From: Gammaproteobacteria bacterium
Lineage (GTDB): Bacteria; Pseudomonadota; Gammaproteobacteria; Nevskiales; Nevskiaceae
Reading direction: 5' to 3'
DNA: 64,000 nt
NCBI GenBank assembly: GCA_016182805.1
Contig: JACPFV010000011.1
Coordinates: forward strand, 1 to 64,000
Shown here: positions 1 through 64,000 of the stretch, in pieces
Layout of the letters: every line of letters starts with the position of its first letter
Position numbering within the stretch: position 1 is the first letter of the stretch
The notes under the pieces: model-generated
Told to the model about the DNA's origin: nothing
Databases searched by the model: none
What the model saw: only the letters and a program-made list of their open reading frames with translations
Program-made: the position numbers and the translations under genes

Positions 1-2309
1 CGCCGCGCCGCCTGCACCAGTTGCGCCGGAGCGTAGAAGCCCATCGGCAGCGAGTTGAGGATGGCGGCGAAGAACGCCGCCGGCTCGTGGCGCTTGAGCC
101 AGGCCGAGGCGTACGCCAGCAGCGCGAAGCTGGCGGCGTGCGACTCCGGGAAGCCGTACGAGCCGAAGCCGCGGATCATCTCGAAGATGCGCGCGGCGAA
201 CGCCGGCGCGTAGCCGCGCCGCGCCATGCCGTCGAGCAGGCGCTCGCGCAGGTGGTCCATGCTGCCGCCGCGCTTCCAGGCCGCCATCGAGCGGCGCAGA
301 TGGTCCGCCTCGCCGGGCGTGAAGCCGGCGGCGACGACGGCGATCTCCATCACCTGCTCCTGGAACAGCGGCACGCCGAGCGTGCGGCCGAGCACCTTCC
401 TCAGCTCGGCGCTGGGATATTCCTCCGGCTCCTCGCCGCGGCGGCGGCGCAGGTACGGGTGCACCATGCCGCCCTGGATCGGCCCCGGCCGCACGATGGC
501 GACCTCGATCACCAGGTCGTAGAACGTCCTGGGCTTGAGCCGCGGCAGCATCGCCATCTGCGCGCGCGACTCGATCTGGAACACGCCGATGGTGTCGCCG
601 CGGCCGATCATCTCGTACGTCGCCGGGTCCTCGGCCGGGATGTCCGCCAGGCGGAACGGTGCGCCGCGGCGCCGCGAGACGATGTCCAGCGCGCGCCGCA
701 GCGCGGACAGCATGCCCAGCGCCAGCACGTCCACCTTGAGCAGGCCCAGCGCCTCCAGGTCGTCCTTGTCCCACTGGATGATCGTGCGCTCCGGCATGGC
801 GGCGTTCTCCACCGGCACCAGTTGCGCCAGCGGCGCGTCGGAAATGACGAAGCCGCCCACGTGCTGCGACAGGTGGCGCGGAAAGTCCAGCAACCGGCCG
901 ACCAGGTGCAGGAACCGGCGCGCGGCGGCGGAGTCCGGGTCCAGGCCCGCTTCGCGCAGGCGCTGCGGGAACTCCTGCGGGGCGTCCCACCAGGCCAGGG
1001 ACTGCGACAGGCGGTCGAGCAGGTCCGGCGCCAGGCCCAGCGCGCGGCCGACGTCGCGGATCGCGCTGCGCGGCCGGTAGCCGACGACGGTCGCCGCCAG
1101 GGCGGCGCGCTCGCGCCCGTACTTGCGGTAGACGTACTGGATCACCTCCTCGCGCCGCTGGTGCTCGAAGTCCACGTCGATGTCCGGCGGCTCGTTGCGC
1201 TCGCGCGAGATGAAGCGCTCGAACAGCATGTTCATGCGCGCCGGGTCCACCTCGGTGATGCCCAGGGCGTAGCAGACCGCCGAGTTCGCCGCGCTGCCGC
1301 GGCCCTGGCACAGGATGCCGCGGCCGCGCGCGAAGCGGACGAGGTCGTGCACGGTCAGGAAGAAATGCTCGTAGCGCAGCTCGGCGATCAGCGCCAGCTC
1401 CTTGTCGATCAGCGCGCGCACCGCGGCCGGCACGCCCTGCGGGAAGCGTTCCCGCAGCCCGTCCTCGGTCAGCTCGCGCAGCCAGCCGGCGGCGTCGCGG
1501 CCGGCCGGCACCAGCTCCCGCGGGTAGGCGTAGCGCAGCTCGTCGAGGCGAAAGTCGCAGCGCCCGGCGATGCGCAGCGTTTCTTGCAGCAACTCCTCCG
1601 GATACAGCTCGCGCAGCTCCTCCAGGCGGCGCAGGTGGCGCTCGCCGTTGGGGAACAGCCGATGTCCGCACTCGGCGAGCGGCAGGCGGTGGCGGATCGC
1701 CGTCAGCACGTCTTGCACGACGCGCCGCCCGCGCACGTGCATGTGCACGTCGCCCGCCGCCGCCAGCGGAAGGCCGTGGCGCGCGCCCAGTGCTCGCAGG
1801 CGGCGCAGGCGCGCGCCGTCGTCGGCGCCGCGGTGCAGCTCCACCGCGATCCAGGCGCGTCCGGCAAAACGTTCGCGCAGCCAGGCGGCGTCCTCGTCGC
1901 GGGCCTCGGCGTCCGGGCACCACAGCGCGCAGACGCCGTCCGCCGCCGCGCCACGGGGCAGCGCGGGGGTGGGGAGGAAGTCGCAGCGCCGCAGCTTGTA
2001 GCTGCCCTTGGCGGCGGCACGCCGCGCCTGGGCGATCAAGCCGCAGATCGCCGCGTAGCCGTCGCGGTTCTCGGCCAGCAGGACCAGCTTGGGCCCGTCC
2101 TCCAGCCGCACTTCGGTGCCGACGATCAGCTTGAGGCCGTGTTGCCGCGCCGCCTGGTGCGCGCGCACGATGCCGGCCATCGAGCACTCGTCGGCGATGG
2201 CCAGGGCCTGGTAGCCCAGCTCGCGCGCGCGCCGGACCAGCTCGTGCGCGTGCGAGGCGCCGCGCAGGAAGGAGAAGTTGGACAGGCAGTGCAGCTCGGC
2301 GTAGCTCAC
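1..2309 (-). CDS. dnaE2: Error-prone DNA polymerase DnaE2 (3' end beyond window)
   Basis: C-family DNA polymerase alpha subunit used for damage-induced mutagenic lesion bypass with ImuA and ImuB. The reverse strand is open for about 769 codons from a GTG start to the window edge; the family is usually 1,000-1,080 residues, so the C-terminus lies outside. An N-terminal PHP domain begins [15 protein letters not shown]. The palm carries the catalytic aspartates in [15 protein letters not shown] near residue 370. The shorter N-terminus and the imu context favour DnaE2 over replicative DnaE1. The GTG start overlaps the imuB stop (GTGA), so translation is probably coupled. It is the last gene of the LexA-controlled operon. 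The family and role are well established; only the missing end limits the call. Confidence 0.93.
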
Positions 2310-3745
2310 GCCCAGATTCCCTGCAGGTACCACTGCCCGTCCGCGCGGTCCTGGAATACCCACAGGCGCGCGTCGCCGGCGCGGGCGGTGTAGTAGTCGC
2401 GCGCGACCGGCGCGCCGTCCCACCAGCCGCTCTCGATGCGCTCGGCGGCGCCGAGCACGGCCGGCGGCCCGGCCAGCCGGCGCGGCGGATCGAGCAGCCA
2501 GGGCGGCCGCGGCGCGCGCCCGCCGTCGTCGCCGCCCCGCGGCGGCAGCCGCGCGGGAGCGGCGCCGGCGACCGGCATGCCGGTCGTGCAGGCCCGCTCC
2601 GGCCGGTGATCGGCGGCCAGGCCCAGGCCGAGCACGGCGTCGGCGCCCAGGCGCGCGATCAGCTTTTCCAGCAGTTGCCGCCATTCGGCGTCGCGGCGGC
2701 CGGCGCCGCCAAAAAGGTCCGGCTGCGGCGCCTCCGGCGCGGCGAAGTGCTCGGCGCAAAGTTCCAGCTCGCGCACGGCGGCGGGCAGGGCGGTCCGCTC
2801 CAGGCGCTCGCGCAGGAGCTGGAACAGGTGCTCGGCGCCGCGGCTGGGGGCGAGCAGGCGCAGCTCCAGCGCGCTGGGCGCGCGCCCGGCGTGCCGCATG
2901 CGCAGGGTGAAGCGCTCCACGCCGGTGTCGCGCGCGCGCAGGTACTGGGCCAGCTCCTGCATCAGGCGGCGCGCGGGAAACAGCAGGGATTCGGCGCTGT
3001 CGACCTCGCCCAGCAGATCGAGGCGCCGCCGGTAGCGCGGCGGCGGGCGGACGGCCGGGCGTAGGTCCGGCGCGCGGCCGGTCAGGCGGTCCAGATAGCC
3101 GATCGCGCCGGCGCCGAAGCGGCGCGCGAGCGCGTCGCGCGGCAGCGCCAGCAGCTCGCCGGCGCGCCGCAGGCCGCTGTCGCGCAGGGCGGCGAGCGTT
3201 TCCGCCGGCAGGCGCAGCGCCGGCAGCGGCAGGCCTTGCAGCCAGTCCCACAGTTCCTGGCGGTCGCGCGCGGCCGGGCGGTCGAGCTGGGCGGCCAGCG
3301 CCGCGCCTTCGAGCGTCGGCGCGACGCCGATGCGGCAGGACAGCGGCTGCCCGCCGAGCGCCGCGCGCGCTTCGGCGAGCAGCGCGTCGAGGCCGCCGAA
3401 CAGGCGCAGGCTCGCCGCGATCTCCACCCAGACGGCGTGGACAGGGGCCTCGCCCGGCCGGGCCGGCTCGCGCAGCTCCAGGTGCACCGGCTGGCCGAAG
3501 CGGTACGCGAGGTACGCCAGCGATTCGAGCGCCGCGCGCTCCGCCCGCGCGTTGCGCCCGACGGCGCGCAGCTGCGGATGCAGCGCCTGCACCGCGCCCC
3601 AGTCGGCGCCGGCCGGCAGCGGCAGGGTGGACGCGACCACCCAGCGCCGCGGGCCGCGCCTTTCGGTGACGGCGAGGGGAGCGTCCGCCGGCGGCGTCAG
3701 CGCCTCCAGCGCCAGGCGGTGCGGCAGCAGGCAGAGCCAGAGCAT
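2306..3745 (-). CDS. imuB: ImuB, catalytically inactive Y-family polymerase-like protein
   Basis: Adaptor of the ImuA-ImuB-DnaE2 mutasome, 479 residues. The fold is DinB/Y-family-like, but the N-terminus ([16 protein letters not shown]) and the later [12 protein letters not shown] segment lack the acidic metal ligands of active Y-family polymerases, as known for ImuB. A QPDLFGG stretch near residue 340 fits a beta-clamp binding motif (QxxLF), which in this family recruits the complex to the replication clamp. It ends GTGA-overlapped with dnaE2 and starts 4 nt after imuA, so it belongs to one SOS operon. Its proposed role is to bridge the clamp and DnaE2 at lesions. Confidence 0.92.
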
Positions 3746-3749
3746 GCGC

Positions 3750-4379
3750 TCACGCCGCGGCGCACCAGCGCCGGCCGGAGATGCCGCCCCGGCACTTCAG
3801 GATTTCCACGTCCAGCCCCGCGGCCGTGCGCGCGAGATGCAGGCGCAGCGCGGCCGGCGAGGCCTGCGCGGCGTGGCGCGCGTCGCGGAACAGGATGCCG
3901 ATGGCGGCGCCGTCCTCGGCCGCGAGCTGGAGCCGGCGCAGCTCGCGCTCGTCGGTGCGCTGCGGCCAGGCCAGCACCGTGCCGTAGCACTGCGAGCGCA
4001 GCATCTGCTCGGCGGCCCACAGCGTGCCGTCGGCGGTGTCCGGTCGCACCACGGTCACGCGCGGCAGCACCACGCCGGCCGCGGCCAGCGCCGGCGCGTA
4101 CGGGATGTACGGCGGCCCGACCAGGCCGACGCGGCCGCCGGCCTGGGTCACGCGCGCCAGGTACGGCAGCACCAGGCTCAGCTCGCCGATGCCGGCCGGC
4201 GCGTGCAGGATCTCGGTCAGCGCGCCGGCCGGCCAGCCGCCGCCGGGCAGCAGGCGGTCGAAGTCGGCATGGCCGGTGGACTCGGCGCGGATCGCGGCGC
4301 AGGCGTCGCCGCGGAACAGGCGCGGGTCCTCCAGCAGGCGCGCGACGGCCTCCCCGCGCAGGCCCGCCGCCGCGGTCAC
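3750..4379 (-). CDS. imuA: ImuA, RecA-like mutasome protein
   Basis: Protein of 209 residues, usual for the short ImuA (SulA/RecA-related) family of proteobacteria. It contains the [19 protein letters not shown] segment typical of ImuA, where the RecA-like core begins, and a [14 protein letters not shown] stretch in place of a clear Walker box. Family knowledge gives it a role in the ImuA-ImuB-DnaE2 translesion complex, possibly modulating RecA. The start overlaps the lexA stop (ATGA, 4376-4379), and imuB follows after 4 nt. It is expected to be induced by DNA damage through the LexA box upstream of lexA. Confidence 0.9.
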
Positions 4380-4996
4380 GGCAGGGCGCCGAGCTGCGGG
4401 CGGATCACGCCCACCGCCAGGCCCTCGATCGCCAGCTCCTGGCGGCGCAGGTCCAGCTCGATCGGCGCGAACTGCGGGTTGGCCGGCAGCAGGCGCACGC
4501 GCGCGCCCAGGCGCTGCAGGCGCTTGACCGTGACCTCCTCGCCAATGCGCGCGACCACGATCTGGCCGCTGTGCGCCTCGCGCGTCTTGTGCACCGCCAG
4601 CAGGTCGCCGTCGAGGATGCCGGCGTCGCGCATGGATTGGCCGCGCACGCGCAGCAGGTAGTCGGCGCGCGGCGTGAACAGGCGCGGGTCGAGCATGTAG
4701 CGCGTCTCGATGTTCTCGATCGCGAGCAGCGGGCTGCCGGCGGCAACGCGGCCCAGCAGCGGCAGGCCTGCTTCCTCGTTGGCCGCCTCCAGCAGGCGGA
4801 TGCCGCGCGCCGCGCCGGGGACCAGTTCGATCACGCCCTTGCGCGCCAGCGCGCGCAGGTGGTCCTCGGCCGCGGTGGGCGAGCGGAAGCCGAAGCGCTG
4901 CATGATGTCCGCGCGCGTCGGCGGATGGCCGTGCCCGGCGCAGAACGCCTGGATGAAGACGAGGACTTCGGACTGGCGTGGGGTGAGTTCGGACAT
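4376..4996 (-). CDS. lexA: LexA SOS repressor
   Basis: Self-cleaving SOS repressor, 206 residues. The N-terminal winged helix starts [15 protein letters not shown]. The Ala-Gly cleavage site is seen in [13 protein letters not shown] near residue 85. The catalytic serine lies in [15 protein letters not shown] and the lysine in [10 protein letters not shown], so autoproteolysis should be intact. It is the first gene of lexA-imuA-imuB-dnaE2, and a strong LexA box lies 18 bp before the start, which implies autoregulation. In several proteobacteria the copy linked to imuA-imuB-dnaE2 is a second LexA; whether another lexA exists in this genome cannot be judged here. Confidence 0.95.
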
Positions 4997-5006
4997 GGGG
5001 CGTCTC

Positions 5007-5036
5007 CCGTTGACTGTATATTTATACAGTCAACGG
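5007..5036. promoter_or_regulatory. LexA box inside a 30-bp perfect palindrome
   Basis: The 16-bp core at 5014-5029 reads CTGTATATTTATACAG, matching the gammaproteobacterial LexA consensus CTG-N10-CAG with an alternating AT centre. Perfect dyad symmetry extends outward to 14-bp arms (5007-5020 and 5023-5036) around a 2-bp centre. It lies 10-40 bp before the lexA start and just after the stop of the upstream permease gene. It should control the whole lexA-imuA-imuB-dnaE2 operon. Confidence 0.92.
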
Positions 5037-5054
5037 GCGGCGCTGTCATGTCCC

Positions 5055-5831
5055 TCAGTTCTTGAGGCGGTAGCCGGTCTTGAAGATCCACCCGACCAGC
5101 AGCAGGCAGATCAGCAGGAACCCCAGCGTGAACGCCAGGCTCGGGACCACGCCCACGTCCGAGCTGCCGTAGAAGCTCCAGCGGAAGCCGCTGATGAGGT
5201 AGACCACCGGGTTGAACAGGCTCACCGTCTGCCAGGCCGGCGGCAGCACCGCGATGGAATAGAACGCGCCGCCCAGGAAGGTCAGCGGCGTCACCACCAG
5301 CATGGGGATGAGCTGGAGCTGCTCGAAGTTTTTCGCCCAGATGCCGATGATGAAGCCGAACAGGCTGAAGCTGGCTGCCGTCAGCAGCAGGAAGGCGGCC
5401 ATCCACACCGGATGGAGAATCCGGATCGGCACGAACAGCGCCGAGGTCGCCAGGATGATGAGGCCCAGGATCGCCGACTTGGTGGTCGCCGCGCCGACGT
5501 AGCCCAGCACCGTCTCCAGCGGCGACACCGGCGCCGACAGCAGCTCGTAGATCGTGCCGGTGAACTTGGGGAAGTAGATGCCGAACGAGGCGTTGAAGAT
5601 GCTCTCGGTGAACAGCGTGAGCATGATCAGGCCGGGCACGATGAAGGCGCCGTACGGCACGCCGCCGATCTCCTCCATGCGCGCGCCGATGGCCGCGCCG
5701 AACACCACGAAGTAGAGCGAGGTGGTGATGACCGGCGTCAGCACGCTTTGCAGCAGGGTGCGGCCGAAGCGCGCCATCTCGAAGCGGTAGATCGCCCACA
5801 CGCCGTAGGCGTTGAAGGTCCGCGAACTCAT
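5055..5831 (-). CDS. ABC-2 type transporter permease (YadH-like)
   Basis: Membrane subunit of an ABC-2 exporter, 258 residues, like E. coli YadH (about 256). Six hydrophobic segments are visible, for example [51 protein letters not shown] and [19 protein letters not shown]. The family [18 protein letters not shown] motif is present near residue 175. The ATG overlaps the stop of the ATPase gene (ATGA at 5828-5831), so the two subunits are co-translated. The substrate is unknown. The next gene downstream is lexA, which has its own operator. Confidence 0.88.
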
Positions 5832-6772
5832 GCCTGCGCTCCCTGCCGTTCGCTCACCAGGCTCACGAAGATGTCCTCCAGCGAGCTTTGCCGGGTGTTG
5901 AGGTCCTTGAAGGCGATGTCCAGCTCGATCAGGCGCTTGAGCAGGCGCGGCACGTCGGTATGCTCGCGCCCGGCCTCGAACACGTATTCGAGTTCCTGGC
6001 CGCCGTTCTTCAGCGCCAGCCGCCAGTCGGCCAGCGCCGCCGGCACTTCCGCCATCGGCGCCTGCAGGTGCAGGGTCAGCTGCTTGCGGCCCAGCTTCTT
6101 CATCAGCGCGGCTTTTTCTTCCACCAGGATCGGCTCGCCCTTGTGGATCACGCCGATGCGGTCGGCCATTTCCTCCGCCTCCTCGATGTAGTGCGTGGTC
6201 AGGATGATGGTGACGCCGCTCTCGCGCAGGCGCCGCACCAGCGCCCACATGTCGCGGCGCAGCTCCACGTCCACGCCCGCGGTCGGCTCGTCCAGGAACA
6301 GGATCTGCGGCTCGTGCGCCAGCGCCTTGGCGATCATCACCCGGCGCTTCATGCCGCCGGACAGGGTCATGATCCGGTCCTTGCGCTTGTCCCACAGCGA
6401 CAGATCGCGCAGGACCTTCTCCAGGTGCGCGGGGTTCGGCGGGCAGCCGAACAGGCCGCGGCTGAAGCGGACCGTCGTCCACACCGTCTCGAACGAATCG
6501 GTCGCCAGCTCCTGCGGCACCAGGCCGATGCGCGAGCGCGTGGCGCGATAGTCGTGCCGGATATCGTGGCCGTCCACCGTCACGGTGCCGGTGCTGGGCG
6601 TGACGATGCCGCAGACGATGTTGATGAGCGTGGTCTTGCCCGCGCCGTTGGGGCCGAGCAGGGCGAAGATTTCGCCGCGGCGGATGTCGAGGTCCACGCG
6701 CTTGAGGGCCTGCAGGCCGGAGGCGTAGGTCTTGGTCAGGTCGGAAATCTTCAGGATCGGTTGCATGGACAT
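5828..6772 (-). CDS. ABC transporter ATP-binding protein (YadG-like)
   Basis: Nucleotide-binding subunit of the ABC-2 exporter, 314 residues from ATG 6772 ([14 protein letters not shown]); an alternative ATG two codons later is equally plausible. Walker [10 protein letters not shown] is near residue 42. The signature is a variant, LSGGM. Walker B is [12 protein letters not shown], and the switch histidine lies in [13 protein letters not shown]. The C-terminal extension resembles YadG. The start codon is only 22 bp from that of the divergent radical SAM gene, so its promoter must overlap that gene or sit inside the short gap. Paired with the permease at 5055-5831. Confidence 0.9.
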
Positions 6773-6794
6773 GACATTAGCGTACGCTTGCGCC

Positions 6795-8723
6795 ATGTCC
6801 GCCAAGCCCCTGCGCGTGCTGTCCGTCATCCCGCCGATGACGCAGCTCAACACGCCGTACCCGTCCACCGCCTACCTGACCGGCTTCCTGCGCTCGCGCG
6901 GGGTGGACGCGGTGCAGGAGGACCTCGCCCTGGCCCTGGTGCTCAATCTGTTCTCGCCGGACGGCCTGGAGGCGCTGCGGGCGCACGTCCGGACGATTCC
7001 CGAGCGCGCGCGCACGCCGCGCGTGTGCGCCTTCCTGGCGCGGTTCAACCGCTACCGCGCCACGATCGCGCCGGCCGTGGCCTTCCTGCAGGGCCGCGAC
7101 GGCACGCTGGCGCACCGCATCGCCGGCCGCCGCTTCCTGCCGGAAGGGCCGCGCTTCGAGTCCCTGGACGTCTACATCGACGAGGACGGCGGCGACCCGC
7201 TGGCCTGGGCGTTCGGCGCGCTCGGCGCGCAGGACCGCGCGCGCCACCTCGCCACGCTGTACCTGAACGACCTCGCCGACGTGCTGCGCGAGGCGGTGGA
7301 CCCGCGCTTCGAGTTCGTGCGCTACGCCGAGTCCCTGGCGCAAAGCCAGCCCACGTTCGAGCCGCTGGCGGCGGCGCTGGGCGCGCCGCGCAATCTCATC
7401 GACGACGCCCTGCGCGAGCTGACGCTGGCCGCGCTGGCGCGGCATCGGCCGGATGTCGTGCTGGTGTCGGCGCCGTTCCCCGGCAACGTGTACGGCGCGT
7501 TCCGCATCGCCCAGGCGGTCAAGGCGCGGGACCCGGCCATCGTCACCGTGCTGGGCGGCGGCTTCGTCAACACCGAGCTGCGCGAGCTGGCCGAGCCGCG
7601 CGTGTTCGACTATTTCGACTACGTGAGCCTGGACGCCGGCGAGCGCCCGCTGCTGGCGCTGCTGGAGCACCTGCGCGGCGAGCGGCCGCGGGAGAAGCTG
7701 GTGCGCATGTTCGTCCGGTCCGGCGATCCGCCGGCCGTGCGCTTCGTCGACAGCGGCGAGCCGGACGTGCCGTTCGCGCAGATCGGGGCGCCGACCTGGG
7801 ACGGCCTGCCGGTGGACGGGTATTTGTCCGTGCTCGACATGCTCAATCCCATGCACCGCCTGTGGTCGGACGGCCGCTGGAACAAGCTGACCGTGGCGCA
7901 CGGCTGCTACTGGAAGAAGTGCAGCTTCTGCGACGTGACGCTGGACTACATCTCGCGCTACGACACCGCGGCCGCGGCCACGCTGGCGGACCGCATCGAA
8001 GCGATCGTCGCCGAGACCGGCCAGACCGGCTTTCATTTCGTCGACGAGGCCGCGCCGCCCAAGGCGCTGCGGGCCCTGGCCGCCGAGCTGCAACAGCGCC
8101 GGCTCGCGATCTCCTGGTGGGGCAACATCCGCTTCGAGAAAACCTTTACGCCGGAGCTGTGCCGGCAACTGGCGGACAGCGGCTGCATCGCCGTCACCGG
8201 CGGCCTGGAGGTCGCGTCCGACCGCCTGCTGAAGTTGATGAAGAAGGGCGTCTCGGTGGCGCAGGTGGCGCGCGTCACGCGCGCGTTCAGCGACGCCGGC
8301 ATCCTGGTCCACGCCTACCTGATGTACGGCTTCCCGACCCAGACCGTGCAGGACACCGTGGACGCGCTGGAATACGTGCGCCAGTTGTTCCTGGAGGGCT
8401 GCCTGCAATCCGGCTTCTTCCATCGCTTCACCTGCACGGCGCATTCGCCGGTCGGCCAGCGCCCGGAGGAGTTCGGGATCAGGCTGGCGGAGATGCCGCC
8501 GACGCCCTTTGCCCGCAACGACATCCCGTTCGTCGATCCCACCGGCGTGGACCACGACGAGCTGGGCGCCGCGCTCAGCAAGGCGCTGTACAACTACATG
8601 CACGGCCTCGGCCTGGAGGAGGACGTGCGCAGCTGGTTCGCCGGGCGCGTGCCGCGCACGAAAGTCCCGCGCGATTACATCGCGCGGGCGCTGGCGGATG
8701 GTCCAGGGGCGGCGGTGGCTTAG
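6795..8723 (+). CDS. B12-binding domain radical SAM protein, CX4CX2C type
   Basis: Putative cobalamin-dependent radical SAM enzyme, 642 residues from ATG 6795; this start is preferred because upstream alternatives run into the divergent ABC gene. The N-terminal part ([20 protein letters not shown], and [19 protein letters not shown] around residues 214-235) fits a B12-binding Rossmann domain. The Fe-S cluster motif is [12 protein letters not shown] near residue 370, with CX4CX2C spacing rather than the usual CX3CX2[12 protein letters not shown] and [19 protein letters not shown] follow in the TIM-barrel part. The substrate cannot be told. Its stop overlaps the convergent SRPBCC gene by 4 bp. 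Confidence 0.82.
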
Positions 8724-9202
8724 GCGGCTTTCTTCTTCGCCAGCTTCTCGCAGTGTTGTTTCAGCCCCGCGGTCTGCCGGTCGAAGCCGTCCTGCACTTT
8801 CTTGATCGGCGCAAAGCCGGCGAACAGGCCGGTGAGCTGGATATGCGTGCGGTAGCGCGTGCGGCCGTCCGGCAGTTGCTCCAGTTCCTGGGTGCGGTGG
8901 CTGCGCACCAGGTTCATCGCGGCCAGCGGGCCGCCGAAGTTGTAGGCGTAGCAGGCGCGCAGGATTTTGTCGGGACCGGGGGCGGGCGCGTCCACCTGCA
9001 CGATGCGCTCGTTCGAGATCAGGCCCTTGCCGTCGGCCCAGCGCACGTGCAGGGCGATGGGGGCGCCGACCTTCGGTCCGCCCGGGCAGTCCACGCGGGG
9101 CGTGAAGGGGTTCCAGTCGCCGTAGCGGGGCAGGTCCATCATCACTTGCCAGACCCGTTCAATCGGGGCTTCGATGATGGCTTCAGCGTGTGCGGTCGTC
9201 AT
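8720..9202 (-). CDS. SRPBCC (START-like) family protein
   Basis: Small hydrophobic-ligand-binding fold protein, 160 residues. The N-terminus [20 protein letters not shown] is the typical first strand and helix of polyketide cyclase/dehydrase-like SRPBCC proteins, followed by [16 protein letters not shown]. No catalytic residues can be assigned. Its ATG overlaps the stop of the aldolase gene (ATGA at 9199-9202), making it the last gene of the meta-cleavage operon and suggesting a ligand or intermediate of steroid or aromatic degradation. That role is inference from position only. Confidence 0.75.
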
Positions 9203-10239
9203 GCGGTGGCCCTCGTCTTGGCGCGTTCCTTGGACATCGTGATCGCGGCATCCTCGATCATGTCTTCCTGGCCGCCGACCATGCCGCGGCGGCCCAGCTC
9301 CAGCAGGATCTCGCGCGCCGGCACGCCGTAGCGCGCCTCGGCGCGCTTGGCGAACAGCAGGAAGGAGGAATACACGCCGGCGTAGCCGAGCGTCAGCGCG
9401 TCGCGGTCGATGCGGATCGGGTTGTCCAGGATCGGCTGGATCAGATCCTCGGCGACGTCCGAGACCTTGAACAGATCGATGCCGGTGTCGATGCCCATGC
9501 GGTTGCAGACGGCGACCAGCACTTCGGTCGGCGTGTTGCCGGCGCCCGCGCCCAGGCCCGCGCAGGCGGCATCCACGCGGCGCGCGCCTTCCTCGATGGC
9601 GGCAACGGAGTTCGCCACGCCCATCGACAGATTGTGGTGGCCGTGGAAACCGATCTCGGTCTCCGGCTTGAGCTTTTCGCGCAGCAGGCCGATGCGCGCG
9701 CGCACGTCGTCCGGCAGCATGTAGCCGGCGGAGTCGGTGACATAGATGCAGTTCGCGCCATAGCTCTCCATGAGCCGGGCCTGCTCGAGGATTTTCTCGG
9801 CCGGGATCATGTGCGCCATCATCAGGAAGCCCACGGTGTCCAGGCCCATCTTGCGCGACAGGCCGATGTGCTGCTCGGACACGTCGGCTTCGGTGCAGTG
9901 GGTGGCGACGCGGATCGTGGTCACGCCGCAGTCGGCCGCCATGCGCAGATGGTCCACCGTGCCGATGCCGGGCAGCAGCAGCGCCGACACCTGGGTCTTC
10001 TTCAGCAGCGGGATCACGCCGCGCAGGTATTCCTGGTCGGTATGCGCGGGAAAGCCGTAGTTGACCGAGGAGCCGCCCAGGCCGTCGCCGTGGGTGACTT
10101 CCAGCAGCGGCACGCCGGCGGCGTCCACGCCCTTGGCGATGGTCTGCATCTGCTCCAGGCTGATGCGATGCCGCTTGGGGTGCATGCCGTCCCGCAGGGA
10201 CATCTCATGCACCTTGATCTTCACGCCCTTCAGGTTCAT
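9199..10239 (-). CDS. 4-hydroxy-2-oxovalerate aldolase (steroid/aromatic meta-cleavage pathway)
   Basis: Class II pyruvate aldolase of the BphI/DmpG/HsaF family, 346 residues. It splits 4-hydroxy-2-oxo acids into pyruvate and an aldehyde, which is channelled to the partner acylating dehydrogenase. The N-terminus [21 protein letters not shown] holds the conserved RDGxH metal/substrate motif, and [16 protein letters not shown] the HxH metal ligands near residue 200. [15 protein letters not shown] is also typical. It lies 10 nt after the dehydrogenase gene and overlaps the SRPBCC gene. In a steroid context it would be TesG/HsaF-like, giving pyruvate and propionaldehyde; an Mhp-type aromatic pathway enzyme is the alternative. 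Confidence 0.92.
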
Positions 10240-10249
10240 GGCCGCTCCT

Positions 10250-11161
10250 TCACGCCAGCGCCGGTTCGAACGACAGCCGGCCGGCGCGCATTTCTTCCGC
10301 GAACATTTCCGCCGCGCGCGTGGCCGAGGCGGTCATGATGTCCAGGTTGCCGGCGTACTTGGGCAGGAAGTCGCCCAGGCCCTCGACCTCGATGAAGGTG
10401 GTGACGCGGTTGCCGTCGAACACCGGGCCGTTCTTGAGGCGGTAGCCGGGCACGTACTTCTGCACCTCCGCGATCATGGCGTGCACCGAGGCTTCGATCT
10501 CCGCCTGCTTCGGCAGTTCCTTCGTGAGGCAGTGAATGGTGTCGCGCATGATGAGCGGCGGCTCGGCCGGGTTGATGACGATGATCGCCTTGCCCTCGTC
10601 GGCGCCGCCGATCTTCGCCACCGCGCCGGCGGTGGTGCGGGTGAACTCGTCGATGTTCTTGCGCGTGCCGGGACCGACCGACTTGGAGGCGACCGTCGCG
10701 ACAATCTCGGCGTACTTCACTTTCTGCACGCGCGACACCGCATAGACCATCGGGATCGTTGCTTGGCCGCCGCAGGTCACCATGTTCACGTTTGGCTCGC
10801 GCCGCCCGGCGTGCGCCTTCAGGTTGATCGGCGGCACGCAGTACGGGCCGACCGCGGCCGGCGTGAGGTCGATCATCATCACGCCGAGCCGGGTCAGCTT
10901 GTCGGAGTTGTCCTTGTGCACGTAGGCGGAGGTCGCGTCGAAGGCGATGCGCACGCCGTCCTTCTTCACGTGCGGCAGCAGGCCATCCACGCCCTGGTCG
11001 GTGGTCTTCAGGCCCAGCGCCTTGGCGCGGGCCAGGCCCTCGCTGGCGGCTTCGATGCCAACCATCCAGGCCGGCTCAAGGATCGGGCTGCGGCGCAGCT
11101 TGTACATCAGGTCGGTGCCGATGTTGCCGGAGCCGATGATGGCGCACTTGATCTTTTGCAT
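10250..11161 (-). CDS. Acetaldehyde/propionaldehyde dehydrogenase (acylating)
   Basis: Partner of the aldolase in the BphJ/DmpF/HsaG family, 303 residues from ATG 11161 ([19 protein letters not shown]). It converts the aldehyde product to acyl-CoA with NAD+. The N-terminal Rossmann glycine motif is GSGNIGTD. The catalytic cysteine lies in [16 protein letters not shown] near residue 130. The C-terminal PNxxD-type dimer region includes [19 protein letters not shown]. It starts 14 nt after the hydratase stop. The pair forms a channelling complex in characterised homologues. Confidence 0.93.
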
Positions 11162-11175
11162 CGCGATTCCTTGCC

Positions 11176-11973
11176 TCAGGCGGCAAATGAAATGGAGGCC
11201 GTGCCGATGCCGGCCAGGCTCAGGTCGAAGCGGTCGCCGGCCACGATGGGCAGCAGCGGCGCAAGCGAGCCGGACAGGATGATCTCCCCGGCCAGGAACG
11301 GAATGCCGAAGGCGCCCAGGGTGTTGGCCAGCCACGCGACGGCGGTGGCCGGATGGCCCTGTACCGCGCGGCCTTCGCCGGCGGCGACGTGCTGGCCGTT
11401 CCTGCGGATGTCCATCTTCACCGCGGCAAGGTCCAGCGATCGCGGATCCACCCGCGTGGCGCCGAGCGCGAACACGCCGCAGGAGGCGTTGTCCGCGACC
11501 GTGTCCTGGATGCGGATCTTCCAGTCGCGGATGCGCGAGTCCACGATCTCGAAACAAGGCATGACGTAGTCGGTGGCGTCCAGCACCTGCTTTTCCGTCA
11601 CGCCCGGTCCCTTCAAATCCTTCTTCAGCTTGAAGGCGATCTCGCCCTCGGCACGCGGCTGGATCAGCCCGGCCTTGGCGATGCCGACGGTGCTGCCGTC
11701 GGCGACCTGCATCTTGTCGAGCAGAAAACCGAAGTCCGGCTGGTGCACGCCCAGCATGTCCTGCACGGCCTTGCTGGTGACGCCGATCTTCTTGCCGACC
11801 ACGCGCTCGCCCTCGGCCTGGCGGCGTTCCAGCATGCGCAGGGAGATGCGGTAGGCGTCGTCAACATCAATCGCCGGTTCGCGCGCGGTCAGCGGCTCCA
11901 GCGTGCGGCGCGCGCGCAGGGCGGCGAACAGCTCATCGCCCAGTTGCCGGATCGTCGCGGGTGCGAGGGCCAT
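11176..11973 (-). CDS. 2-oxopent-4-enoate/2-hydroxydienoate hydratase
   Basis: FAH-fold hydratase of the MhpD/BphH/HsaE family, 265 residues from ATG 11973. It hydrates the 2-hydroxy-2,4-dienoate made by the upstream C-C hydrolase to the 4-hydroxy-2-oxo acid used by the aldolase. Characteristic segments are [26 protein letters not shown], with the acidic metal ligands in [10 protein letters not shown] near residue 107, and [13 protein letters not shown]. The start overlaps the hydrolase stop (TGATG at 11971-11975), indicating coupling. Specificity for the steroid-derived (TesE-like) or aromatic substrate cannot be read from sequence alone. Confidence 0.9.
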
Positions 11974-12797
11974 CAGCCGTTCCGCAGGAAATCGAGGCAG
12001 GCGCGATTGAAGTAATCGCGGTGCTCGACCATGACCCAGTGCCCGCAGCGATTCACCAGCGTCATTTTCGCGTTGGGGCAACCGGCCGCGATCTTGGCCG
12101 CGCCGCCGACCGGGTTGAACTGGTCGTTCATGCCCCAGAAGCCCAGCACCGGGCACTGGATTTCGGGCAGGCGCGCGGTCATGTTCGGCACGCGCATGGT
12201 CGAAAGCACCGTGCGCGGTTGCAGGGCGCAGGTGGCGACGCGTTCGTCCACGATGTCGTCGGTGACCAGGCGCGGATCGTGGAGTTGCAGCGTCAGCAGT
12301 TCGCGCATGGACTGCCGGGTCAGCGGGCCGGCGGCGAACAGGGGCATCATCTTCTTGATGCCTTCCATCTGGAAGTACGCCTCGCGCTCCTCGACGCCGC
12401 CGGGCGCCATCAGGATCAGCTTGGAAACCTTGTCCGGGTGGGCGAGGGCGTAGCCCAGGGCAATGGCGCCGCCCAGCGAATTGCCCAGCAGCACGCAGCG
12501 CGGCAGCTTGAGCGCGGCGATGAAGCCGTGCAGCGCGCCGATGAAGAAGTCCAGGACGTACTCCCGGTTCTCCGGCTTGTCGGAAAGTCCGTAGCCCGGC
12601 AGGTCCGGCACCAGGGTGCGAAAGCCCGCCTCGGCGAACGCCGGGTAGTTCTTCTTGAAGTTGCTGTAACCGCTTGCGCCGGGGCCGCTGCCGTGGATGA
12701 ACACGATCGGCTCGCCGCTGCCGGCCTCGTGGTAGTGCAGGCGTAAACCGTCCGCGGTGGTGAGGTAGCGGCCTTCGGGGATCGGCGGGTTGGACAT
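11973..12797 (-). CDS. meta-cleavage product C-C hydrolase (TesD/HsaD/MhpC-like)
   Basis: Alpha/beta-hydrolase of 274 residues that cuts a carbon-carbon bond in ring-cleavage products. The oxyanion region is FIHGSGPGASGYSNF near residue 35. The nucleophile elbow is LLGNSLGGAIAL, the acid lies in WGMNDQFNPV, and the histidine in NRCGHWVMVEH, so the triad is complete. HGSGPGA is characteristic of BphD/MhpC/HsaD enzymes. It is the first gene of a five-gene operon with hydratase, dehydrogenase, aldolase and SRPBCC protein. A perfect TCGTCC-N4-GGACGA dyad lies 61 bp before the start. The KshA-type oxygenase and ketosteroid isomerase nearby make a steroid substrate (4,9-DSHA type) likely. No extradiol dioxygenase is in the window. 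Confidence 0.9.
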   Translation of the reverse strand: MSNPPIPEGRYLTTADGLRLHYHEAGSGEPIVFIHGSGPGASGYSNFKKNYPAFAEAGFRTLVPDLPGYGLSDKPENREYVLDFFIGALHGFIAALKLPRCVLLGNSLGGAIALGYALAHPDKVSKLILMAPGGVEEREAYFQMEGIKKMMPLFAAGPLTRQSMRELLTLQLHDPRLVTDDIVDERVATCALQPRTVLSTMRVPNMTARLPEIQCPVLGFWGMNDQFNPVGGAAKIAAGCPNAKMTLVNRCGHWVMVEHRDYFNRACLDFLRNG

Positions 12798-12858
12798 GGG
12801 GCGCGGCGCGGGCCAGGGCGGACGCAGGGGATGTTCCGGGACGGCGCCGGCGACTGCT

Positions 12859-12874
12859 TCGTCCTTTTGGACGA
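12859..12874 (-). promoter_or_regulatory. Candidate steroid-regulon operator 1 (hydrolase operon)
   Basis: Dyad TCGTCC-TTTT-GGACGA with perfect 6-bp arms, 61 bp before the start of the C-C hydrolase operon. Five related sites occur at 14621, 19371, 20229, 21882 and 23732, each before a steroid-related transcription unit. Reading toward the hydrolase, a weak GAACAT hexamer begins 22 nt after the dyad, which would put the dyad centre near -42.5. The divergent motA-like gene begins 116 bp on the other side. Confidence 0.6.
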
Positions 12875-12989
12875 CGGAGCCGCGGACGTGAGTATGTCTT
12901 ATCTCATTGACCCTGCCTGCCCGCGACCCTAGCCTCGTTTCCGGCCGCGCCGAGGCGGCGTTTTCAAGAACGGGCGGGGGTGTGTCCGC

Positions 12990-13805
12990 GTGGACTTGGC
13001 GACTTTGATCGGGCTCCTGGCCGGTGCGGCGCTGGTTGCCGTGGCGATCGCCCTGGGTCCCAGCGTGACGGCGTTCGTGGACGTTCCCAGCCTGCTGATC
13101 GTGGTCGGCGGCGCCGTCTCGGCAACCATGATGCGCTTCCCCCTGCGCCAGTGCTTCGGCGCCTTCCGCACCGCGCTGTCCAAGGCGTTCCGCGAGCAGG
13201 TCGAGACGCCGATGGAGCTGATCAAGGCGGCCCAGCACCTGGCCGAGGTCGCGCGCAAGTCCGGCCTGATCTCCCTGGAAAAGGAGACGGTCGCCAACGA
13301 GATGCTGGCGCGCGGCGTGCGCATGGCGGTAGACGGCCGCGACGCCGAGCACATCCGCGAGGTGCTGTCCAAGGAGATCAACACCGCGATCGAGCGCAGC
13401 CAGATGGGCGAGCGCATATTCCGCGCGCTCGGCGACTCAGCGCCCGCTTTCGGCATGATCGGCACGCTGGTCGGCCTGGTGCAGATGCTGACCAATCTGT
13501 CCGATCCGAAATCCATCGGGCCGGCGATGGCGGTTGCCCTGCTGACCACGCTGTACGGCGCCGTGCTCGCCAACCTCGTGTTCATGCCGATCGCGGACAA
13601 GCTACAGGCGCGCGCGCTGGACGAGGCGAACAAGAAGGCGCTGATCCTGCACGGCGTGCTCGGCATCCAGCGCAGCCTCAACCCGCGCGTCCTCTACGAA
13701 CAGCTCGAAGCGTACCTGCCGCGCGGGCAGGGCGACGCGCAGCAGCCGGAGGCGCGCGGCGGCGCGCCGTCGCAGACCGGCAAGGCGCCCGGCGGGGCGC
13801 GTTAG
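12990..13805 (+). CDS. MotA/PomA-like stator protein
   Basis: Membrane subunit of an ion-driven stator, 271 residues from a GTG start. It has four hydrophobic segments: LIGLLAGAALVAVAIALG, VPSLLIVVGGAVSATMM, and a C-terminal pair including FGMIGTLVGLVQMLTNL and MAVALLTTLYGAVLANLVFMP. The cytoplasmic loop carries the usual charged helices. It lies 7 nt before the MotB-like gene, so they form a pair. No other flagellar gene is in the window; such isolated pairs can be secondary flagellar stators (MotCD/PomAB type). The tail after residue 245 is Gly/Ala/Gln-rich. Confidence 0.88.
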   Translation: MDLATLIGLLAGAALVAVAIALGPSVTAFVDVPSLLIVVGGAVSATMMRFPLRQCFGAFRTALSKAFREQVETPMELIKAAQHLAEVARKSGLISLEKETVANEMLARGVRMAVDGRDAEHIREVLSKEINTAIERSQMGERIFRALGDSAPAFGMIGTLVGLVQMLTNLSDPKSIGPAMAVALLTTLYGAVLANLVFMPIADKLQARALDEANKKALILHGVLGIQRSLNPRVLYEQLEAYLPRGQGDAQQPEARGGAPSQTGKAPGGAR

Positions 13806-13812
13806 GACGGTC

Positions 13813-14610
13813 ATGGCAACTCCCATCCAGACCTTGGGCAGTCCGGCGTGGATGACCACCTTCGCCGACCTGATGTCGCTGATGATGACGTTCTTCGTGC
13901 TGATGTTCGCGATGTCGGAGACGGACGTGGCCAAGTACCGCGCCATCGCCGGCTCGCTGGCGGAGGCCTTTGGCGGCGCGCAGCTGGACGACCGCGAGAC
14001 CCGGATGCTGCGCGGGATCGCCGCGGCCGAGAGCCGCGACGGGGCGCAAGGCACGCCCGCCGAGCCCGCCGAGCCCGCCGAGTCCGCCGCGCAGGAGGCG
14101 CGCGGGTCGGCGCCGCCGCCGGACCAGGTCCTGCTGGAACGGCTCCAGGCCGGCCTGGTCGACGAACTTGCGGCGGAGCGCCTCATCGTCGAGCGCCACG
14201 AGCGCAAGGTGATCGTCCGCTTTCCCGAGCACATCTCGTTCCGGTCGGGGCGGGACGAGCTGGTTCCGGAGGCGGTGCCCCTGGTGCGGAAGGTGGTCGG
14301 CCTGCTGGGCGCGGACGCGGTCCGCATCACCGTCGCCGGCCATACCGACGACCGTCCGATTTCCACCCAGCGGTTCCGCTCGAACTGGGACCTGTCCGCG
14401 GCGCGCGCCGTGTCGGTGGCGGAGCAGGTGCTGGCCGGCGGGATCGACAGCGGCCGCCTCGTGGTCAGCGGCCACGCCGATACGCAGTCGCTTGAGCCCA
14501 ATGCCACCGAGGACGGCCGCGCCCGCAACCGGCGCGTGGAGATCGTCGTGGAATATCCCGCCCCGGCGGACGCGGGTGCGGATGCCGCGGCCGATCCGCC
14601 TCCGGCGTAG
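13813..14610 (+). CDS. MotB/PomB-like stator protein with OmpA domain
   Basis: Peptidoglycan-anchored stator subunit, 265 residues. The single N-terminal membrane helix is TTFADLMSLMMTFFVLMFAM near residues 15-35, whose Asp in TFADLM is the ion-binding residue in the family. A PAEPAEPAES-type linker follows near residues 80-95. The C-terminal OmpA/MotB domain contains VAGHTDDRPI and FRSNWDLSAARAVSVAEQVL. It is paired with the MotA-like gene upstream. The next gene, an SDR, starts after a candidate operator at 14621. Confidence 0.9.
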   Translation: MATPIQTLGSPAWMTTFADLMSLMMTFFVLMFAMSETDVAKYRAIAGSLAEAFGGAQLDDRETRMLRGIAAAESRDGAQGTPAEPAEPAESAAQEARGSAPPPDQVLLERLQAGLVDELAAERLIVERHERKVIVRFPEHISFRSGRDELVPEAVPLVRKVVGLLGADAVRITVAGHTDDRPISTQRFRSNWDLSAARAVSVAEQVLAGGIDSGRLVVSGHADTQSLEPNATEDGRARNRRVEIVVEYPAPADAGADAAADPPPA

Positions 14611-14620
14611 CCCGCCGATA

Positions 14621-14636
14621 TCACCCGTTCGGACGA
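14621..14636 (+). promoter_or_regulatory. Candidate steroid-regulon operator 2 (SDR-DUF3604 unit)
   Basis: TCACCC-GTTC-GGACGA, fitting TCRYCC-N4-GGRYGA, lies 56 bp before the SDR start at 14693. A TAGGAT hexamer at 14659-14664, 22 nt after the dyad, could be the -10 element and would centre the dyad at -42.5. The two arms are not perfectly complementary, but each matches the half-site consensus. Confidence 0.5.
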
Positions 14637-14692
14637 CAGGAAGCCTCCCCCAAACGCCTAGGATGATGGCCTGCGCGGGGGGCAGGCGGGCG

Positions 14693-15460
14693 ATGGCGGA
14701 TCACGCAAGAGTCGTGCTGGTGACCGGCGGCGCCAAGGGCGTTGGCCGCGGTGTCGGCGAGCGGTTCCTGGCGGCGGGGGCGCGCGTCTTCGTGTGCGGC
14801 CGCGAGACGCCGGCGGAGCTTCCGGCCGCCGGCGGGCGCGCCGCCGAGTTCATCCCTGCGGACGTCCGCGACGTCCAGGCGCGCGACGCGCTGTTCGCGG
14901 AAATCCTGGCCCGCGCCGGGCGTCTCGACGTCCTGGTGAACAATGCCGGCGGCGCGCCTTTCGCATTGGCCGACAAGGCATCGCCGCGCTTTCACGAGGC
15001 GATCGTCCAGCTCAATCTGCTGGCGCCGCTGCACCTGGCGCAGAAGGCCAACGCCTTGATGCAGGCGCAGGACGGCGGCGGCGTGATTGTGTTCGTCGCC
15101 AGCATCGGCGCGCTGCGGCCCTCGCCGGGCACCGCGGCGTACGGCGCGGCCAAGGCGGGCATCGTGAGCCTCACGCAGTCGCTGGCGGTGGAATGGGCGC
15201 CCAAGGTGCGCGTGGTCGCGGTCAGCCCGGGTCTGGTCCGGACCGAGCAGTCGCATCTGCATTACGGCGACGAGGTCGGCATCGCCGCGGTCGCCGCCAC
15301 CGTCCCGCTCGGCCGCCTGGCGACGCCGGGCGACATCGGCGAGGCCTGCGTGTGGCTGGCCTCGCCGGCGGCGGCCTACGCCTCCGGCACCAACCTGGTC
15401 CTGCACGGCGGCGGCGAGCGCCCGGCGTTTCTTTCCGCGGCGCAGGTGAACAAGCCCTGA
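14693..15460 (+). CDS. Short-chain dehydrogenase/reductase
   Basis: Classical NAD(P)-dependent SDR, 255 residues from ATG 14693. The cofactor motif is VTGGAKGVGRGVGERF near residue 10, NNAG near residue 83, the catalytic Ser lies in VFVASIGALRPS, and the YxxxK pair in AAYGAAKAGIVSL. The C-terminal ATPGDIGEACVWLASPAA and YASGTNLVLHGGGE are typical. It is first in a tight unit with the DUF3604, PPIase and HupE-like genes (9-nt, 0-nt and overlapping junctions) and follows candidate operator 2. A hydroxysteroid or hydroxyacyl-CoA substrate is plausible from context but unproven. Confidence 0.9.
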   Translation: MADHARVVLVTGGAKGVGRGVGERFLAAGARVFVCGRETPAELPAAGGRAAEFIPADVRDVQARDALFAEILARAGRLDVLVNNAGGAPFALADKASPRFHEAIVQLNLLAPLHLAQKANALMQAQDGGGVIVFVASIGALRPSPGTAAYGAAKAGIVSLTQSLAVEWAPKVRVVAVSPGLVRTEQSHLHYGDEVGIAAVAATVPLGRLATPGDIGEACVWLASPAAAYASGTNLVLHGGGERPAFLSAAQVNKP

Positions 15461-15469
15461 GGGGGACGC

Positions 15470-17413
15470 ATGCGGCGGACACTCGGCATCTTGCTGCTGC
15501 CACTGCTGGCGGCCTGCACGGACGGGGGCGGCGGCGCGCCGAAGCTCGCTCCGGCCGGTGAAGTGCGCTGCCATCACTACAACGCGAAGCGCCAGCCGTT
15601 TTTCGGCGACCTGCACGTCCACACCAAGTACTCGCTCGATGCCAACACGCAGGGCACCATCATCGATCCGCACGAGGCGTACCGCTTCGCGCAGGGCGAG
15701 GAGGTCGGCATCCAGCCGTACACGGCCGAGGGCGTGCCGTTGCGGCATGCGCAGCTCGCGCGGCCGCTGGATTTCACCGCCGTCACCGACCACGCCGAGC
15801 TGTTCGGCGAGACCGAGATCTGCACCAATCCGGAACTGGACGGCTACGACTCGCCGGAATGCCGTTTCTACCGCGCCGCCCCGGCGCAGGCCTTCATCTT
15901 CTTCAACCTGATGGGACCGGGCCTGTTCGGGCTGCCGACCGCCGACGGCGGCGAGGCGATCCCGCGCCTGCCGTTCTGCGGGCTTGGCGGCGAGCGCTGC
16001 ATCGAGGCCTCGAAGACGCCCTGGCGCGACATCCAGCGCGCCGCCGACGCCTTCTACGACCGCAGCGCCGAATGCCGCTTCACCACCTTCGTCGGCTACG
16101 AATGGACCGGCGCGCCGGAGTCCAACAATCTGCACCGCAACGTCATCTTCGAATCGGAAATCGTGCCGGAGATTCCCGCGAGCTATTACGAGACGCCGGA
16201 GCCGGAGCTGCTGTGGCAGGCGCTGGACGAGCACTGCCGCGGCGACGAGGGCTGCAACGTGCTGACCATCCCGCACAACTCCAATCTCAGCGGCGGCCTG
16301 ATGTTTGCCCGGCAGCACCCCGACGACAAGGCGATGGACGCGGAATATGCGCAGGCGCGCCAGCAGAACGAGCCGTTGGCGGAGATCTACCAGCACAAGG
16401 GGCAGTCGGAGTGCCTCGGCACCGGCGGCGCCGGCGCGGCGGACGAGCAATGCGGCTTCGAGTTGCTGCCGTACCGCAACTTCGCCGGCAGCCAGGTGCA
16501 CCCGGCGTTCAGCGGCCCGCCGCTGGAGCAGGACTTCCTGCGCTCGGCGCTTAAGGAGGGCTTGCGGCTGGAGCAGGCGCTGGGCGTCAATCCGTTCAAA
16601 TACGGCCTCATCGGCAGCTCCGACACCCACCTCGGCACGCCGGGCCTCGTCAACGAATCCGGCTATCCGGGGCATGGCGGCGCCGGCGGCAGCGCGCGCA
16701 ACGAAGTTCCACCGGGGCTGTCGGACCGCATCGAGAACAGTCCCGGCGGCCTGGCCGTGCTGTGGGCCGAACAGAACACGCGGCCCTCGCTGTTCGCGGC
16801 GATGCGCCGGCGCGAGGCGTACGCGACCAGCGGCACGCGGCCGGTGGTCCGCTTCTTCGCGGGCTGGGACCTGCCGCAGGGGTTGTGCGCCAGCCACGAC
16901 TTCGCCGGCGAAGGCTACCGCCGCGGAGTGCCGATGGGATCGGACCTGCCTGCGTCGCGGGCCGCCGGAGCGCGGCCGCGCTTCGCGGTGTCGGCGCTGC
17001 GCGACCCCAGCGCGGATGGCGAGTCTGCCGAGCCCTTGCAGCGCATCCAGATCGTCAAGGGTTGGATTGTCGACGGCGACAAGCGCGAGAAGGTTTACGA
17101 AGTCGCCGGCGACCCGAACAACGGCGCCAGCGTGGACCTGTCCACCTGCGAAACCTCCGGTCGCGGATTCGCCAGCCTGTGCACCGTCTGGGAAGACCCG
17201 GACTTCGATGCCGCGCAGCCGGCGTTCTACTACGCCCGCGTGCTGGAGAATCCGAGCTGCCGCTGGGCTACGCGGCAATGCCTTGCGGCCAAGGTGGATT
17301 GCAGCGACGCCGATTCGGTGCCCAAGGAATTTGCCGGTTGCTGCGATGCGAACTACCCGAAGACGGTGCAGGAGCGCGCCTGGACTTCGCCGATCTGGTA
17401 TCGGCCGCAGTAA
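15470..17413 (+). CDS. DUF3604 (PHP-like) predicted lipoprotein
   Basis: Protein of 647 residues with a lipoprotein signal LLLPLLAAC (lipobox cysteine near residue 16). The DUF3604 domain begins FFGDLHVHTKYSLDA near residue 46, with metal-ligand-like histidines (HVHT), then FTAVTDHAELFGE, VLTIPHNSNLSGG and YGLIGSSDTHLGTPG, a pattern like PHP-fold metallo-phosphoesterases. Many cysteines in the body suggest disulfides outside the cytoplasm. It is followed without a gap by the PPIase gene. The enzymatic function of DUF3604 is not settled. Its place in an operon with an SDR under a candidate steroid operator hints at a link to steroid metabolism; that is inference. Confidence 0.85.
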   Translation: MRRTLGILLLPLLAACTDGGGGAPKLAPAGEVRCHHYNAKRQPFFGDLHVHTKYSLDANTQGTIIDPHEAYRFAQGEEVGIQPYTAEGVPLRHAQLARPLDFTAVTDHAELFGETEICTNPELDGYDSPECRFYRAAPAQAFIFFNLMGPGLFGLPTADGGEAIPRLPFCGLGGERCIEASKTPWRDIQRAADAFYDRSAECRFTTFVGYEWTGAPESNNLHRNVIFESEIVPEIPASYYETPEPELLWQALDEHCRGDEGCNVLTIPHNSNLSGGLMFARQHPDDKAMDAEYAQARQQNEPLAEIYQHKGQSECLGTGGAGAADEQCGFELLPYRNFAGSQVHPAFSGPPLEQDFLRSALKEGLRLEQALGVNPFKYGLIGSSDTHLGTPGLVNESGYPGHGGAGGSARNEVPPGLSDRIENSPGGLAVLWAEQNTRPSLFAAMRRREAYATSGTRPVVRFFAGWDLPQGLCASHDFAGEGYRRGVPMGSDLPASRAAGARPRFAVSALRDPSADGESAEPLQRIQIVKGWIVDGDKREKVYEVAGDPNNGASVDLSTCETSGRGFASLCTVWEDPDFDAAQPAFYYARVLENPSCRWATRQCLAAKVDCSDADSVPKEFAGCCDANYPKTVQERAWTSPIWYRPQ

Positions 17414-18343
17414 ATGTTGCGCCGCCTCGCGCGCCAGCCGCTGCTTCATTTCCTCGTGCTCGGCGGCCTGCTGTTCGCTGCGCAGAACCTTCTGAAGCCG
17501 CGCCATCCGATCCACGTCACCGCCGCCGACGTGCAGCGCCTGCGCGAGGACTGGCGGCGCGAGACCGGCCGGGCGCCGACACCGGTCGAGCTGCAAGCCA
17601 GTCTCGATCATTGGCTCGGCGACGAAGCTCTGCTGCGCGAGGCGCTGCGGCTGGGCCTGGACCGCCGCGACGCGGTGGCGCGACGGCGCCTGCTGATGAA
17701 TTTGCGCTTCGCGTTTCCCGATGGACCGGACGATGAGGCGGCGCTGCTGAAGGATGCCGAGGCGCTGGAAATGCAGTCCAGCGACGTCGTCGTGCGCCGC
17801 CGCCTGATCCAGGCGATGGAGCAGCGCTTGCTCGGCGAGCAGCGGCTGGCTGAGCGCGAGCTGACGGATTACGTCGCGGCGCATTCGGAGCGCTACGGCG
17901 CGCACGTGCGCTACCGGTTCCGGCAGGTGTTTCTGGCGGCGGGACGGCCGCCGGACGACGCGCGGCGCATCCTGGCGCAACTGCGGGCGCAGCCGTGGCC
18001 GGAGACGCTTCCCGGCGATCCGTTCCTGCTGGGGCAGCGTTTCGACGGGCTGACCGCGGCCGAGGTCGCGCGCCAGCTCGGCCGGGAGGTGGCGGAAGCC
18101 GTCGCCGGCGCGGCAACCGGCGCATGGACCGGGCCGGTCGCCTCGCCGTACGGCTTGCATCTGCTGCAAGTGGAAGAGGCGATGCCCGGTGCGCCGGCCG
18201 CGCCGGACGCCGTGCGCCGCCAGGCCGCCTATGCACTGCTGGCGGAGCGCGAGGCGCAGGCGCTGGCCGCCGCGCGGGTGCAGTTGCGGCAGTGCTACGG
18301 CGTCGTCGTGGACGACGAAGGCGGCTTGAGGAAATCGGCGTGA
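17414..18343 (+). CDS. Parvulin-like peptidyl-prolyl isomerase, membrane-anchored
   Basis: Protein of 309 residues with an N-terminal membrane segment (LLHFLVLGGLLFAAQNLL, residues 11-28), so the body is probably periplasmic. The central part has the SurA/PpiC-like helical arrangement (VELQASLDHWLGDEALLREA). A degenerate rotamase region includes VRYRFRQVFLA and WTGPVASPYGLHLLQVEEA. Its ATG follows directly after the DUF3604 stop, and its stop overlaps the next gene (GTGA). It may fold the DUF3604 or HupE-like partner; isomerase activity is not certain. Confidence 0.78.
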   Translation: MLRRLARQPLLHFLVLGGLLFAAQNLLKPRHPIHVTAADVQRLREDWRRETGRAPTPVELQASLDHWLGDEALLREALRLGLDRRDAVARRRLLMNLRFAFPDGPDDEAALLKDAEALEMQSSDVVVRRRLIQAMEQRLLGEQRLAERELTDYVAAHSERYGAHVRYRFRQVFLAAGRPPDDARRILAQLRAQPWPETLPGDPFLLGQRFDGLTAAEVARQLGREVAEAVAGAATGAWTGPVASPYGLHLLQVEEAMPGAPAAPDAVRRQAAYALLAEREAQALAAARVQLRQCYGVVVDDEGGLRKSA

Positions 18344-19347
18344 TACGCCACGCCCTGCGTGCCGCGAGCCTGCTGCTGGCCTTGCTGCTCGCGCCGCCGG
18401 CGAGCGCGCACCCGCTGGCGCCCGCGCTGCTGGAGCTGCACGAAGCGGGCGAGGGTCGCTACGAGGTGCTGTGGCGCGGCTCGGTGTCGGCGGCGCTCGG
18501 TGTCGAGCCGCAATTTCCGGCCGCGTGCCGGCGCCTGCGGGAACCGGAAGCGGAGCGGGAAGGGCGCCGTACCTTGACCTTGCGTTGGACCCTGCACTGC
18601 GCCGGCGGGCTGGACGGCCGCGAGATCTCGGTGGCCGGCCTCGACCGCGCCGGCATCAACGCGATCCTGCGCCTGCGGCGTGCGGATGATCGCGTGCAAA
18701 AGGCCTTGCTGGATGCGCGCAAGCCTGGATATATCGTTCCGTCAACGGCGGAAGCCTCGGCGGTGTTCCCGGCCTATTTGCGGTTGGGCGGCGGCCACCT
18801 GCTGCTCGGCTTCGATCACCTGCTGTTCGTGCTGGGACTCGTGCTGCTGATCGCGCGACGCGGGGCTCTGGTGCTGGCGGTGTCGGCATTCACGCTGGGG
18901 CACAGCCTGACGCTGGCGCTGGCGACGCTGGCTGTGCTCGGTATTCCACCCGTCCAGGCCGAACTGGGGATCGCGCTCTCCATCCTGGCTCTGGCCGTCG
19001 AGCTGGCGCGGCGCGGAACCGGCGGCGCCGGCTGGATGGCCCGCTACCCCTGGCAAATGGCGCTCGCTTTCGGCTTGCTGCATGGCCTGGGCTTCGCCGG
19101 GGCGTTGGCCGAAGTCGGTCTGCCGCGGGCGGACCTCGCGTGGGCGCTGCTGGCCTTCAATCTCGGTATCGAGGCGGGGCAGTTGCTGGTCATCGCCCTC
19201 GCGCTCGCGCTGCTGCAAGTTGCGCGCGCCGCGGCCGGGAGCGTGCCGTCCACCTTGGGCACGGTGGCGCGCGCGCTGCCGGCGTACTCAATCGGGACGC
19301 TGGCGGCGTTCTGGTGCTTCGAGAGGGCCGTCCAGCTCGGGCTTTGA
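18340..19347 (+). CDS. HupE/UreJ-like membrane protein with periplasmic domain
   Basis: Protein of 335 residues from GTG 18340, which overlaps the PPIase stop. It has a cleavable signal (LLLALLLAPPASAHPLAP), a roughly 120-residue periplasmic domain, then six or seven hydrophobic helices. HLLLGFDHLLFVLGL, FTLGHSLTLALATL and FGLLHGLGFAGALAEVG are the His-rich motifs of the HupE/UreJ_2 family. The family name comes from hydrogenase/urease accessory Ni carriers, but no Ni enzyme genes are nearby. It is the third member of the DUF3604-PPIase-HupE trio, probably co-transcribed with the SDR at 14693. Confidence 0.82.
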   Translation: MIRHALRAASLLLALLLAPPASAHPLAPALLELHEAGEGRYEVLWRGSVSAALGVEPQFPAACRRLREPEAEREGRRTLTLRWTLHCAGGLDGREISVAGLDRAGINAILRLRRADDRVQKALLDARKPGYIVPSTAEASAVFPAYLRLGGGHLLLGFDHLLFVLGLVLLIARRGALVLAVSAFTLGHSLTLALATLAVLGIPPVQAELGIALSILALAVELARRGTGGAGWMARYPWQMALAFGLLHGLGFAGALAEVGLPRADLAWALLAFNLGIEAGQLLVIALALALLQVARAAAGSVPSTLGTVARALPAYSIGTLAAFWCFERAVQLGL

Positions 19348-19370
19348 TCCGCGGCGCTGTGCCGCGCGGC

Positions 19371-19386
19371 TCGTCCCATCGGGTGA
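19371..19386 (+). promoter_or_regulatory. Candidate steroid-regulon operator 3 (atypical SDR)
   Basis: TCGTCC-CATC-GGGTGA lies 62 bp before the SDR start at 19449 and only 24 bp after the HupE-like stop. It matches TCRYCC-N4-GGRYGA exactly. A weak GACAAT hexamer at 19410-19415, 23 nt after the dyad, is a possible -10. Confidence 0.55.
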
Positions 19387-19448
19387 GGCTGGGGCGTGGA
19401 CGGCGTACCGACAATGCCGGCAACCATAACAGGCCGTCGAGGGTGCTC

Positions 19449-20222
19449 ATGACACAAAAAGATTTTCCGGAAGGCGCGGTCGTGGTATTCGGCGGCAGCG
19501 GGGGGATCGGCCAGGTGGTCGCGAAATCGTTTGCGCAGGCCGGGACCGATGTTGCGGTCGCTTACCGCTCCAAACGCGAAGTGGCCGAACGCGTCGCGGC
19601 CGACATCCACGGCCTGGGCCGCAAGGCCTCGCTGCACGCGGCCGACGTGACCGATGCCGCACAGGTGCGCGCGGCGGTGGACGAGGCGGCGCGGGCGCAC
19701 GGGCGCATCCACACGGTGGTGTTCGGTGCCGGGCCGGTGGTGGAGCAGGTGCTGCTGGGCGAGACCGGCGAGTCGCTGTGGCGGCGTTCGCTGGACGTCG
19801 AGGTCAACGGTTTCTTCAACGTGGTGCAGGCGACGCTGCCCTATCTGCGCGCGGCGGGCGGCGGCTCGTACGTGCATCTCGGCTCGGCCGGGCATCTGTG
19901 GTGGCCGCCCAAGGACGGGCTTTCTGTGGTGCCCAAGGCGGCCAACGAGGCGCTGGTCAGGGGCATCGCCAAGGAAGAGGGGCGCAACAACATCCGCGCA
20001 AATTCCGTCCTCGTGGGCGTGATTGAGGCCGGCATGTTCCTGGAGCTGCTGCGCCGCGGTGTGTTCGACCGGAAGTGGATCGACGAGACGCAGAAGCTGC
20101 TCGCGCTCAAGCGCTGGGGCAAGCCGGAAGAGGTCGGCCATGCCGCGGTGTTCCTGGCCTCGAACAAGGGCGCGTACATCACCGGCCAGCAGATCAACGT
20201 GTCCGGCGGCTTCGGGGTCTAG
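19449..20222 (+). CDS. SDR-fold protein lacking the catalytic tyrosine
   Basis: Short-chain dehydrogenase fold, 257 residues from ATG 19449. The cofactor loop is VVFGGSGGIGQVVAKSF, and the C-terminus VFLASNKGAYITGQQINVSGG is typical of the family. The active site is unusual: after the serine in HLGSAGHLWWPP, the YxxxK position reads SVVPK (GLSVVPKAANEAL), so serine replaces the proton-donating tyrosine. The NNAG motif is also replaced by FGAG. It may be a non-redox SDR, a different chemistry, or a binding protein. It sits between the HupE-like gene and kshA, with candidate operators on both sides. Confidence 0.82.
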   Translation: MTQKDFPEGAVVVFGGSGGIGQVVAKSFAQAGTDVAVAYRSKREVAERVAADIHGLGRKASLHAADVTDAAQVRAAVDEAARAHGRIHTVVFGAGPVVEQVLLGETGESLWRRSLDVEVNGFFNVVQATLPYLRAAGGGSYVHLGSAGHLWWPPKDGLSVVPKAANEALVRGIAKEEGRNNIRANSVLVGVIEAGMFLELLRRGVFDRKWIDETQKLLALKRWGKPEEVGHAAVFLASNKGAYITGQQINVSGGFGV

Positions 20223-20228
20223 TTCCCG

Positions 20229-20244
20229 TCACTCAAACGGGTGA
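20229..20244 (+). promoter_or_regulatory. Candidate steroid-regulon operator 4 (kshA)
   Basis: TCACTC-AAAC-GGGTGA lies 58 bp before the kshA start and 7 bp after the preceding SDR stop. It deviates from TCRYCC-N4-GGRYGA at one base, and the arms pair at 5 of 6 positions. The -10 is unclear (TACCAA or CAAACT, 19-22 nt after). Confidence 0.5.
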
Positions 20245-20302
20245 TGTGCCGCCGCATCGCGGATACCAAACTGCACCGCAATCGCAGAGAGGAGCCAAGC
20301 CT

Positions 20303-21412
20303 ATGGCCGCCGTCATGAAGACAGGAACCGCGCCGATACACAAGATCGAAGCCAAGGCGCCGCCGGAGCGCTACGCGCGCGGCTGGCACTGCCTGGGCCT
20401 CGCGTCCGACTACAAGGGCGGCAAGCCGCATTCGCTCAACATCTTCGGCACGCGCCTGGTGGTGTTCCAGGGCGCGGACGGCCGGTTGAATATCCTCGAT
20501 GCCTGGTGCCCGCACATGGGCGCCGACCTCGGCATCGGCGAGGTCAAGGGCGACTCGGTGGTGTGCAAGTTCCACGGCTGGTCCTGGGGCGGCGACGGCG
20601 TGTGCAACCACATCCCGTACGCCAAGCGCATCCCGCCCAAGGCGCGCATCAAGAGCTGGCCGACGCTGGAAGAGAACAGGATGCTGTTCGTGTGGAACGA
20701 CCCGGAGGGCAACCCGCCGCCGCCGGAGGTGCGCATCCCGCGCATTGCGCCGGTGTTCTCGGGCGAGTGGTCGGACTGGTCGATCGTCAAGTGGACCATC
20801 CACAACAACTGCCGCGAGCTGATCGACAACATCGCCGACATGGCGCACTTCGGCCCGGTGCATGGCGGCAGCGGCGTGGTCTATTTCGCCAACATCTTCG
20901 ACGCGCACAAGGCGACGCAGGTCATGGTCGGCACGTTCGAGAACCTCGGCGGCAAGGACGACTACCTGACGACGGTCGCGAGCTACTACGGCCCCGCGTA
21001 CCAGATCACGCACATGTTCGGCAGCATGCAGGGCTATCCGGTGGAGTCGATCCTGCTCAACTCGCACACGCCGATCACGCCCAACAGCTTCGACCTACGC
21101 TTCGGCGTGATGGTGAAGAAATTCCCCGGCATGTCGAAGGAAGCCTGCGACGCCATGGTCAAGCAGTACGTCGACATGACCAACAAGGCGTTCGGCGAGG
21201 ACGTGCAGATCTGGCACAACAAGGTGCGCGTCGACAACGCCATGCTGTGCGACGGCGACGGCCCGATCGTCCAGAACCGCCAGTGGTACGAGCAGTTCTA
21301 CCTGGACGCCGCCGCGGTGCCGCCGCAGCAGAAGGCCCGCCGCGTGGTCGAGATCGACAAGGGCGTGCTCAAGGAGAAGCCCAGGCTGGTCCACGCCTTC
21401 GACGAGGCGTAG
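20303..21412 (+). CDS. kshA: KshA-type 3-ketosteroid 9alpha-hydroxylase oxygenase (Rieske)
   Basis: Oxygenase component of a Rieske non-haem iron monooxygenase, 369 residues from ATG 20303, with a GAGAGGAG ribosome site about 10 nt before it. Rieske ligands are C69 and H71 (CPHMGADLG) and C88 and H91 (CKFHGWSW). The mononuclear iron motif NIADMAHFGPVH gives D179, H182 and H187, close to the positions known in KshA. KshA hydroxylates C9 of 3-ketosteroids, which with KstD opens ring B. The needed reductase (KshB) and KstD are not in the window. It is flanked by a candidate operator and by the ketosteroid isomerase gene. Another steroid-specific Rieske oxygenase is the main alternative. Confidence 0.87.
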   Translation: MAAVMKTGTAPIHKIEAKAPPERYARGWHCLGLASDYKGGKPHSLNIFGTRLVVFQGADGRLNILDAWCPHMGADLGIGEVKGDSVVCKFHGWSWGGDGVCNHIPYAKRIPPKARIKSWPTLEENRMLFVWNDPEGNPPPPEVRIPRIAPVFSGEWSDWSIVKWTIHNNCRELIDNIADMAHFGPVHGGSGVVYFANIFDAHKATQVMVGTFENLGGKDDYLTTVASYYGPAYQITHMFGSMQGYPVESILLNSHTPITPNSFDLRFGVMVKKFPGMSKEACDAMVKQYVDMTNKAFGEDVQIWHNKVRVDNAMLCDGDGPIVQNRQWYEQFYLDAAAVPPQQKARRVVEIDKGVLKEKPRLVHAFDEA

Positions 21413-21430
21413 CCCGGGCGCGGGACCGGC

Positions 21431-21817
21431 TCAGGCCGGTCCCAGCAGCTGCATGTCGCCCGGTCCCCAGTAGGCGCGCATCGACGCGAACTTGCCGGTC
21501 GCGTCGAAGGTCATCACGTCGATCACGCGGATCAGCGCGCGGCCCTGCGGCATGTTGAGCTGGACGTCGAAGGCCATGGCCGCCGCGTTGCCGTGCGAGG
21601 CGCGGATCGGGGCCGCCAGCGCCAGCTTGGCGCCGGTGGCGACCGCCATCTTGTAGAACGGCCCGATCCTGGCCTTGCCCACCAGCGGCGCCTTGCCGAC
21701 CGGGTCCTCCACCGTCGCGTCGTCGGCGTACAGCGACACGATGCCGTCCACGTCCGAGCGGTTGAAGGCGTCGATGTAGGCCTGCATGGCCTGCTTCATC
21801 GTCTGTTCGCTGACCAT
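21431..21817 (-). CDS. ksi: Steroid delta5-isomerase (ketosteroid isomerase)
   Basis: Protein of 128 residues that moves the C5=C6 double bond of 3-keto-5-ene steroids to C4=C5. From ATG 21817 the catalytic tyrosine is Tyr14 (QAYIDAF) and the base Asp38 (DDATVEDPVG), exactly the numbering of the Comamonas enzyme, which supports this start over upstream ones. A later acidic residue in RVIDVMTFDATG (near 100) fits the third catalytic position. AYWGPGDMQL is near the end. It is convergent with kshA (18-bp gap) and has candidate operator 5 upstream. Linkage of a ksi gene to a LuxR regulator recalls the Comamonas testosteroni steroid locus. Confidence 0.93.
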   Translation of the reverse strand: MVSEQTMKQAMQAYIDAFNRSDVDGIVSLYADDATVEDPVGKAPLVGKARIGPFYKMAVATGAKLALAAPIRASHGNAAAMAFDVQLNMPQGRALIRVIDVMTFDATGKFASMRAYWGPGDMQLLGPA

Positions 21818-21881
21818 CGTCGGTGCGCTCCGCGCGGTTGGTGGCGCGCGTAATGGTCCATCACGGGGTCGCCGGGCGGGA

Positions 21882-21897
21882 TCGTCCCAACGGACGA
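21882..21897 (-). promoter_or_regulatory. Candidate steroid-regulon operator 5 (ksi)
   Basis: TCGTCC-CAAC-GGACGA, a perfect 6-bp dyad with a 4-bp spacer, lies 64 bp before the ksi start and about 200 bp before the divergent LuxR gene. On the ksi side a GACCAT hexamer lies 23 nt after the dyad. Arms are identical to operator 1. Confidence 0.6.
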
Positions 21898-21956
21898 GCA
21901 CGGACGCCGCCGCATGGCGCATGCTGACCCCGGGATGGCGCAGGCCCGCCCGGCGC

Positions 21957-21987
21957 TTGTGCAGAACGAAGGACCACTACTTATACT
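21957..21987 (+). promoter_or_regulatory. Possible promoter of the LuxR-type regulator
   Basis: TTGTGC at 21957-21962 and TATACT at 21982-21987, 19 nt apart, lie about 115 bp before the regulator start. The -10 is good; the -35 and spacing are mediocre. No TCRYCC dyad is seen directly before this gene, so the regulator may not be autoregulated through that site. The rest of 21818-22100 holds only operator 5 and no convincing small gene. Confidence 0.3.
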
Positions 21988-22100
21988 CGGAACGAAAAGC
22001 TCTCCGAGGGGTCCTAGGCGCTCATGCCGGCTGCCGCGCTTCGCGAAACGACTTGGCGCATGCCGGTTGGGGTGCAGCCGTTCTTTAGGGAGAGGGAGCC

Positions 22101-23315
22101 ATGTCCATGTCCGCGATCCAGCGATCGGCGCACAGCGCCCAGGTCATACCCATGAAGGCGGCGGGCGGCAGCCTGCCCGCCGTGGTGGACGGCGCGACCC
22201 TGGCGCGGCTCGACAAGCTGCTGTCGGCGATCTACGACGGCCCCACGGAGTCGCCGCCCTGGCAGACCGCGCTGCAGCTCATGCGCGAGTACCTCAAGGC
22301 CGCGCACGTCACGCTGATGCTGCGCCCGCCGTCGCCGGAGAGCACCGGCGTGATGATCAACACCGGCAGCGTCAATGCGCAGGCGGTGGTGTCGTACGAG
22401 ACGCATTTCTTCGCCCTCGACCCGTTCGTGCGGATCCCGGAGGGCGAAGTCGTCACGGCCGAGGAGCTGATCGGCCGCCAATGGCTGCAAAGCCCCATCT
22501 ACCAGGAATACCTCAAGCCGCTCGACATCCGGCACCTGCTCGGCGCCGACATCTACACCAAGGACGGCATCGAGTGCCGCTTCCGCGTCACCCGCGCGCA
22601 CGACGCCCATCCGTTCAACGCGGAAGACAAGGCGCTGTGCCGCTTCCTGCTGCCGCATCTGAAGCGCTCGATCCAGTTGCACGCCCGCCTCGACTTCCTG
22701 GAATGCGAGCGCCAGCTGTTCGCCGGCACCGTCAACCGTCTGCTGCTGGGCATGATCAGCTTCACGCCCGCCGGCACGATCCTGGAGATGAACCAGGAGG
22801 CGCGGCGCATCCTGGGCGAGAAGGACGGCATCTGCCTGTCCGGCAACACCCTGCACGTCGACAGCAGCCAGGAGAGCCGCGAGCTTCAGCGCATGATCCG
22901 CCAGGCCCTGGGCGGTGCGAACGGCGGCGAGGGGCCCGGCATGGTCGAGGCGATGTCGGTCACGCGGCCGTCGGGCCGCGCCAAGCTCGGCATCGTGGTG
23001 CGCGCGGTGCCGCCCGGCCAGTGGTCCGGCAGCAAGCAGCGCCCGGCCGTGGCGGTGTTCCTGCGCGATCCGGAGCAGAACAGCGCGCAGCCGTCGCAGG
23101 AGATCGTGCGCCGCGTGTTCGGCCTGACGCGCATGGAGGCGGCGCTGGCGCTGCTGCTGGCCGAGGGCCTGACCCTGGACGAGGCGGCGGAAAAGCTCAA
23201 CGTGCGCCGCAACACCGCGCGCACCCATCTGCGCTCGATCTTCTGCAAGACCGGCGTGACGCGCCAGACCATGCTGGTGCGGATGCTGCTGAACAGCGTG
23301 ATTTCGCTCGGCTGA
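22101..23315 (+). CDS. LuxR-family transcriptional regulator (TeiR-like candidate)
   Basis: Protein of 404 residues with a good ribosome site (AGGGAGAGGG) before ATG 22101. The C-terminal LuxR helix-turn-helix spans about residues 335-400: GLTRMEAALALLLAEGLTLD, AAEKLNVRRNTARTHLRSIF and CKTGVTRQTMLVRML. The long N-terminal part has a PAS-like segment (LLLGMISFTPAGTILEMNQE). The length and architecture resemble TeiR, the LuxR-type activator of steroid genes in Comamonas testosteroni (about 390 residues). Placement between ksi and an SCP2 gene, amid six copies of one dyad, makes it the best candidate regulator of the local steroid genes. The ligand is unknown. Confidence 0.85.
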   Translation: MSMSAIQRSAHSAQVIPMKAAGGSLPAVVDGATLARLDKLLSAIYDGPTESPPWQTALQLMREYLKAAHVTLMLRPPSPESTGVMINTGSVNAQAVVSYETHFFALDPFVRIPEGEVVTAEELIGRQWLQSPIYQEYLKPLDIRHLLGADIYTKDGIECRFRVTRAHDAHPFNAEDKALCRFLLPHLKRSIQLHARLDFLECERQLFAGTVNRLLLGMISFTPAGTILEMNQEARRILGEKDGICLSGNTLHVDSSQESRELQRMIRQALGGANGGEGPGMVEAMSVTRPSGRAKLGIVVRAVPPGQWSGSKQRPAVAVFLRDPEQNSAQPSQEIVRRVFGLTRMEAALALLLAEGLTLDEAAEKLNVRRNTARTHLRSIFCKTGVTRQTMLVRMLLNSVISLG

Positions 23316-23322
23316 AAAGCAA

Positions 23323-23348
23323 AAGCCCTGGACCTGCGTCCAGGGCTT
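23323..23348 (-). terminator. Hairpin terminator between LuxR and SCP2 genes
   Basis: A perfect 11-bp stem (23323-23333 with 23338-23348) encloses a 4-nt loop. On the minus strand it is followed by TTTTGCTTTT, so it is best read as the Rho-independent terminator of the SCP2 gene. On the plus strand no T-run follows, though it may still help stop convergent transcription from the LuxR gene. Confidence 0.8.
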
Positions 23349-23371
23349 CGTCGTGAAACGACAGCGCCGGC

Positions 23372-23695
23372 TTACAACTTCGCCAGCTTCTCCGCGTCGA
23401 AGAACGACGACAGGCGCTGCGCCAGCATCAGGTCGCCGTCGACCTGGAGCTTGCCGGTCATGAACGCCATCATGCCGTTCAGCTCGCCCTTCATGAGCTG
23501 CACGAGGTCGCCGTCCTCCATGGTCAGGGAGACGTCCGGGCTCGGCGCGCTGCCGACGGTGACGGTGCAGTTGCCGCTCTGGATCGTCGCGTACACCGGC
23601 TGCGAGATGTTGAACTGGAGCACGCAGTTCGCGTCGGCGGCGGCGCCCGCGTTGAAGGCGGCGGGGAGATTCTGCAGGAATTCGACGGCGCTCAT
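23372..23695 (-). CDS. SCP2 sterol-binding domain protein
   Basis: Single-domain sterol carrier protein 2 fold, 107 residues, the usual length of stand-alone bacterial SCP2 proteins. Typical features are the N-terminal EFLQNLPAAFN helix, DVSLTMEDGDLVQLMKGELN and the C-terminal MMAFMTGKLQVDGDLMLAQRL helix lining the hydrophobic tunnel. It binds or shuttles steroids, fatty acids or acyl-CoAs. It has candidate operator 6 just 36 bp before its start and a clear terminator after its stop, so it is a monocistronic unit within the steroid cluster. Confidence 0.9.
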   Translation of the reverse strand: MSAVEFLQNLPAAFNAGAAADANCVLQFNISQPVYATIQSGNCTVTVGSAPSPDVSLTMEDGDLVQLMKGELNGMMAFMTGKLQVDGDLMLAQRLSSFFDAEKLAKL

Positions 23696-23731
23696 GGGAG
23701 TCCTCTCAAAAAGTGGAGACCGATCCTAACC

Positions 23732-23747
23732 TCGCCCGCTCGGACGA
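23732..23747 (-). promoter_or_regulatory. Candidate steroid-regulon operator 6 (SCP2 gene)
   Basis: TCGCCC-GCTC-GGACGA lies 36 bp before the SCP2 start, matching TCRYCC-N4-GGRYGA. A second half-site GGACGA lies at 23763-23768. On the SCP2 side a TAGGAT hexamer lies only 3 nt after the dyad, so the geometry differs from the other sites and could mean repression or another start point. Confidence 0.45.
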
Positions 23748-23820
23748 CGCAATGCGCAATTCGGACGAGGTGGCCCCGCCGGTCGGGCCGTAGGCTCGGC
23801 CCGACCGGCGGCGCGTTCCG

Positions 23821-26800
23821 TCATGCCGCGGCGCGCAGTTCCGTCGCGGCGGCGCGCACGCGCTGCTCGTCGCGGCCGATGTAGAGATACATCGCCGGGA
23901 CGACGTAGAGCGTGAACAGCGTGCCGATGGTCATGCCGGCCGCGATCACCATGCCCATCGAGAAGCGCGCGGCGGCGCCGGGGCCGCTGGCCAGCAGCAG
24001 CGGCACCATGGCGACCACCAGCGCCGCGGTGGTCATCAGCACCGGCCGCAGGCGGATGCTGGCGGCCTCCTCGATCGCCTCGCGCTTGGACAGGCCGGCG
24101 TTCTGCTGGAGCTTGTTGGCGAACTCCACGATCAGGATGCCGTGCTTGGAGATGACGCCGATCAGCGTCACCAGGCCGACCTCGGTGTAGATGTTGCGCG
24201 TCATGCCGGGGAACGCGGTCAGGCGCATGCCGTTGGTGATGCCGAAGATGTTGAGGATCAGCAGCGCGCCGCAGATCGACATCGGCACCGTGACCAGCAT
24301 GATGATCGGGTCGCGGAACGACTCGAACTGCGCCGACAGCACCAGGTAGATGGCGATCAGCGCGAAGGCGAAGGTGACGAGCAGCGCCGCGCCTTCCTGC
24401 TTGAACTGGCGCGAGGGGCCGGCGTAGTCGATCTGGAAGCCGGCGGGCAGGACCTCGTCGGCAATGCCTTCCAGCACCGCCAGCGCCTCGCCCTGCGGCA
24501 CGCCGGGCCGCGGCACGCCGATCAGCACGTTGGCGTTGAGCTGCTGCGCGTGCTCGACCGTGCGCGGGCCGGTCTGGTGCCGGATCGCGACCAGCGTGGC
24601 GATGGGGATGAGCTGGCCGCCGGCGGCGCGCGTGTAGTAGCCGGCGAGCTGCTGCGGGTTCAGGCGCTCGCCGCGCTCGGCCTGCTGGATCACGCGGTAC
24701 GAGCGGTTCTCGAACGAGAAGCGGTTGACCTCGCCGCCGGCCAGCAGCGCCGACAGGTCGGCCGACAGGCGCTGCATGTCCACGCCCAGCAGCGCGGCCT
24801 TGTCGCGGTCCACCTCGATCACCGCTTCCGGGCGGTCGATGCGCAGGCGCGGCGCCAGGAACATGAACTTCTTGGTCGCCATCGCGCGGCCGATGATCTC
24901 GTCGCCGAGGCGGGCGAGGGACTCGGGCGGGAAGGTGGACTTGAGCACGAACTCGACCGGGTAGCCCTGGCCGGGCGTCGGCAGCGGCGGCGGCTCGATC
25001 ACCTGGCTGCGCAGGCCGGCGACCTGCGACAGCTTGCCGTTGACGTCGGCCACGATCTGCTTGGACGAGCGCTCGCGCTCGGCCCAGGGCGACATGATCA
25101 GGCCCATGAAGCCGGTGTTGGTGCTGCCGGCGCCGCCGACGCTGAAGGTGAAGATGTGCTTCACGTCGGGGTCGGACAGCACGATCTTCTGCGCCTGGCG
25201 GAAATACTGGTCGAGGTACTCCTGCGAGGAATAGCCGTCCGACTCGTTGATGGAGAATGCGAAGCCGGCGTCCTCGGCCGGCGCCAGCTCGCGCGGCGTC
25301 ATGCGCCACAGCAGCACGCAGGACACCAGCACGATGAGGCCGAACACGCCGATCACGTGGTGCGTGTCCAGCGCGCCGTGCAGGCGGCGCTTGTAACCGC
25401 TGCGCAGCCACTCGAACGCGGCGTCCAGGCGCTCGGCCAGCCGCCCTTCGCCGTGCGCCGGCTTCATCAGCCGCGCGCACATCATCGGCGTCAGCGTCAG
25501 CGCGATCACGCCGGAGATCAGCACCGCGCCGGCCAGGGTGAAGGCGAACTCCGTGAACAGCTTGCCGGTGATGCCGGAGAGGAAGCCGATCGGCGCGTAC
25601 ACCGCCATCAGCGTGACGGTCATGGCGACGACCGGGCCGACCAGTTCGCGCGCGCCGCGCACGGCGGCGTCGTACGGCTTCATGCCGCCCTCGATGTGGC
25701 GGTGCACGTTCTCCATGACGATGATCGCGTCGTCCACCACCATGCCGATCGCCAGCACCATCGCCAGCAGCGTCAGCAGGTTGATCGAGAAGCCCATCGC
25801 GTACATCAGGAACAGTGCGCCGACCAGCGACAGCGGCACCGTGATCGCCGGGATCAGCGAGTTCCGCAGCGAGCCCAGGAACAGGAAGATGACCGCGACG
25901 ACGATCGCGACCGCCTCGATCAGCGTAGTCCGCACTTCGCGGATCGCGTTGCGGATGTAGACCGTGCTGTCGTAGCCGATCACGGCGTCGAGCCCTTCGG
26001 GCAGGCCCTTGAGGATGTCCGGCCACACCTCGCGCACCGCGGCGGTGACGTCGAGCACGTTGGCCTCGGGCCGCGTCTCCACGCCGATGAAGATCGCCGC
26101 GTCGCCGTCCCAGCCGGCGCCGCCGTCGTAGGTCTCGGCGCCCAGGATCACGTCGGCCAGGTCGCCCAGGCGCACGACCGAGGCGCCGTCGGACTTGATC
26201 GCGATCTGCCTGAACTCGTCGGGCGTGCGCAGGTCGGTGCGCGCCGACAGGCCGATGCGCACGTAGTTGCCCTTGGCCTCGCCGATCGCCGACAGCACGT
26301 TCTGGCTGCGCAGGCGCGCGTAAACCTCGCTCGCGGTGAGGTTGTGCGCGGCCAGCCGGTCCGGCTTGAGCCAGACGCGCATGGCGTAGGTGCGGGCGCC
26401 GATGATCTTGGCCTTCTCGACGCCGGCGATCGAGGCGAGCTGCGGCTCGACCACGCGCATCAGGTAGTCGGTGATCTGGCTCTTGCTCAGCACCTTCGAG
26501 TAGAAGGACATGTACATCGCCGCCGTGCCGCGGCCTTCCGCGACCTCGATCACCGGGTCCTCGGAGCCGTCCGGGAGCTGGTTGCGCAGCTTGTTGACCT
26601 TGGCCGAGATCTCGGTCAGCGCCTCGTTGGGGTCCTTGTCCAGGCGCAGGTTGGCGGTGATCGTGGTCGAGCCGTGGCCGGTCGAGGAGGTGAGGAAGTC
26701 GATGCCGTCGGCGGTGGCGATCTCGCGCTCCAGCGGCGTGGTCACGAAGCCTTCCATCAGCTCCGGGTCGGCGCCGGGATACATCACGCCGACGTTGATC

Positions 26801-26931
26801 TGGGCGTTGCGCAGCTCCGGGTACTGCCGGATCGTGAGGTCGAAGCCGGAGCGCAGGCCGAGCAGCAGGATGACCAGGCTGACCACCGTCGCCAGGACGG
26901 GGCGCTTGATGAAGATGTCGGTGAAGTGCAT
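23821..26931 (-). CDS. RND efflux transporter inner-membrane subunit (HAE1/AcrB family)
   Basis: Proton-driven multidrug exporter, 1,036 residues, the normal length. It begins MHFTDIFIKRPVLATVVSLV, the classic RND N-terminus. Helix 4 carries the proton-relay aspartate pair in IGMVVDDAIIVMENVHRH near residue 405. Two periplasmic loops with internal symmetry and the C-terminal GVISKHGILIVEFANKL segment are present. It starts 1 nt before the adaptor stop region and is co-directional with the adaptor and TetR genes. Next to steroid catabolism it may export steroids or bile acids, but substrate assignment is inference. No outer-membrane factor gene is present here. Confidence 0.94.
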   Translation of the reverse strand: MHFTDIFIKRPVLATVVSLVILLLGLRSGFDLTIRQYPELRNAQINVGVMYPGADPELMEGFVTTPLEREIATADGIDFLTSSTGHGSTTITANLRLDKDPNEALTEISAKVNKLRNQLPDGSEDPVIEVAEGRGTAAMYMSFYSKVLSKSQITDYLMRVVEPQLASIAGVEKAKIIGARTYAMRVWLKPDRLAAHNLTASEVYARLRSQNVLSAIGEAKGNYVRIGLSARTDLRTPDEFRQIAIKSDGASVVRLGDLADVILGAETYDGGAGWDGDAAIFIGVETRPEANVLDVTAAVREVWPDILKGLPEGLDAVIGYDSTVYIRNAIREVRTTLIEAVAIVVAVIFLFLGSLRNSLIPAITVPLSLVGALFLMYAMGFSINLLTLLAMVLAIGMVVDDAIIVMENVHRHIEGGMKPYDAAVRGARELVGPVVAMTVTLMAVYAPIGFLSGITGKLFTEFAFTLAGAVLISGVIALTLTPMMCARLMKPAHGEGRLAERLDAAFEWLRSGYKRRLHGALDTHHVIGVFGLIVLVSCVLLWRMTPRELAPAEDAGFAFSINESDGYSSQEYLDQYFRQAQKIVLSDPDVKHIFTFSVGGAGSTNTGFMGLIMSPWAERERSSKQIVADVNGKLSQVAGLRSQVIEPPPLPTPGQGYPVEFVLKSTFPPESLARLGDEIIGRAMATKKFMFLAPRLRIDRPEAVIEVDRDKAALLGVDMQRLSADLSALLAGGEVNRFSFENRSYRVIQQAERGERLNPQQLAGYYTRAAGGQLIPIATLVAIRHQTGPRTVEHAQQLNANVLIGVPRPGVPQGEALAVLEGIADEVLPAGFQIDYAGPSRQFKQEGAALLVTFAFALIAIYLVLSAQFESFRDPIIMLVTVPMSICGALLILNIFGITNGMRLTAFPGMTRNIYTEVGLVTLIGVISKHGILIVEFANKLQQNAGLSKREAIEEAASIRLRPVLMTTAALVVAMVPLLLASGPGAAARFSMGMVIAAGMTIGTLFTLYVVPAMYLYIGRDEQRVRAAATELRAAA

Positions 26932-26932
26932 G

Positions 26933-28147
26933 TCAGCCCTCTCCGGGGTTCGGATTCAACTCCACCTGCGGCATCACCTCATTGTTCACGATCACCGGCT
27001 GCTGGTTGCGCAGCTTGAGCAGGCCGGAGGTCGCGACCTGCTCGCCGGCCATGACGCCTTCCAGGATGGCGACGAAGTCGCCGCGTATTTCGCCGACCTT
27101 GACGAAGCGCTGCACGACCTCCATCTGCGGCGCGGCCGGCTGGCCGGCGGCGGGCGCCGGGGCCGCTTCCGGCTTGGCCGCCTCGGCGGGCGCCTTGCGC
27201 GGCTGCACCAGGAACACCGAGCTGCCGTACGAGCTGTAGCTGATCGCGGTGCGCGGCACCGCCAGCACCTCGGTCTTGCCCGGCAGGTCCAGGCGCAGGC
27301 GGCCGAACATGCCGGCGCGCAGCCGCCGGTCCTTGTTGGCGAGCCGTCCGCGCACGATGAAGTTGCGCGTGGCCGCGTCGATCCTGGGCTCGATCGCGAG
27401 GATCCGGCCGCCGAACGTCCGCCCCGGATAGGCGTCCACGGCGACGGTGATCGCCAGGCCCGGTCGCACCACCGACAGGTGCATCTCCGGCAGCGCGAAG
27501 TCGATGTCGATCGGGTCGAGCGATTGCAGCGTGACGATGGCCGTGCCCGGCGCCAGGTACTGGCCGAGATTGACGTGGCGGATGCCCAGCACGCCGGCGA
27601 AGGGCGCGCGCAGGTCCTTCTTCGCCACCTTGGCCGCCTGCGCCTCGACCGCGGCGCGCGCGGCGGCGAGTTCCGCCAGCGCGGCGTCGTAATCGGACTT
27701 CGATACCACGTGGGATTCCAGCAGCTTGGCGCGACGGTCGCGGTTCAGCTCGGCCAGCTCGGCCTGCGCCTGCAGGCGCTTCAGTTCGCCGACCTCGGTG
27801 GAGGCGTCGAGCGTCACCAGGCGCTCGCCGGCGTCGACGATGTCGCCGGACTCGAAATGGATCGCCTGAACGATGCCGCCGGACTCGGTCGTGACCTCGG
27901 TGCCGTTCACCGCGACGAAGCTGCCCGGCGCCTCCAGCGAATTGTCCCAGCTCATCGGTGCGACCGCGGCGGTCGAGATCGTGGCCGGCGGCACCGGCAT
28001 GGCGTCGAAGTACCGGTTCATCGCCTTGGCGCCCATCCACTTCATGCCGAACACGGCGCCGAAGACCAGGGCGGTGACGAGCAGCATCAGGAACATGCGC
28101 AGTTTCATGGATCCGCTTCTCTTGGGATTGGTATCGGTGGGGTTCAT
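26933..28147 (-). CDS. RND efflux periplasmic adaptor subunit
   Basis: Membrane fusion protein, 404 residues from ATG 28147, which overlaps the TetR stop (ATGA). An internal ATG at 28108 (MKLRMFLMLLVTALVFGAV) would give 391 residues and places the membrane anchor at the very start. Features in order are an anchor helix, a lipoyl/barrel half (GGIVQAIHFESGDIVDAGE), a short coiled-coil hairpin (ELKRLQAQAELAELNRDRRA), the second lipoyl half (DLRAPFAGVLGIRHVNLGQY) and beta-barrel domains. An Ala/Pro-rich insert lies near residue 325. It links the RND pump to an outer-membrane channel. Confidence 0.92.
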   Translation of the reverse strand: MNPTDTNPKRSGSMKLRMFLMLLVTALVFGAVFGMKWMGAKAMNRYFDAMPVPPATISTAAVAPMSWDNSLEAPGSFVAVNGTEVTTESGGIVQAIHFESGDIVDAGERLVTLDASTEVGELKRLQAQAELAELNRDRRAKLLESHVVSKSDYDAALAELAAARAAVEAQAAKVAKKDLRAPFAGVLGIRHVNLGQYLAPGTAIVTLQSLDPIDIDFALPEMHLSVVRPGLAITVAVDAYPGRTFGGRILAIEPRIDAATRNFIVRGRLANKDRRLRAGMFGRLRLDLPGKTEVLAVPRTAISYSSYGSSVFLVQPRKAPAEAAKPEAAPAPAAGQPAAPQMEVVQRFVKVGEIRGDFVAILEGVMAGEQVATSGLLKLRNQQPVIVNNEVMPQVELNPNPGEG

Positions 28148-28938
28148 GGCGCGGTGCGCGGCGTTGCGGCCGCGCGCGGGGCGGCTCCGGCGGCCGGGGC
28201 CGCGTGGCACACGTCGTTGAATACGTCGCGACAGATGCGCTTGATCAGCGCGTCCAGCGCGCGCTTGTCCGCCGGGTCGGCCAGCGGCCGCCAGCCGAAG
28301 CCGTTCAGCAGGTGCTGCAAGTGGCGGCACATGAGGACGTACGGCTCGCGGATGCTGAAGTCCTCCAGCACGCCCTCGGCGTGGACCAGGTTGTGGAAGC
28401 CGAAGCACAGCGACCACAGGCCGGTGGCGAGCTCCTGCGGCGTCTGCCGCTGCAGCTCCAGGTCGCCGGCCGCCACCGCCTCCTCGACGATGCCGGCCAC
28501 GATCGCGCCGATCGGCTGGTTCGCCGCCAGCAGATCCTCGCGCCGGCGGGCGGAGGCCGCGCGCCACACCACCTCGCACAGCGCGTACTGCGCCAGGCGG
28601 AAATGCTCCGGGTTGCGCCGCACGAAAATCATGTCGGCGACGCCGATGGCGAACATGCGGTCGCGGGTGCTGGCGTTCCACTGCGCCACGCGCCGGAACA
28701 GGCCGGCGTGCTCGCGCAGGTTCTGCGTGGTCAGCGCGACCAGCAGATCCTCCTTGGAGGCGAAGTGCAGGTACAGCGTGCCGACCGCGTACTCGCAGCG
28801 GTCGGCCACGCGCGACATCTGCAGCTTGAGCAGGCCGTCCTCGCGCACCAGCTCGCGCGCGGCATTGAGGAAAAGCTGCTCTCGCTCCGCCACCTGGCGT
28901 TGGCGGCGCTCGCGGGTGCCCATGTCGGATGCGGCCAT
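28144..28938 (-). CDS. TetR/AcrR family transcriptional regulator
   Basis: Repressor-type regulator, 264 residues from ATG 28938; ATG 28923 is an alternative. The N-terminal helix-turn-helix is FLNAARELVREDGLLKLQMS, then RVADRCEYAVGTLYLHFASK with the family YLHFASKEDLL signature. The ligand domain follows, and the last 25 residues are an Ala/Pro-rich tail. It heads the TetR-adaptor-RND operon with overlapping junctions, so it probably autoregulates the pump. The tRNA-Arg gene lies upstream at 29063 on the other strand. Confidence 0.88.
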   Translation of the reverse strand: MAASDMGTRERRQRQVAEREQLFLNAARELVREDGLLKLQMSRVADRCEYAVGTLYLHFASKEDLLVALTTQNLREHAGLFRRVAQWNASTRDRMFAIGVADMIFVRRNPEHFRLAQYALCEVVWRAASARRREDLLAANQPIGAIVAGIVEEAVAAGDLELQRQTPQELATGLWSLCFGFHNLVHAEGVLEDFSIREPYVLMCRHLQHLLNGFGWRPLADPADKRALDALIKRICRDVFNDVCHAAPAAGAAPRAAATPRTAP

Positions 28939-29062
28939 TCGGCCGGAGAATGAACGATGGCGCAAACAATGAATCTAGTTCACAAGACTGTCAACAGGCG
29001 GTTCGCGTCTCACGTTTGTTGTTGAGTAGGCCGCGCAGAAGCTACGATTTGCCGCCTTTTGC

Positions 29063-29139
<77 letters not shown>

Positions 29140-29154
29140 CTTTGTCTGGGTCCG

Positions 29155-29198
29155 TTCCGGACACATAGGTAACGGATCATTCCGGAGACATGGGTAAC
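29155..29198. repeat. IS end-like direct repeats
   Basis: Two 19-bp copies of TTCCGGASACATRGGTAAC (29155-29173 and 29180-29198), 25 bp apart, 17 of 19 bases identical, begin 16 bp after the tRNA gene. Such repeated GGxxACATxGGTAAC-type ends are seen in IS481/IS3-like elements, and a transposase fragment follows immediately. The other end of the element was not found. Confidence 0.55.
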
Positions 29199-29482
29199 AC
29201 TTTTGCCGCGAACGGATTGTGCGCGCTCTCGACGCGCCCCGTCTCGTGGTCGAAGACGCCGAAGGCGTAGATCGCCTGAGTATTCGACAGCGCCTCGCAG
29301 CTCAGCAGGTAGCGGCTGGCTGCGTCCGTGATCGTGAACGGATAGCAGTAATGGTGATTCGCCAGCAGGAACTCGCCCTTGTAGTCGGCGCACCACAGGT
29401 CGTTGGGCTGCAGTGGCTCGGACAATGCCGTTCCGCAGGCCTTGTGCCGCCGACGCTTCCCGATCTTCGAGGGCTTGCGCAA
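29177..29482 (-). pseudogene. IS481-type transposase fragment
   Basis: A 101-codon remnant of a DDE integrase-core (rve) transposase. It contains the segment LQPNDLWCADYKGEFLLANH and YPFTITDAASRYLLSCEAL, which carry the first catalytic aspartate, and is preceded by the basic KIGKRRRHKA stretch. After CEALSNTQAIYAF it loses similarity; the second Asp and the Glu of the DDE triad are missing. The N-terminal helix-turn-helix region is also absent. It lies between the tRNA-Arg and the acyl-CoA operon and is a scar of an insertion. Confidence 0.75.
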
Positions 29483-29679
29483 GAGCGCCAGGATGCTTGG
29501 AGCCCATCGCCGTCCATCACCGCGATTCCCGAGGCAATCTGCTGGGTGGTTTCCGCGTCTTGCTTGTCTGCCTGCATGCTGTCCTGGGCGCTAACGAGAG
29601 GAGCGTGGACCAGCCGCGCCAGTGTCGCCATCGCCAACGTCATGCAGCTTGAGTGTCTCACCGCTCTCCCTGGATGCGT
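29483..29679. other. Junction region without an intact gene
   Basis: This stretch joins the transposase remnant to the thiolase operon. On the minus strand a short reading frame from about 29661 starts like a secreted protein (LARLVHAPLVSAQDSMQADK) and then runs into the transposase remnant in another frame. It may be the broken 5' end of a gene cut by the insertion, but it is too short to assign. Confidence 0.4.
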
Positions 29680-30918
29680 CTATTTGCTCAAGATGTTCAC
29701 GGCAACTGCAGCCTCCTCGATGCCCTGAAGGCCGCCTCCGTTCTCTTGAATCGCGTGCCTTGCGTTCTCTACCTGCCGAGGCCCGGCTTCACCTCGTAGT
29801 TGCGTCACCAGTTCGAACAACTGGCCGATCCCGGTTGCGCCGAGCGGGTGCCCCTTCGACTCGAGCCCGCCAGACGTGTTGACCGGAATGCGGCCTCCGA
29901 GCGTGAACTCGCCTCGCTCCGCCGCTGGACCGCCTTGACCGAACGGCACGAACCCGAGGTTCTCCACCTGGATGATTTCTCCCATGGCACTGGCGTCGTG
30001 CACCTCGGCGACGTCGATGTCGCTCGGACCAAGTCCCGCAACTTCGTAGGCCTGCCTGGCCGTCAGGTGGCCGACGCTGAGATCGGGCCGGTCGAGTGGA
30101 CGATTCGTGAAGCTGCGCAGGACGCTTGCCAGCACCCTCACGCTTCGCTCACGGCGGGCGCCGATGCGCTTGAGCCCAGCCTCGGTGCAAACGACGACGG
30201 CGGCTGCACCGTCCGTGAGGGGCGCGCACATCGGCAACGTCAGCGGATAGGTGATCGGAGCGGCTGCGAGCACCTCGTCGACGCTGAAACGCTTCCTGAA
30301 CTGCGAGTAGGGGTTGTTGGTGGAGTGGCCGTGGTTCTTGGCCGACACCGCGGCAATCTGGCGCTGCGTCGTCCCCCAAGCTTTCATGTGGTGCCGGCAC
30401 AGGGCAGCGTAGATCGCCATGAATCGGCTATAGGGCTTGTCCGACTCGCTGTTCGCTGGCGGCTCGACTCCTTCGCCCATCCTGACCAGCGTCCGATAGT
30501 TCTCGTCGGCACGCGATACGTCCCATCCGGCGTCGAAGAGCGCCATCGCCTTGGCCTTGTCGGGAATGTTCATCTTCTCCGCGCCGAGCGCCAGCGCGAC
30601 ATCGCAGGCGCCGGCCTTGAGGCTCTGCACGGCCAGGTGAAAGGCGGAGCTGCCTGACGCGCACGCGTTCTCGACGTTGAAGACCGGGATGCCCTCGATC
30701 CCGATCTTGCTGAACACGACCTGCCCGGGGATCGAGAGTTGACCCTGCAGCGGACCATTCGTCACGCTGGCGTAGTAGGCCACTTCCAGGTCTTTCGTCT
30801 TGCAGCCGGCGTCCGCGAGCGCGCCATTCAGCGCTTCGCCGGCCAGATCGTGCAAGGGCCGCTCGTGGTGGCGACCGAACACGGTCATGGCGATTCCCGC
30901 GATGTAGATGTCACCCAT
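29680..30918 (-). CDS. Thiolase family protein (SCP-x-like)
   Basis: Thiolase-fold enzyme, 412 residues, usual for the SCP2-thiolase branch. The nucleophilic cysteine lies in VENACASGSSAFHLAV near residue 85, the histidine in AEVHDASAMGEI, and the C-terminal GGLESKGHPLGATG loop near residue 345. This differs from Ltp2-type aldolases, which lack the cysteine, so true thiolysis or condensation is expected. It is the last gene of the five-gene acyl-CoA operon (34073-35353 to here). A 69-bp duplicated sequence separates it from the broken SDR gene. It probably releases acetyl- or propionyl-CoA in the final step. Confidence 0.88.
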   Translation of the reverse strand: MGDIYIAGIAMTVFGRHHERPLHDLAGEALNGALADAGCKTKDLEVAYYASVTNGPLQGQLSIPGQVVFSKIGIEGIPVFNVENACASGSSAFHLAVQSLKAGACDVALALGAEKMNIPDKAKAMALFDAGWDVSRADENYRTLVRMGEGVEPPANSESDKPYSRFMAIYAALCRHHMKAWGTTQRQIAAVSAKNHGHSTNNPYSQFRKRFSVDEVLAAAPITYPLTLPMCAPLTDGAAAVVVCTEAGLKRIGARRERSVRVLASVLRSFTNRPLDRPDLSVGHLTARQAYEVAGLGPSDIDVAEVHDASAMGEIIQVENLGFVPFGQGGPAAERGEFTLGGRIPVNTSGGLESKGHPLGATGIGQLFELVTQLRGEAGPRQVENARHAIQENGGGLQGIEEAAVAVNILSK

Positions 30919-30933
30919 GGCTCGATCGAGGGA

Positions 30934-31071
30934 CTATGCCGTCAGGCGCCGCATCAGAGCCGGATAGGCATCGGGAAACAGTCGCGCGATCCAGAACATG
31001 GCCTATGCCGTCAGGCGCCGCATCAGAGCCGGATAGGCATCGGGAAACAGTCGCGCGATCCAGAACATGGC
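30934..31071. repeat. 69-bp perfect tandem duplication
   Basis: Copies 30934-31002 and 31003-31071 are identical, and identity continues 2 more bases. The unit encodes, on the minus strand, the last 22 codons and the TAG stop of the SDR pseudogene. Because 69 is a multiple of 3 and includes the stop, the distal copy is left untranslated between the SDR and thiolase genes. Confidence 0.97.
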
Positions 31072-31326
31072 CTTGGCCATGTGACCCTGGTCGGCGTGAT
31101 CGAAGAACGCCTTGCGCGACGACGCGTCGAACACATATGCGCGGACGTCGCACTGGGCCAGCGAGCGCACGGTCTCGTCGAGCGCGCTGCGGTTGATATC
31201 CGACAACGCCAGTCGCGCACCGCGAACTGCCAGTTGTCGCGCCAATGCACGTCCGATGCCGGAGCCAGCACCGGCGATGACCACGACCTTGTCCCGGAAT
31301 TGACACTGCTGACGCGGGCACCCCAT
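31003..31326 (-). pseudogene. Short-chain dehydrogenase with internal deletion
   Basis: The reading frame from ATG 31326 begins as a normal SDR (KVVVIAGAGSGIGRALARQL, then ALSDINRSALDETVRSL) but jumps at FFDHADQ directly to the C-terminal helix MAKAMFWIARLFPDAYPALM. About 120-150 residues holding NNAG, the catalytic Ser and YxxxK are missing, so the 107-residue product cannot be an active SDR. It lies 2 nt after the CoA ligase stop in the acyl-CoA operon. The 3' end is duplicated downstream. Loss of this step would have to be covered by another SDR. Confidence 0.85.
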
Positions 31327-31328
31327 GG

Positions 31329-32897
31329 CTAGATCCGCCGTCCCTGATCGCGCCAGTAGCGGTCGCGCAAGTCCTTCTTCAGGACCTTGCCAACCGCGCT
31401 GCGTGGAAGCGCGTCGATGAAATCGACGGACTTCGGAGCCTTCACCGACCCGAGACGGTCCTTGCACAGCGCGATGAGTTCTTCCTCGGACACCTGCTTG
31501 CCCTTGTTCAGCTCGACCACCGCCTTGACCGACTCGCCCCAGTCGGGGTGCGGGACACCAATCACCGCGCAGTCCTGTATGGCGGGATGACTCCACAGCA
31601 CCTGCTCGACCTCGCTGGGATAGACGTTGAATCCGCCGCTGATGATCATGTCCTTCTTGCGATCGGTGATGTGCAGGTACCCGTGCGCGTCGAGATGACC
31701 GATGTCGCCGGTGTGCAGCCAGCCGTTGCGTATCGCTTCTGCCGTCTTGTCCGGCGCTTTGTAGTAGCCCTTCATCACCAGGTCGCCGCGCACACAGATC
31801 TCGCCGGTCTTGCCGGTCGGCAGGATCGAGCCGGCGTCATCCAGGATCTCGACGCCGATGAGCGGGTTCGGCCTACCGACGGAAGCCAGGCGCTCATCGG
31901 AGGCAGGTTGCCCGTCGGTGAAGTGCTCGCCCGGCGAGAGGTAGGCAATCGATGCCGGACACTCGGTCTGGCCGTAGCCACCCATCATCACTGGACCGAT
32001 GACCTGGAGCGCCTGCTTCAGTTTCTCGACCGACATCGGCGCCGCGCCATACATCAGGTACTTGAGCGATGTGAAGTCAACCTTCTTGTCCAGGTCGGGA
32101 ACATCGAGGAGGCGATAGATCACCGTCGGCGGCAGGAAGAGCTCGGTGACCTTATGTTTCGGGATGGCAGCGAGCAGCACCGCGGGATCGGGCTTGGTGA
32201 CGACGACAACAGTCCCGCCTCGAGCCGTGCACGGCACGGACAGGAGGCCAGCGGTGTGTGTCATGGGTGCAGCGGCGAGGTTGACGATCGGCTCTTCGGC
32301 CCCGTAGTAACACGACATCATGAAGTGGCCACAAAAGGTCTGCGCCGACCGGTGTGTGTTCATGACGCCTTTCGGCTTGCCGGTCGTTCCGCCGGTGGCC
32401 GAAAGCAGAATGACGTCGTCCATGTCGACGGCGACGTTGGGCTTGGTCGCCGGATGCTCCTGCACCCACGTTTCGAGCGGCACCGACCCGGGGACCTCCG
32501 TGGCCTGCCCGTCGATGCAGACCCACAGCCTGACTTTCGGCAGCTTCGTCTTCAGGTCGGCAATGACGGATGCGAAGGACTTTTGGAAGAACAGGATCTC
32601 GCAGTCGAACTCCTCCAGCAGCGACAGGTTCTCCGCTGGTGGATTCCTGGCACCGACCGGGATCCAGCACATGTTCGCTCGCCAGAGCCCCAGCGTGCAG
32701 ATCCAGGCAGTGACATCGTTTCCCGCCCAGACCGCGCCCTTGGTCTCTTTCGCGTAGCCCGCGGCAAGCAGGCCGTTGGCAATGCGGCAGGACAGCTCGC
32801 CCACCTCGTCGAAGCGGTAGGTGCGATCATCCTGGATGTACGCGGCACCGCTGGGATTGATGCGCCAGCCGCGATCGAAGAAATCGATGATGGCCAT
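31329..32897 (-). CDS. Acyl-CoA synthetase (AMP-binding)
   Basis: ANL-superfamily acid:CoA ligase, 522 residues. The P-loop is LLSATGGTTGKPKGVMNTHR near residue 168. The adenine-binding segment is GGYGQTECPAS near residue 305. GWLHTGDIGHLDAHGYLHI and the hinge DRKKDMIISGGFNVYP are intact, and the catalytic lysine lies in PRSAVGKVLKKDLRD near the end. It activates a carboxylic acid for the beta-oxidation-like genes around it; a steroid or terpenoid side chain or another hydrophobic acid is possible. It lies 12 nt after the saccharopine-dehydrogenase-like gene in one operon. Confidence 0.9.
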   Translation of the reverse strand: MAIIDFFDRGWRINPSGAAYIQDDRTYRFDEVGELSCRIANGLLAAGYAKETKGAVWAGNDVTAWICTLGLWRANMCWIPVGARNPPAENLSLLEEFDCEILFFQKSFASVIADLKTKLPKVRLWVCIDGQATEVPGSVPLETWVQEHPATKPNVAVDMDDVILLSATGGTTGKPKGVMNTHRSAQTFCGHFMMSCYYGAEEPIVNLAAAPMTHTAGLLSVPCTARGGTVVVVTKPDPAVLLAAIPKHKVTELFLPPTVIYRLLDVPDLDKKVDFTSLKYLMYGAAPMSVEKLKQALQVIGPVMMGGYGQTECPASIAYLSPGEHFTDGQPASDERLASVGRPNPLIGVEILDDAGSILPTGKTGEICVRGDLVMKGYYKAPDKTAEAIRNGWLHTGDIGHLDAHGYLHITDRKKDMIISGGFNVYPSEVEQVLWSHPAIQDCAVIGVPHPDWGESVKAVVELNKGKQVSEEELIALCKDRLGSVKAPKSVDFIDALPRSAVGKVLKKDLRDRYWRDQGRRI

Positions 32898-32909
32898 GCC
32901 GCTTGGCTC

Positions 32910-34043
32910 TCAGAGCTGCTGCACGGAAGCCCGCGCCAGGCCTCGCTGTTCGAGGAAGCCGAGCAGGTAGCGGTGACCGAAAGCCTTGGACCCCGAAGCG
33001 AATCCGACCTTGGCCGTGTCGTTGTCAAGCAGCTTCATCGCGCCGGCGCACTGGACAGCGCCAGTGGAGATGTACGACGTGACGCCGTGCACCGTGGCTC
33101 GCACTGCGGCGAGCTGACCGCGACCGACGGCGAAATCGACCGTGCGCTGCGCCGTGGTGCGCTCGCGCGGCGGCATCGACGGCGTCGTGGAATCGACCAT
33201 GCTCTTGATGACTACGTTCTGCTGCTCTTTCGGCAGCTTCTTGTATTCGGCATCCCACTTGGCGCCGAGCGAGTGGACCAGCTTCATCACGTCGTTATCG
33301 TAGAAACCCACATAAGACGTGCAGGAGCGCACTCGCGCGTCGTGCTGGAAATAGACCGGCAGCGACGTGCCGCCCCAAGGTAGGGAAAAGACCGGTTGCA
33401 CGAAGTTCTGGTCAACGATGTTGACTGTGGTGCCATAGGCATGCGGCACCAGCTGCTTCTCCCACAGGTAGCAGGCCTCCTGGCGGTAGAGCTCGAAGAT
33501 CGAGGCGGTCGAGCCGACGGTGACTCCAGAAGCGGCGAAGCGCGGGCCGCGGCAAAGCGTTGCCGTCTCGAGCACGTCGATCCCGGGGGTTTCCAGCGCG
33601 ATTTCGGCGGCAATCTCCGAGAATGTGTACATGTAGGCGAGGGACGGCGACACGAGGAGGCCCGCCTGTCGGTAGATCTCCCCGAAGCCATCGCGGACCG
33701 AGCGCACGTAGGCCTGTTCGCCGGACGTGTCGAGGTAGTGGCACCCGGCCTTCAGTGCGGCCTCCACCGCGACCAGCCCGAAGTTGATGAACGGGCCGAC
33801 GGTATTGCAGACGACTTTCGCGCCCTTGAACGCCTGGGTCAGCGCACTGACGCTGTGCTCGGCCTGGACGATCTCGTAGGTCGCCGACTCGAGCCGGACC
33901 ACCCGCTGGGCCATCATCTCCTTGACCCGACCCGCGTTGCGCGCCACCGCCGTGAACGGAATCTGCTGGTCGATCAGCCAGTCCATGATCAGCATGCCGG
34001 TGAAGCCGCTGGCGCCGTAAACGACGACGGGATACTTCGCCAT
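32910..34043 (-). CDS. Saccharopine-dehydrogenase-like NAD(P)-binding protein (DUF5938-like)
   Basis: Protein of 377 residues. The N-terminal Rossmann motif is YPVVVYGASGFTGMLIMDWL, and VVCNTVGPFINFGLVAVEA and CHYLDTSGEQAYVRSV are the marks of saccharopine dehydrogenase/trans-acting enoyl reductase-like proteins. The C-terminal half (from about residue 130) does not resemble lysine enzymes; I place it with DUF5938-type proteins with moderate confidence. Operon position between acyl-CoA dehydrogenase and CoA ligase suggests a redox step on the same substrate. Confidence 0.75.
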   Translation of the reverse strand: MAKYPVVVYGASGFTGMLIMDWLIDQQIPFTAVARNAGRVKEMMAQRVVRLESATYEIVQAEHSVSALTQAFKGAKVVCNTVGPFINFGLVAVEAALKAGCHYLDTSGEQAYVRSVRDGFGEIYRQAGLLVSPSLAYMYTFSEIAAEIALETPGIDVLETATLCRGPRFAASGVTVGSTASIFELYRQEACYLWEKQLVPHAYGTTVNIVDQNFVQPVFSLPWGGTSLPVYFQHDARVRSCTSYVGFYDNDVMKLVHSLGAKWDAEYKKLPKEQQNVVIKSMVDSTTPSMPPRERTTAQRTVDFAVGRGQLAAVRATVHGVTSYISTGAVQCAGAMKLLDNDTAKVGFASGSKAFGHRYLLGFLEQRGLARASVQQL

Positions 34044-34072
34044 GATGTTCTCCTCGGTTATCGAAGTGCGAT

Positions 34073-35353
34073 TCAGCCCTGCGCCCAGCCTTCGGCATAC
34101 AGCTGCTGGGCGAGCAACCCGAGACGGGTGGTGAGGATCTGGTTCTCGCCGTCCTCAATCAGGGCAACGCGTGCATCGCGGAAAATCTTCTCGATCGGAT
34201 ACTCACGAGAAATCCCGGCACCGCCGAGCAGCTGAAACGCCTCGGTGACGACCTTCATGGCCTCCTCCGTCACGGTAACCTTGGCTGCGGCGGTGACGTA
34301 GGGATGCGTGTTCGGCGAGAGGCGCGCGTAGGTCAGCGACCGACGCGCGACGGCGCGCGCGGCCTCAACCCGGCGGAGCATGTCGCCGAGCCGAAAGCGC
34401 GTGAGCTGATGGTCGATGAGCAGTCGCCCGCCTTGCCGCCGCTCATGGCAGTACTGCAGCGCCAGCTCGAAGGCGGCCCGGGCGACGCCGGTGAACAGCT
34501 GCGACATGTGGGTGCCGGCGTAGGACCACGCCGACGCAAGGTTTCCGTAGTACTCGTCCCTCAGCGCCAGCGCAAAGCGCTTCGGGATCCGGACGTTGTC
34601 GAAGTAGATCTCCCCCTGAGGGAGCGCGCGCTGGCCGATTTTTTCCAGAGGCCTGCCGCGCGACACGCCGGGACGATCGAGCGGGATCATCACCGTCATG
34701 CCTCTGGGGAGTCCCTCGGCGTCATAAAAGCCGTCGCCGTAGTCGGCGCCAATGTAGCCGAGGGCCACCTGGGCGATCGCCCCGTTCGACACCCAGGCGG
34801 AGCACTGCCCCTTGATGACGATCTCGTCGCCGGAAATCGTCCCCCACAGGTTCCCCTTGTTGCCCGGCCGGTTCTCCGGCCAGTCGCGTCGCATGTCGAA
34901 GACATGGGTGTCACTGCCCTTGTCGGGATGCGTGATCATCCAGCAGCCGATCTTTCCGGCGCACAGTTCGACCAGCTCCGGCTTCTGTGCCGCCAGCGCC
35001 ATCTGGCGCGGAAAGTCGGCGACCGCCAGCGAGACGCCCAGGCCCGAGTCTCCCCACCCGAGCTCCTCACCGACCAGCGACTCGATACGGATCGCCACGT
35101 CGGGAGGCAGCTGGGCCAGCAGGGCGGGATCGAAGCCGAGCTTTGAAAACTCGCCGAAGACCGTCCAGAGCGGCGAGCCTGGGGCGACGACCTGCTCGGC
35201 CGTCAGCTTGTCCAGCTCTCGACCCACAGGCCGGAGGACTTCCTTCGCGAAGCGGTGCATGCCCGTCTGGATGGCCGCTTCCTCGCCGGTCAGCGGTACC
35301 TCGAACCCGGTGAGGCTGGCAAGCGGCAGCACCAAATCCTTGTTCAGTCGCAC
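34073..35353 (-). CDS. Acyl-CoA dehydrogenase family protein
   Basis: FAD-dependent dehydrogenase fold, 426 residues. The N-terminal helical domain begins FEVPLTGEEAAIQTGMHRFA. The beta domain has DMRRDWPENRPGNK and ISGDEIVIKGQCSAWVSNGA. The C-terminal part contains FQLLGGAGISREYPIEKIFRD and ALIEDGENQIL, where the Glu replaces the usual YEGT base context. It is the first gene of the operon, divergent from the AraC regulator at 35476. The chain length or ring substrate cannot be predicted. Confidence 0.87.
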   Translation of the reverse strand: MRLNKDLVLPLASLTGFEVPLTGEEAAIQTGMHRFAKEVLRPVGRELDKLTAEQVVAPGSPLWTVFGEFSKLGFDPALLAQLPPDVAIRIESLVGEELGWGDSGLGVSLAVADFPRQMALAAQKPELVELCAGKIGCWMITHPDKGSDTHVFDMRRDWPENRPGNKGNLWGTISGDEIVIKGQCSAWVSNGAIAQVALGYIGADYGDGFYDAEGLPRGMTVMIPLDRPGVSRGRPLEKIGQRALPQGEIYFDNVRIPKRFALALRDEYYGNLASAWSYAGTHMSQLFTGVARAAFELALQYCHERRQGGRLLIDHQLTRFRLGDMLRRVEAARAVARRSLTYARLSPNTHPYVTAAAKVTVTEEAMKVVTEAFQLLGGAGISREYPIEKIFRDARVALIEDGENQILTTRLGLLAQQLYAEGWAQG

Positions 35354-35475
35354 GTCCGATCTCCTCTCTCAGCGCATCGCATTGAGTGGATTCTGGTCCG
35401 CCGCCGGAAGCCTCGCTGTCGGCAACGGCGCGCATTTTTGTCAGAATCCGATCATCACCCGAGAGGAGGCCGGTC

Positions 35476-36336
35476 GTGGCAAGGGAAGTCTGGAATGCAG
35501 TCCGAAAGCAGCTTGGGCACAGGCCACTGATCGAGGGACTGATCGATGGCGAGTCCGCGCTGTATGCCGAGCGCTACCTGTTTCAGGACATCGAACGGAC
35601 GATTGCAGGGTTGCCGTGCGCCGGGCTGGTCACTCAATTGGGTGGAGGCCGCGTGCGGGAGGGAGAACGCGACCGGTGGCGTAGCACGCACCTCCCGGCG
35701 CAGTCCTTGCTCGTACCTGCGGGAGTGCGCACGCACTGGCACTACTCGACGACGATTGACTTCGCCGTCTTCTATTTCCTGAGGCAGGATCGCGGACCGC
35801 AACAACGCCTTTCAGTCCTGGCACGTGCGCGCACTGCGCCCCTCACGTTCGCTGATTCACTGGTGTGGGCCGCCGCGAAGCAACTGGTCGACGAGCTCCA
35901 GAAAGGGAACGGCGCAGATGTCGGCTTCATGCCACGCCTGGCCGACGTGATGCTGGAACAGGCCTTTCGGGTGCTGACCACGCCTACGACGGCAGGTATC
36001 AATCCACGTCACGTGCACTTCTCGCGGCTGCAGGCAGCGCTCAATCGCATTCACGAGAAGCCAGCGGCCGACCTCTCGGCTGAGGCACTCGCGCGCCAGG
36101 CGGGAGTCAGCCTGGCGCACTTTCGTCGCATCTTTCACGACGCCATGAAACTCCCGCTCCATCGCTATGTGCATGGTGTTCGCCTGGAGCAAGCGCGCAA
36201 GCTCCTGGCAACGACGACGCTCCCCATATCGCACATCGCGGCGGAGTGCGGCTTCAGCACCCAAAGCCACCTCTCTGCAAGCTTTCGCGCCGCTCACGGG
36301 TCAAGTCCGATGGACTACCGGCGCGCTGTGCGCTGA
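35476..36336 (+). CDS. AraC-family transcriptional regulator
   Basis: Protein of 286 residues from GTG 35476, chosen because GAGAGGAGG lies 6 nt before it; upstream in-frame starts lack such a site. The C-terminal pair of helix-turn-helix motifs lies in LSAEALARQAGVSLAHFRRI and LPISHIAAECGFSTQSHLSA, with the FRAAHGSSPMDYRR signature. The N-terminal half is a cupin-like sensor (QSLLVPAGVRTHWHYSTTID). It is divergent from the acyl-CoA dehydrogenase operon across 122 bp and is its likely activator. Confidence 0.88.
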   Translation: MAREVWNAVRKQLGHRPLIEGLIDGESALYAERYLFQDIERTIAGLPCAGLVTQLGGGRVREGERDRWRSTHLPAQSLLVPAGVRTHWHYSTTIDFAVFYFLRQDRGPQQRLSVLARARTAPLTFADSLVWAAAKQLVDELQKGNGADVGFMPRLADVMLEQAFRVLTTPTTAGINPRHVHFSRLQAALNRIHEKPAADLSAEALARQAGVSLAHFRRIFHDAMKLPLHRYVHGVRLEQARKLLATTTLPISHIAAECGFSTQSHLSASFRAAHGSSPMDYRRAVR

Positions 36337-36354
36337 GCGGCAGCGCCGGGCTCC

Positions 36355-38016
36355 TCAGCGTTTGCCGAATTCCCAGCCAAAGGTCGTAACCGCGATTGCA
36401 TCGGTGACCCCACTGAGATCCACGTCGGTGAATCGTTTGCCCTTCAGGTAGAGCTGGATGAATTCCCGCGACTTCGGCGGCAGGGTGTCAAGCCGCGCAA
36501 AGGTTTCCGCGGGGATCTCGATGTTGCCCAGGAAGGGCCGCGGATTCTCATCAAGACCGCGCGCCCGCTCGGTCTGGCGGATCGTATCGGTGCTGTGCAG
36601 GATCAGGTCCAGGCGCTCCGTCGGCGACAGATGGATGCGCAGTTGCGTCGGCGGGCAATAGAAGTTGAAGTCGAGCATCTCGCCCGCCCAGTCGTCATCG
36701 CCCTCGACGTGCTCGCGCCGCGCCAGTGCCGACAGCTTGTCCATGTTTCGCGCGTAATAGGCGTCTTCGCCGGGACCGGCATCGTCCAGCGAGCTGTCGT
36801 AGGGCCGGTTGTCGAGGATGGTGCCGCGCAGCGGCCGGTCGGTGCGCGTGAACGTCCAGGCGCGCGCGTCCAGGTCCTGGTATTCCTTTTCCCAGTAACC
36901 GGCGTGGCCGGCGGCGTCCAGGCCCTCCACGCGCAGGATGCGGTGCTGCATGTCCGTGCCGATCTTGTGCACGCCGATGTTGTGCGTGATCGCGCCGGGC
37001 ACCTTGGGCTGCTGCAGCCAGTCGAAGGTCGGCAACTGGATGGCGGGGTTGGCGACGCCGCGCTGATCCTCGTACGAATAGTCGAAGAACACGTCGTCCG
37101 CGCCGCAGAGGTCGAAGTCGTAGTGGCGCGTATAGAGGTCGCCGTAGCGGTTGACGGTGAAGAGGGTCGAGCCGCTGCTGGACAGGTTCACGCCGCGGAA
37201 CCGCCCGCGCTTCGGTCCGCACATCTCGTAGCTGTCGTCGCGCGGCAGCCAGGGATCGATGTAGGTGTAGCGCTGGCCGCCTTCGCGCAGCATCCAGATG
37301 TGCGATACCTTGAAGTCGCCGATGTTGTGCTTGTTGCCGGCGGGGTCGGTCCAATTCCGGTCTTCGGCCGGCGAGATCACCGTCCACGTCCAGGCCAGAT
37401 AATCGGTCGGAAGCCGGTAGCCCGTGCCGCTCCAGAACGGCGGTCCCCAGCGCGAACTCCAGTTGAACAGCAGGTAGTCCTTGAAGGCGTTGTCCATGCC
37501 GTAGATGCCGCCGTCGGCGCGGATCGCGATCAGCTCGTCGTCGTCCGCCGCGATGCCGATCAGCGTGTCGACCAGACACTCGGGCAGGCTCAGCGCGGCC
37601 CAGGGCTGAACGATGCCGGTGAAGGCGGTGTTGGACTTGAACCAGATCCGCCCTTCGCGCAGGGCGAACTGGTAGCGCCGGTTGTAGGTCTCGGTATCGG
37701 TGCGCAGCGCGACCTGCGACGGCAGACCGGACGGTGCGTCGCCGGCGGCATCGGCAGCCAGGCCGTTGCCGCGGTCGGGAATGGGCACTGGGTCCACCAC
37801 CTGGTCGGTTATGCCGATGGTGCCGGTGGGCAGGATGCAGGGCGGCAGTTCGGCATCCCGATCGGCGCGGGTGGCGAACGGCGCGTCGGGGCCGGTGACG
37901 AAAGGCCCGCTTGCGCCGGTTCCGTCCATCGGCGACTCATGGCTGCCGCAGGCGGCCAGCAGGCCGGCGCAGAGCATAAACGCGGGCAGGGTGCGCATCG
38001 GTTTCATTCTCCGCAT
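36355..38016 (-). CDS. Lipoprotein of unknown function
   Basis: Protein of 553 residues starting at ATG 38016, which overlaps the stop of the membrane-protein gene (TGATG). A lipoprotein signal is clear: LPAFMLCAGLLAACGSH, with the lipobox cysteine near residue 23. The mature part has no domain I can name. It is rich in Trp, Tyr and Asp, with segments such as GIYGMDNAFKDYLLFNWSSR, TGYRLPTDYLAWTWTVISPA and FTVNRYGDLYTRHYDFDLCG, suggesting a beta-rich, perhaps propeller-like secreted fold. It pairs with the small membrane protein upstream and is convergent with the AraC gene at 35476. Confidence 0.7.
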   Translation of the reverse strand: MRRMKPMRTLPAFMLCAGLLAACGSHESPMDGTGASGPFVTGPDAPFATRADRDAELPPCILPTGTIGITDQVVDPVPIPDRGNGLAADAAGDAPSGLPSQVALRTDTETYNRRYQFALREGRIWFKSNTAFTGIVQPWAALSLPECLVDTLIGIAADDDELIAIRADGGIYGMDNAFKDYLLFNWSSRWGPPFWSGTGYRLPTDYLAWTWTVISPAEDRNWTDPAGNKHNIGDFKVSHIWMLREGGQRYTYIDPWLPRDDSYEMCGPKRGRFRGVNLSSSGSTLFTVNRYGDLYTRHYDFDLCGADDVFFDYSYEDQRGVANPAIQLPTFDWLQQPKVPGAITHNIGVHKIGTDMQHRILRVEGLDAAGHAGYWEKEYQDLDARAWTFTRTDRPLRGTILDNRPYDSSLDDAGPGEDAYYARNMDKLSALARREHVEGDDDWAGEMLDFNFYCPPTQLRIHLSPTERLDLILHSTDTIRQTERARGLDENPRPFLGNIEIPAETFARLDTLPPKSREFIQLYLKGKRFTDVDLSGVTDAIAVTTFGWEFGKR

Positions 38017-38654
38017 CAAATCCAGCCCAAGACCGGGCCGAACAGCAACAGGCTCGCGGCCACCACGGTGCCCAGCATCGCCACTGCCAGCCCCTGCTGG
38101 CCGGTGCTGGGCCGATCGTGCACCCAGTAGGCGACCAGGAAGAACGGCATATAGCCGATCAGGAACACCGGATACGGGAATCCGGTGTTCCACCAGGCGT
38201 ATTCCCAGGTCAGGGCGCCGACGGCATTGAGCCCGCATTCCACCGCCACGGCCAGCGCGGAGTTGACCGCCGCGAACAGCAGCCGGTTGTTGATGCCGAG
38301 GATTTTCAGCTTGCGGTCCGCCGGCAGCAGCAGGACCGAAGTGACGCCCAGCACGGCGAACATCAGGCAGATTTCGACATTCAGGCCGATCAGGATCAGC
38401 CCGGCCGTGTCACCCGGCGCGCCCCAGACCGGCGCGAACTGGCTGAAGTGGAACACCAGGGCGTTCCAGATCTCATTGATCCAGTCCATGAACCAGAAGG
38501 CGAGGCCGCCCAGCACCACCGGCCAGCGACGCGCCTGCACCTGTTGTGCGTAGACGTACAGCACGAGCAGAAACAGCGGGATCGCATACCATTTGAACTG
38601 GGCCGGGTCGCGCAAGATGGCGAGCGCGCGGGCTGCGGATTCGGCGGGCAGCAT
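38016..38654 (-). CDS. Integral membrane protein of unknown function
   Basis: Protein of 212 residues with about six membrane helices, for example WYAIPLFLLVLYVYAQQV, GLILIGLNVEICLMFAVLGV, LLFAAVNSALAVAVECGLNA, PVFLIGYMPFFLVAYWV and GLAVAMLGTVVAASLLLFGP. A conserved-looking polar stretch FWFMDWINEIWNALVFHFSQ lies near residue 55. I do not recognise the family. Its stop overlaps the start of the lipoprotein gene, so they are translated together. It is divergent from the AraC gene at 38717 with a 62-bp gap. Confidence 0.72.
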   Translation of the reverse strand: MLPAESAARALAILRDPAQFKWYAIPLFLLVLYVYAQQVQARRWPVVLGGLAFWFMDWINEIWNALVFHFSQFAPVWGAPGDTAGLILIGLNVEICLMFAVLGVTSVLLLPADRKLKILGINNRLLFAAVNSALAVAVECGLNAVGALTWEYAWWNTGFPYPVFLIGYMPFFLVAYWVHDRPSTGQQGLAVAMLGTVVAASLLLFGPVLGWI

Positions 38655-38716
38655 GGTGCAGGCTCTACGATGGAAGTCTCGACTCCTACTCTATTCAAGG
38701 CGCAAGGCGAGCCGTA

Positions 38717-39793
38717 ATGAAGGACGGCCAAACGCTTGGGGAATCCGGCCAGGGCCGCTCGGCGCTGGGCTCGGTCTCGGCCGCCTATGCGCGCGCCCTG
38801 GTGGATACCGCCGTCGCCCAGGGCGCCGATCGCGGCGCGGTCCTCGCGCGGGCCACGATCGGTCCCGTGCAACTGGCGGACCCCGCGTGGCGGCTGGACG
38901 TGTCCGGCCTGCTGCGCCTGTTCGACGCCGCGCGCGAACTCTCCGGCGACGACCTGATCGGTCTGCACATGGGCATGCAGGCGCGGCCGCGGACCTTCAG
39001 CGCCCTGGGCTATGCCGCGATGAGCTGCGGCACTCTCGGCGAGGCGGTGATGTTGATTCCGCGCTACGAGGCCGTGGTCTACGACGGCGGCACCACTACG
39101 GTCCGGAGTCGGGCGGGAGAGGTCTGCGTGACCTGGCGCTCGGGTCTTTCCGACCGCAGCCGCATGCGGCCGGTCAACGAGGCCATCGTCGCCGGCTGGC
39201 TCAGCTTCGGACGCTGGATCGCCGGAGTGCGCGGCGAACTGCGCGAGGCCCGCTTCCAGCACGCGCCGCCGGCGAAGCGGGCCGAGTACGAAGGCTTCTT
39301 CGGCTGCCCGCTGCGCTTCGAGGCCGCCGACAACGCCCTGACTTTCGACGTTCGCCTGATGGCCCAGCCGCTGGTGCAGCACGATGAGCAGTTGCGCGGC
39401 CTGATGGAGCGCCAGGCCGAGACGCAGTTGCGCGACCTGCGCGGCGCCGGCCTCGCGGCGCGCGTCGTGAGCGCGATACGCCAGCGTCTGCCTCGTCAGG
39501 CGCCGACCGCGGCCGAAATCGCCCGCGCCCTGGGCCTGAGCGAACGCACGCTGAGGCGCCGATTGCAGGCGGAGGGCGCGTCGCTCGGCGAGCTGCTTAC
39601 CCAGCTGCGGCGCGAATTGGCGCTGCACTATCTCGCCGACCCCAGCCTAAGCTTGATGGACGTCGCGCTGCTGCTGGGCTACGCCGAACAGACCTCCTTC
39701 ACGGCGGCGTTCAAGGCCTGGACCGGCTTGCCGCCTGGCGAATACCGCCAGGGTCGGGCGAGCGGTGCTCGCGAAGCGCGGGCTCTTGAATGA
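38717..39793 (+). CDS. AraC-family regulator (OruR/arabinose-binding-domain type)
   Basis: Protein of 358 residues. The long N-terminal effector domain (SGLLRLFDAARELSGDDLIG, MGMQARPRTFSALGYAAMSC) is typical of the AraC subgroup with the PF12625-like domain. The C-terminal DNA-binding domain has APTAAEIARALGLSERTLRR, RLQAEGASLGELLTQLRREL and DVALLLGYAEQTSFTAAFKA. It is divergent from the unknown membrane protein/lipoprotein pair and may control it. Members of this subgroup often regulate fatty-acid or lipid-related genes. Confidence 0.87.
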   Translation: MKDGQTLGESGQGRSALGSVSAAYARALVDTAVAQGADRGAVLARATIGPVQLADPAWRLDVSGLLRLFDAARELSGDDLIGLHMGMQARPRTFSALGYAAMSCGTLGEAVMLIPRYEAVVYDGGTTTVRSRAGEVCVTWRSGLSDRSRMRPVNEAIVAGWLSFGRWIAGVRGELREARFQHAPPAKRAEYEGFFGCPLRFEAADNALTFDVRLMAQPLVQHDEQLRGLMERQAETQLRDLRGAGLAARVVSAIRQRLPRQAPTAAEIARALGLSERTLRRRLQAEGASLGELLTQLRRELALHYLADPSLSLMDVALLLGYAEQTSFTAAFKAWTGLPPGEYRQGRASGAREARALE

Positions 39794-39826
39794 AGCGGTT
39801 CTGCCGTCCATGGCGAGGCCGATCGG

Positions 39827-40615
<789 letters not shown>

Positions 40616-40676
40616 GCGTGCTCTCCTTTCGGTGCGAAGCGCGGCGGCGGGACGGCCAGTGTACGGCCGGCGCCGG

Positions 40677-41477
40677 TCATTGCGCCGCGGGCTGCGCCAG
40701 CAGGCGCCACAGCGTCTGGTCGCGGGCGGCGCGGAACTGCGGCAGGCCGATGGCCATGCCGCCGTGGCCGTCCCGCGGCTGGGCGCGGTAGGTGCGGAAC
40801 GCGCGGTCCCACCAGGGGAAGTTGAAGCCGAAATTGCTGTCGGTCTCGTGCCGGTGGACCGAGTGATGCACGCGGTGCATGTCCGGCGTCACCACGAGCA
40901 GGCGCAGCCAGCGGTCGGCGGAGGGCGGGATGCGCAGGTTGCCGTGGTTGAACAGCGAGGTGGCGTTGAGCAGCAGCTCGAACGCGACGACGGCGGGGGC
41001 GGAGGCGCCCAGAGCGGTCACCACCGCGATCTTGTAGGCCATCGAAACGACGATCTCCAGCGGGTGGAAGCGCACGCCGGTGCTGGTGTCGAAGTCGAGG
41101 TCCGAGTGGTGCATGCGGTGCAGGCGCCAGAACAGCGGGCTGGCGTGCATGTAGCGGTGCTGGCCGTAGATCGCCAGGTCCAGCAGCAGCACGGCCGCGG
41201 CCAGTTCGACGCCGGCGGGCAGGGGCAGGCGGTTGAACAGTCCCCAGCCGGCCTCGCGCGCGGCCAGGGCGGCGCCGACGGCGAGCACGGGTACCGCAAG
41301 GCGCAGCAGCGCGGTGCCAAGCGCCATGATCGTGAGATTGATGAGCCACCGCCGCAGGCGCGGGTCCCCGGCCGGCCGCCGCGGCCATAGCCGTTCGGCC
41401 AGCCCCACGGTCAGCAGCACCGCCGCGAAGGCGGTCAGGCGAATCGCCGGCTCGTGCTGAAGGATCCAGGCTTCCAT
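40677..41477 (-). CDS. Sterol desaturase/fatty acid hydroxylase family protein
   Basis: Membrane di-iron oxygenase, 266 residues from ATG 41477. Histidine clusters match the superfamily: GQHRYMHASP near residue 125, RLHRMHHSDLDFDTSTGVR, FNHGNLRIP and DMHRVHHSVHRHETDSNFGF. Four hydrophobic stretches flank them. Members hydroxylate or desaturate sterols, fatty acids or carotenoids. The substrate is unknown; steroid genes are about 20 kb away. It lies 32 nt after the GST gene. Confidence 0.88.
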   Translation of the reverse strand: MEAWILQHEPAIRLTAFAAVLLTVGLAERLWPRRPAGDPRLRRWLINLTIMALGTALLRLAVPVLAVGAALAAREAGWGLFNRLPLPAGVELAAAVLLLDLAIYGQHRYMHASPLFWRLHRMHHSDLDFDTSTGVRFHPLEIVVSMAYKIAVVTALGASAPAVVAFELLLNATSLFNHGNLRIPPSADRWLRLLVVTPDMHRVHHSVHRHETDSNFGFNFPWWDRAFRTYRAQPRDGHGGMAIGLPQFRAARDQTLWRLLAQPAAQ

Positions 41478-41509
41478 CGCTCGGTGGGCGGCGCGGCCAC
41501 CCGCAGCGG

Positions 41510-42142
41510 CTACTGCGGGGACGGCTGCGTCCGCTGCATCGAGGGGCGCTGCTGGAACGCGCCGAGCCAATCGGCCAGCGCGTTGCGGTTCTTGCGCCAC
41601 TCCAGGTACGGCAGGCGGAAATCGAGGTAGGCCAGGGCCGCGCCGCAGGTGATCTCGCAGACGCCGGGGCGCTCGGCGGCGAGGAACGAGGCCTCGGTAT
41701 TGAGCGCGTCGAGCGCGCGCTGGATCGCGGCCGCCTGGCGGTCCAGCCACGGCGTGTAACGGATGCCCTCGGGCCGGCGCTTTTCCAGGACCGTGGCGAC
41801 CGCGGCGTCGATCACGCCGTCGGCGAGCTGGCTGCGGCGCAGCACCTCCCAGCGCCTGAGGCCGCGCGGCAGCGGCGTCAGGCCGGGATAGCGGCTGGCG
41901 AGGTATTCCAGGATCAGCCGGCTGTCGGGCAGCGCGTCGCCGCGCTCGTTGACCAGCGTCGGGATCTTGGCCAGCGGGTTGGCGGTGAGGAATTCCTGCG
42001 TCGGGCCGAACGGGTCGACCAGCACTTCCTCGACCGCGTCGGTCAGCCCCAGCTCGTCGACGGCCATCCGTACCTTGCGCGAGTACGGCGAAGTCTTGCT
42101 GCAATACAGCCGCATCTTCACCGCGCGTGTGCCGGTGGTCAT
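41510..42142 (-). CDS. Glutathione S-transferase
   Basis: Protein of 210 residues with a thioredoxin-like N-terminal domain (MRLYCSKTSPYSRKVRMAVD, where Ser or Cys near residue 14 would activate glutathione) and cis-Pro NPLAKIPTLV, then PDSRLILEYLASRYPG for the gamma-glutamyl site. The C-terminal helical domain follows. The start may also be the internal ATG nine codons later (MRLYCSK). It lies 13 nt after the thioredoxin reductase stop, so they may be co-transcribed. Confidence 0.88.
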   Translation of the reverse strand: MTTGTRAVKMRLYCSKTSPYSRKVRMAVDELGLTDAVEEVLVDPFGPTQEFLTANPLAKIPTLVNERGDALPDSRLILEYLASRYPGLTPLPRGLRRWEVLRRSQLADGVIDAAVATVLEKRRPEGIRYTPWLDRQAAAIQRALDALNTEASFLAAERPGVCEITCGAALAYLDFRLPYLEWRKNRNALADWLGAFQQRPSMQRTQPSPQ

Positions 42143-42155
42143 CGTTCGAATCCGT

Positions 42156-43806
<1,651 letters not shown>

Positions 43807-43890
43807 GACTCGTCTCCTTGTGCGATCCGTGGGGGGGAAGAAGTGCCGGAATTCTAGGAAGCGCGAATCGATAGATCAAAGCAAATATTT

Positions 43891-43905
43891 CTATCGTTAC
43901 AATAG
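43891..43905 (-). promoter_or_regulatory. Possible OxyR-type site before ahpC
   Basis: CTAT-N7-ATAG at 43891-43905 matches the two inner quarters of the OxyR motif (ATAG-N7-CTAT repeats), with a partial ATAT at the next expected position (43913-43916). The region is AT-rich in a GC-rich genome and lies between ahpC and sppA. The outer quarter on the ahpC side is absent. Confidence 0.4.
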
Positions 43906-43995
43906 GCGATGCATATAGGCCCTGCGCGCGCGGAGCACGCGGCGCGCTACCATACCGGCAACTGAATCGCCGCCCATCGCGGCTCCTTCCTTTTT

Positions 43996-45858
43996 ATGAC
44001 CTCGACCAAGAAATCCTTCCTGGGCCGGCTGTTCGGCGGGCTCTGGTCCATTGTCGTCGGCCTCTACCGTGCGATCGTGATCCTGTCGCTGGTGCTGCTG
44101 CTGGCCGTGGCCTGGATGGCGCTGCGCGGCGGGCCGCCGATCAAGGTCGAGCGCAACGTCGCGCTGGTGATCTATCCCACCGGCGAGCTGGTCGAAACCG
44201 TGGACCGCGACGCCGGCCAGTTGTTCCTGGAGGAATTGTCCGGCGAGCAGCCCTCGCAGACGCGCGTGCGCGACCTGGTGGAGGCGCTCGACGAGGGCGC
44301 GCGCGACCCGCGCATTGCGCTGGCCGTGGTCAAGCTGGACCAGCTGTGGGCGGCCGGCCTGCCGCAGCTCGACGAGCTGGCGGCGGCGGTGCGGCGCTTC
44401 CGCGAGTCGGGCAAGCCGGTCTACGCCCATGGGCCGTACTACGAGCAGGGGCACTACCTGGTCGCGGCGCAGGCCGACCACGTCTCGCTCGACCCGATGG
44501 GCAGCGTCGAGCTGCTCGGCTTCGGCGTCTACGACTACTACTTCAAGGACGCGCTCGACAAGCTCGGCGTCGAGATCAACGTGTTCCGCGTCGGCGAGTA
44601 CAAGGCGGCGGTCGAGCCGTTCGAGCGCAACGACATGTCCGAGCAGGCGCGCCAGGCCAATGCCGAATGGCTCGGCGACCTCTGGCGCCGCTTCGGCGGC
44701 GAGATCGCCCGGGCGCGCAAGCTGCCGGACGGCGCGGTGGACCGGTTCGTGTCCGGCATGGCCGATGGCCTGGCGCAGGCCGGCGGCCACGCCGCGGCGT
44801 ACGCGCGCGACGCGCGCCTGGTCGACGCGCTGGAGACGCTGGACCAGTTCCGCACGCGCGTCGGTGCGGTGGTCGGGATGGACGAGGACCACGGCAGCTT
44901 CCGCCAGATCCACCACACCCGCTACCTGCACGCGCTCCAGCGCGAGCGGCACGAGAAGCCGGCGCCGGACCATACCGTGGCGCTGGTGGTGGTGCAGGGC
45001 GAGATCGTCGACGGCGACAGCCAGCCGGGCCTGGCCGGCGGCGACACCATCGCCGACCTGCTGGACGAGGCGCGGCGCGACGAGGCGGTGGATGCGGTCG
45101 TGCTGCGCGTGGACTCGCCCGGCGGCAGCGTGTACGCCTCGGAACGGATCCGCCGCCAGGTGCGGGCGCTGAAGGAGGCCGGCAAGCCGGTGGTGGCCTC
45201 GATGTCCTCGGTCGCTGCCTCCGGCGGCTACTGGGTGTCGATGGACGCCGACGAGATCTGGGCGCACGACACCACGATCACCGGCTCGATCGGCATCTTT
45301 GCCCTGTGGCCCACCTTCCACAAGCCGCTGGAGAAGCTCGGCATCCATACCGACGGCCTGGGCACCACGCCGCTGGCCGGCGCCTTCCGCGGCGACCGGC
45401 CGATCGCGCCGGACGCCGCGCGCATCATCCAGTCGCAGATCGAGTTCGGCTACCGCAGCTTCATCGACGGCGTCGCCAGCGGTCGCGAGCTGCCGCGCGA
45501 GACGGTCGACCGGATCGCGCGCGGCCGGGTGTGGAGCGGCGAGGACGCCAAGGTCCTGGGCCTGGTGGACGAGATCGGCGGCCTGGATGGCGCCGTGGCG
45601 GCCGCGGCGCGCCTGGCGAACCTGCAGGAGGGCGAGTACCGGCTGGAGGAGATCCAGCCGCCGCAAGAGCTGCCGATCGAGGCGCTGATCCGCTTTGCCG
45701 GCGAGGCGCGGCTGTCGCTGTTCGGCTCGCTGGGCGCCGCCGAGGCGGTGCTGCGCCCGGTCGAGCGCGTCGCGCGCCACTTTGCCTGGATCGACGATCC
45801 GCGCGGCGTGTACGCACACTGCTTCTGCCGTCCGGCCGTCAGTACGCGCTGGAACTGA
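43996..45858 (+). CDS. sppA: Signal peptide peptidase SppA (67K type)
   Basis: Membrane-bound serine protease of 620 residues that degrades cleaved signal peptides, matching the long tandem form. N-terminal membrane helix [20 protein letters not shown]. The first repeat carries the catalytic lysine in [15 protein letters not shown] near residue 208, and the second the serine in [17 protein letters not shown] near residue 410. [16 protein letters not shown] and [10 protein letters not shown] are typical. The next gene follows after 3 nt. Confidence 0.94.
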
Positions 45859-45861
45859 CGG

Positions 45862-46679
45862 ATGGGCGTCTACCGGGCGGACGGCGCGAGGCTCTACTAC
45901 CACACCGACGGCGACGGGCCGCCGCTGGTCCTGATCCACGGGCTCGGCTCCAGCCACCAGGACTGGGAGTACCAGGTGCCGGCGTTCGGCCGGCACTTCC
46001 GCGTGATCGCGCCGGACCTGCGCGGCTTCGGCGCCAGCGACCGTGCCGGCGAGTACAGCGTGCCGCGGTTCGCGCGCGACCTGTGGGGTCTGCTCGACCA
46101 CCTGCGCGTCGAGCGGCCGCTGCTGCTCGGCTCGAGCGGCCGCTGCTGCTCGGCTATTCGATGGGCGGCGCGGTGGCGATGCAGATGGCGCTGGACCGGC
46201 CCGGCCGGGTGCCGCGGCTGGTGCTGTCCAACACCTTGCCGAGCTTTCAGCCCGACACCCTGGCCAAGCGCTGGCTGATGTGGACGCGCCTGCTGCTGAT
46301 GAACGCATCCGGGCCGCGCCGGCTTTCCACCCGCGTCGCGCTCAAGCTGTTCCCCAAGCCGAGCCAGGCGGAGCTGCGCGAGCGCGTGGCGCGCCGGCGC
46401 GCGCAGAACGACAAGAGCGCCTACGTCGCCACGATCCGCGCCATCGCGCGCTGGTCGGTGCGCGAGCGCCTCGCCGAGCTGACGATGCCGGTGCTGGTCC
46501 TGGCCGCGGAGCACGACTACATGCCGGGCGACCAGATCGAGGCTTTCGCCGAGACCTTGCCCAATGCGCGCTACGTCTGCTTCCCGGACACGCGCCACGG
46601 TCTGCCGCTGGAGGCGCCGGAGGCGTACAACCGCGTCGTGCTCGACTTCCTACTCGGCGCCGCGCAGGCGGTCCAGTAG
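45862..46679 (+). pseudogene. Alpha/beta-hydrolase frameshifted by a 23-bp duplication
   Basis: The first frame (from ATG 45862) gives LVLIHGLGSSHQDWEYQVPA, VIAPDLRGFGASDRA and DHLRVERPLLLG, then loses sense. A second frame continues YSMGGAVAMQMALDRPGRVP to the histidine region PDTRHGLPLEAPEAYN and stops at 46679. The shift is caused by a perfect 23-bp tandem duplication at 46110-46155. With one copy removed, the frame reads LLLGYSMGGAV, an intact nucleophile elbow, giving about 264 residues. So this is a recently broken gene, a reversible slippage site or an assembly error. The 3' end overlaps the convergent GDPD gene by 30 bp. Confidence 0.88.
46110..46155. repeat. 23-bp perfect tandem duplication
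   Basis: Two identical 23-bp units, 46110-46132 and 46133-46155 (each beginning CGAGCGGCCGCTGCTGCTC), in the alpha/beta-hydrolase gene. The unit length is not a multiple of 3, so one extra copy causes a +2 shift exactly at the nucleophile elbow. Confidence 0.97.
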
Positions 46680-47450
46680 GCACTGCATCGCGCGCGCCCG
46701 GTTGGTGAAGATCCAGTCGACGCCGCGGTTCAGCTCGCGGAACAGCACCGAGCGCGAATGCACGAAGCCGCTGCCGACGCGCTGACCGGCCTGATGGTGG
46801 TGGCGGACGTGGCGCTCGCGCAGGAACATGTACTGTGTCGTCAGCCCGCCGCGCCCGCTTTGCAGCGCCTCCGCGCTGATCTCGTCGACGTTGGTGCGCG
46901 CCACGCCCAGCGTGCGCGCGGGCGGCAGGCGCGGAAAGAACCGGAACATCGGCGGCCATAGCGAGATCACGTGGCAGCGCCCGGCTTCGAGCGCCGGCGC
47001 CAGCGCCTCCAGCAGGCGCCGCTGCTGCCGCTCCGGGTCCGGCAGCGGCTCGCGCTTCAGCTCGACCATCAGGTGGAACTCGCCGCAGTAGCGCCGCACC
47101 AGGCCGTGCAGGTCCGGGACCTGCGGATGGCGCCGGCGCAGCTCGTCCCAGGTGAGGTCGCGCACGCGCGCCGGGTCCAGGTGCATCCGCTCCAGCGTCG
47201 CGTCGTGGATCACCACCGGCACCTGGTCGGCGGTCCAGCGCACGTCGAACTCGATGCCGAACACGCCGCTGCCGCGCAGTGGGTCGAAGGCGGCGTAGGT
47301 GTTCTCGAACACGGTGCGGTCGTCGCGCTCGCCGCGGTGCGAGATCAACTTGCAGGCCGCCAGGCGCTCGGCCGGCGGACGCCGCCGCGGCAGCAGCGAG
47401 TACAGGCGGTCGGCGCCGTCGAGAAGCAGCGAGTCGAGCCACAGGGACAT
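46650..47450 (-). CDS. Glycerophosphodiester phosphodiesterase family protein
   Basis: GDPD TIM-barrel enzyme, 266 residues from ATG 47450. The catalytic and metal motifs are CKLISHRGERDDRTVFENTY near residue 35 and VFGIEFDVRWTADQVPVVIH, giving the HR, E-x-D and H residues of the family. FHLMVELKREPLP and the C-terminal VDWIFTNRARAMQCLLDRL are also typical. It cuts glycerophosphodiesters to glycerol-3-phosphate and an alcohol. No signal peptide is evident. It is convergent with the broken hydrolase and divergent from metC (43-bp gap). Confidence 0.88.
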   Translation of the reverse strand: MSLWLDSLLLDGADRLYSLLPRRRPPAERLAACKLISHRGERDDRTVFENTYAAFDPLRGSGVFGIEFDVRWTADQVPVVIHDATLERMHLDPARVRDLTWDELRRRHPQVPDLHGLVRRYCGEFHLMVELKREPLPDPERQQRRLLEALAPALEAGRCHVISLWPPMFRFFPRLPPARTLGVARTNVDEISAEALQSGRGGLTTQYMFLRERHVRHHHQAGQRVGSGFVHSRSVLFRELNRGVDWIFTNRARAMQCLLDRLRGAE

Positions 47451-47493
47451 GACGGCGATAATGAGTGCCGAACTCGAACGAAGGCAAGCACCC

Positions 47494-48678
47494 ATGAGCA
47501 AGGCCACCGATGTCGTCCACCACGGCCGCGACCCGCGGCGCCAGGAAGGGCTGGTCAACACGCCGGTTTACCGCGGGTCCACCGTGCTGTTCCCGACGGT
47601 GGCGGCGCTGGAGCAGGCGACGCGCAACCCCAACGACGGCGTGTTCTACGGCCGCTTCGGCACGCCCACCCACTTCGCGCTGCAGGACGCGATCAGCCGC
47701 CTGGAAGGGGCGGCCGGCACGGTCGTCGCCGCGTCCGGGCTGCAGGCCATCACCGTGGCCGCGCTGGCGCTGCTGCGGGCCGGCGACCACGTGCTGGCCG
47801 CGGACTGCGTCTACGACCCCACGCGCCGCTTCTGCGAAGGCGTGCTCAAGCGCTTCGGCGTCGAGACGAGCTACGTGCGCCCGGACGCCGGCGGCGACAT
47901 CGCCGCCGAGTTCCGGCCCAACACGCGCCTGGTGATCCTGGAGTCGCCCGGCTCGCTGACCTTCGAGTTCCAGGACATCCCCGCCGTCGCGCAGGCCGCG
48001 CGCGAGCGCGGCGCCTGGGTCATGGTCGACAACACCTGGGCCACGCCGCTGCTGTGCAACCCGCTGGCCCTGGGCGCCGACGTGGTGGTGCATGCCGCGA
48101 CCAAGTACATCGCCGGCCACGCCGACGCCATGCTCGGCACCATCTCCTGCAATGCCCGCAGCTTCGAGCCGGTGCGCGGCATGGCGCAGGCGCTGGGCGT
48201 CTACGCCAGCCCGGACGACTGCTTCCTGGCGCTGCGCGGCCTGCGCACCCTGGACGTGCGCCTGAAGCGGCACGAGGCGACCGGCCTGGCGCTGGCGCGC
48301 TGGCTGGCGCGGCAGCCGGAGGTGGAGTGCGTGCTGCACCCGGCGTTCGCGGAGTTCCCCGGCCACGCGCTGTGGCGGCGCGACTTCCGCGGCGCCTGCG
48401 GCCTGTTCGCGGCGGTGCTGAAGCCGGTGCCGAAGGCGGCGCTGGAGGCGATGCTGGACGGCCTGCGCCTGTTCGGCATGGGCTACAGCTGGGGCGGCTT
48501 CGAAAGCCTGGCGATCCCGGTGCCGGCCGCGCACCTGAAGTCGGCGCGGCGGCAGTGGCCGCACGAGGGGCCGCTGCTGCGCTTCCACGCCGGGCTGGAG
48601 GACCCGGACGAGCTTATCGCTGAGCTAGACGCGGGTTTCGCTCGGCTGCGGACGGCTTCTCGCTCGCTTCCGGCGTGA
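47494..48678 (+). CDS. metC: Cystathionine beta-lyase
   Basis: PLP-dependent trans-sulfuration enzyme, 394 residues from ATG 47494. The PLP lysine lies in VVVHAATKYIAGHADAMLG near residue 208. LVILESPGSLTFEFQDIPA is the MetC-type version of the active-site segment (ESPGS), which favours beta-lyase over gamma-synthase. VYRGSTVLFPTVAALE and FYGRFGTPTHFALQDAIS bind substrate and phosphate. It makes homocysteine for methionine synthesis. Its last 65 bp overlap the end of the convergent nadC gene. Confidence 0.92.
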   Translation: MSKATDVVHHGRDPRRQEGLVNTPVYRGSTVLFPTVAALEQATRNPNDGVFYGRFGTPTHFALQDAISRLEGAAGTVVAASGLQAITVAALALLRAGDHVLAADCVYDPTRRFCEGVLKRFGVETSYVRPDAGGDIAAEFRPNTRLVILESPGSLTFEFQDIPAVAQAARERGAWVMVDNTWATPLLCNPLALGADVVVHAATKYIAGHADAMLGTISCNARSFEPVRGMAQALGVYASPDDCFLALRGLRTLDVRLKRHEATGLALARWLARQPEVECVLHPAFAEFPGHALWRRDFRGACGLFAAVLKPVPKAALEAMLDGLRLFGMGYSWGGFESLAIPVPAAHLKSARRQWPHEGPLLRFHAGLEDPDELIAELDAGFARLRTASRSLPA

Positions 48679-49573
48679 AGCGCAGCGACAGGTCCACCGC
48701 CTGCACGTTCTTGGTCAGCGCGCCGATGGAGATGCGGTCCACGCCCGTGTCGGCGATGTCGCGCACGTTGTACAGGTTGATGCCGCCGGAGGCCTCGATC
48801 AGCGTGAACGCCTTGTTGTAGCGGCGGTACTCGCGCGCCATCGCCACCGCCTTGGACAGCAGGTGGGTGGGGAAGTCGTCCAGCAGCAGGATGTCGACCT
48901 TGCCGTCCAGCGCCTCCTTGACCTCGTCCAGGGTCTCGGCCTCGGCCATCAGCGGCAGCGTCGTATCGAGCTTGCGCGCCTGCTCGATGGCCTTGGTCAG
49001 CGAGCCGGCGGCGTGGATGTGATTCTCCTTGATGAGGATGCCGTCGTAGAGGCCGATGCGATGATTGACGCCGCCGCCGCAGGTCACGGCGTATTTCTGC
49101 GCCAGCCGCAGGCCGGGCAGGGTCTTGCGCGTGTCCACGATCTTGACCTGGGTGCCGCGCACGCGCTCGACGAACTTGCGCACCAGCGTCGCGGTGCCGG
49201 ACAGGGTTTGCAGGAAGTTCAGCGCGGTGCGCTCGCCGGTCAGGATGGCGCGCGCGCGTCCCTTGAGCGCCACCAGGCGCTGGTCGGCCTTGATCGGCGC
49301 CCCTTCCTCGACCTCCCAGCGGATCTCGATCGCCGGGTCCAGCGCCTGGAACACGCGGTCGAACCAGGGGCGGCCGCAGATCACCGCCGCCTCGCGCGCG
49401 AACACGAAGGCGTCGACCGCGACGTCTTCGGGGACCAGCTGCGCGGTGACGTCGCCGCTGCCGATGTCCTCTTCCAGGGCGTGCGCGACGACCGCGTCCA
49501 CGTCCCGGGGAATCCTGGTTTTTTCCGCTTCCATCGGGACGTTGCGCCGCGCAGTTGTCGGTGGGGCGGACAT
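48614..49573 (-). CDS. nadC: Nicotinate-nucleotide pyrophosphorylase (carboxylating)
   Basis: Quinolinate phosphoribosyltransferase of NAD synthesis, 319 residues; the internal ATG 13 codons later (MEAEKTRIP) is also possible. Typical segments are HALEEDIGSGDVTAQLVPED, TGERTALNFLQTLSGTAT, VDTRKTLPGLRLAQKYAVTC and GGGVNHRIGLYDGILIKENH, all with conserved substrate-binding Arg, His and Lys residues. The C-terminal tail beyond LRFTPEAS is extra and coincides with the overlap with metC. It is 1 bp downstream of argF and probably co-transcribed with it. Confidence 0.95.
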   Translation of the reverse strand: MSAPPTTARRNVPMEAEKTRIPRDVDAVVAHALEEDIGSGDVTAQLVPEDVAVDAFVFAREAAVICGRPWFDRVFQALDPAIEIRWEVEEGAPIKADQRLVALKGRARAILTGERTALNFLQTLSGTATLVRKFVERVRGTQVKIVDTRKTLPGLRLAQKYAVTCGGGVNHRIGLYDGILIKENHIHAAGSLTKAIEQARKLDTTLPLMAEAETLDEVKEALDGKVDILLLDDFPTHLLSKAVAMAREYRRYNKAFTLIEASGGINLYNVRDIADTGVDRISIGALTKNVQAVDLSLRFTPEASEKPSAAERNPRLAQR

Positions 49574-49574
49574 T

Positions 49575-50471
49575 CTACGCCTTGAGCAGAAACTCCAGCA
49601 GCGCCTTCTGCGCGTGCAGGCGGTTCTCGGCCTCGTCCCAGACCACGCTGTGGACGCCTTCCATGACCTCTTCGCTCACTTCCTCGCCGCGGTGCGCCGG
49701 CAGGCAGTGCATGAACAGGGCGTCGGGCTTGGCACGCGCCATCAGCTCGGCGTCGACCTGGTAGGAGGAGAACGCCGCCAGGCGCTTCTGCTCCTCCTTC
49801 TCCTGGCCCATGCTGGTCCAGGTGTCGGTGACGATGAGGTCGGCGCCGTTGGCGGCAAAGGTCGGCCCGCGCATCACCTCGACCGCGGCGGCGTTGCGCG
49901 CCAGCAGGGTCGCGTCCGGCTCGTAGCCCTTGGGCGTGGCGATGCGCAGCTTGAAGCCGAACGGCGCGGCGGCCTCGATCCACGACTGGCACACGTTGTT
50001 GCCGTCGCCGATCCAGGCGGCGGTCTTGCCGCGGATGTCGCCGCGGTGCTCGACCCAGGTCTGGATGTCGGCGAGCAGCTGGCAGGGGTGGTGCCGGTCG
50101 GACAGGCCGTTGATCACCGGCACCCGCGAGTGGCGGGCGATCTCCTCCTGGTCCGCCTGCGAGTCGTTGCGCACCATGATGGCGTCGCACATGCGCGCCA
50201 GCACGCGCGCCGTGTCGGCCAGCGGCTCGTTGCGGCCGAGCTGGGTGTCGCGCGGCGACAGGAAGATGGCGTGACCGCCGAGCTGCGCCATGCCGGCCTC
50301 GAACGACACGCGCGTGCGCGTGGAATTCTTGGTGAAGATCATCGCCAGCGTCTTGCCGACGAACGGGCGATACGCCGGGTCGCGCCGCCGTTTCAGCTCG
50401 ATCGCGCGGGCGACGAGCGCCTTGAGTTCGTCGGCGGTGAAATCGCTGAGCTTGAGAAAGTGGCGGACCAT
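49575..50471 (-). CDS. argF: Ornithine carbamoyltransferase
   Basis: Forms citrulline from ornithine and carbamoyl phosphate in arginine synthesis; 298 residues. The carbamoyl-phosphate motif STRTR is in [16 protein letters not shown] near residue 52, with HPCQ in [15 protein letters not shown]. The ornithine site includes [11 protein letters not shown] and [11 protein letters not shown] (SMG loop), and the catalytic HCLP in [15 protein letters not shown]. All are intact. A terminator hairpin at 50498-50520 isolates it from the upstream gene. Confidence 0.96.
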
Positions 50472-50497
50472 CGTGATCTCCTCGAGTCAAAAAACAA

Positions 50498-50520
50498 GAA
50501 GCCCGGCGGAGCCGGGCTTC
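50498..50520 (-). terminator. Rho-independent terminator after the PuuD-like gene
   Basis: A perfect 10-bp stem (50498-50507 with 50511-50520) with GGA loop is followed on the minus strand by TTGTTTTTTG. It follows the PuuD-like gene (stop at 50540) and precedes argF. Confidence 0.85.
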
Positions 50521-50539
50521 TGCACGGCGTGGACCGTGG

Positions 50540-51064
50540 CTAGAACGGCAGCCCGTGCGCCCCGGCGCCCATGAACAGCAGCATCGGCAGCGACAGCATG
50601 GCGTTGGTGCGCGACGCGAGAAACGCGGTGCGGCGCGCCTTGGCCTTTTCCTCGTCGGTGGCCGGGACCAGGCCCAGCACCTTCTTCTGGTTCGGCCAGA
50701 TCAGGACCCAGACGTTGAACAGCATGATCGTGCCGAGCCAGGCGCCCATGCCGATGGTGGCGTGCTGGACGCTGCCGGTCGTCAGGCCCAGCGCGAAGGC
50801 GTTGATGAAGCCCAGGTGCGGCGCCATGGCCAGGTACAGCGCGCCGGACAGCCAGGTCACGGCGGCGCCCATGCGGAACCACAGCAGCGCGCGCGGCGCG
50901 ACGTACTTGCCGATGGCGGCGCCGCCCGGCCCGCCCTTGTCGGCGGCCGCCTCGGCCAGCGCCGGGATCTGCACGAAGTTGAAGTAGTACAGCAGGCCGA
51001 TCCACAGGACGCCGGACACCAGGTGCAGCCAGCGGTCGAGCGAAGCAATCAATTCCATGAACAT
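50540..51064 (-). CDS. PuuD-like (urate oxidase N-terminal domain) membrane protein
   Basis: Membrane protein of 174 residues with four helices. RWLHLVSGVLWIGLLYYFNF near residue 10 and PRALLWFRMGAAVTWLSGAL near 57 match the membrane domain first named in PuuD-type urate hydroxylases. GTIMLFNVWVLIWPNQKKVL and a final helix follow. The cytochrome c domain of true PuuD is absent, so the role is unknown. Start at 51064, or two codons later; the AGGAAAGGGGGGA site serves both. A small 31-residue membrane protein gene lies 28 bp upstream in the same direction. Confidence 0.8.
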   Translation of the reverse strand: MFMELIASLDRWLHLVSGVLWIGLLYYFNFVQIPALAEAAADKGGPGGAAIGKYVAPRALLWFRMGAAVTWLSGALYLAMAPHLGFINAFALGLTTGSVQHATIGMGAWLGTIMLFNVWVLIWPNQKKVLGLVPATDEEKAKARRTAFLASRTNAMLSLPMLLFMGAGAHGLPF

Positions 51065-51092
51065 TCCCCCCTTTCCTGTCGTGAGCGGCGCG

Positions 51093-51188
51093 TCAGGTGC
51101 CGACCAGCGCCTTGATGACGAACGTCAGCGCGAGCGCCAGCACGACGCCTGCGATCAGAGTGCCCTTGATGGTTTCCAGCGGATTCAT
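51093..51188 (-). CDS. 31-residue single-helix membrane protein
   Basis: A small gene not detectable by length filters. ATG 51188 is preceded by AAAGAGGGGATTGAACG, a fair ribosome site. The product begins MNPLETIKGTLIAGVVLALA and ends TFVIKALVGT, one hydrophobic helix with a short cytoplasmic head. It lies between the ELWxxDGT-repeat gene and the PuuD-like gene, all on one strand; it may be a small partner of the PuuD-like protein. It is similar in style to the short membrane subunits that accompany respiratory or transport proteins, but I do not recognise it. Confidence 0.65.
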   Translation of the reverse strand: MNPLETIKGTLIAGVVLALALTFVIKALVGT

Positions 51189-51203
51189 CGTTCAATCCCC
51201 TCT

Positions 51204-52793
51204 TTAATTGAACTTGCGGAGGGCAGGGAGAATAAAGGAGTGACGCCGGGAGTTCAACGTGTTGCAGCGCAGCAACAGCAGGCCGGCGAACAGCAGGGCC
51301 AGGCCCGGATCGAGCGCGCCGCCGCCGCCGCCGCCGCCGCTGCCCGACACCTTGCCGGTGAGGTCGTCCAGCGACAGGAGCTGCCGCGGCTTGCCGCCGT
51401 CGGCGGTCGGATCGTCGATGACCCACAGGCCGCGGCGGGTGTAGTACTCCGTGGTGTCGGAGCTGCGGCGCGAAAACACCTCGGTGGTCCAGAAGTAGAG
51501 CTTGCCGCCGACCGCGCTCAGCTTGCTCGGCTTGGAGTCGCCGCTGCCTTCGACGAGGTCCTTGACCAGCGCCGCGGTCGTGCCGTCGGTGCTCCACAGC
51601 TCGGTGCCGTGCTCGCCGTCGTTGGCGCTGAAGAACAGCCGGTCGCCGCCGCTCACCTTGACGAACGCCGAAATGGCGGACGGGGTGGTGGAGTTCTTGC
51701 GGATGTCCTCGATCTGCGTCGCCTTCGGCCCCGGCGCCTGGTAGCGCCAAAGCTCCGGGCCGGTGGTGCCGTCGTTGGCGGCGAAGACGAGCGCGCCGCC
51801 GAGTTCCGCCGGCGCGAACCCGGACAGCGAGCTGGCGACCGACGCGACGTCGGGCCGGATGTTGTCCGCCTGCCGGGCGCCGGTCTCGTCGGCAGCCCAC
51901 AGCTCGAAGCCGGAAGCGTCGTCGTACGCCGCGAAATAGATCGTCGACCCCACCGCGGCGAGGCCGAACGGAACCTCGTACGTCAGCAACTCGGTCGGCT
52001 GTTCCATCACCTCGGCGATTTCCGCGCCGTCGAATCGCCAGAGCCGGGAGTCGCCGCCGAAGTACAGCGGAGCGTCCTCGCCGCTGCCCGCGACGGTCAG
52101 CGTACCCGGGTTCTGCGGCAGCTCGTCGCCGGCAAGGGCCTCCGGCGCGCCTTCGCCCTGGATCCGATAGACGCGCTTGCCGTCCCCGGCGCTGGCGGTG
52201 AAGTACAAGGTCGAGCCGGCCGCGACCAGGTCGGCTGGCGTGGAGGGCGGGCCGCCTTCGTTGATGTCGATCAGGGTCGGCGCCGCGACGCCGTCGGTGT
52301 AGTACAGCTCCTGGCCGTTGGCGGCGGTCGCCACGAAGTAGAGGCGGCCGCCGGCGACGGCGAACTGCTGCGGAAACGAGCTGGCTGGGCCGCCGTTGAT
52401 GCCGGCCTCGGTGAACATCCGCGTGCCCGCGGCGGTGCCGTCCGAGACCCACAGCTCGGAGCCGTTGGTGCCGTCGTTGGCGGCGAAGAACAGCAAGGTC
52501 CGGTCGCCCACCTGCATCCGCGTGAAGCCGCCGGGGTTGGACGACTCGGAGTCGGCGGAGTCGGCTTCCGGCCGGATGTTCTTGAGCATGCAGGTCGCGG
52601 TGCCGTCGCTGGCCCACAGCTCGGTGCCGGTGTTGTTGTCGTCGTCGGCCTCGGCGAAGAAGTAGGTCTGCGCGACGTCGAACGCGGCGGCGTCCGCGCA
52701 GGCCGCGGCATGCGACTGGCCCGGCAGGAGCAGGAGGGTGGAAAAAAGCGATGCAAAGGCGCCGAAGGCGCGCCCGGAGCGCGGATTGAGCAT
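51204..52793 (-). CDS. Secreted ELWxxDGT-repeat protein with C-terminal sorting-type tail
   Basis: Protein of 529 residues with a signal peptide (FASLFSTLLLLPGQSHAAA). The body is built of repeats with ELWASDGTAT, ELWVSDGTAAGT, ELYYTDGVAA, ELWAADETGA and ELWSTDGTTA, with FFAANDGTNGSELW-type linkers, as in ELWxxDGT (hyalin-like) beta-propeller proteins. The C-terminus has a seven-glycine run then ALDPGLALLFAGLLLLR, like a GlyGly-CTERM sorting signal, but 20 further residues follow. The glycine run comes from a GCC trinucleotide repeat near 51317-51343. Function is unknown; surface or secreted localisation is likely. Confidence 0.85.
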   Translation of the reverse strand: MLNPRSGRAFGAFASLFSTLLLLPGQSHAAACADAAAFDVAQTYFFAEADDDNNTGTELWASDGTATCMLKNIRPEADSADSESSNPGGFTRMQVGDRTLLFFAANDGTNGSELWVSDGTAAGTRMFTEAGINGGPASSFPQQFAVAGGRLYFVATAANGQELYYTDGVAAPTLIDINEGGPPSTPADLVAAGSTLYFTASAGDGKRVYRIQGEGAPEALAGDELPQNPGTLTVAGSGEDAPLYFGGDSRLWRFDGAEIAEVMEQPTELLTYEVPFGLAAVGSTIYFAAYDDASGFELWAADETGARQADNIRPDVASVASSLSGFAPAELGGALVFAANDGTTGPELWRYQAPGPKATQIEDIRKNSTTPSAISAFVKVSGGDRLFFSANDGEHGTELWSTDGTTAALVKDLVEGSGDSKPSKLSAVGGKLYFWTTEVFSRRSSDTTEYYTRRGLWVIDDPTADGGKPRQLLSLDDLTGKVSGSGGGGGGGALDPGLALLFAGLLLLRCNTLNSRRHSFILPALRKFN

Positions 52794-52854
52794 GGATCGG
52801 GACGGTTATGAGTCTTTTGCGAGGGGCGAACAATAGCCGAAAAATCCGCGGTTG

Positions 52855-52890
52855 CGGAACGGTTCCGGGCGGCTCCCGCCGGCGTATAAT
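52855..52890 (+). promoter_or_regulatory. Promoter of grxD with overlapping dyad
   Basis: A perfect TATAAT lies at 52885-52890, 36 bp before the grxD start. The -35 position (about 52861-52866, GGTTCC) overlaps a perfect 13-bp dyad CGGAAC-G-GTTCCG at 52855-52867, which could be an operator or simply symmetry. Confidence 0.55.
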
Positions 52891-52926
52891 CGCGCCCCCT
52901 TCGAAACCTCCGTCCCCAAGACCGTC

Positions 52927-53250
52927 ATGGACGCCCTGGAACGCATCAAGAAGCAAGTCACCGAGAACCCGGTCATCATCTACATGAAGGGCACGCCCGA
53001 CTTTCCGCAGTGCGGCTTCTCGGCGCGCGCGATCGAGGCGCTTAAGAAGTGCGGCGTGGAGTTCGCCTACGTGAACATCTACGAGGACGAGGAGATCTAT
53101 CGTGCCCTGCCCAAGTTCGCGAACTGGCCGACTTTCCCGCAGCTCTACGTGAAGGGCGAGCTGATCGGCGGCTGCGACATCACGCTGGACCTGTTCCAGT
53201 CCGGCGAGCTTCAGAAGATGCTCAAGGAAGCGGCGAGCGCGAAGGCCTGA
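52927..53250 (+). CDS. grxD: Monothiol glutaredoxin (Grx4 family)
   Basis: CGFS-type glutaredoxin, 107 residues from ATG 52927. The active site is TPDFPQCGFSARAIEAL near residue 25, with cis-Pro in WPTFPQLYVKGELIGGCDIT. This class binds a shared [2Fe-2S] cluster with glutathione and delivers Fe-S clusters rather than reducing disulfides. It has its own promoter with a perfect -10 and is divergent from the ELWxxDGT gene. Confidence 0.95.
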   Translation: MDALERIKKQVTENPVIIYMKGTPDFPQCGFSARAIEALKKCGVEFAYVNIYEDEEIYRALPKFANWPTFPQLYVKGELIGGCDITLDLFQSGELQKMLKEAASAKA

Positions 53251-53316
53251 AGCCCGCTTCGAGCCTCGGTCCCGGCCTATGTGGGCCTGCGCCGGGACGA
53301 GACGCGCTCTATGCGA

Positions 53317-53874
53317 TCAGGCGTCCGTCTCCATCGGCGCCAGCATCGCGCCGCCGACCTGCTGCGCCTTCTCTTCCCCGCACAGCAGCTCGACCAGCTT
53401 GAGCGCGAAGGCGATGGCGGTCGCCGGCGACTGGCTCGTCACGCAGTGGCCGTCCACCACCACCGGCTGGTCGACGTAGCGCGGCAGGTGCTCCTTGAAG
53501 CTGGGGTAGCAGGTGGCGCGCTTGCCTTCGAGCAGGCCGTGCTGGGCCAGCACCAGCGCCGGCGAGGCGCAGATCGCGGCATACAGCCGACGCGTCGAGC
53601 GCTGTTCCTTGAGCTTGTCGATCAGCGGCGCGTGCTTGTGGAAGGCGGCGGCGCCGGCGCTGCCGCCGGGCAGGGCGATGAGGTCGAAAGTCTCCTTGCG
53701 CAGCTCGGCGAACGGCGCGTCGGCGGTGAGCCGGCAGCCGCGCGCGCAGGTGACGGTCGGTTCGCGCTCGATGCTGGCTACGGTCACTTCCACCTGCGCG
53801 CGGCGCAGCACGTCGACGATCGTGACCGTCTCGATATCCTCGACGCCGTTGGCGATGGGGACGAGGGCTTTCAT
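53317..53874 (-). CDS. DJ-1/PfpI (YajL-like) family protein
   Basis: Protein of 185 residues from ATG 53874. The flavodoxin-like core starts [20 protein letters not shown], with the conserved Glu near residue 15. The nucleophilic cysteine lies in [20 protein letters not shown] near residue 106, the DJ-1/YajL elbow. Members act as chaperones or glyoxalase/deglycase-type protection proteins. It is convergent with grxD and divergent from the IDH gene. Confidence 0.88.
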
Positions 53875-54010
53875 GGCAATCTCCTCGATCTTTCCGTTCA
53901 ATAGGATAACGCCGGTTGTCACCGTACGGCCGCCGTTCCGCGATAGAATCCGCACCCTTGAACGATCCGACCACGGCGCGCCGCGCCGTTCCAGAACTAG
54001 GGAGAAGCGA

Positions 54011-55768
54011 ATGTATCGCCACATCAAGGTGCCCACCACGGGCGAGAAGGTCCGCGTCGTCAACGGCAAGCTGCACGTGCCGGACCAGCCGGTCATCGGC
54101 TACGTCGAGGGCGACGGCATCGGCCCCGACATCACCAAGGCCTGCCTGCGCATCTGGGATGCGGCGGTCGCCAAGGCCTACGGCGGCAAGCGCAAGATCC
54201 ACTGGTGCGAGACCTTCCTCGGCGAGAAGGCCGCCGGCCTGTACGACGGCAACTACTGCCCGGACGAGACGCTGCACGCCCTCAAGGACCTGGTGGTCTC
54301 GATCAAGGGCCCGCTGACCACGCCGGTGGGCGGCGGCTTCCGCTCGCTCAACGTCGCGCTGCGCCAGGACCTCGACCTGTACGCCTGCGTGCGCCCGGTC
54401 AAGCACTACGCCGGCGTGCCGTCGCCGCTAAAGCAGCCGGGCAAGGTGGACGTGGTCATCTTCCGCGAGAACACCGAGGACGTGTACGCCGGCATCGAGT
54501 ACAAGGCCGGCTCGCCGGAAAACGACAAGGTCACGAAGTTCCTGCGCGAGGAGATGAAGGCGCGCTTCTTCGACGGCTCCGGCATCGGCATCAAGCCGAT
54601 CTCCGCGTTCGGCACCAAGCGCCTGGTGCGCAAGGCGATCCAGTACGCGGTGGACAACGGCCGCGAATCGGTGACGCTGGTGCACAAGGGCAACATCATG
54701 AAGTTCACCGAGGGCGCGTTCCGCAACTGGGGCTATGAGGTTGCGCGCGAGGAGTTCGGCAACGTCACGATCACCGAGGAGCAGCTCTACGCCGAGTACA
54801 AGGGCAAGCAGCCCGAGGGCAAGATCGTCATCAAGGACCGCATCGCCGACATCATGTTCCAGATGATGCTGCTGCGGCCGGACGAGTTCGACGTCATCGC
54901 CACGCCGAACCTGAACGGCGACTACCTGTCCGACGCGATCGCCGCCGAAGTGGGCGGCATGGGCATCGCGCCCGGCGCCAACATCGCCGACAACATCGCG
55001 GTGTTCGAGGCGACCCACGGCACCGCGCCCAAGTACGCCAACCTCAACAAGGTCAATCCCGGCTCGTTGCTGTTCTCCGGCGTGATGATGCTCGAGTACA
55101 TGGGCTGGAAGGAGGCCGCGGACCTGATCTCGCTGGCCTATCCGGACGTCGTCTCCGACGGCATCGTCACCTACGACTTCGCGCGCCAGATCGACGGCGC
55201 CAGGGAAGTCGGCACCAGCCAGTTCGCCGACGCGCTGATCGAGCGCATCCAGGGCGGCATCGACCTGGAGGCCAAGCGCCGCGCCCAGCAGGAGCAGCTC
55301 GTCAAGGAGCGCAAGCAGCGCGAAATCCGCCGCCTGCTCCAGCCGATGGAGGAGATGATGTCCACCGGCCGCCGTCCGCAGACCGTCGGCGACCTCATGA
55401 CCCGCTCGCTCATCACCGTCACCGACGAGGAGACCGTGGAGAGCGCCATGCACGTCATGCAGGACAACGGCGTGAGCTGCGTCGTGGTCGAGCCGAACAA
55501 GAAGGGCGAGTGGGGCATCATGACCCGGCGCGACATCGTCACCAAGATCGTGCACGCCAACAAGAACCCGGCGACGCAGAAGGTCAAGGACGTGGCCAGC
55601 CGGCCGCTGTTCTCGGTGCCGGCGGAAACCACGATCCGCGAGGCCTCGCGCATCCTGGCCGACCGCAACTTCAGCCGCCTGGCGATCGCGCAGGGCGACC
55701 GCATCATCGGCATCGTCACCGAGACCGACATCTTCGGCTCGGTCGAGCGCTTCGGCTGGCTGGAGTGA
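54011..55768 (+). CDS. icd: NADP-type isocitrate dehydrogenase fused to a CBS domain pair
   Basis: Protein of 585 residues. Residues 1-420 are a full homodimeric isocitrate dehydrogenase: [37 protein letters not shown] with the phosphorylatable Ser near 112, and [18 protein letters not shown], whose Lys-Tyr pair and a later Arg in TYDFARQ are the NADP determinants of the E. coli enzyme. A charged helix (residues 422-452, for example [18 protein letters not shown]) leads to two CBS motifs: [20 protein letters not shown] and [20 protein letters not shown]. Typical bacterial enzymes stop at about 416 residues. CBS pairs often bind adenosyl ligands, so energy-sensing control is plausible. A terminator-like hairpin follows. 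Confidence 0.93.
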
Positions 55769-56631
55769 CAGCAGGGGCCGGGAGCCAGGGTCCGGGGGCG
55801 GGGGAACACCCCGTCCCCCCACCCCCGACCTCCGTCCCGAAGCCCGACGCGGCTTTCAGCCGCGTCGGGCTTTTTGTCATCGGCGACGAGATCCTGTCGG
55901 GCAAGCGACAGGACAAGCATCTGCCCAAAGCGATCGAGTTGCTCCGCGCTCGCGGGGCGAGCCTGTCCTGGGCGCAGTTCCTGCCGGACGACGAGGCCGC
56001 CATCGCGGCGGCGATCGGCGCCAGCCGGGCGCGCGGCGACGTGGTGCTGTCCTGCGGCGGCATCGGCGCCACGCCGGACGACTGCACGCGCCAGGCGGCG
56101 GCGCGCGCCTTCGGCGTGCCGCTGACGCGCCATGCGGAGGCGCAGCGCCTGATCGAGCGGCAGTACGGCGTGCAGGCCCACCCGCATCGCGTGCTGATGG
56201 CGGACTTCCCGCAGGGCGCCGGCCTGATCCCCAATCCGGTCAACCGCGTCGCCGGCTTCTTCCTGGAGCGGCACTACTTCGTGCCCGGTTTCCCGGAAAT
56301 GGCCTGGCCGATGCTGGAGTGGGTGCTCGACACTGAGTGCCGCGACTTGCACCGGAGCGATCCGCCGGTGGAGTACACGCTGCGTGTGCTCGGCACCTCT
56401 GGCGAGGCCGACCTGCTGGAGCTTATGCAGGAGCTGCTGCGCATGTTTCCCGGCGTGCGCCTGTCGAGCCTGCCGTTCCGCGGCGACGCGACGCGCCCGC
56501 GCCACATCGAGTTCGGACTGCGCGGCACGCGGCGCGAGGCGGCGCGGGCGTTCGCGTTCCTGCGCCGGCGCCTCGCGGAGCGGCCCGGAGCGCAGGTCGA
56601 AGATCTGCGGGCGCCGGGCGCGGCGGAGTAA
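55765..56631 (+). CDS. MoCF/CinA-like molybdopterin-binding domain protein
   Basis: Competence/damage-inducible protein A-type domain. The core [19 protein letters not shown] and [20 protein letters not shown] are the family's first strand and GGxGxTxDD loop, and [20 protein letters not shown] and [15 protein letters not shown] follow. No ATG, GTG or TTG start is seen close to the core. The nearest in-frame start is GTG 55765, overlapping the IDH stop (GTGA), which would give 288 residues and a Pro/Gly-rich leader of about 35 residues. The first codons of the core lie inside a terminator-like hairpin. CinA enzymes act on NAD/NMN; this version lacks the C-terminal amidase. Confidence 0.78.
55841..55875 (+). 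terminator. Strong terminator-like hairpin after the IDH gene, inside the next ORF
   Basis: A 13-bp perfect stem (55841-55853 with 55859-55871), loop TTTCA, followed by a short T-run (55871-55875). It follows the IDH stop by 72 bp but lies inside the only available reading frame of the MoCF-like gene, just before the VIGDEILSG codons. Confidence 0.8.
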
Positions 56632-56655
56632 CATGCCGGGGCCACAAGTGCGGGG

Positions 56656-58035
56656 ATGGGCGCGCGCGGCATGAAGCGATTCGAGGTGGGACCGAGGATC
56701 TCGGCGATCTGCGGCATTCTGGTGCTGGCGTGCAGCACGCTGGCGCTGCTCGCCTGGTGGGCGCTGGGGCCCCTGCTCGGCGGGTTGCAGCAGTCCGAGA
56801 TCCTGCGTGTGCTGCCGCTGGAGGCGTTCGCCTTCGCGCTCGCCGCCATCGGCCTGCTGTCCTGCGTGGTGGAGACCGGCAAGCTGGCGCGCGTCCTCGC
56901 GGTCGCGGCGGCGCTGTGCCCGGCCATGGTCCTGGTCGAGAGCGTGCTCGGCCTGTCCGGCGGGATCGAAAACCTGTTCGTGCCGGAAAGCTCGCCGCTG
57001 ACGCGCCTGGACGCCGTGTCCTGGCGGCCGGGCCCGCAGACCAGCGTGAGCCTGCTGCTGTACGGCGCGGCGCTGTGGTTCGCCGGCGGCACGCGCGGCG
57101 CGCACGTCGACACCGCCGACATCCTGGCGCTGGCCAGCCTGTTCCTGCCGGGCATCGCGCTGCTCGGCCACCTGTTCCAGGCGGACGTGCTCTACCAGGG
57201 CGGCAGCCAGCTCGGCGCGGGCATGTCGCTGGCGGTGGCGATCCTGTTCGGGCTGCTCGGCGTCGGCGTGGTGACGCTCAAGGCCGAGGGCGGCCTGCTG
57301 GCCAACGTCCTGGCGCCGACCGCGGGCGGGCAGGTCAGCCGGCGCCTGGTGCCGGCCGCGGTCGTCGTGCCGATCCTGCTGGGCCTGCTGCAACTGCACG
57401 CCGTGGGCCAGCGGCTGATGGACCTGTCGATGGCGCTGGCGATCGCCGTGGGCATCAGCATCCTGGTCTACCTGATCCTGATCCACTGGGTCAGCGTGCT
57501 GCTCGCGCGGCTGGAGGTGCAGCAGGCCGGCGAGAACACGCGGCGCGTGACGCTGGCGCAGGAGGAGGGCATGACCGACGCGCTGACCGGCCTGCTCAAC
57601 CGCCGCGGCTGGGAGCACAACCTGGCGAAGAACGAGGAGCGCTGCCGGCGCGAGGGCATCAACGCCTGCGTCGTCGTCATCGACATGGACGGCCTGAAGC
57701 AGGTCAACGACACGCAGGGCCACACCGAGGGCGATGCCCTGATCCGCCGCTGCGCGCAGGCCCTGCGCGGCGCGGCACGGCGCGACGACGTGCTCGCGCG
57801 CCTCGGCGGCGACGAGTTCGCCTATCTCGCCATCGGCTGCGAGCCGCAGCACGCGCACATCGTGGTGCGGCGCCTGTCGCAGGCCATGACCAACGCCAGC
57901 GTGCAGGCGTCCATCGGCTACGCGATGCGCGACCTCAACGCCAGCCTGAAAGGCGCGTTCGACGAGGCCGACCAGGCGATGTACGCGGACAAGCGCCAGC
58001 GCAAGGCGAAGAAGGCCGCGGCGAGCGCCGCTTAG
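56656..58035 (+). CDS. Membrane diguanylate cyclase (GGDEF)
   Basis: Protein of 459 residues from ATG 56656 (or ATG 56671). It has seven or eight hydrophobic helices over residues 15-285, for example ICGILVLACSTLALLAWWAL, TSVSLLLYGAALWFAGG, DLSMALAIAVGISILVYLIL, a possible sensory membrane module. The C-terminal GGDEF domain has TDALTGLLNRRGWEHNLAKN, the substrate loop and the catalytic LARLGGDEFAYLAIG near residue 380. It makes cyclic di-GMP. No RxxD inhibitory site is obvious. Its stop abuts that of the convergent EamA gene. Confidence 0.92.
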   Translation: MGARGMKRFEVGPRISAICGILVLACSTLALLAWWALGPLLGGLQQSEILRVLPLEAFAFALAAIGLLSCVVETGKLARVLAVAAALCPAMVLVESVLGLSGGIENLFVPESSPLTRLDAVSWRPGPQTSVSLLLYGAALWFAGGTRGAHVDTADILALASLFLPGIALLGHLFQADVLYQGGSQLGAGMSLAVAILFGLLGVGVVTLKAEGGLLANVLAPTAGGQVSRRLVPAAVVVPILLGLLQLHAVGQRLMDLSMALAIAVGISILVYLILIHWVSVLLARLEVQQAGENTRRVTLAQEEGMTDALTGLLNRRGWEHNLAKNEERCRREGINACVVVIDMDGLKQVNDTQGHTEGDALIRRCAQALRGAARRDDVLARLGGDEFAYLAIGCEPQHAHIVVRRLSQAMTNASVQASIGYAMRDLNASLKGAFDEADQAMYADKRQRKAKKAAASAA

Positions 58036-58902
58036 TCACTCCTCCAGCGCCGGCTCGGGCCTTTTCCAGCCCGCCAGCACGCAGCTGCCGACCACCAGCG
58101 CCATTCCGGCGAGCGACGCCGCGTCCGGGCGCTCGTCCCACAGCAGCCAGCCGATCAGGCCGGCGAAGATCACCGAGGTGTAGGTGAACGGCCCGATGCG
58201 CGCGGCCGCGGCCAGCGCGTACGCGCGCGTCAGGCACAGTTGCCCGACGGTCGCGAAGATGCCGCAGGCGATGAGCAGGAGCAGGATGGTGCCGGTCGGC
58301 GCCTGCCAGGTCCAAGCCAGCGGCACGGCGGAGATCGCCGTGGACAGCAGCGAGAAATAGAACACGATGCGCGTCGCCGGCTCGGTGTCGGAGATGCGGC
58401 GGATGCTCACCATCGCGCATGCGGCGAACAGGCCCGAAGCCACGCCGACCAGCGCCGCCGGCCGGACGAAGTCCTGCACACCGGGCTTGACGATCAGGGC
58501 CAGGCCGAGCAGGCCCAGGGCCACGGCCGGGAACACCACCGCCGGCGGGCGCTCGCCGATCCACATCCAGGCGATGAAGGGGACGTACAGCGGCGTGCTG
58601 TAGGTCAGCAGCATCGCGGCGGCCAGGTTCAGGTGGGCGATCGCGTAGAAGAAGCAGTACATCGCCAGCACGCCGAAGCCCGCGCGCCACAGGTGGCCGC
58701 CGAGCCTGGCGGTGCGCCAGGCGGCGGCGCCGCCACGCAGCAGCCAGGGCAGCAGCAGGAGCAGGCTGACCGCGCTGCGGAAGAACACCACCATCTCGTT
58801 GCCGACGCCGGCCGACGCGCCCTTGACGCAGGCGGCGGTGAGCGCGAAAGCGGCGGCGGCGGCGACGGCGAGCGCGGCGCCGGCGCGGAGATTCTCGGTC
58901 AT
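58036..58902 (-). CDS. EamA/DMT-family transporter
   Basis: Ten-helix drug/metabolite transporter, 288 residues from ATG 58902. Two EamA repeats are visible: ALAVAAAAAFALTAACVKGA through ALGLLGLALIVKPGVQDFV, and GVASGLFAACAMVSIRRIS through LAGMALVVGSCVLAGWKRP. PLYVPFIAWMWIGERPPAVV and FAGLIGWLLWDERPDAASLA are the conserved helix ends. The substrate is unknown. The 235 bp between its start and the response regulator gene at 59138 hold no further gene that I can support. Confidence 0.88.
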   Translation of the reverse strand: MTENLRAGAALAVAAAAAFALTAACVKGASAGVGNEMVVFFRSAVSLLLLLPWLLRGGAAAWRTARLGGHLWRAGFGVLAMYCFFYAIAHLNLAAAMLLTYSTPLYVPFIAWMWIGERPPAVVFPAVALGLLGLALIVKPGVQDFVRPAALVGVASGLFAACAMVSIRRISDTEPATRIVFYFSLLSTAISAVPLAWTWQAPTGTILLLLIACGIFATVGQLCLTRAYALAAAARIGPFTYTSVIFAGLIGWLLWDERPDAASLAGMALVVGSCVLAGWKRPEPALEE

Positions 58903-59137
58903 CGGGGAGGGACGGGCGGCGGGCCGCGCATTGTAGCGGAGCGCCGGCCAAGTGCTTATCGGCAAAGGCTAAAGTCCGCCAAAGTCTTAGTGCGAAAAAA
59001 CCACGTGCGGGCCGGGGATGGGCGGCGTAGCCTGCCCCGACATCTTCCACCGCAGGGGACCGCCCGATGCAGTTCCTGTGGATCTTCCCGGCGCCGGATC
59101 GCCCGCGCGGCACGGACCGCAACCGGCAGGTCTGTGT

Positions 59138-59629
59138 ATGACGCCCGTGTTCGGTGCCCTGGCGAGGCCGGCCAGGGAAAGCCCCGTGATCTTCCTGGTC
59201 GAGGACAACCCCGCCGACATCCGCCTGACCCAGGAGGTGCTGCGCGAGGCCGGCGTGACGCATCGCATGCAGGTGGCGCGCGACGGCGCGCAGGCGCTGG
59301 CGATGCTGCGCCGCCTCGACGGCTACCGCGACCTGCCCGAGCCGGATTTGATCCTGCTCGACCTCAACCTGCCGCGGAAGGACGGGCGCCAGGTGCTGGC
59401 GGAGATCAAGCAGGATCCGGAACTACGCCACATTCCGGTGATCGTACTCTCCACCTCGCATGCCGACGCCGACATCGCCGGGTGCTACCAGGCGCACGCC
59501 AACTGCTACCTCACCAAGCCCGTCGACCTGGAGGAGTTCAGCGAGATGGCGCGCGTCCTGGCGGCGTTCTGGCTGCGCCACGTGCGGCGCGCGCCCAAGC
59601 GCGGCGGGCCGCGCCAGGCGCGCACGTGA
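59138..59629 (+). CDS. CheY-like response regulator (Rcp1 type)
   Basis: Single receiver domain, 163 residues from ATG 59138. The acidic pocket is FLVEDNPADIRLTQEVL, the phosphorylatable aspartate lies in PDLILLDLNLPRKDGRQVL, the Thr/Ser switch in PVIVLSTSHADADI, and the lysine in NCYLTKPVDLEEF. Such Rcp1-like regulators pair with phytochrome-like or MASE1-type kinases with an HDLQ[AE]PLR H-box, as in the kinase at 61899. It lacks an output domain, so it should act by protein contact. Confidence 0.92.
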   Translation: MTPVFGALARPARESPVIFLVEDNPADIRLTQEVLREAGVTHRMQVARDGAQALAMLRRLDGYRDLPEPDLILLDLNLPRKDGRQVLAEIKQDPELRHIPVIVLSTSHADADIAGCYQAHANCYLTKPVDLEEFSEMARVLAAFWLRHVRRAPKRGGPRQART

Positions 59630-59713
59630 TTCGCCTTGCAGGTGCGGGGAAATGTAGGCATGCGCGGGGGCGCGGGCGCAAAATGTATGCAGGCAGCGAA
59701 CGGATGTGATGCC

Positions 59714-60184
59714 ATGAGCGAAGCGACGGAAAGCGACGGCGCATTCGAGATCCTCCTGGTGGAGGACAACGCCCGCGATGTCCGCCTCACGCAGGAGGCG
59801 CTGGCGGAATCGGGCTTTCCCTGCCATCTGCGCGTCGCCACCGACGGCGAGATCGCGCTGCGCATGCTGCGCCACGAGGCGCCGTACGCCGACGCTCCGC
59901 AGCCCGACCTGATCCTGCTCGACATCAACCTGCCGCGCGTCAACGGCCGCGAGGTGCTGGCCGAGATCAAGCGCGACGCCGCGCTGTGCACGACGCCGGT
60001 GGTCATCCTGTCGACCTCGCACGCGGACGCCGACGTGGCGACCTGCTACCGCCTGCACGCCAACAGCTACATCACCAAGCCGCTGGACTTCGACCATTTC
60101 GTGCAGTTGATGCGCAGCGTGTGCGACTACTGGCTGCGGCACGCCACGCCGCCGCCGCACCGGCCGTCCAAGAGCCCCCCGTGA
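59714..60184 (+). CDS. CheY-like response regulator, paralogue of the upstream one
   Basis: Receiver domain of 156 residues from ATG 59714. It has LVEDNARDVRLTQEAL, the phospho-aspartate in LILLDINLPRVNGREVLAEI, PVVILSTSHADADVATCYRL and YITKPLDFDHFVQL. It is clearly similar to the preceding regulator, so the two arose by duplication. Its stop overlaps the next gene's GTG (60181-60184). Confidence 0.92.
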   Translation: MSEATESDGAFEILLVEDNARDVRLTQEALAESGFPCHLRVATDGEIALRMLRHEAPYADAPQPDLILLDINLPRVNGREVLAEIKRDAALCTTPVVILSTSHADADVATCYRLHANSYITKPLDFDHFVQLMRSVCDYWLRHATPPPHRPSKSPP

Positions 60185-61902
60185 ACGTGCCGGAATCGCC
60201 GATGCGTCCGCTGCGGCTTCTGCTGGTGGAGGACTCCGACCGCGACGCGGTGCTGCTGTGCGAGCTGATGAAGGACGCGGCGCCCGACGCGCCGCCGCAT
60301 TTCGTCCGCGCCACGCGCCTGGCGGAGGCGCTGCATCGCCTCCAGCAGGAGGATTTCGACGCGGTTCTGCTCGACCTGGGCCTGCCGGACGGGCACGGCG
60401 TCGAGAACGTCGAGCGCGTGCGCAACGCGCGCCGCGACGTCGCCGTGGTCGTGCTCACCGGCCTGGACGACGACCGCTCGGCGATCGAGGCGCTGCGCCG
60501 CGGCGCGCAGGAGTACGCGGTCAAGGGCCGCTACGACGGTGCCGAGATGGTGCGGGTGGTGCAGCACGCGATCGAGCGCCACCGCGTGCTGGCCGAGGTC
60601 GACAGCCAGCGCGAGCAGGAATTCGTGCGCGCCAGCCACGATGCACTGACCGGCCTGGCCAACCGTTCGCTGTTCGCCGACCGCGTGCGCGAGGCGGTGG
60701 TGCAGGCGACCCGGCGCGGCGAGAGCCTGGCGCTGTGCTTCGTCGACCTGGACGGCTTCAAGCCGGTCAACGACCGCCTCGGCCACGCCGCCGGCGACGC
60801 GCTGCTGCGCCAGGTGGCCGGGGCGTTGCGCCAGGTGGTGCGCGACAGCGACACCGTGGCGCGCGTCGGCGGCGACGAGTTCGCGGTGCTGCTGCGGCCG
60901 GTGCGCGGCGTCGACGAAGTGGAGACGGTGGCCGGGCGCATGGTCGAGCGCATCCGCGCGATCCGCGAGATCGAGGGGCGCGCGGTGGCGGTCGGCGCCA
61001 GCATCGGCGCGGCGCTGTTCCCGGCGCACGGGTCGACCTACGAGCAACTGATGGTGCGCGCGGACCAGGCGATGTACCTGGCCAAGCGCTCGGCGCGCGG
61101 CGGCGTGCGTGTGTTCGACGGCGCGCTCGCGCCGGCGCCGGCGGTCGAGCCGATCGCCCTGGTGTTCCAGCCGTGGATGGACGTGCGCGAGGGGCGTTAC
61201 GAGGGCGTGGAGGTGTTCGTGCGCTCCGGCGAGGAGAAGGGCGAGGCCGGCACCCTGCTGCGCCGCGCCGAGCGCAGCGGCGCGCTGGCCGGGCTGGGGC
61301 TGCGCGTGCTGGAGAACGCCTGCATGTACTGGCGCGACTGGCTGGCGCGCGGGATCGCGCCGACGCGCTTCGCGCTCAACGTGTCGCGCTCCGAGCTGAG
61401 CGAGCCGGACTTCGCCGCGCGCTGGCTGGCCGTGCTGGCGGCCCAGCAGGTGGCGCCGCCGCACCTGCAAGTCGAAGTCGCCGAGGACGCGTTCGACGCC
61501 GGCGACAATTCCGTCATGATCGAGAACCTGCGCCGGCTGCGCGCGCAGGGCGTGCGCGTGATCCTCGACAACTTCGGCCGCCAGCAGGCGTCGTTGCTCA
61601 AGCTGGCCGGCCTGCCGATCGACGGCATCAAGCTCGACATCGGCCTGATCCACGGCCTGCGCGCCGGCGACGGCGTCGCGCGGTCGGTGGTCAACGGCCT
61701 GCTCGACGTCGCCTGGCCCTGGCGGCTGGAGGTGATCGCGATCGGCGTCGAGGACGAGGGCGACTACCGGCAGTGCCGCGCGCTGGATTGCCGCTACCAG
61801 CAGGGCTACTGGTTCTCCGCGCCGCAGCCGCCGGAGCGCATCGCCGAGCTTCTGGGCGCTCCGCCGGCGGCGCTGGCCGCACGGCATCAGTCGGCGATGT
61901 GA
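60181..61902 (+). CDS. Response regulator with GGDEF and degenerate EAL domains
   Basis: Protein of 573 residues from GTG 60181 (alternative ATG 60202). A receiver domain (LLLVEDSDRDAVLLCELMKD, aspartate in FDAVLLDLGLPDGHGVENV) is followed by GGDEF (SHDALTGLANRSLFADRVRE, catalytic RVGGDEFAVLLRP). The EAL-like domain is eroded: EVF for EAL, DNFGRQQASL for DDFGTGYSSL, and AIGVED for AEGVE. So cyclic di-GMP synthesis is likely and hydrolysis unlikely. The QGYWFSAPQ end is kept. It overlaps the genes on both sides, forming one operon with two CheY-like proteins and a kinase. Confidence 0.9.
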   Translation: MNVPESPMRPLRLLLVEDSDRDAVLLCELMKDAAPDAPPHFVRATRLAEALHRLQQEDFDAVLLDLGLPDGHGVENVERVRNARRDVAVVVLTGLDDDRSAIEALRRGAQEYAVKGRYDGAEMVRVVQHAIERHRVLAEVDSQREQEFVRASHDALTGLANRSLFADRVREAVVQATRRGESLALCFVDLDGFKPVNDRLGHAAGDALLRQVAGALRQVVRDSDTVARVGGDEFAVLLRPVRGVDEVETVAGRMVERIRAIREIEGRAVAVGASIGAALFPAHGSTYEQLMVRADQAMYLAKRSARGGVRVFDGALAPAPAVEPIALVFQPWMDVREGRYEGVEVFVRSGEEKGEAGTLLRRAERSGALAGLGLRVLENACMYWRDWLARGIAPTRFALNVSRSELSEPDFAARWLAVLAAQQVAPPHLQVEVAEDAFDAGDNSVMIENLRRLRAQGVRVILDNFGRQQASLLKLAGLPIDGIKLDIGLIHGLRAGDGVARSVVNGLLDVAWPWRLEVIAIGVEDEGDYRQCRALDCRYQQGYWFSAPQPPERIAELLGAPPAALAARHQSAM

Positions 61903-64000
61903 ACGCTCGCGAACCTCGGAAGGAGTCCGCCACGACCGCGAACGCGGGCGCCCACGGCGACGGCGGGCGGCTTGCGCAGCTCGTCGGTGCGCGCCTGCGG
62001 CGGGTCGAGGACGGGGAGGCGGGCCCGCCGCCGCCGCGGAAGTTGGGCTACCCGGCCGCGGTGCTGGGGCTGGCCGTCGCGTACTGGGCGACCGGCCGGC
62101 TCGGCCTGCTGCTGGCGATCCCGCCCGGTTATGCCACGGCGGTATGGCCGGCGTCCGGCATCGCGCTGGCCGGGATCCTGCTGGGCGGCAACCGGCTGTG
62201 GCCGGGCATCGCGCTCGGGTCGTTCCTCATCAACGTCTGGACCACGGCGGCGGGCGGCGGCCAGATCGTGTGGTGGCTGCTGCCGCCAGCCCTGATTGCG
62301 GGCGGCGCGGCGCTCCAGGCGGTCGCCGGCGCCGCGCTGATCCGCCGCCTGGTGGGCCGCGGCAACGTGCTGGAGCTGGAACTGCGCTCGGCCTACCTGC
62401 TGGCGCTGGGCGGGCCGGTGGCCTGCGTGGTGAACGCCAGCGTCGGCGTCGGCACGCTGTGGGCGTTCGGGCTGGTGCCGGCGGCGAACTTCGGCTTCAA
62501 CTGGTGGACCTGGTGGATCGGCGACAGCGTCGGCGTGATGATCTTCACGCCGCTGGTGCTGATCTGGAGCGTGCGCCCGTACCGCGCCTGGCTGGTGCGC
62601 CAGCTCAGCGCCGCCGTGCCGCTGGCGGTGCTGTTCGGCCTGGTCGTGCTGCTGTTCGTCCACACCAGTGCGCGCGAGCAGGCGCGGATCCGGGTCGAGT
62701 TCGACGCTTGGGGAGACCGGCTCGCGCAGCAGTTGCGCTACGACATCGGGCAGCAGGTCGAGCTGCTGCGCTCGCTGCAAGCCTTGTTCGCAAGTTCCGG
62801 ACCGGTACGGCGATCCCAGTTCGAGGCATTCACGGACCATCTGCTGCCGCACCTTCCGGGAGTCTTCATCGTGTCCTGGAACCCGCTCGTGCGCGGCGCG
62901 GAGCGCGCGGCGTTCGAGGCGGCGGTGCGCGCCGAGGGATTCGCCGGGTTCGCAATCCGCGAGCGGGCGCCTTCGGGAACGCTGGTGCCCGCACTGGCGC
63001 GCGACGAGTACGTGGTGGTCGATTACTTCGCGCCGAAAGACGGAAACGAGGCGGCATTGGGCTTCGACGTCGCCTCCGAACCGCGCCGGCGCGCCGCGCT
63101 GGCCACCGCCCGGAGTTCCGGCGAGCCGGCCATCACCGCGCCGATCGAGCTGGTGCAGGACGTCGAACCACGCGCCGGATTTCTCGTGGTGCTGCCGGTG
63201 TTCCGCCCGGCGCCGGCGCTGGCGGCGGCGGGCGGCGGCGGGCGCGCGGCCGGCCTGCGCGGTTACGTGGTCGCGGCATTCCGGATGGACGAGGTGGTTC
63301 AACGGGCGCTATCGAAGGTGGATGGCAGCGCGCAAGGGATCGGGCTGCGCGTGGTGGACGCGACCGAGCGGCCGGACCGGACGCTGTACGGCCCGCTGGA
63401 GCCGGCGGCCGATGCGCCCGGGGCGCTGAGCAAGTCGATCGCGCTGCCGACCTTGGGGCGCCTTTGGCGCCTGGAGTTGAGCGTCGCGCCCGACTATCTG
63501 GTCGCGCACCGCTCCTGGCAGGCATGGTGGCTGCTGGCCGCCGGCATGCTGTTCACCGGCCTGTTCGGCATGTTCCTGCTGGTCCTGATCGGTCGCACCT
63601 CCGTGGTCCAGCGGCAGGTCACCGAGCGCACGGCGGAGCTGCAAAAGACCAACGACCTGCTGCTGGCCGAGATGCGGCGCAGCCAGGAGTTCGAGATGGA
63701 GGCGCTGGCGCGCGCCCACGAGCTGTCGGCGACCAACCGCGAGCTGGAGCAGTTCGCCTACGTGGCCTCGCACGACCTGCAGGCGCCGCTGCGCACGGTG
63801 AGCGGCTTCGCCGGCCTGCTCCAGCGGCGCTACGGCGACCGCCTGGACGAGCAGGGGCGGGAATTCATCAAGGCGATGGTGGGGGGCGCCAAGGACATGC
63901 AGAGCCTGATCGAGGACCTGCTCGCCTTTTCGCGCGTCAACGCGGAGCGCATGACGCGGGAGACGATCGGCGCCGCCGATGCGGTGCGCCGGGCGCTGGA
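61899..64000 (+). CDS. MASE1-CHASE sensor histidine kinase (3' end beyond window)
   Basis: A sensor kinase of at least 700 residues begins at GTG 61899, overlapping the previous stop (GTGA), and runs off the window. Residues about 50-250 form a MASE1 membrane module (LAVAYWATGRLGLLLAIPPG, AVWPASGIALAGILLGG, FNWWTWWIGDSVGVMIFTPL). A periplasmic CHASE domain follows (FEAFTDHLLPHLPGVFIVSW). After a second helix (WLLAAGMLFTGLFGMFLLVL) comes a coiled coil and the H-box AYVASHDLQAPLRTVSGFAG, with the phospho-accepting histidine near residue 625. The ATPase domain lies outside. It probably phosphorylates the adjacent receivers. Confidence 0.9.
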   Translation, partial: MNAREPRKESATTANAGAHGDGGRLAQLVGARLRRVEDGEAGPPPPRKLGYPAAVLGLAVAYWATGRLGLLLAIPPGYATAVWPASGIALAGILLGGNRLWPGIALGSFLINVWTTAAGGGQIVWWLLPPALIAGGAALQAVAGAALIRRLVGRGNVLELELRSAYLLALGGPVACVVNASVGVGTLWAFGLVPAANFGFNWWTWWIGDSVGVMIFTPLVLIWSVRPYRAWLVRQLSAAVPLAVLFGLVVLLFVHTSAREQARIRVEFDAWGDRLAQQLRYDIGQQVELLRSLQALFASSGPVRRSQFEAFTDHLLPHLPGVFIVSWNPLVRGAERAAFEAAVRAEGFAGFAIRERAPSGTLVPALARDEYVVVDYFAPKDGNEAALGFDVASEPRRRAALATARSSGEPAITAPIELVQDVEPRAGFLVVLPVFRPAPALAAAGGGGRAAGLRGYVVAAFRMDEVVQRALSKVDGSAQGIGLRVVDATERPDRTLYGPLEPAADAPGALSKSIALPTLGRLWRLELSVAPDYLVAHRSWQAWWLLAAGMLFTGLFGMFLLVLIGRTSVVQRQVTERTAELQKTNDLLLAEMRRSQEFEMEALARAHELSATNRELEQFAYVASHDLQAPLRTVSGFAGLLQRRYGDRLDEQGREFIKAMVGGAKDMQSLIEDLLAFSRVNAERMTRETIGAADAVRRAL

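Follow-up and report, generated by a model that had tools for sequence, protein, structure and literature searches.

The 64,000-nucleotide stretch of DNA analysed here (the window; a Nevskiaceae genome, contig JACPFV010000011.1) encodes an SDR-fold protein in which a serine stands where classical SDRs have their catalytic tyrosine. Has this gene decayed, or does it encode an enzyme that does something else, and if so, what? The original prediction held that the gene is intact, tightly packed and flanked by two copies of a dyad, and that its product is probably functional but not a classical dehydrogenase. The first two points are borne out by the reading frame and its surroundings: the frame has no internal stop, the closest ORF upstream, of HupE/UreJ type, ends at 19347, and kshA starts downstream at 20303 (Table 1).

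Table 1. Positions of the SDR gene, its neighbours and the operator-like dyads within the window
Feature	Position	Strand	Basis
SDR-fold protein, 257 aa, E118-S146-D156-S159-K163 replacing the N-S-Y-K tetrad	19449..20222	+	PF13561 158 bits, orthologue alignments, model pLDDT 94.6
kshA, 3-ketosteroid 9alpha-hydroxylase oxygenase	20303..21412	+	PF19298 247.7 bits and Rieske domain
Ketosteroid-isomerase-like SnoaL_2/NTF2 protein; real start probably within this frame	21431..21922	-	SnoaL_2; PDB steroid delta-isomerases, best E 6.2e-17
Operator-like dyad TCGTCCCATCGGGTGA, 62 bp upstream of the start codon of the SDR	19371..19386	+	Pattern search; counterpart in 12/73 orthologue loci, own included
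Operator-like dyad TCACTCAAACGGGTGA, 58 bp upstream of the start codon of kshA	20229..20244		Pattern search
Third exact dyad copy, 56 bp ahead of the classical SDR gene at 14693	14621..14636	-	Pattern search
Classical SDR (PRK07856 family) with normal YxxxK, behind the third dyad	14693..15460	+	NF005893 380.8 bits (cut-off 255); YGAAK in translation

Active site and fold of the SDR

In Pfam, the protein matches adh_short_C2 (158 bits) and adh_short (101 bits). Its spacing S146-x12-S159-x3-K163 is the same as the classical S-x12-Y-x3-K, and Ser159 therefore lies precisely at the position of the catalytic tyrosine. Spacing and translation thus confirm that YxxxK reads SVVPK and that NNAG reads FGAG (F92-G-A-G95), a site with the form x-[A/G]-A-G in nearly all close relatives (tier 1, see below). 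A tyrosine shifted to a nearby position is ruled out as a substitute donor, since inspection of the window protein found none between residues 146 and 190. The catalytic serine and lysine of classical SDRs are retained as Ser146 and Lys163. One more exchange had escaped the original prediction: the asparagine of the tetrad is replaced by Glu118. The cofactor loop is kept, as had been claimed, although the classical Thr is a Phe; it reads F14-G-G-S-G-G-I-G21, was counted as a TGxxxGhG loop, and its Gly15, Gly19 and Gly21 are invariant in the 49 rows of alignment A1 (see below).

The AlphaFold2 model built with A1 (pTM 0.93) has the Rossmann fold of SDRs. The best 50 Foldseek matches listed are ordinary SDRs with 26-32% identity, and the top match in VIA-align is FabG 2uvd (Z 37.0, rmsd 1.3, 246 aligned residues, 28% identity). 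Consistent with this fold match, a PDB sequence search with the A1 profile gave 3osu (E 9.4e-44). FabG-type 3-oxoacyl-ACP reductases are the best matches in both sequence and fold, yet they have N-S-Y-K and NNAG where the window SDR has E-S-S-K and FGAG. DECR-type structures do not occur among the 50 VIA-align matches listed, which has no bearing on kinship with DECR. Database entries for members of the Ser159 clade are annotated as "3-ketoacyl-ACP reductase" or "SDR family oxidoreductase".

Conservation of Ser159 and relation to other SDRs

Among 80 loci recovered by scanning genome contigs, 48 (L001-L048) are full orthologues with 41-81% identity to the window SDR; all 48 have serine at the tyrosine position. 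Together with the window SDR they make up the 49 rows of A1, in which G15, S17, G19, G21, S146, D156, S159 and K163, among others, are invariant. A profile search over 129 loci separated three groups. Tier 1 (348-459 bits; 84 rows, 73 distinct) has H88, S146, D156, S159 and K163 in 73/73 distinct rows each, and an acid at position 118 in all 73 (Glu in 54, Asp in 19). Tier 2 (175-252 bits; 14 rows) consists mostly of extra genes in genomes of the window's family, together with Rhodococcus WAY2, and has D118, T146, S159 and K163 in 14/14 rows and D156 in 13/14. A gap in score follows, and then the ordinary YxxxK SDRs, none of which exceeds 161 bits. Over the distinct rows of both tiers, Ser159 and Lys163 are found in 87/87, Asp or Glu at 118 in 87/87, and Asp156 in 86/87. 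The tier-2 relatives L120-L129, L114, L115 and L084 (Asp118, Thr146, Asp156, Ser159, Lys163) occur in several copies per genome, also in Rhodococcus.

According to the original prediction, tyrosine in close orthologues would mark the serine as a strain-specific loss. No tyrosine is found at position 159 among the 73 distinct tier-1 and 14 tier-2 sequences. As every distinct orthologue examined has Ser159, a strain-specific loss is refuted, and strain-specific decay or a sequencing error is ruled out as the cause of the serine. The same holds for a pseudogene, since the gene is intact and conserved.

For a control within the window's genome, 20 of 25 PF13561 places were fetched (left out were three in the window and two others). 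Twelve of the 19 scored frames have a clear S-x11-13-YxxxK, and one has a looser form. The SDRs at L148 (contig C50) and L151 (contig C39) of this genome are without YxxxK; they have Thr or Ser, then Arg, and group in the tree with PECR/citronellol-type SDRs.

The tree was built from 93 rows (41 thinned tier-1, 14 tier-2, 32 YxxxK and 6 DECR-type sequences). A branch with an SH-aLRT support of 100 divides the Ser clade from all other rows, and the support is again 100 when four trait columns are omitted (column 115 omitted; column 118, the acid site, retained). DECR/PECR-type SDRs with serine at the tyrosine position reduce the C=C bonds of enoyl-CoAs. Human DECR1 (1w6u; SASAK), the FadH-like 3imf (SAAAK), human PECR (1yxm; SGAAR) and the citronellol-catabolism SDR 6lln share with the window SDR the SDR fold, the serine at the tyrosine position and a basic residue four positions further on, which is Lys in DECR1, 3imf and the window SDR and Arg in PECR and 6lln. 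Unlike these proteins, the window SDR has Ser146, an acid at 118 and the added Asp156. It has also lost NNAG, unlike DECR, and it is without Tyr148, the upstream tyrosine of DECR1 and 3imf (this position is Gly in 41/41 tier-1 tree rows and Tyr in 2/6 DECR-group rows). Although five of the six DECR/PECR rows have serine at the tyrosine position, this group forms its own branch in free trees, separate from the Ser clade. A tree constrained to join the two is not rejected (p-AU 0.739), so that the serine may have arisen once or twice.

Within a known superfamily, the Ser159 clade is a conserved and apparently unnamed active-site variant, and the pathway to which it is tied is known as well. A full-text literature search, which did not extend to the Chol11 proteome (PMC8432579), gave no description of the clade among the matches listed; we do not claim that it is unpublished. 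A term search of PMC10653915, PMC5790920 and PMC4810484 gave nothing on a Ser159 SDR.

KshA, the dyad and neighbouring genes

Among 61 related genomes, 28 have a tier-1 SDR and 29 have KshA at E <= 1e-50, a cut-off that was set after the table had been seen. Both are present in 28 genomes, KshA alone in one and neither in 32 (Fisher 1.5e-16, with shared ancestry ignored). At E <= 0.001, the cut-off that the search itself applies, a KshA_C match is found in 34/61 genomes, and six KshA-positive genomes are without tier 1; two further genomes, G003 and G036, have tier 2 only. Across the phylum, 398 genomes were sampled; tier 1 occurs in five of them, all within the eight that have KshA at E <= 1e-40. 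The first pass over this sample scored few candidates per genome. A second search that scored every candidate found no clade member in four KshA-positive genomes (G122, G142, G364, G010; best 135 bits), which rules out the SDR as a general obligate partner of KshA. The SDR gene is tied to KshA but dispensable for some KshA pathways. The SDR and the strongest listed KshA places are at most 10 kb apart in 8/28 genomes. Co-occurrence with HsaD was uninformative as a test, because other meta-cleavage hydrolases pass the same cut-off; HsaD-, HsaF- and HsaG-like genes are present in the wider window.

The shared dyad that had been proposed to flank the SDR gene fares differently under different patterns. 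With the strict palindrome TCACYC-N4-GRGTGA it stays at chance level: the copy upstream of the SDR has two mismatches, and at this cut-off there are five matches against 6.5 expected. The relaxed TCRYYC-N4-GRGTGA, by contrast, fits both copies exactly and speaks against chance. For TCRYYC-N4-GGGTGA there are five exact matches in the 2.07 Mb genome, against one for the reversed control: at 19371, at 20229, before the classical SDR at 14693, on contig C59 and on contig C19. TCRYCC-N4-GGGTGA or its complement is found upstream of the SDR in 12/73 distinct tier-1 loci, the window's included, with a mean of 0.005 loci in a mononucleotide-shuffled control. The relaxed pattern was picked after some sites had been seen; independent support comes from the match on C59 and from upstream sites in relatives that were unseen when it was picked. 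The C59 copy lies directly upstream of an hsaC-like extradiol dioxygenase gene (NF045631 267 bits and TIGR03213 282 bits, below their respective cut-offs of 450 and 366). The shared dyad is a credible predicted operator of a steroid regulon, and with operator-like dyads before it, before kshA and before the hsaC-like gene, the SDR gene belongs to this predicted regulon. The region 33500-39500 of C59 (L166) is a second steroid-type cluster, with a CoA-transferase family gene, the hsaC-like dioxygenase behind the dyad, an FAD-binding (PRK07121/KstD-like) gene and a classical SDR.

KshA-type Rieske and KstD-like genes are also found near the SDR in Sphingobium and SAR86 loci. The gene order in Sphingobium TomTYG65 is 3-oxosteroid 1-dehydrogenase, hypothetical protein, KshA-type oxygenase and Ser159 SDR, and that in Chol11 is KstD-like FAD protein, SnoaL_2, Ser159 SDR and old-yellow-enzyme-type protein. 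A SnoaL_4 gene on the same strand lies within 700 bp of the SDR in 33/73 distinct tier-1 loci, some loci being too short to show one, and in 0/14 tier-2 loci; a universal SnoaL_4 partner is thereby ruled out. On the plasmids of N. aromaticivorans and ES2-1, the SDR gene overlaps a downstream NTF2/SnoaL_4 gene by a few bases. The Nevskiaceae-type partner (L004) is a homolog of the bile-acid 7alpha-dehydratase BaiE (structure 4l8p, E 9.6e-17), whereas the SnoaL_4 neighbours of other types (L024, L081, L082) differ at BaiE-like positions. A BaiE-like gene, often adjoining the SDR, is present in 25/28 SDR-positive and 0/33 SDR-negative related genomes (Fisher 3.7e-14, again with shared ancestry ignored). 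The window's own genome (80% complete) and two other SDR-positive genomes yielded none.

The window has further features. The classical SDR, DUF3604, PpiC-type PPIase and HupE/UreJ genes stand in a row at 14693-19347, and the latter three recur together near the SDR in L009, L011, L013-L015, L021 and L048. At 23372-26931, a frame of 1036 aa that by eye resembles an RND-type transporter stands beside an SCP-2 sterol-transfer gene (23372-23695), within the steroid cluster. A repeat search turned up nothing that bears on the SDR gene, but it shows a 69-bp unit duplicated in tandem at 30931-31068 with 99% identity; beside it, at 31105-31272 on the minus strand, lies a short SDR-like fragment (30 bits, profile positions 1-58), possibly a truncated SDR gene.

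Proposed reaction and rival readings

The conserved altered site, the co-occurrence with KshA, the dyad and the neighbours support the earlier view that the protein is probably functional without being a classical dehydrogenase. Two roles had been suggested for it, a new step or the binding of a steroid; because Lys, Ser, Asp and Glu/Asp are invariant, an enzyme is likelier than a mere binder. With the tyrosine replaced by serine throughout the family, it probably carries out a reaction other than the classical one, and perhaps removes a C=C bond from a steroid. Our main reading, to which we assign a probability of about 0.4, is that of an NADPH-dependent reductase of a conjugated 3-ketosteroid.

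We infer its cofactor, substrate and reaction, and its pairing with a BaiE-like partner, along the following lines. The SDR would act in the degradation of the steroid nucleus, co-regulated with kshA. It probably binds NADPH, to judge by its Gly-rich loop and the basic residues after strand 2. Having exchanged the proton-donor tyrosine for Ser159 and the tetrad asparagine for an acid (Glu/Asp118), and having gained the invariant Asp156, it would most likely have given up C=O reduction and carbinol oxidation. Asp156 stands seven residues before Lys163, which we take to be the place where FabI-type reductases carry their tyrosine. Ser146, Ser159 and Lys163 may hold the carbonyl of the conjugated 3-ketosteroid, while the hydride would go to the far end of the C=C bond (conjugate reduction) and a carboxylate or water would deal with the proton, as in DECR/PECR-type SDRs and Mentha isopiperitenone reductase. 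The BaiE-like dehydratase of most Nevskiaceae-type relatives could produce such a dienone by removal of a hydroxyl, and the SDR and its partner would then be a flavin-free reductive dehydroxylation pair.

This conjugate reduction is favoured by the near-invariance of positions 118, 156, 159 and 163 in a clade set off by a branch of full support, by the action of known SDRs with serine at the tyrosine position on the C=C bonds of enoyl-CoAs, by the presence of the SDR in 28/29 genomes with a strong KshA against 0/32 of the others, by the BaiE-like gene and the same-strand SnoaL_4 neighbours, and by the dyad before the SDR, kshA and hsaC-like genes. Mentha SDRs, as described in excerpts of PMC4988501, offer a precedent: Glu for Tyr goes with ene-reduction, one Tyr/Glu swap turns ketone reduction into C=C reduction or back, and Tyr was replaced in only four further SDRs among over 500. 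Like the window SDR, Mentha isopiperitenone reductase has lost the catalytic tyrosine in an otherwise classical SDR site, and its chemistry is that of a cyclic enone; however, it is a plant enzyme with Glu rather than Ser at this position, and the two are likened by description, not by sequence. A dehydratase of BaiE/NTF2 fold followed by a C=C reductase is established logic for steroids, as the available portions of PMC8399759, PMC12882949 and PMC13101464 describe for Hsh1/Sor1 (SteC/SteD) and Hsh2/BaiE, and resembles the pair proposed here; the SteD model, though, is described there as similar to ScdK of the nitropropane-dioxygenase family, whereas the window protein is an SDR. Against conjugate reduction speak the free trees that part the Ser clade from DECR (a joint clade being merely not rejected), the missing upstream tyrosine and NNAG of DECR, the three SDR-positive genomes without a BaiE-like gene, the window's among them, the SnoaL_4 neighbours that deviate from BaiE outside the Nevskiaceae type and are missing at tier-2 loci, and the shared ancestry that the co-occurrence statistics ignore.

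The retained Ser146 and Lys163 and the FabG ketoreductases as nearest folds would also fit a protein that is still a carbonyl reductase or hydroxysteroid dehydrogenase and obtains its proton from Asp156, from water via Lys163 or from a substrate with a phenol group, a 9,10-seco-steroid for instance. We consider this rather unlikely, as fold likeness does not reveal the reaction and the same cluster already includes, behind a copy of the dyad, a classical YxxxK SDR. The seco-steroids of the 9,10-seco pathway are phenols, which counts in its favour. So does the substrate-assisted reductase SimC7, which, according to excerpts of PMC5039031, reduces a ketone without the tyrosine through a phenol of the substrate; but SimC7 is an extended SDR with Ser-Ile-His that has lost the lysine too, and this lysine is invariant in the Ser159 clade. 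Unlikely as well is an enzyme that has left redox chemistry, with a Rossmann site that serves structure or a bound cofactor and with Asp156, Glu118 and Lys163 providing general acid-base catalysis for a step next to KshA, be it elimination, isomerisation or a retro-aldol reaction; the opening of ring B of the 9alpha-hydroxylated dienone is one example. The two new conserved acids and the loss of the redox proton donor would suit it, as would the near-perfect co-occurrence and shared dyad with kshA and the nearby KshA-type Rieske and KstD-like genes of the Sphingobium and SAR86 loci. However, the strict retention of the cofactor loop argues for use of NAD(P), four KshA-positive genomes do without the SDR, and ring-B opening is reported as spontaneous in the accessible part of PMC8399759. 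A specific form of it, an SDR-fold non-redox enzyme that works on the product of KshA and catalyses and steers ring-B opening and aromatisation in a proteobacterial 9,10-seco branch absent from some other KshA-bearing bacteria, seems to us very improbable. Slightly better, but still improbable, are the prospects of a pseudo-enzyme, be it a steroid- or NAD(P)-binding sensor, a carrier, or a partner subunit of KshA, KstD or the NTF2-like neighbour: the loss of Tyr and Asn, the conserved neighbours and the overlap with the NTF2/SnoaL_4 gene on the two plasmids would agree with it, but a pure binder would have no need for Lys163, Ser159, Ser/Thr146, the acid at 118 and, in all but one sequence, Asp156, which are kept at 41% identity and beyond.

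A whole SDR clade has a consistently rebuilt active site, and in genomes related to the window's its presence matches that of KshA nearly one for one. The Ser159 SDR marks a step in widespread aerobic steroid degradation, in Nevskiaceae, sphingomonads and marine SAR86, that is absent from some KshA-bearing genomes. Should it prove to be an ene-reductase, it would reduce the C=C bonds of steroids without a flavin and be of interest to steroid chemistry; should it be a non-redox enzyme, a step believed to be enzyme-free would need revision.

Follow-up and report, generated by a model that had tools for sequence, protein, structure and literature searches.

The 404-residue LuxR-type protein encoded among the steroid-degradation genes of this Gammaproteobacteria bacterium is very probably a one-component, steroid-responsive activator of class II type and of the TeiR/TesR kind, which would bind DNA directly as a homodimer centred near position -42.5 of its target promoters. 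Its candidate operator is a 16-bp inverted repeat, TCRYYC-N4-GRRYGA. The window, that is, the whole stretch of 64,000 nucleotides analysed here, contains exactly six exact copies of it (at 12859, 14621, 19371, 20229, 21882 and 23732), all six of them intergenic. Sites with up to two mismatches to TCGTCC-N4-GGACGA number 25 in the window, against 5.3 expected from shuffles. The preliminary description had placed a 404-residue regulator between ksi and the SCP2 gene, and the ORF at 22101-23315 on the + strand, flanked by these two genes on the - strand, bears this out. The genes and candidate sites are as follows.

22101-23315, + strand: regulator gene, encoding a 404-aa GerE/LuxR-type protein with predicted GAF-like (residues ~31-200), PAS-like (~200-325) and HTH (~330-403) parts
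9199-12797, - strand: tesD-E-F-G-like run (hydrolase, hydratase, acetaldehyde dehydrogenase, aldolase), predicted target
14714-15460, + strand: SDR1 gene, predicted target; an upstream ATG at 14693 is possible
19443-20222, + strand: SDR2 gene, predicted target
20303-21412, + strand: kshA (3-ketosteroid 9alpha-hydroxylase oxygenase; KshA_C, 248 bits), predicted target
21431-21817, - strand: ksi-like SnoaL/NTF2 gene, predicted target
23372-23695, - strand: SCP2 (sterol-carrier-type) gene, uncertain target
12859-12874, - strand: candidate operator TCGTCC-AAAA-GGACGA of the tesD-E-F-G-like run; -10-like GAACAT at 12831-12836 (-), gap 22
14621-14636, + strand: candidate operator TCACCC-GTTC-GGACGA of the SDR1 gene; -10-like TAGGAT at 14659-14664, gap 22
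19371-19386, + strand: candidate operator TCGTCC-CATC-GGGTGA of the SDR2 gene; -10-like GACAAT at 19410-19415, gap 23
20229-20244, + strand: candidate operator TCACTC-AAAC-GGGTGA of kshA; -10-like CAAACT at 20267-20272, gap 22
21882-21897, either strand: candidate operator TCGTCC-CAAC-GGACGA between ksi (-) and the regulator gene (+); GACCAT at 21853-21858 (-, gap 23) towards ksi and CATGCT at 21920-21925 (+, gap 22) towards the regulator
23732-23747, - strand: dyad TCGTCC-GAGC-GGGCGA before the SCP2 gene, with its geometry off and its role uncertain

The hydrolase of the tesD-E-F-G-like run scores under the HsaD equivalog cut-off. Where -10-like hexamers had been proposed 22-23 nt after the dyads at 12859, 14621 and 19371, GAACAT, TAGGAT and GACAAT are indeed present, at gaps of 22, 22 and 23 nt. 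Extended to six sites, the proposal also fits the kshA, ksi and regulator promoters and fails at the SCP2 site. Using an approximate E. coli -10 matrix and scoring each gap of 0-59 nt after the dyad (as the mean hexamer score where several sites were combined), we found the best -10-like hexamer of the 60 offsets at gap 22-23 for the tesD, SDR1, SDR2, kshA, ksi and regulator promoters; the -10-like hexamers of the window are weak. With the hexamer assumed to occupy -12 to -7, a gap of 22 puts the dyad centre at -42.5 and a gap of 23 puts it at -43.5. The -35 slot in that case begins at the last dyad base or just past it, and nothing TTGACA-like is found there.

The SCP2 dyad lies 36 nt from the start codon with a -10-like TAGGAT at gap 3, and no fitting -10-like hexamer is found at gap 22-23; it is possibly a decayed or shifted operator. 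Just upstream of it (23732-23770) is a lone TCGTCC half-site on the - strand which, read as a decayed dyad, has TTAGGA/TAGGAT at gap 23/24. At a related locus (L064), an SCP2 gene is preceded by a good dyad, and TAGTCT follows it at gap 23. Separately, the site at 12859 has a second hexamer at gap 22, TCTTAT, in the direction of motA, which belongs to a motA/motB-like pair (MotA 271 aa, MotB 265 aa; 12990-14610) that separates the tesD-like gene from SDR1. In another relative (L063), the tesD-like and SDR1 genes are divergent and have one operator in common (7294), whose spacer is likewise TTTT; the motor genes therefore look like an insertion into a promoter that both genes formerly shared. 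Between the two steroid SDR genes lies a gene for a full-length DUF3604 protein (571 bits; 15470-17413); after it come a PPIase and a HupE/UreJ-like gene.

The genome assembly, incomplete at 2.07 Mb (~80%), contains 19 dyad matches, ten intragenic and nine intergenic. All but one of the intergenic matches lie at steroid genes, six of them in the window and two on a second contig (C59). One of the latter precedes an operon for a HsaC/TesB-type dioxygenase, CoA transferase, thiolase, NMO and enoyl-CoA hydratase; the other precedes a KstD-like FAD gene that is accompanied by SDR and AMP ligase genes. AATAAT stands at gaps 23 and 21 before this operon and the KstD-like gene, respectively, each time the best of 60 offsets. 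The second steroid locus spans L146:1-16906 (G000:C59), and this contig carries a second KshA_C gene, at C59:10953.

We then compared the operator among relatives. In related-genome pieces of up to 20 kb together with the window, intergenic sequence (86 kb) has 54 sites and coding sequence (659 kb) has two; 33 named Nevskiales-type loci have 44 dyads in 69 kb of intergenic versus three in 555 kb of coding sequence (~120-fold), the two sets overlapping in species and hence not being independent. The kshA operator site is kept before kshA relatives in Nevskiales. A bacterial-genome search with aligned orthologues of the regulator returned 80 loci, in genera that range from Nevskia and Solimonas to Cupriavidus, Paraburkholderia, Pseudomonas, Endozoicomonas, Thauera and Comamonas. 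For the 38 distant loci (regulator 41-54% identical), we ran an unbiased dyad search of upstream regions that covered all trinucleotide pairs at gaps of 0-16 and made no use of the motif. GTC-N6-GAC ranked first (z = 29.8; 180 observed versus 26.5 expected; 36 of the 38 loci), and it ranked no lower than second in each of the Burkholderia-type, Pseudomonas, Endozoicomonas and mixed beta groups when these were analysed singly. The predicted operator of the distant bacteria is TMGTCY-N4-GGACGATG, which is directional, with the promoter-proximal arm better conserved. No site was found within the fetched flank at four of 38 distant, four of 33 near and five of nine paralogue loci. Judged by these sequence comparisons, chance origin of the dyad is excluded. 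The dyad-pair analysis took the place of a count of perfect inverted repeats by gap, in which terminators drowned out the signal.

Some of the loci differ in content. At three Solimonas loci (L098, L099 and L100) the regulator occurs as a second copy (58-64% identical), next to a second kshA that likewise has a kshA-type operator, which suggests duplicated steroid circuits. The homologues of Cupriavidus and Paraburkholderia (L108-L111, L113-L118) would control clusters that have neither tesD-G nor kshA within 10 kb; these include a HsaC-type dioxygenase and CoA transferase in Cupriavidus and an esterase-type hydrolase in Paraburkholderia. The substrate of these clusters may not be a standard steroid.

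The spacing between dyad and -10-like element recurs in both sets. Among the oriented sites of the far set (n = 44), the -10-like signal peaks at gaps 22 (z = 13.0) and 23 (z = 6.2), and in the near set at gap 22 (z = 14.0 for 116 divergent orientations, z = 6.6 for 11 non-divergent ones), all z-scores ignoring relatedness among loci, several of which are related and thus non-independent. A hexamer of more than 4 bits at gap 22 or 23 accompanies 75% of the oriented far sites. The peak at gap 22-23 appears separately upstream of kshA, ksi, SDR1, SDR2 and tesD relatives and is therefore not one conserved promoter counted repeatedly. Among near sites, 33% have a hexamer of more than 2 bits at these gaps towards the regulator, versus 76% towards ksi; autoregulation in Nevskiales is a weakly supported possibility. 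An operator over the -35 slot at a fixed distance to the -10 element, seen as a peak at gap 22/23 in near and far sets alike, is what class II promoters would be expected to show. The preliminary description had equated the dyad, at about -42.5 to -43.5, with the class II position of lux boxes. It is by position alone that the dyad resembles a lux box, its sequence being a different 16-bp inverted repeat with GGAYGA/GGGTGA half-sites.

The same protein could use the same operator for repression, with a dyad that covers the -35 slot blocking RNA polymerase until a steroid releases it, and a LuxR-type repressor of 3,17beta-HSD has been reported in C. testosteroni (as cited in PMC6678751 and PMC8700777). 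We regard this as improbable. The slot contains no TTGACA-like -35, so these promoters should need help, not blocking. The distance to the -10 is constant at 22-23 nt across genes and genera, as expected for polymerase contact, and TeiR/TesR are reported to be positive regulators (PMC8399759, PMC6678751). That the LuxR-type regulator is a candidate activator of the steroid regulon, as first proposed, is mostly supported by these comparisons; activation itself we infer.

The dyad is linked not only to promoters but also to the regulator gene. Genome-wide, the far operator is rare and clustered around the regulator, and its reversed control pattern was never found in the genomes scanned. Comamonas sp. 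lk has five matches, all on the contig of the regulator (matches at 58-88 kb, regulator at 61-62 kb). Of the 15 matches in Thauera sp. 28, 14 share a contig (37-195 kb), and the seven of Pandoraea pneumonica all fall within 34 kb. Across 81 genomes of the genus of Comamonas sp. lk, the three with an orthologue have five, four and eight operators, while the other 78 have at most two and 74 of them none, so that the regulator carriers are exactly the three genomes with at least four operators. A more sensitive search of 90 genomes returned the same three carriers. Among 369 genomes of the class, a single clear orthologue besides our own (G287, >400 bits) comes with six operators, and no other genome has more than three. 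All 20 relatives with a kshA hit of E<1e-60 carry a regulator match of E<1e-80, carriers making up 30 of 61 (hypergeometric 5e-9, kinship ignored). Whole-genome counts of the relaxed Nevskiales pattern did not separate regulator-positive from regulator-negative genomes because its coding background is too high, whereas the tight far consensus does separate them. Dyad, spacing, target set and co-occurrence with the regulator are all computed results.

Another regulator of the steroid cluster might nevertheless bind the dyad, leaving the LuxR-type protein a bystander. TetR (28144-28938) and AraC (38717-39793) genes are near the cluster, and as the loci were picked by the regulator, other conserved neighbours might share the signal. 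We hold this for unlikely: in distant genera, where the neighbourhoods are otherwise different, the dyad is again found around the regulator, and three genomes with strong KshA-like hits and no orthologue (G082, G225 and G307) contain no operators. In addition, the regulator gene itself often has the site immediately upstream (in 30 near and 11 far site orientations), and the TetR gene adjoins an RND efflux pump, which it more likely controls. The link between regulator and dyad, first proposed from a single sequence, gains support from the unbiased dyad search across beta-/gammaproteobacteria, the concordance of presence and absence and the -10-like element at fixed distance, all of them sequence-based. 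The pump itself (AcrB-type with an adaptor and a TetR gene of its own; 23821-28938) lies beside the steroid cluster and might export steroids.

The regulator is a single-copy gene in its genome. Its best Pfam match, GerE (residues 342-395), scores 22.6 bits and so falls slightly short of the curated cut-off of 23.5. This stretch also has weak matches to LuxR-type PDB chains, and a weak match to the NCBIfam model MalT covers residues 338-390; the protein counts as a LuxR/GerE HTH superfamily member, marginal by score. An AlphaFold2 model (mean pLDDT 79.5, pTM 0.61) predicts a helical HTH at the C-terminus, preceded by two sensory-type alpha/beta domains. Foldseek matched it to phytochrome GAF/PAS modules, DhaR(N) and LuxR-type receptors (SdiA, RhlR, TraR), with high rmsd and low TM-scores over the whole chain, and therefore backs the domain types only, without pointing to a close relative. 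In the aligned homologues, an NTAR-T/A-HLRSIF-x-KTGV stretch is nearly invariant; 27 close orthologues were aligned. At residue 375, the Nevskiales proteins have T where nearly all distant homologues have A. As a single change, its running in step with the relaxed Nevskiales operator, where TCATCC and TCACCC are allowed, is suggestive.

These features bear on how the protein acts. TeiR of Comamonas testosteroni has been described as a polar membrane-associated kinase (PMC8399759, PMC6678751), and by extension of that proposal (Gohler 2008, as described there) the regulator could act only through a membrane kinase cascade, with no DNA binding at these genes. This is very improbable, as the Pfam scan of the regulator returned HTH models only and no kinase domain, and the HTH is among the best conserved parts. 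Hydropathy revealed no membrane-type stretch, the 19-residue maximum of 1.36 lying inside the HTH and under the usual membrane-segment level, and the predicted structure resembles GAF/PAS sensory modules and LuxR-type receptors. By sequence, then, neither published trait of TeiR, kinase or polar membrane location, has a counterpart here.

Other traits do agree. TeiR/TesR, a steroid-responsive switch known for 20 years, is a LuxR-type positive regulator within a steroid gene cluster, according to PMC6678751 and PMC8700777, and kshA, ksi, tesD-G and SCP2 surround the regulator here. The resemblance to TeiR noted earlier stands for type, size and steroid neighbourhood, and not for kinase and membrane traits; the regulator here instead comes with a defined operator. 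Set beside TeiR by description, and with a homologue in Comamonas sp. lk that is 41% identical, it is likely a TeiR/TesR member. The literature searched contained no TeiR/TesR operator, its scope leaving aside the primary TeiR papers, so an earlier description is possible.

Comparison with other known systems revealed partial likenesses. LuxR, TraR, SdiA and RhlR share a GerE-type HTH after a GAF/PAS-type sensory part and an inverted-repeat operator near -42.5, but the regulator here is longer, has two sensory-type domains and sits in a metabolic rather than a quorum context, and lux/tra boxes are 18-20 bp as opposed to 16 bp. The Pfam scan found no autoinducer-binding family in the protein, and with neither such a domain nor a lux-type box the pair would fall outside LuxR quorum sensing. 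MalT also has a GerE-type HTH, and the core of its box, GGA(T/G)GA, resembles the GGAYGA half-site; yet MalT is a 900-aa ATPase activator using several boxes, compared with 404 aa and a single inverted repeat here. Palindromic operators at steroid genes are known for KstR/KstR2 and EdcR, but these are TetR-type or other repressors, with operators unlike the present one in sequence, position and sign; that of EdcR, TnnCnnTACnAnTnGTAnnGnnA, lies over the -10 (PMC8700777).

Binding, dimerisation, activation rather than repression, and the ligand are what we infer. As an activator of class II type, the regulator would bind the 16-bp inverted repeat (TCRYYC-N4-GRRYGA here, the TMGTCY form in distant bacteria) as a homodimer through its C-terminal GerE-type HTH. 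Centred near -42.5, the repeat would take the place of the -35 element, leaving a weak -10 as the sole recognisable sigma70 element, and the bound regulator would recruit RNA polymerase in a class II-like manner. Its control may lie with a steroid, or a metabolite derived from one, that the GAF-like/PAS-like part would sense. Predicted targets are the tesD-E-F-G run, the two SDR genes, kshA and ksi, along with the HsaC/TesB-CoA-transferase operon and the KstD-like gene on the other contig.

The regulation of steroid and bile-acid breakdown in proteobacteria has been described as largely unknown (PMC8399759), and tesR-like genes have been said to occur only in C. testosteroni (PMC6895838), a remark with which the apparent homologues in other genera sit uneasily. 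We consider it somewhat more probable than the opposite that TeiR-like regulators across beta-/gammaproteobacteria are cytosolic GAF-PAS-HTH one-component receptors which share a new class II operator, relaxed in Nevskiales, and act by direct binding rather than through a kinase cascade. If so, the shared operator at a fixed class II position would make the steroid regulon readable from genome sequence. This may serve regulon prediction in environmental genomes and provide a promoter part for steroid biosensors, and with a conserved operator at fixed spacing, how TeiR/TesR acts would become directly testable.
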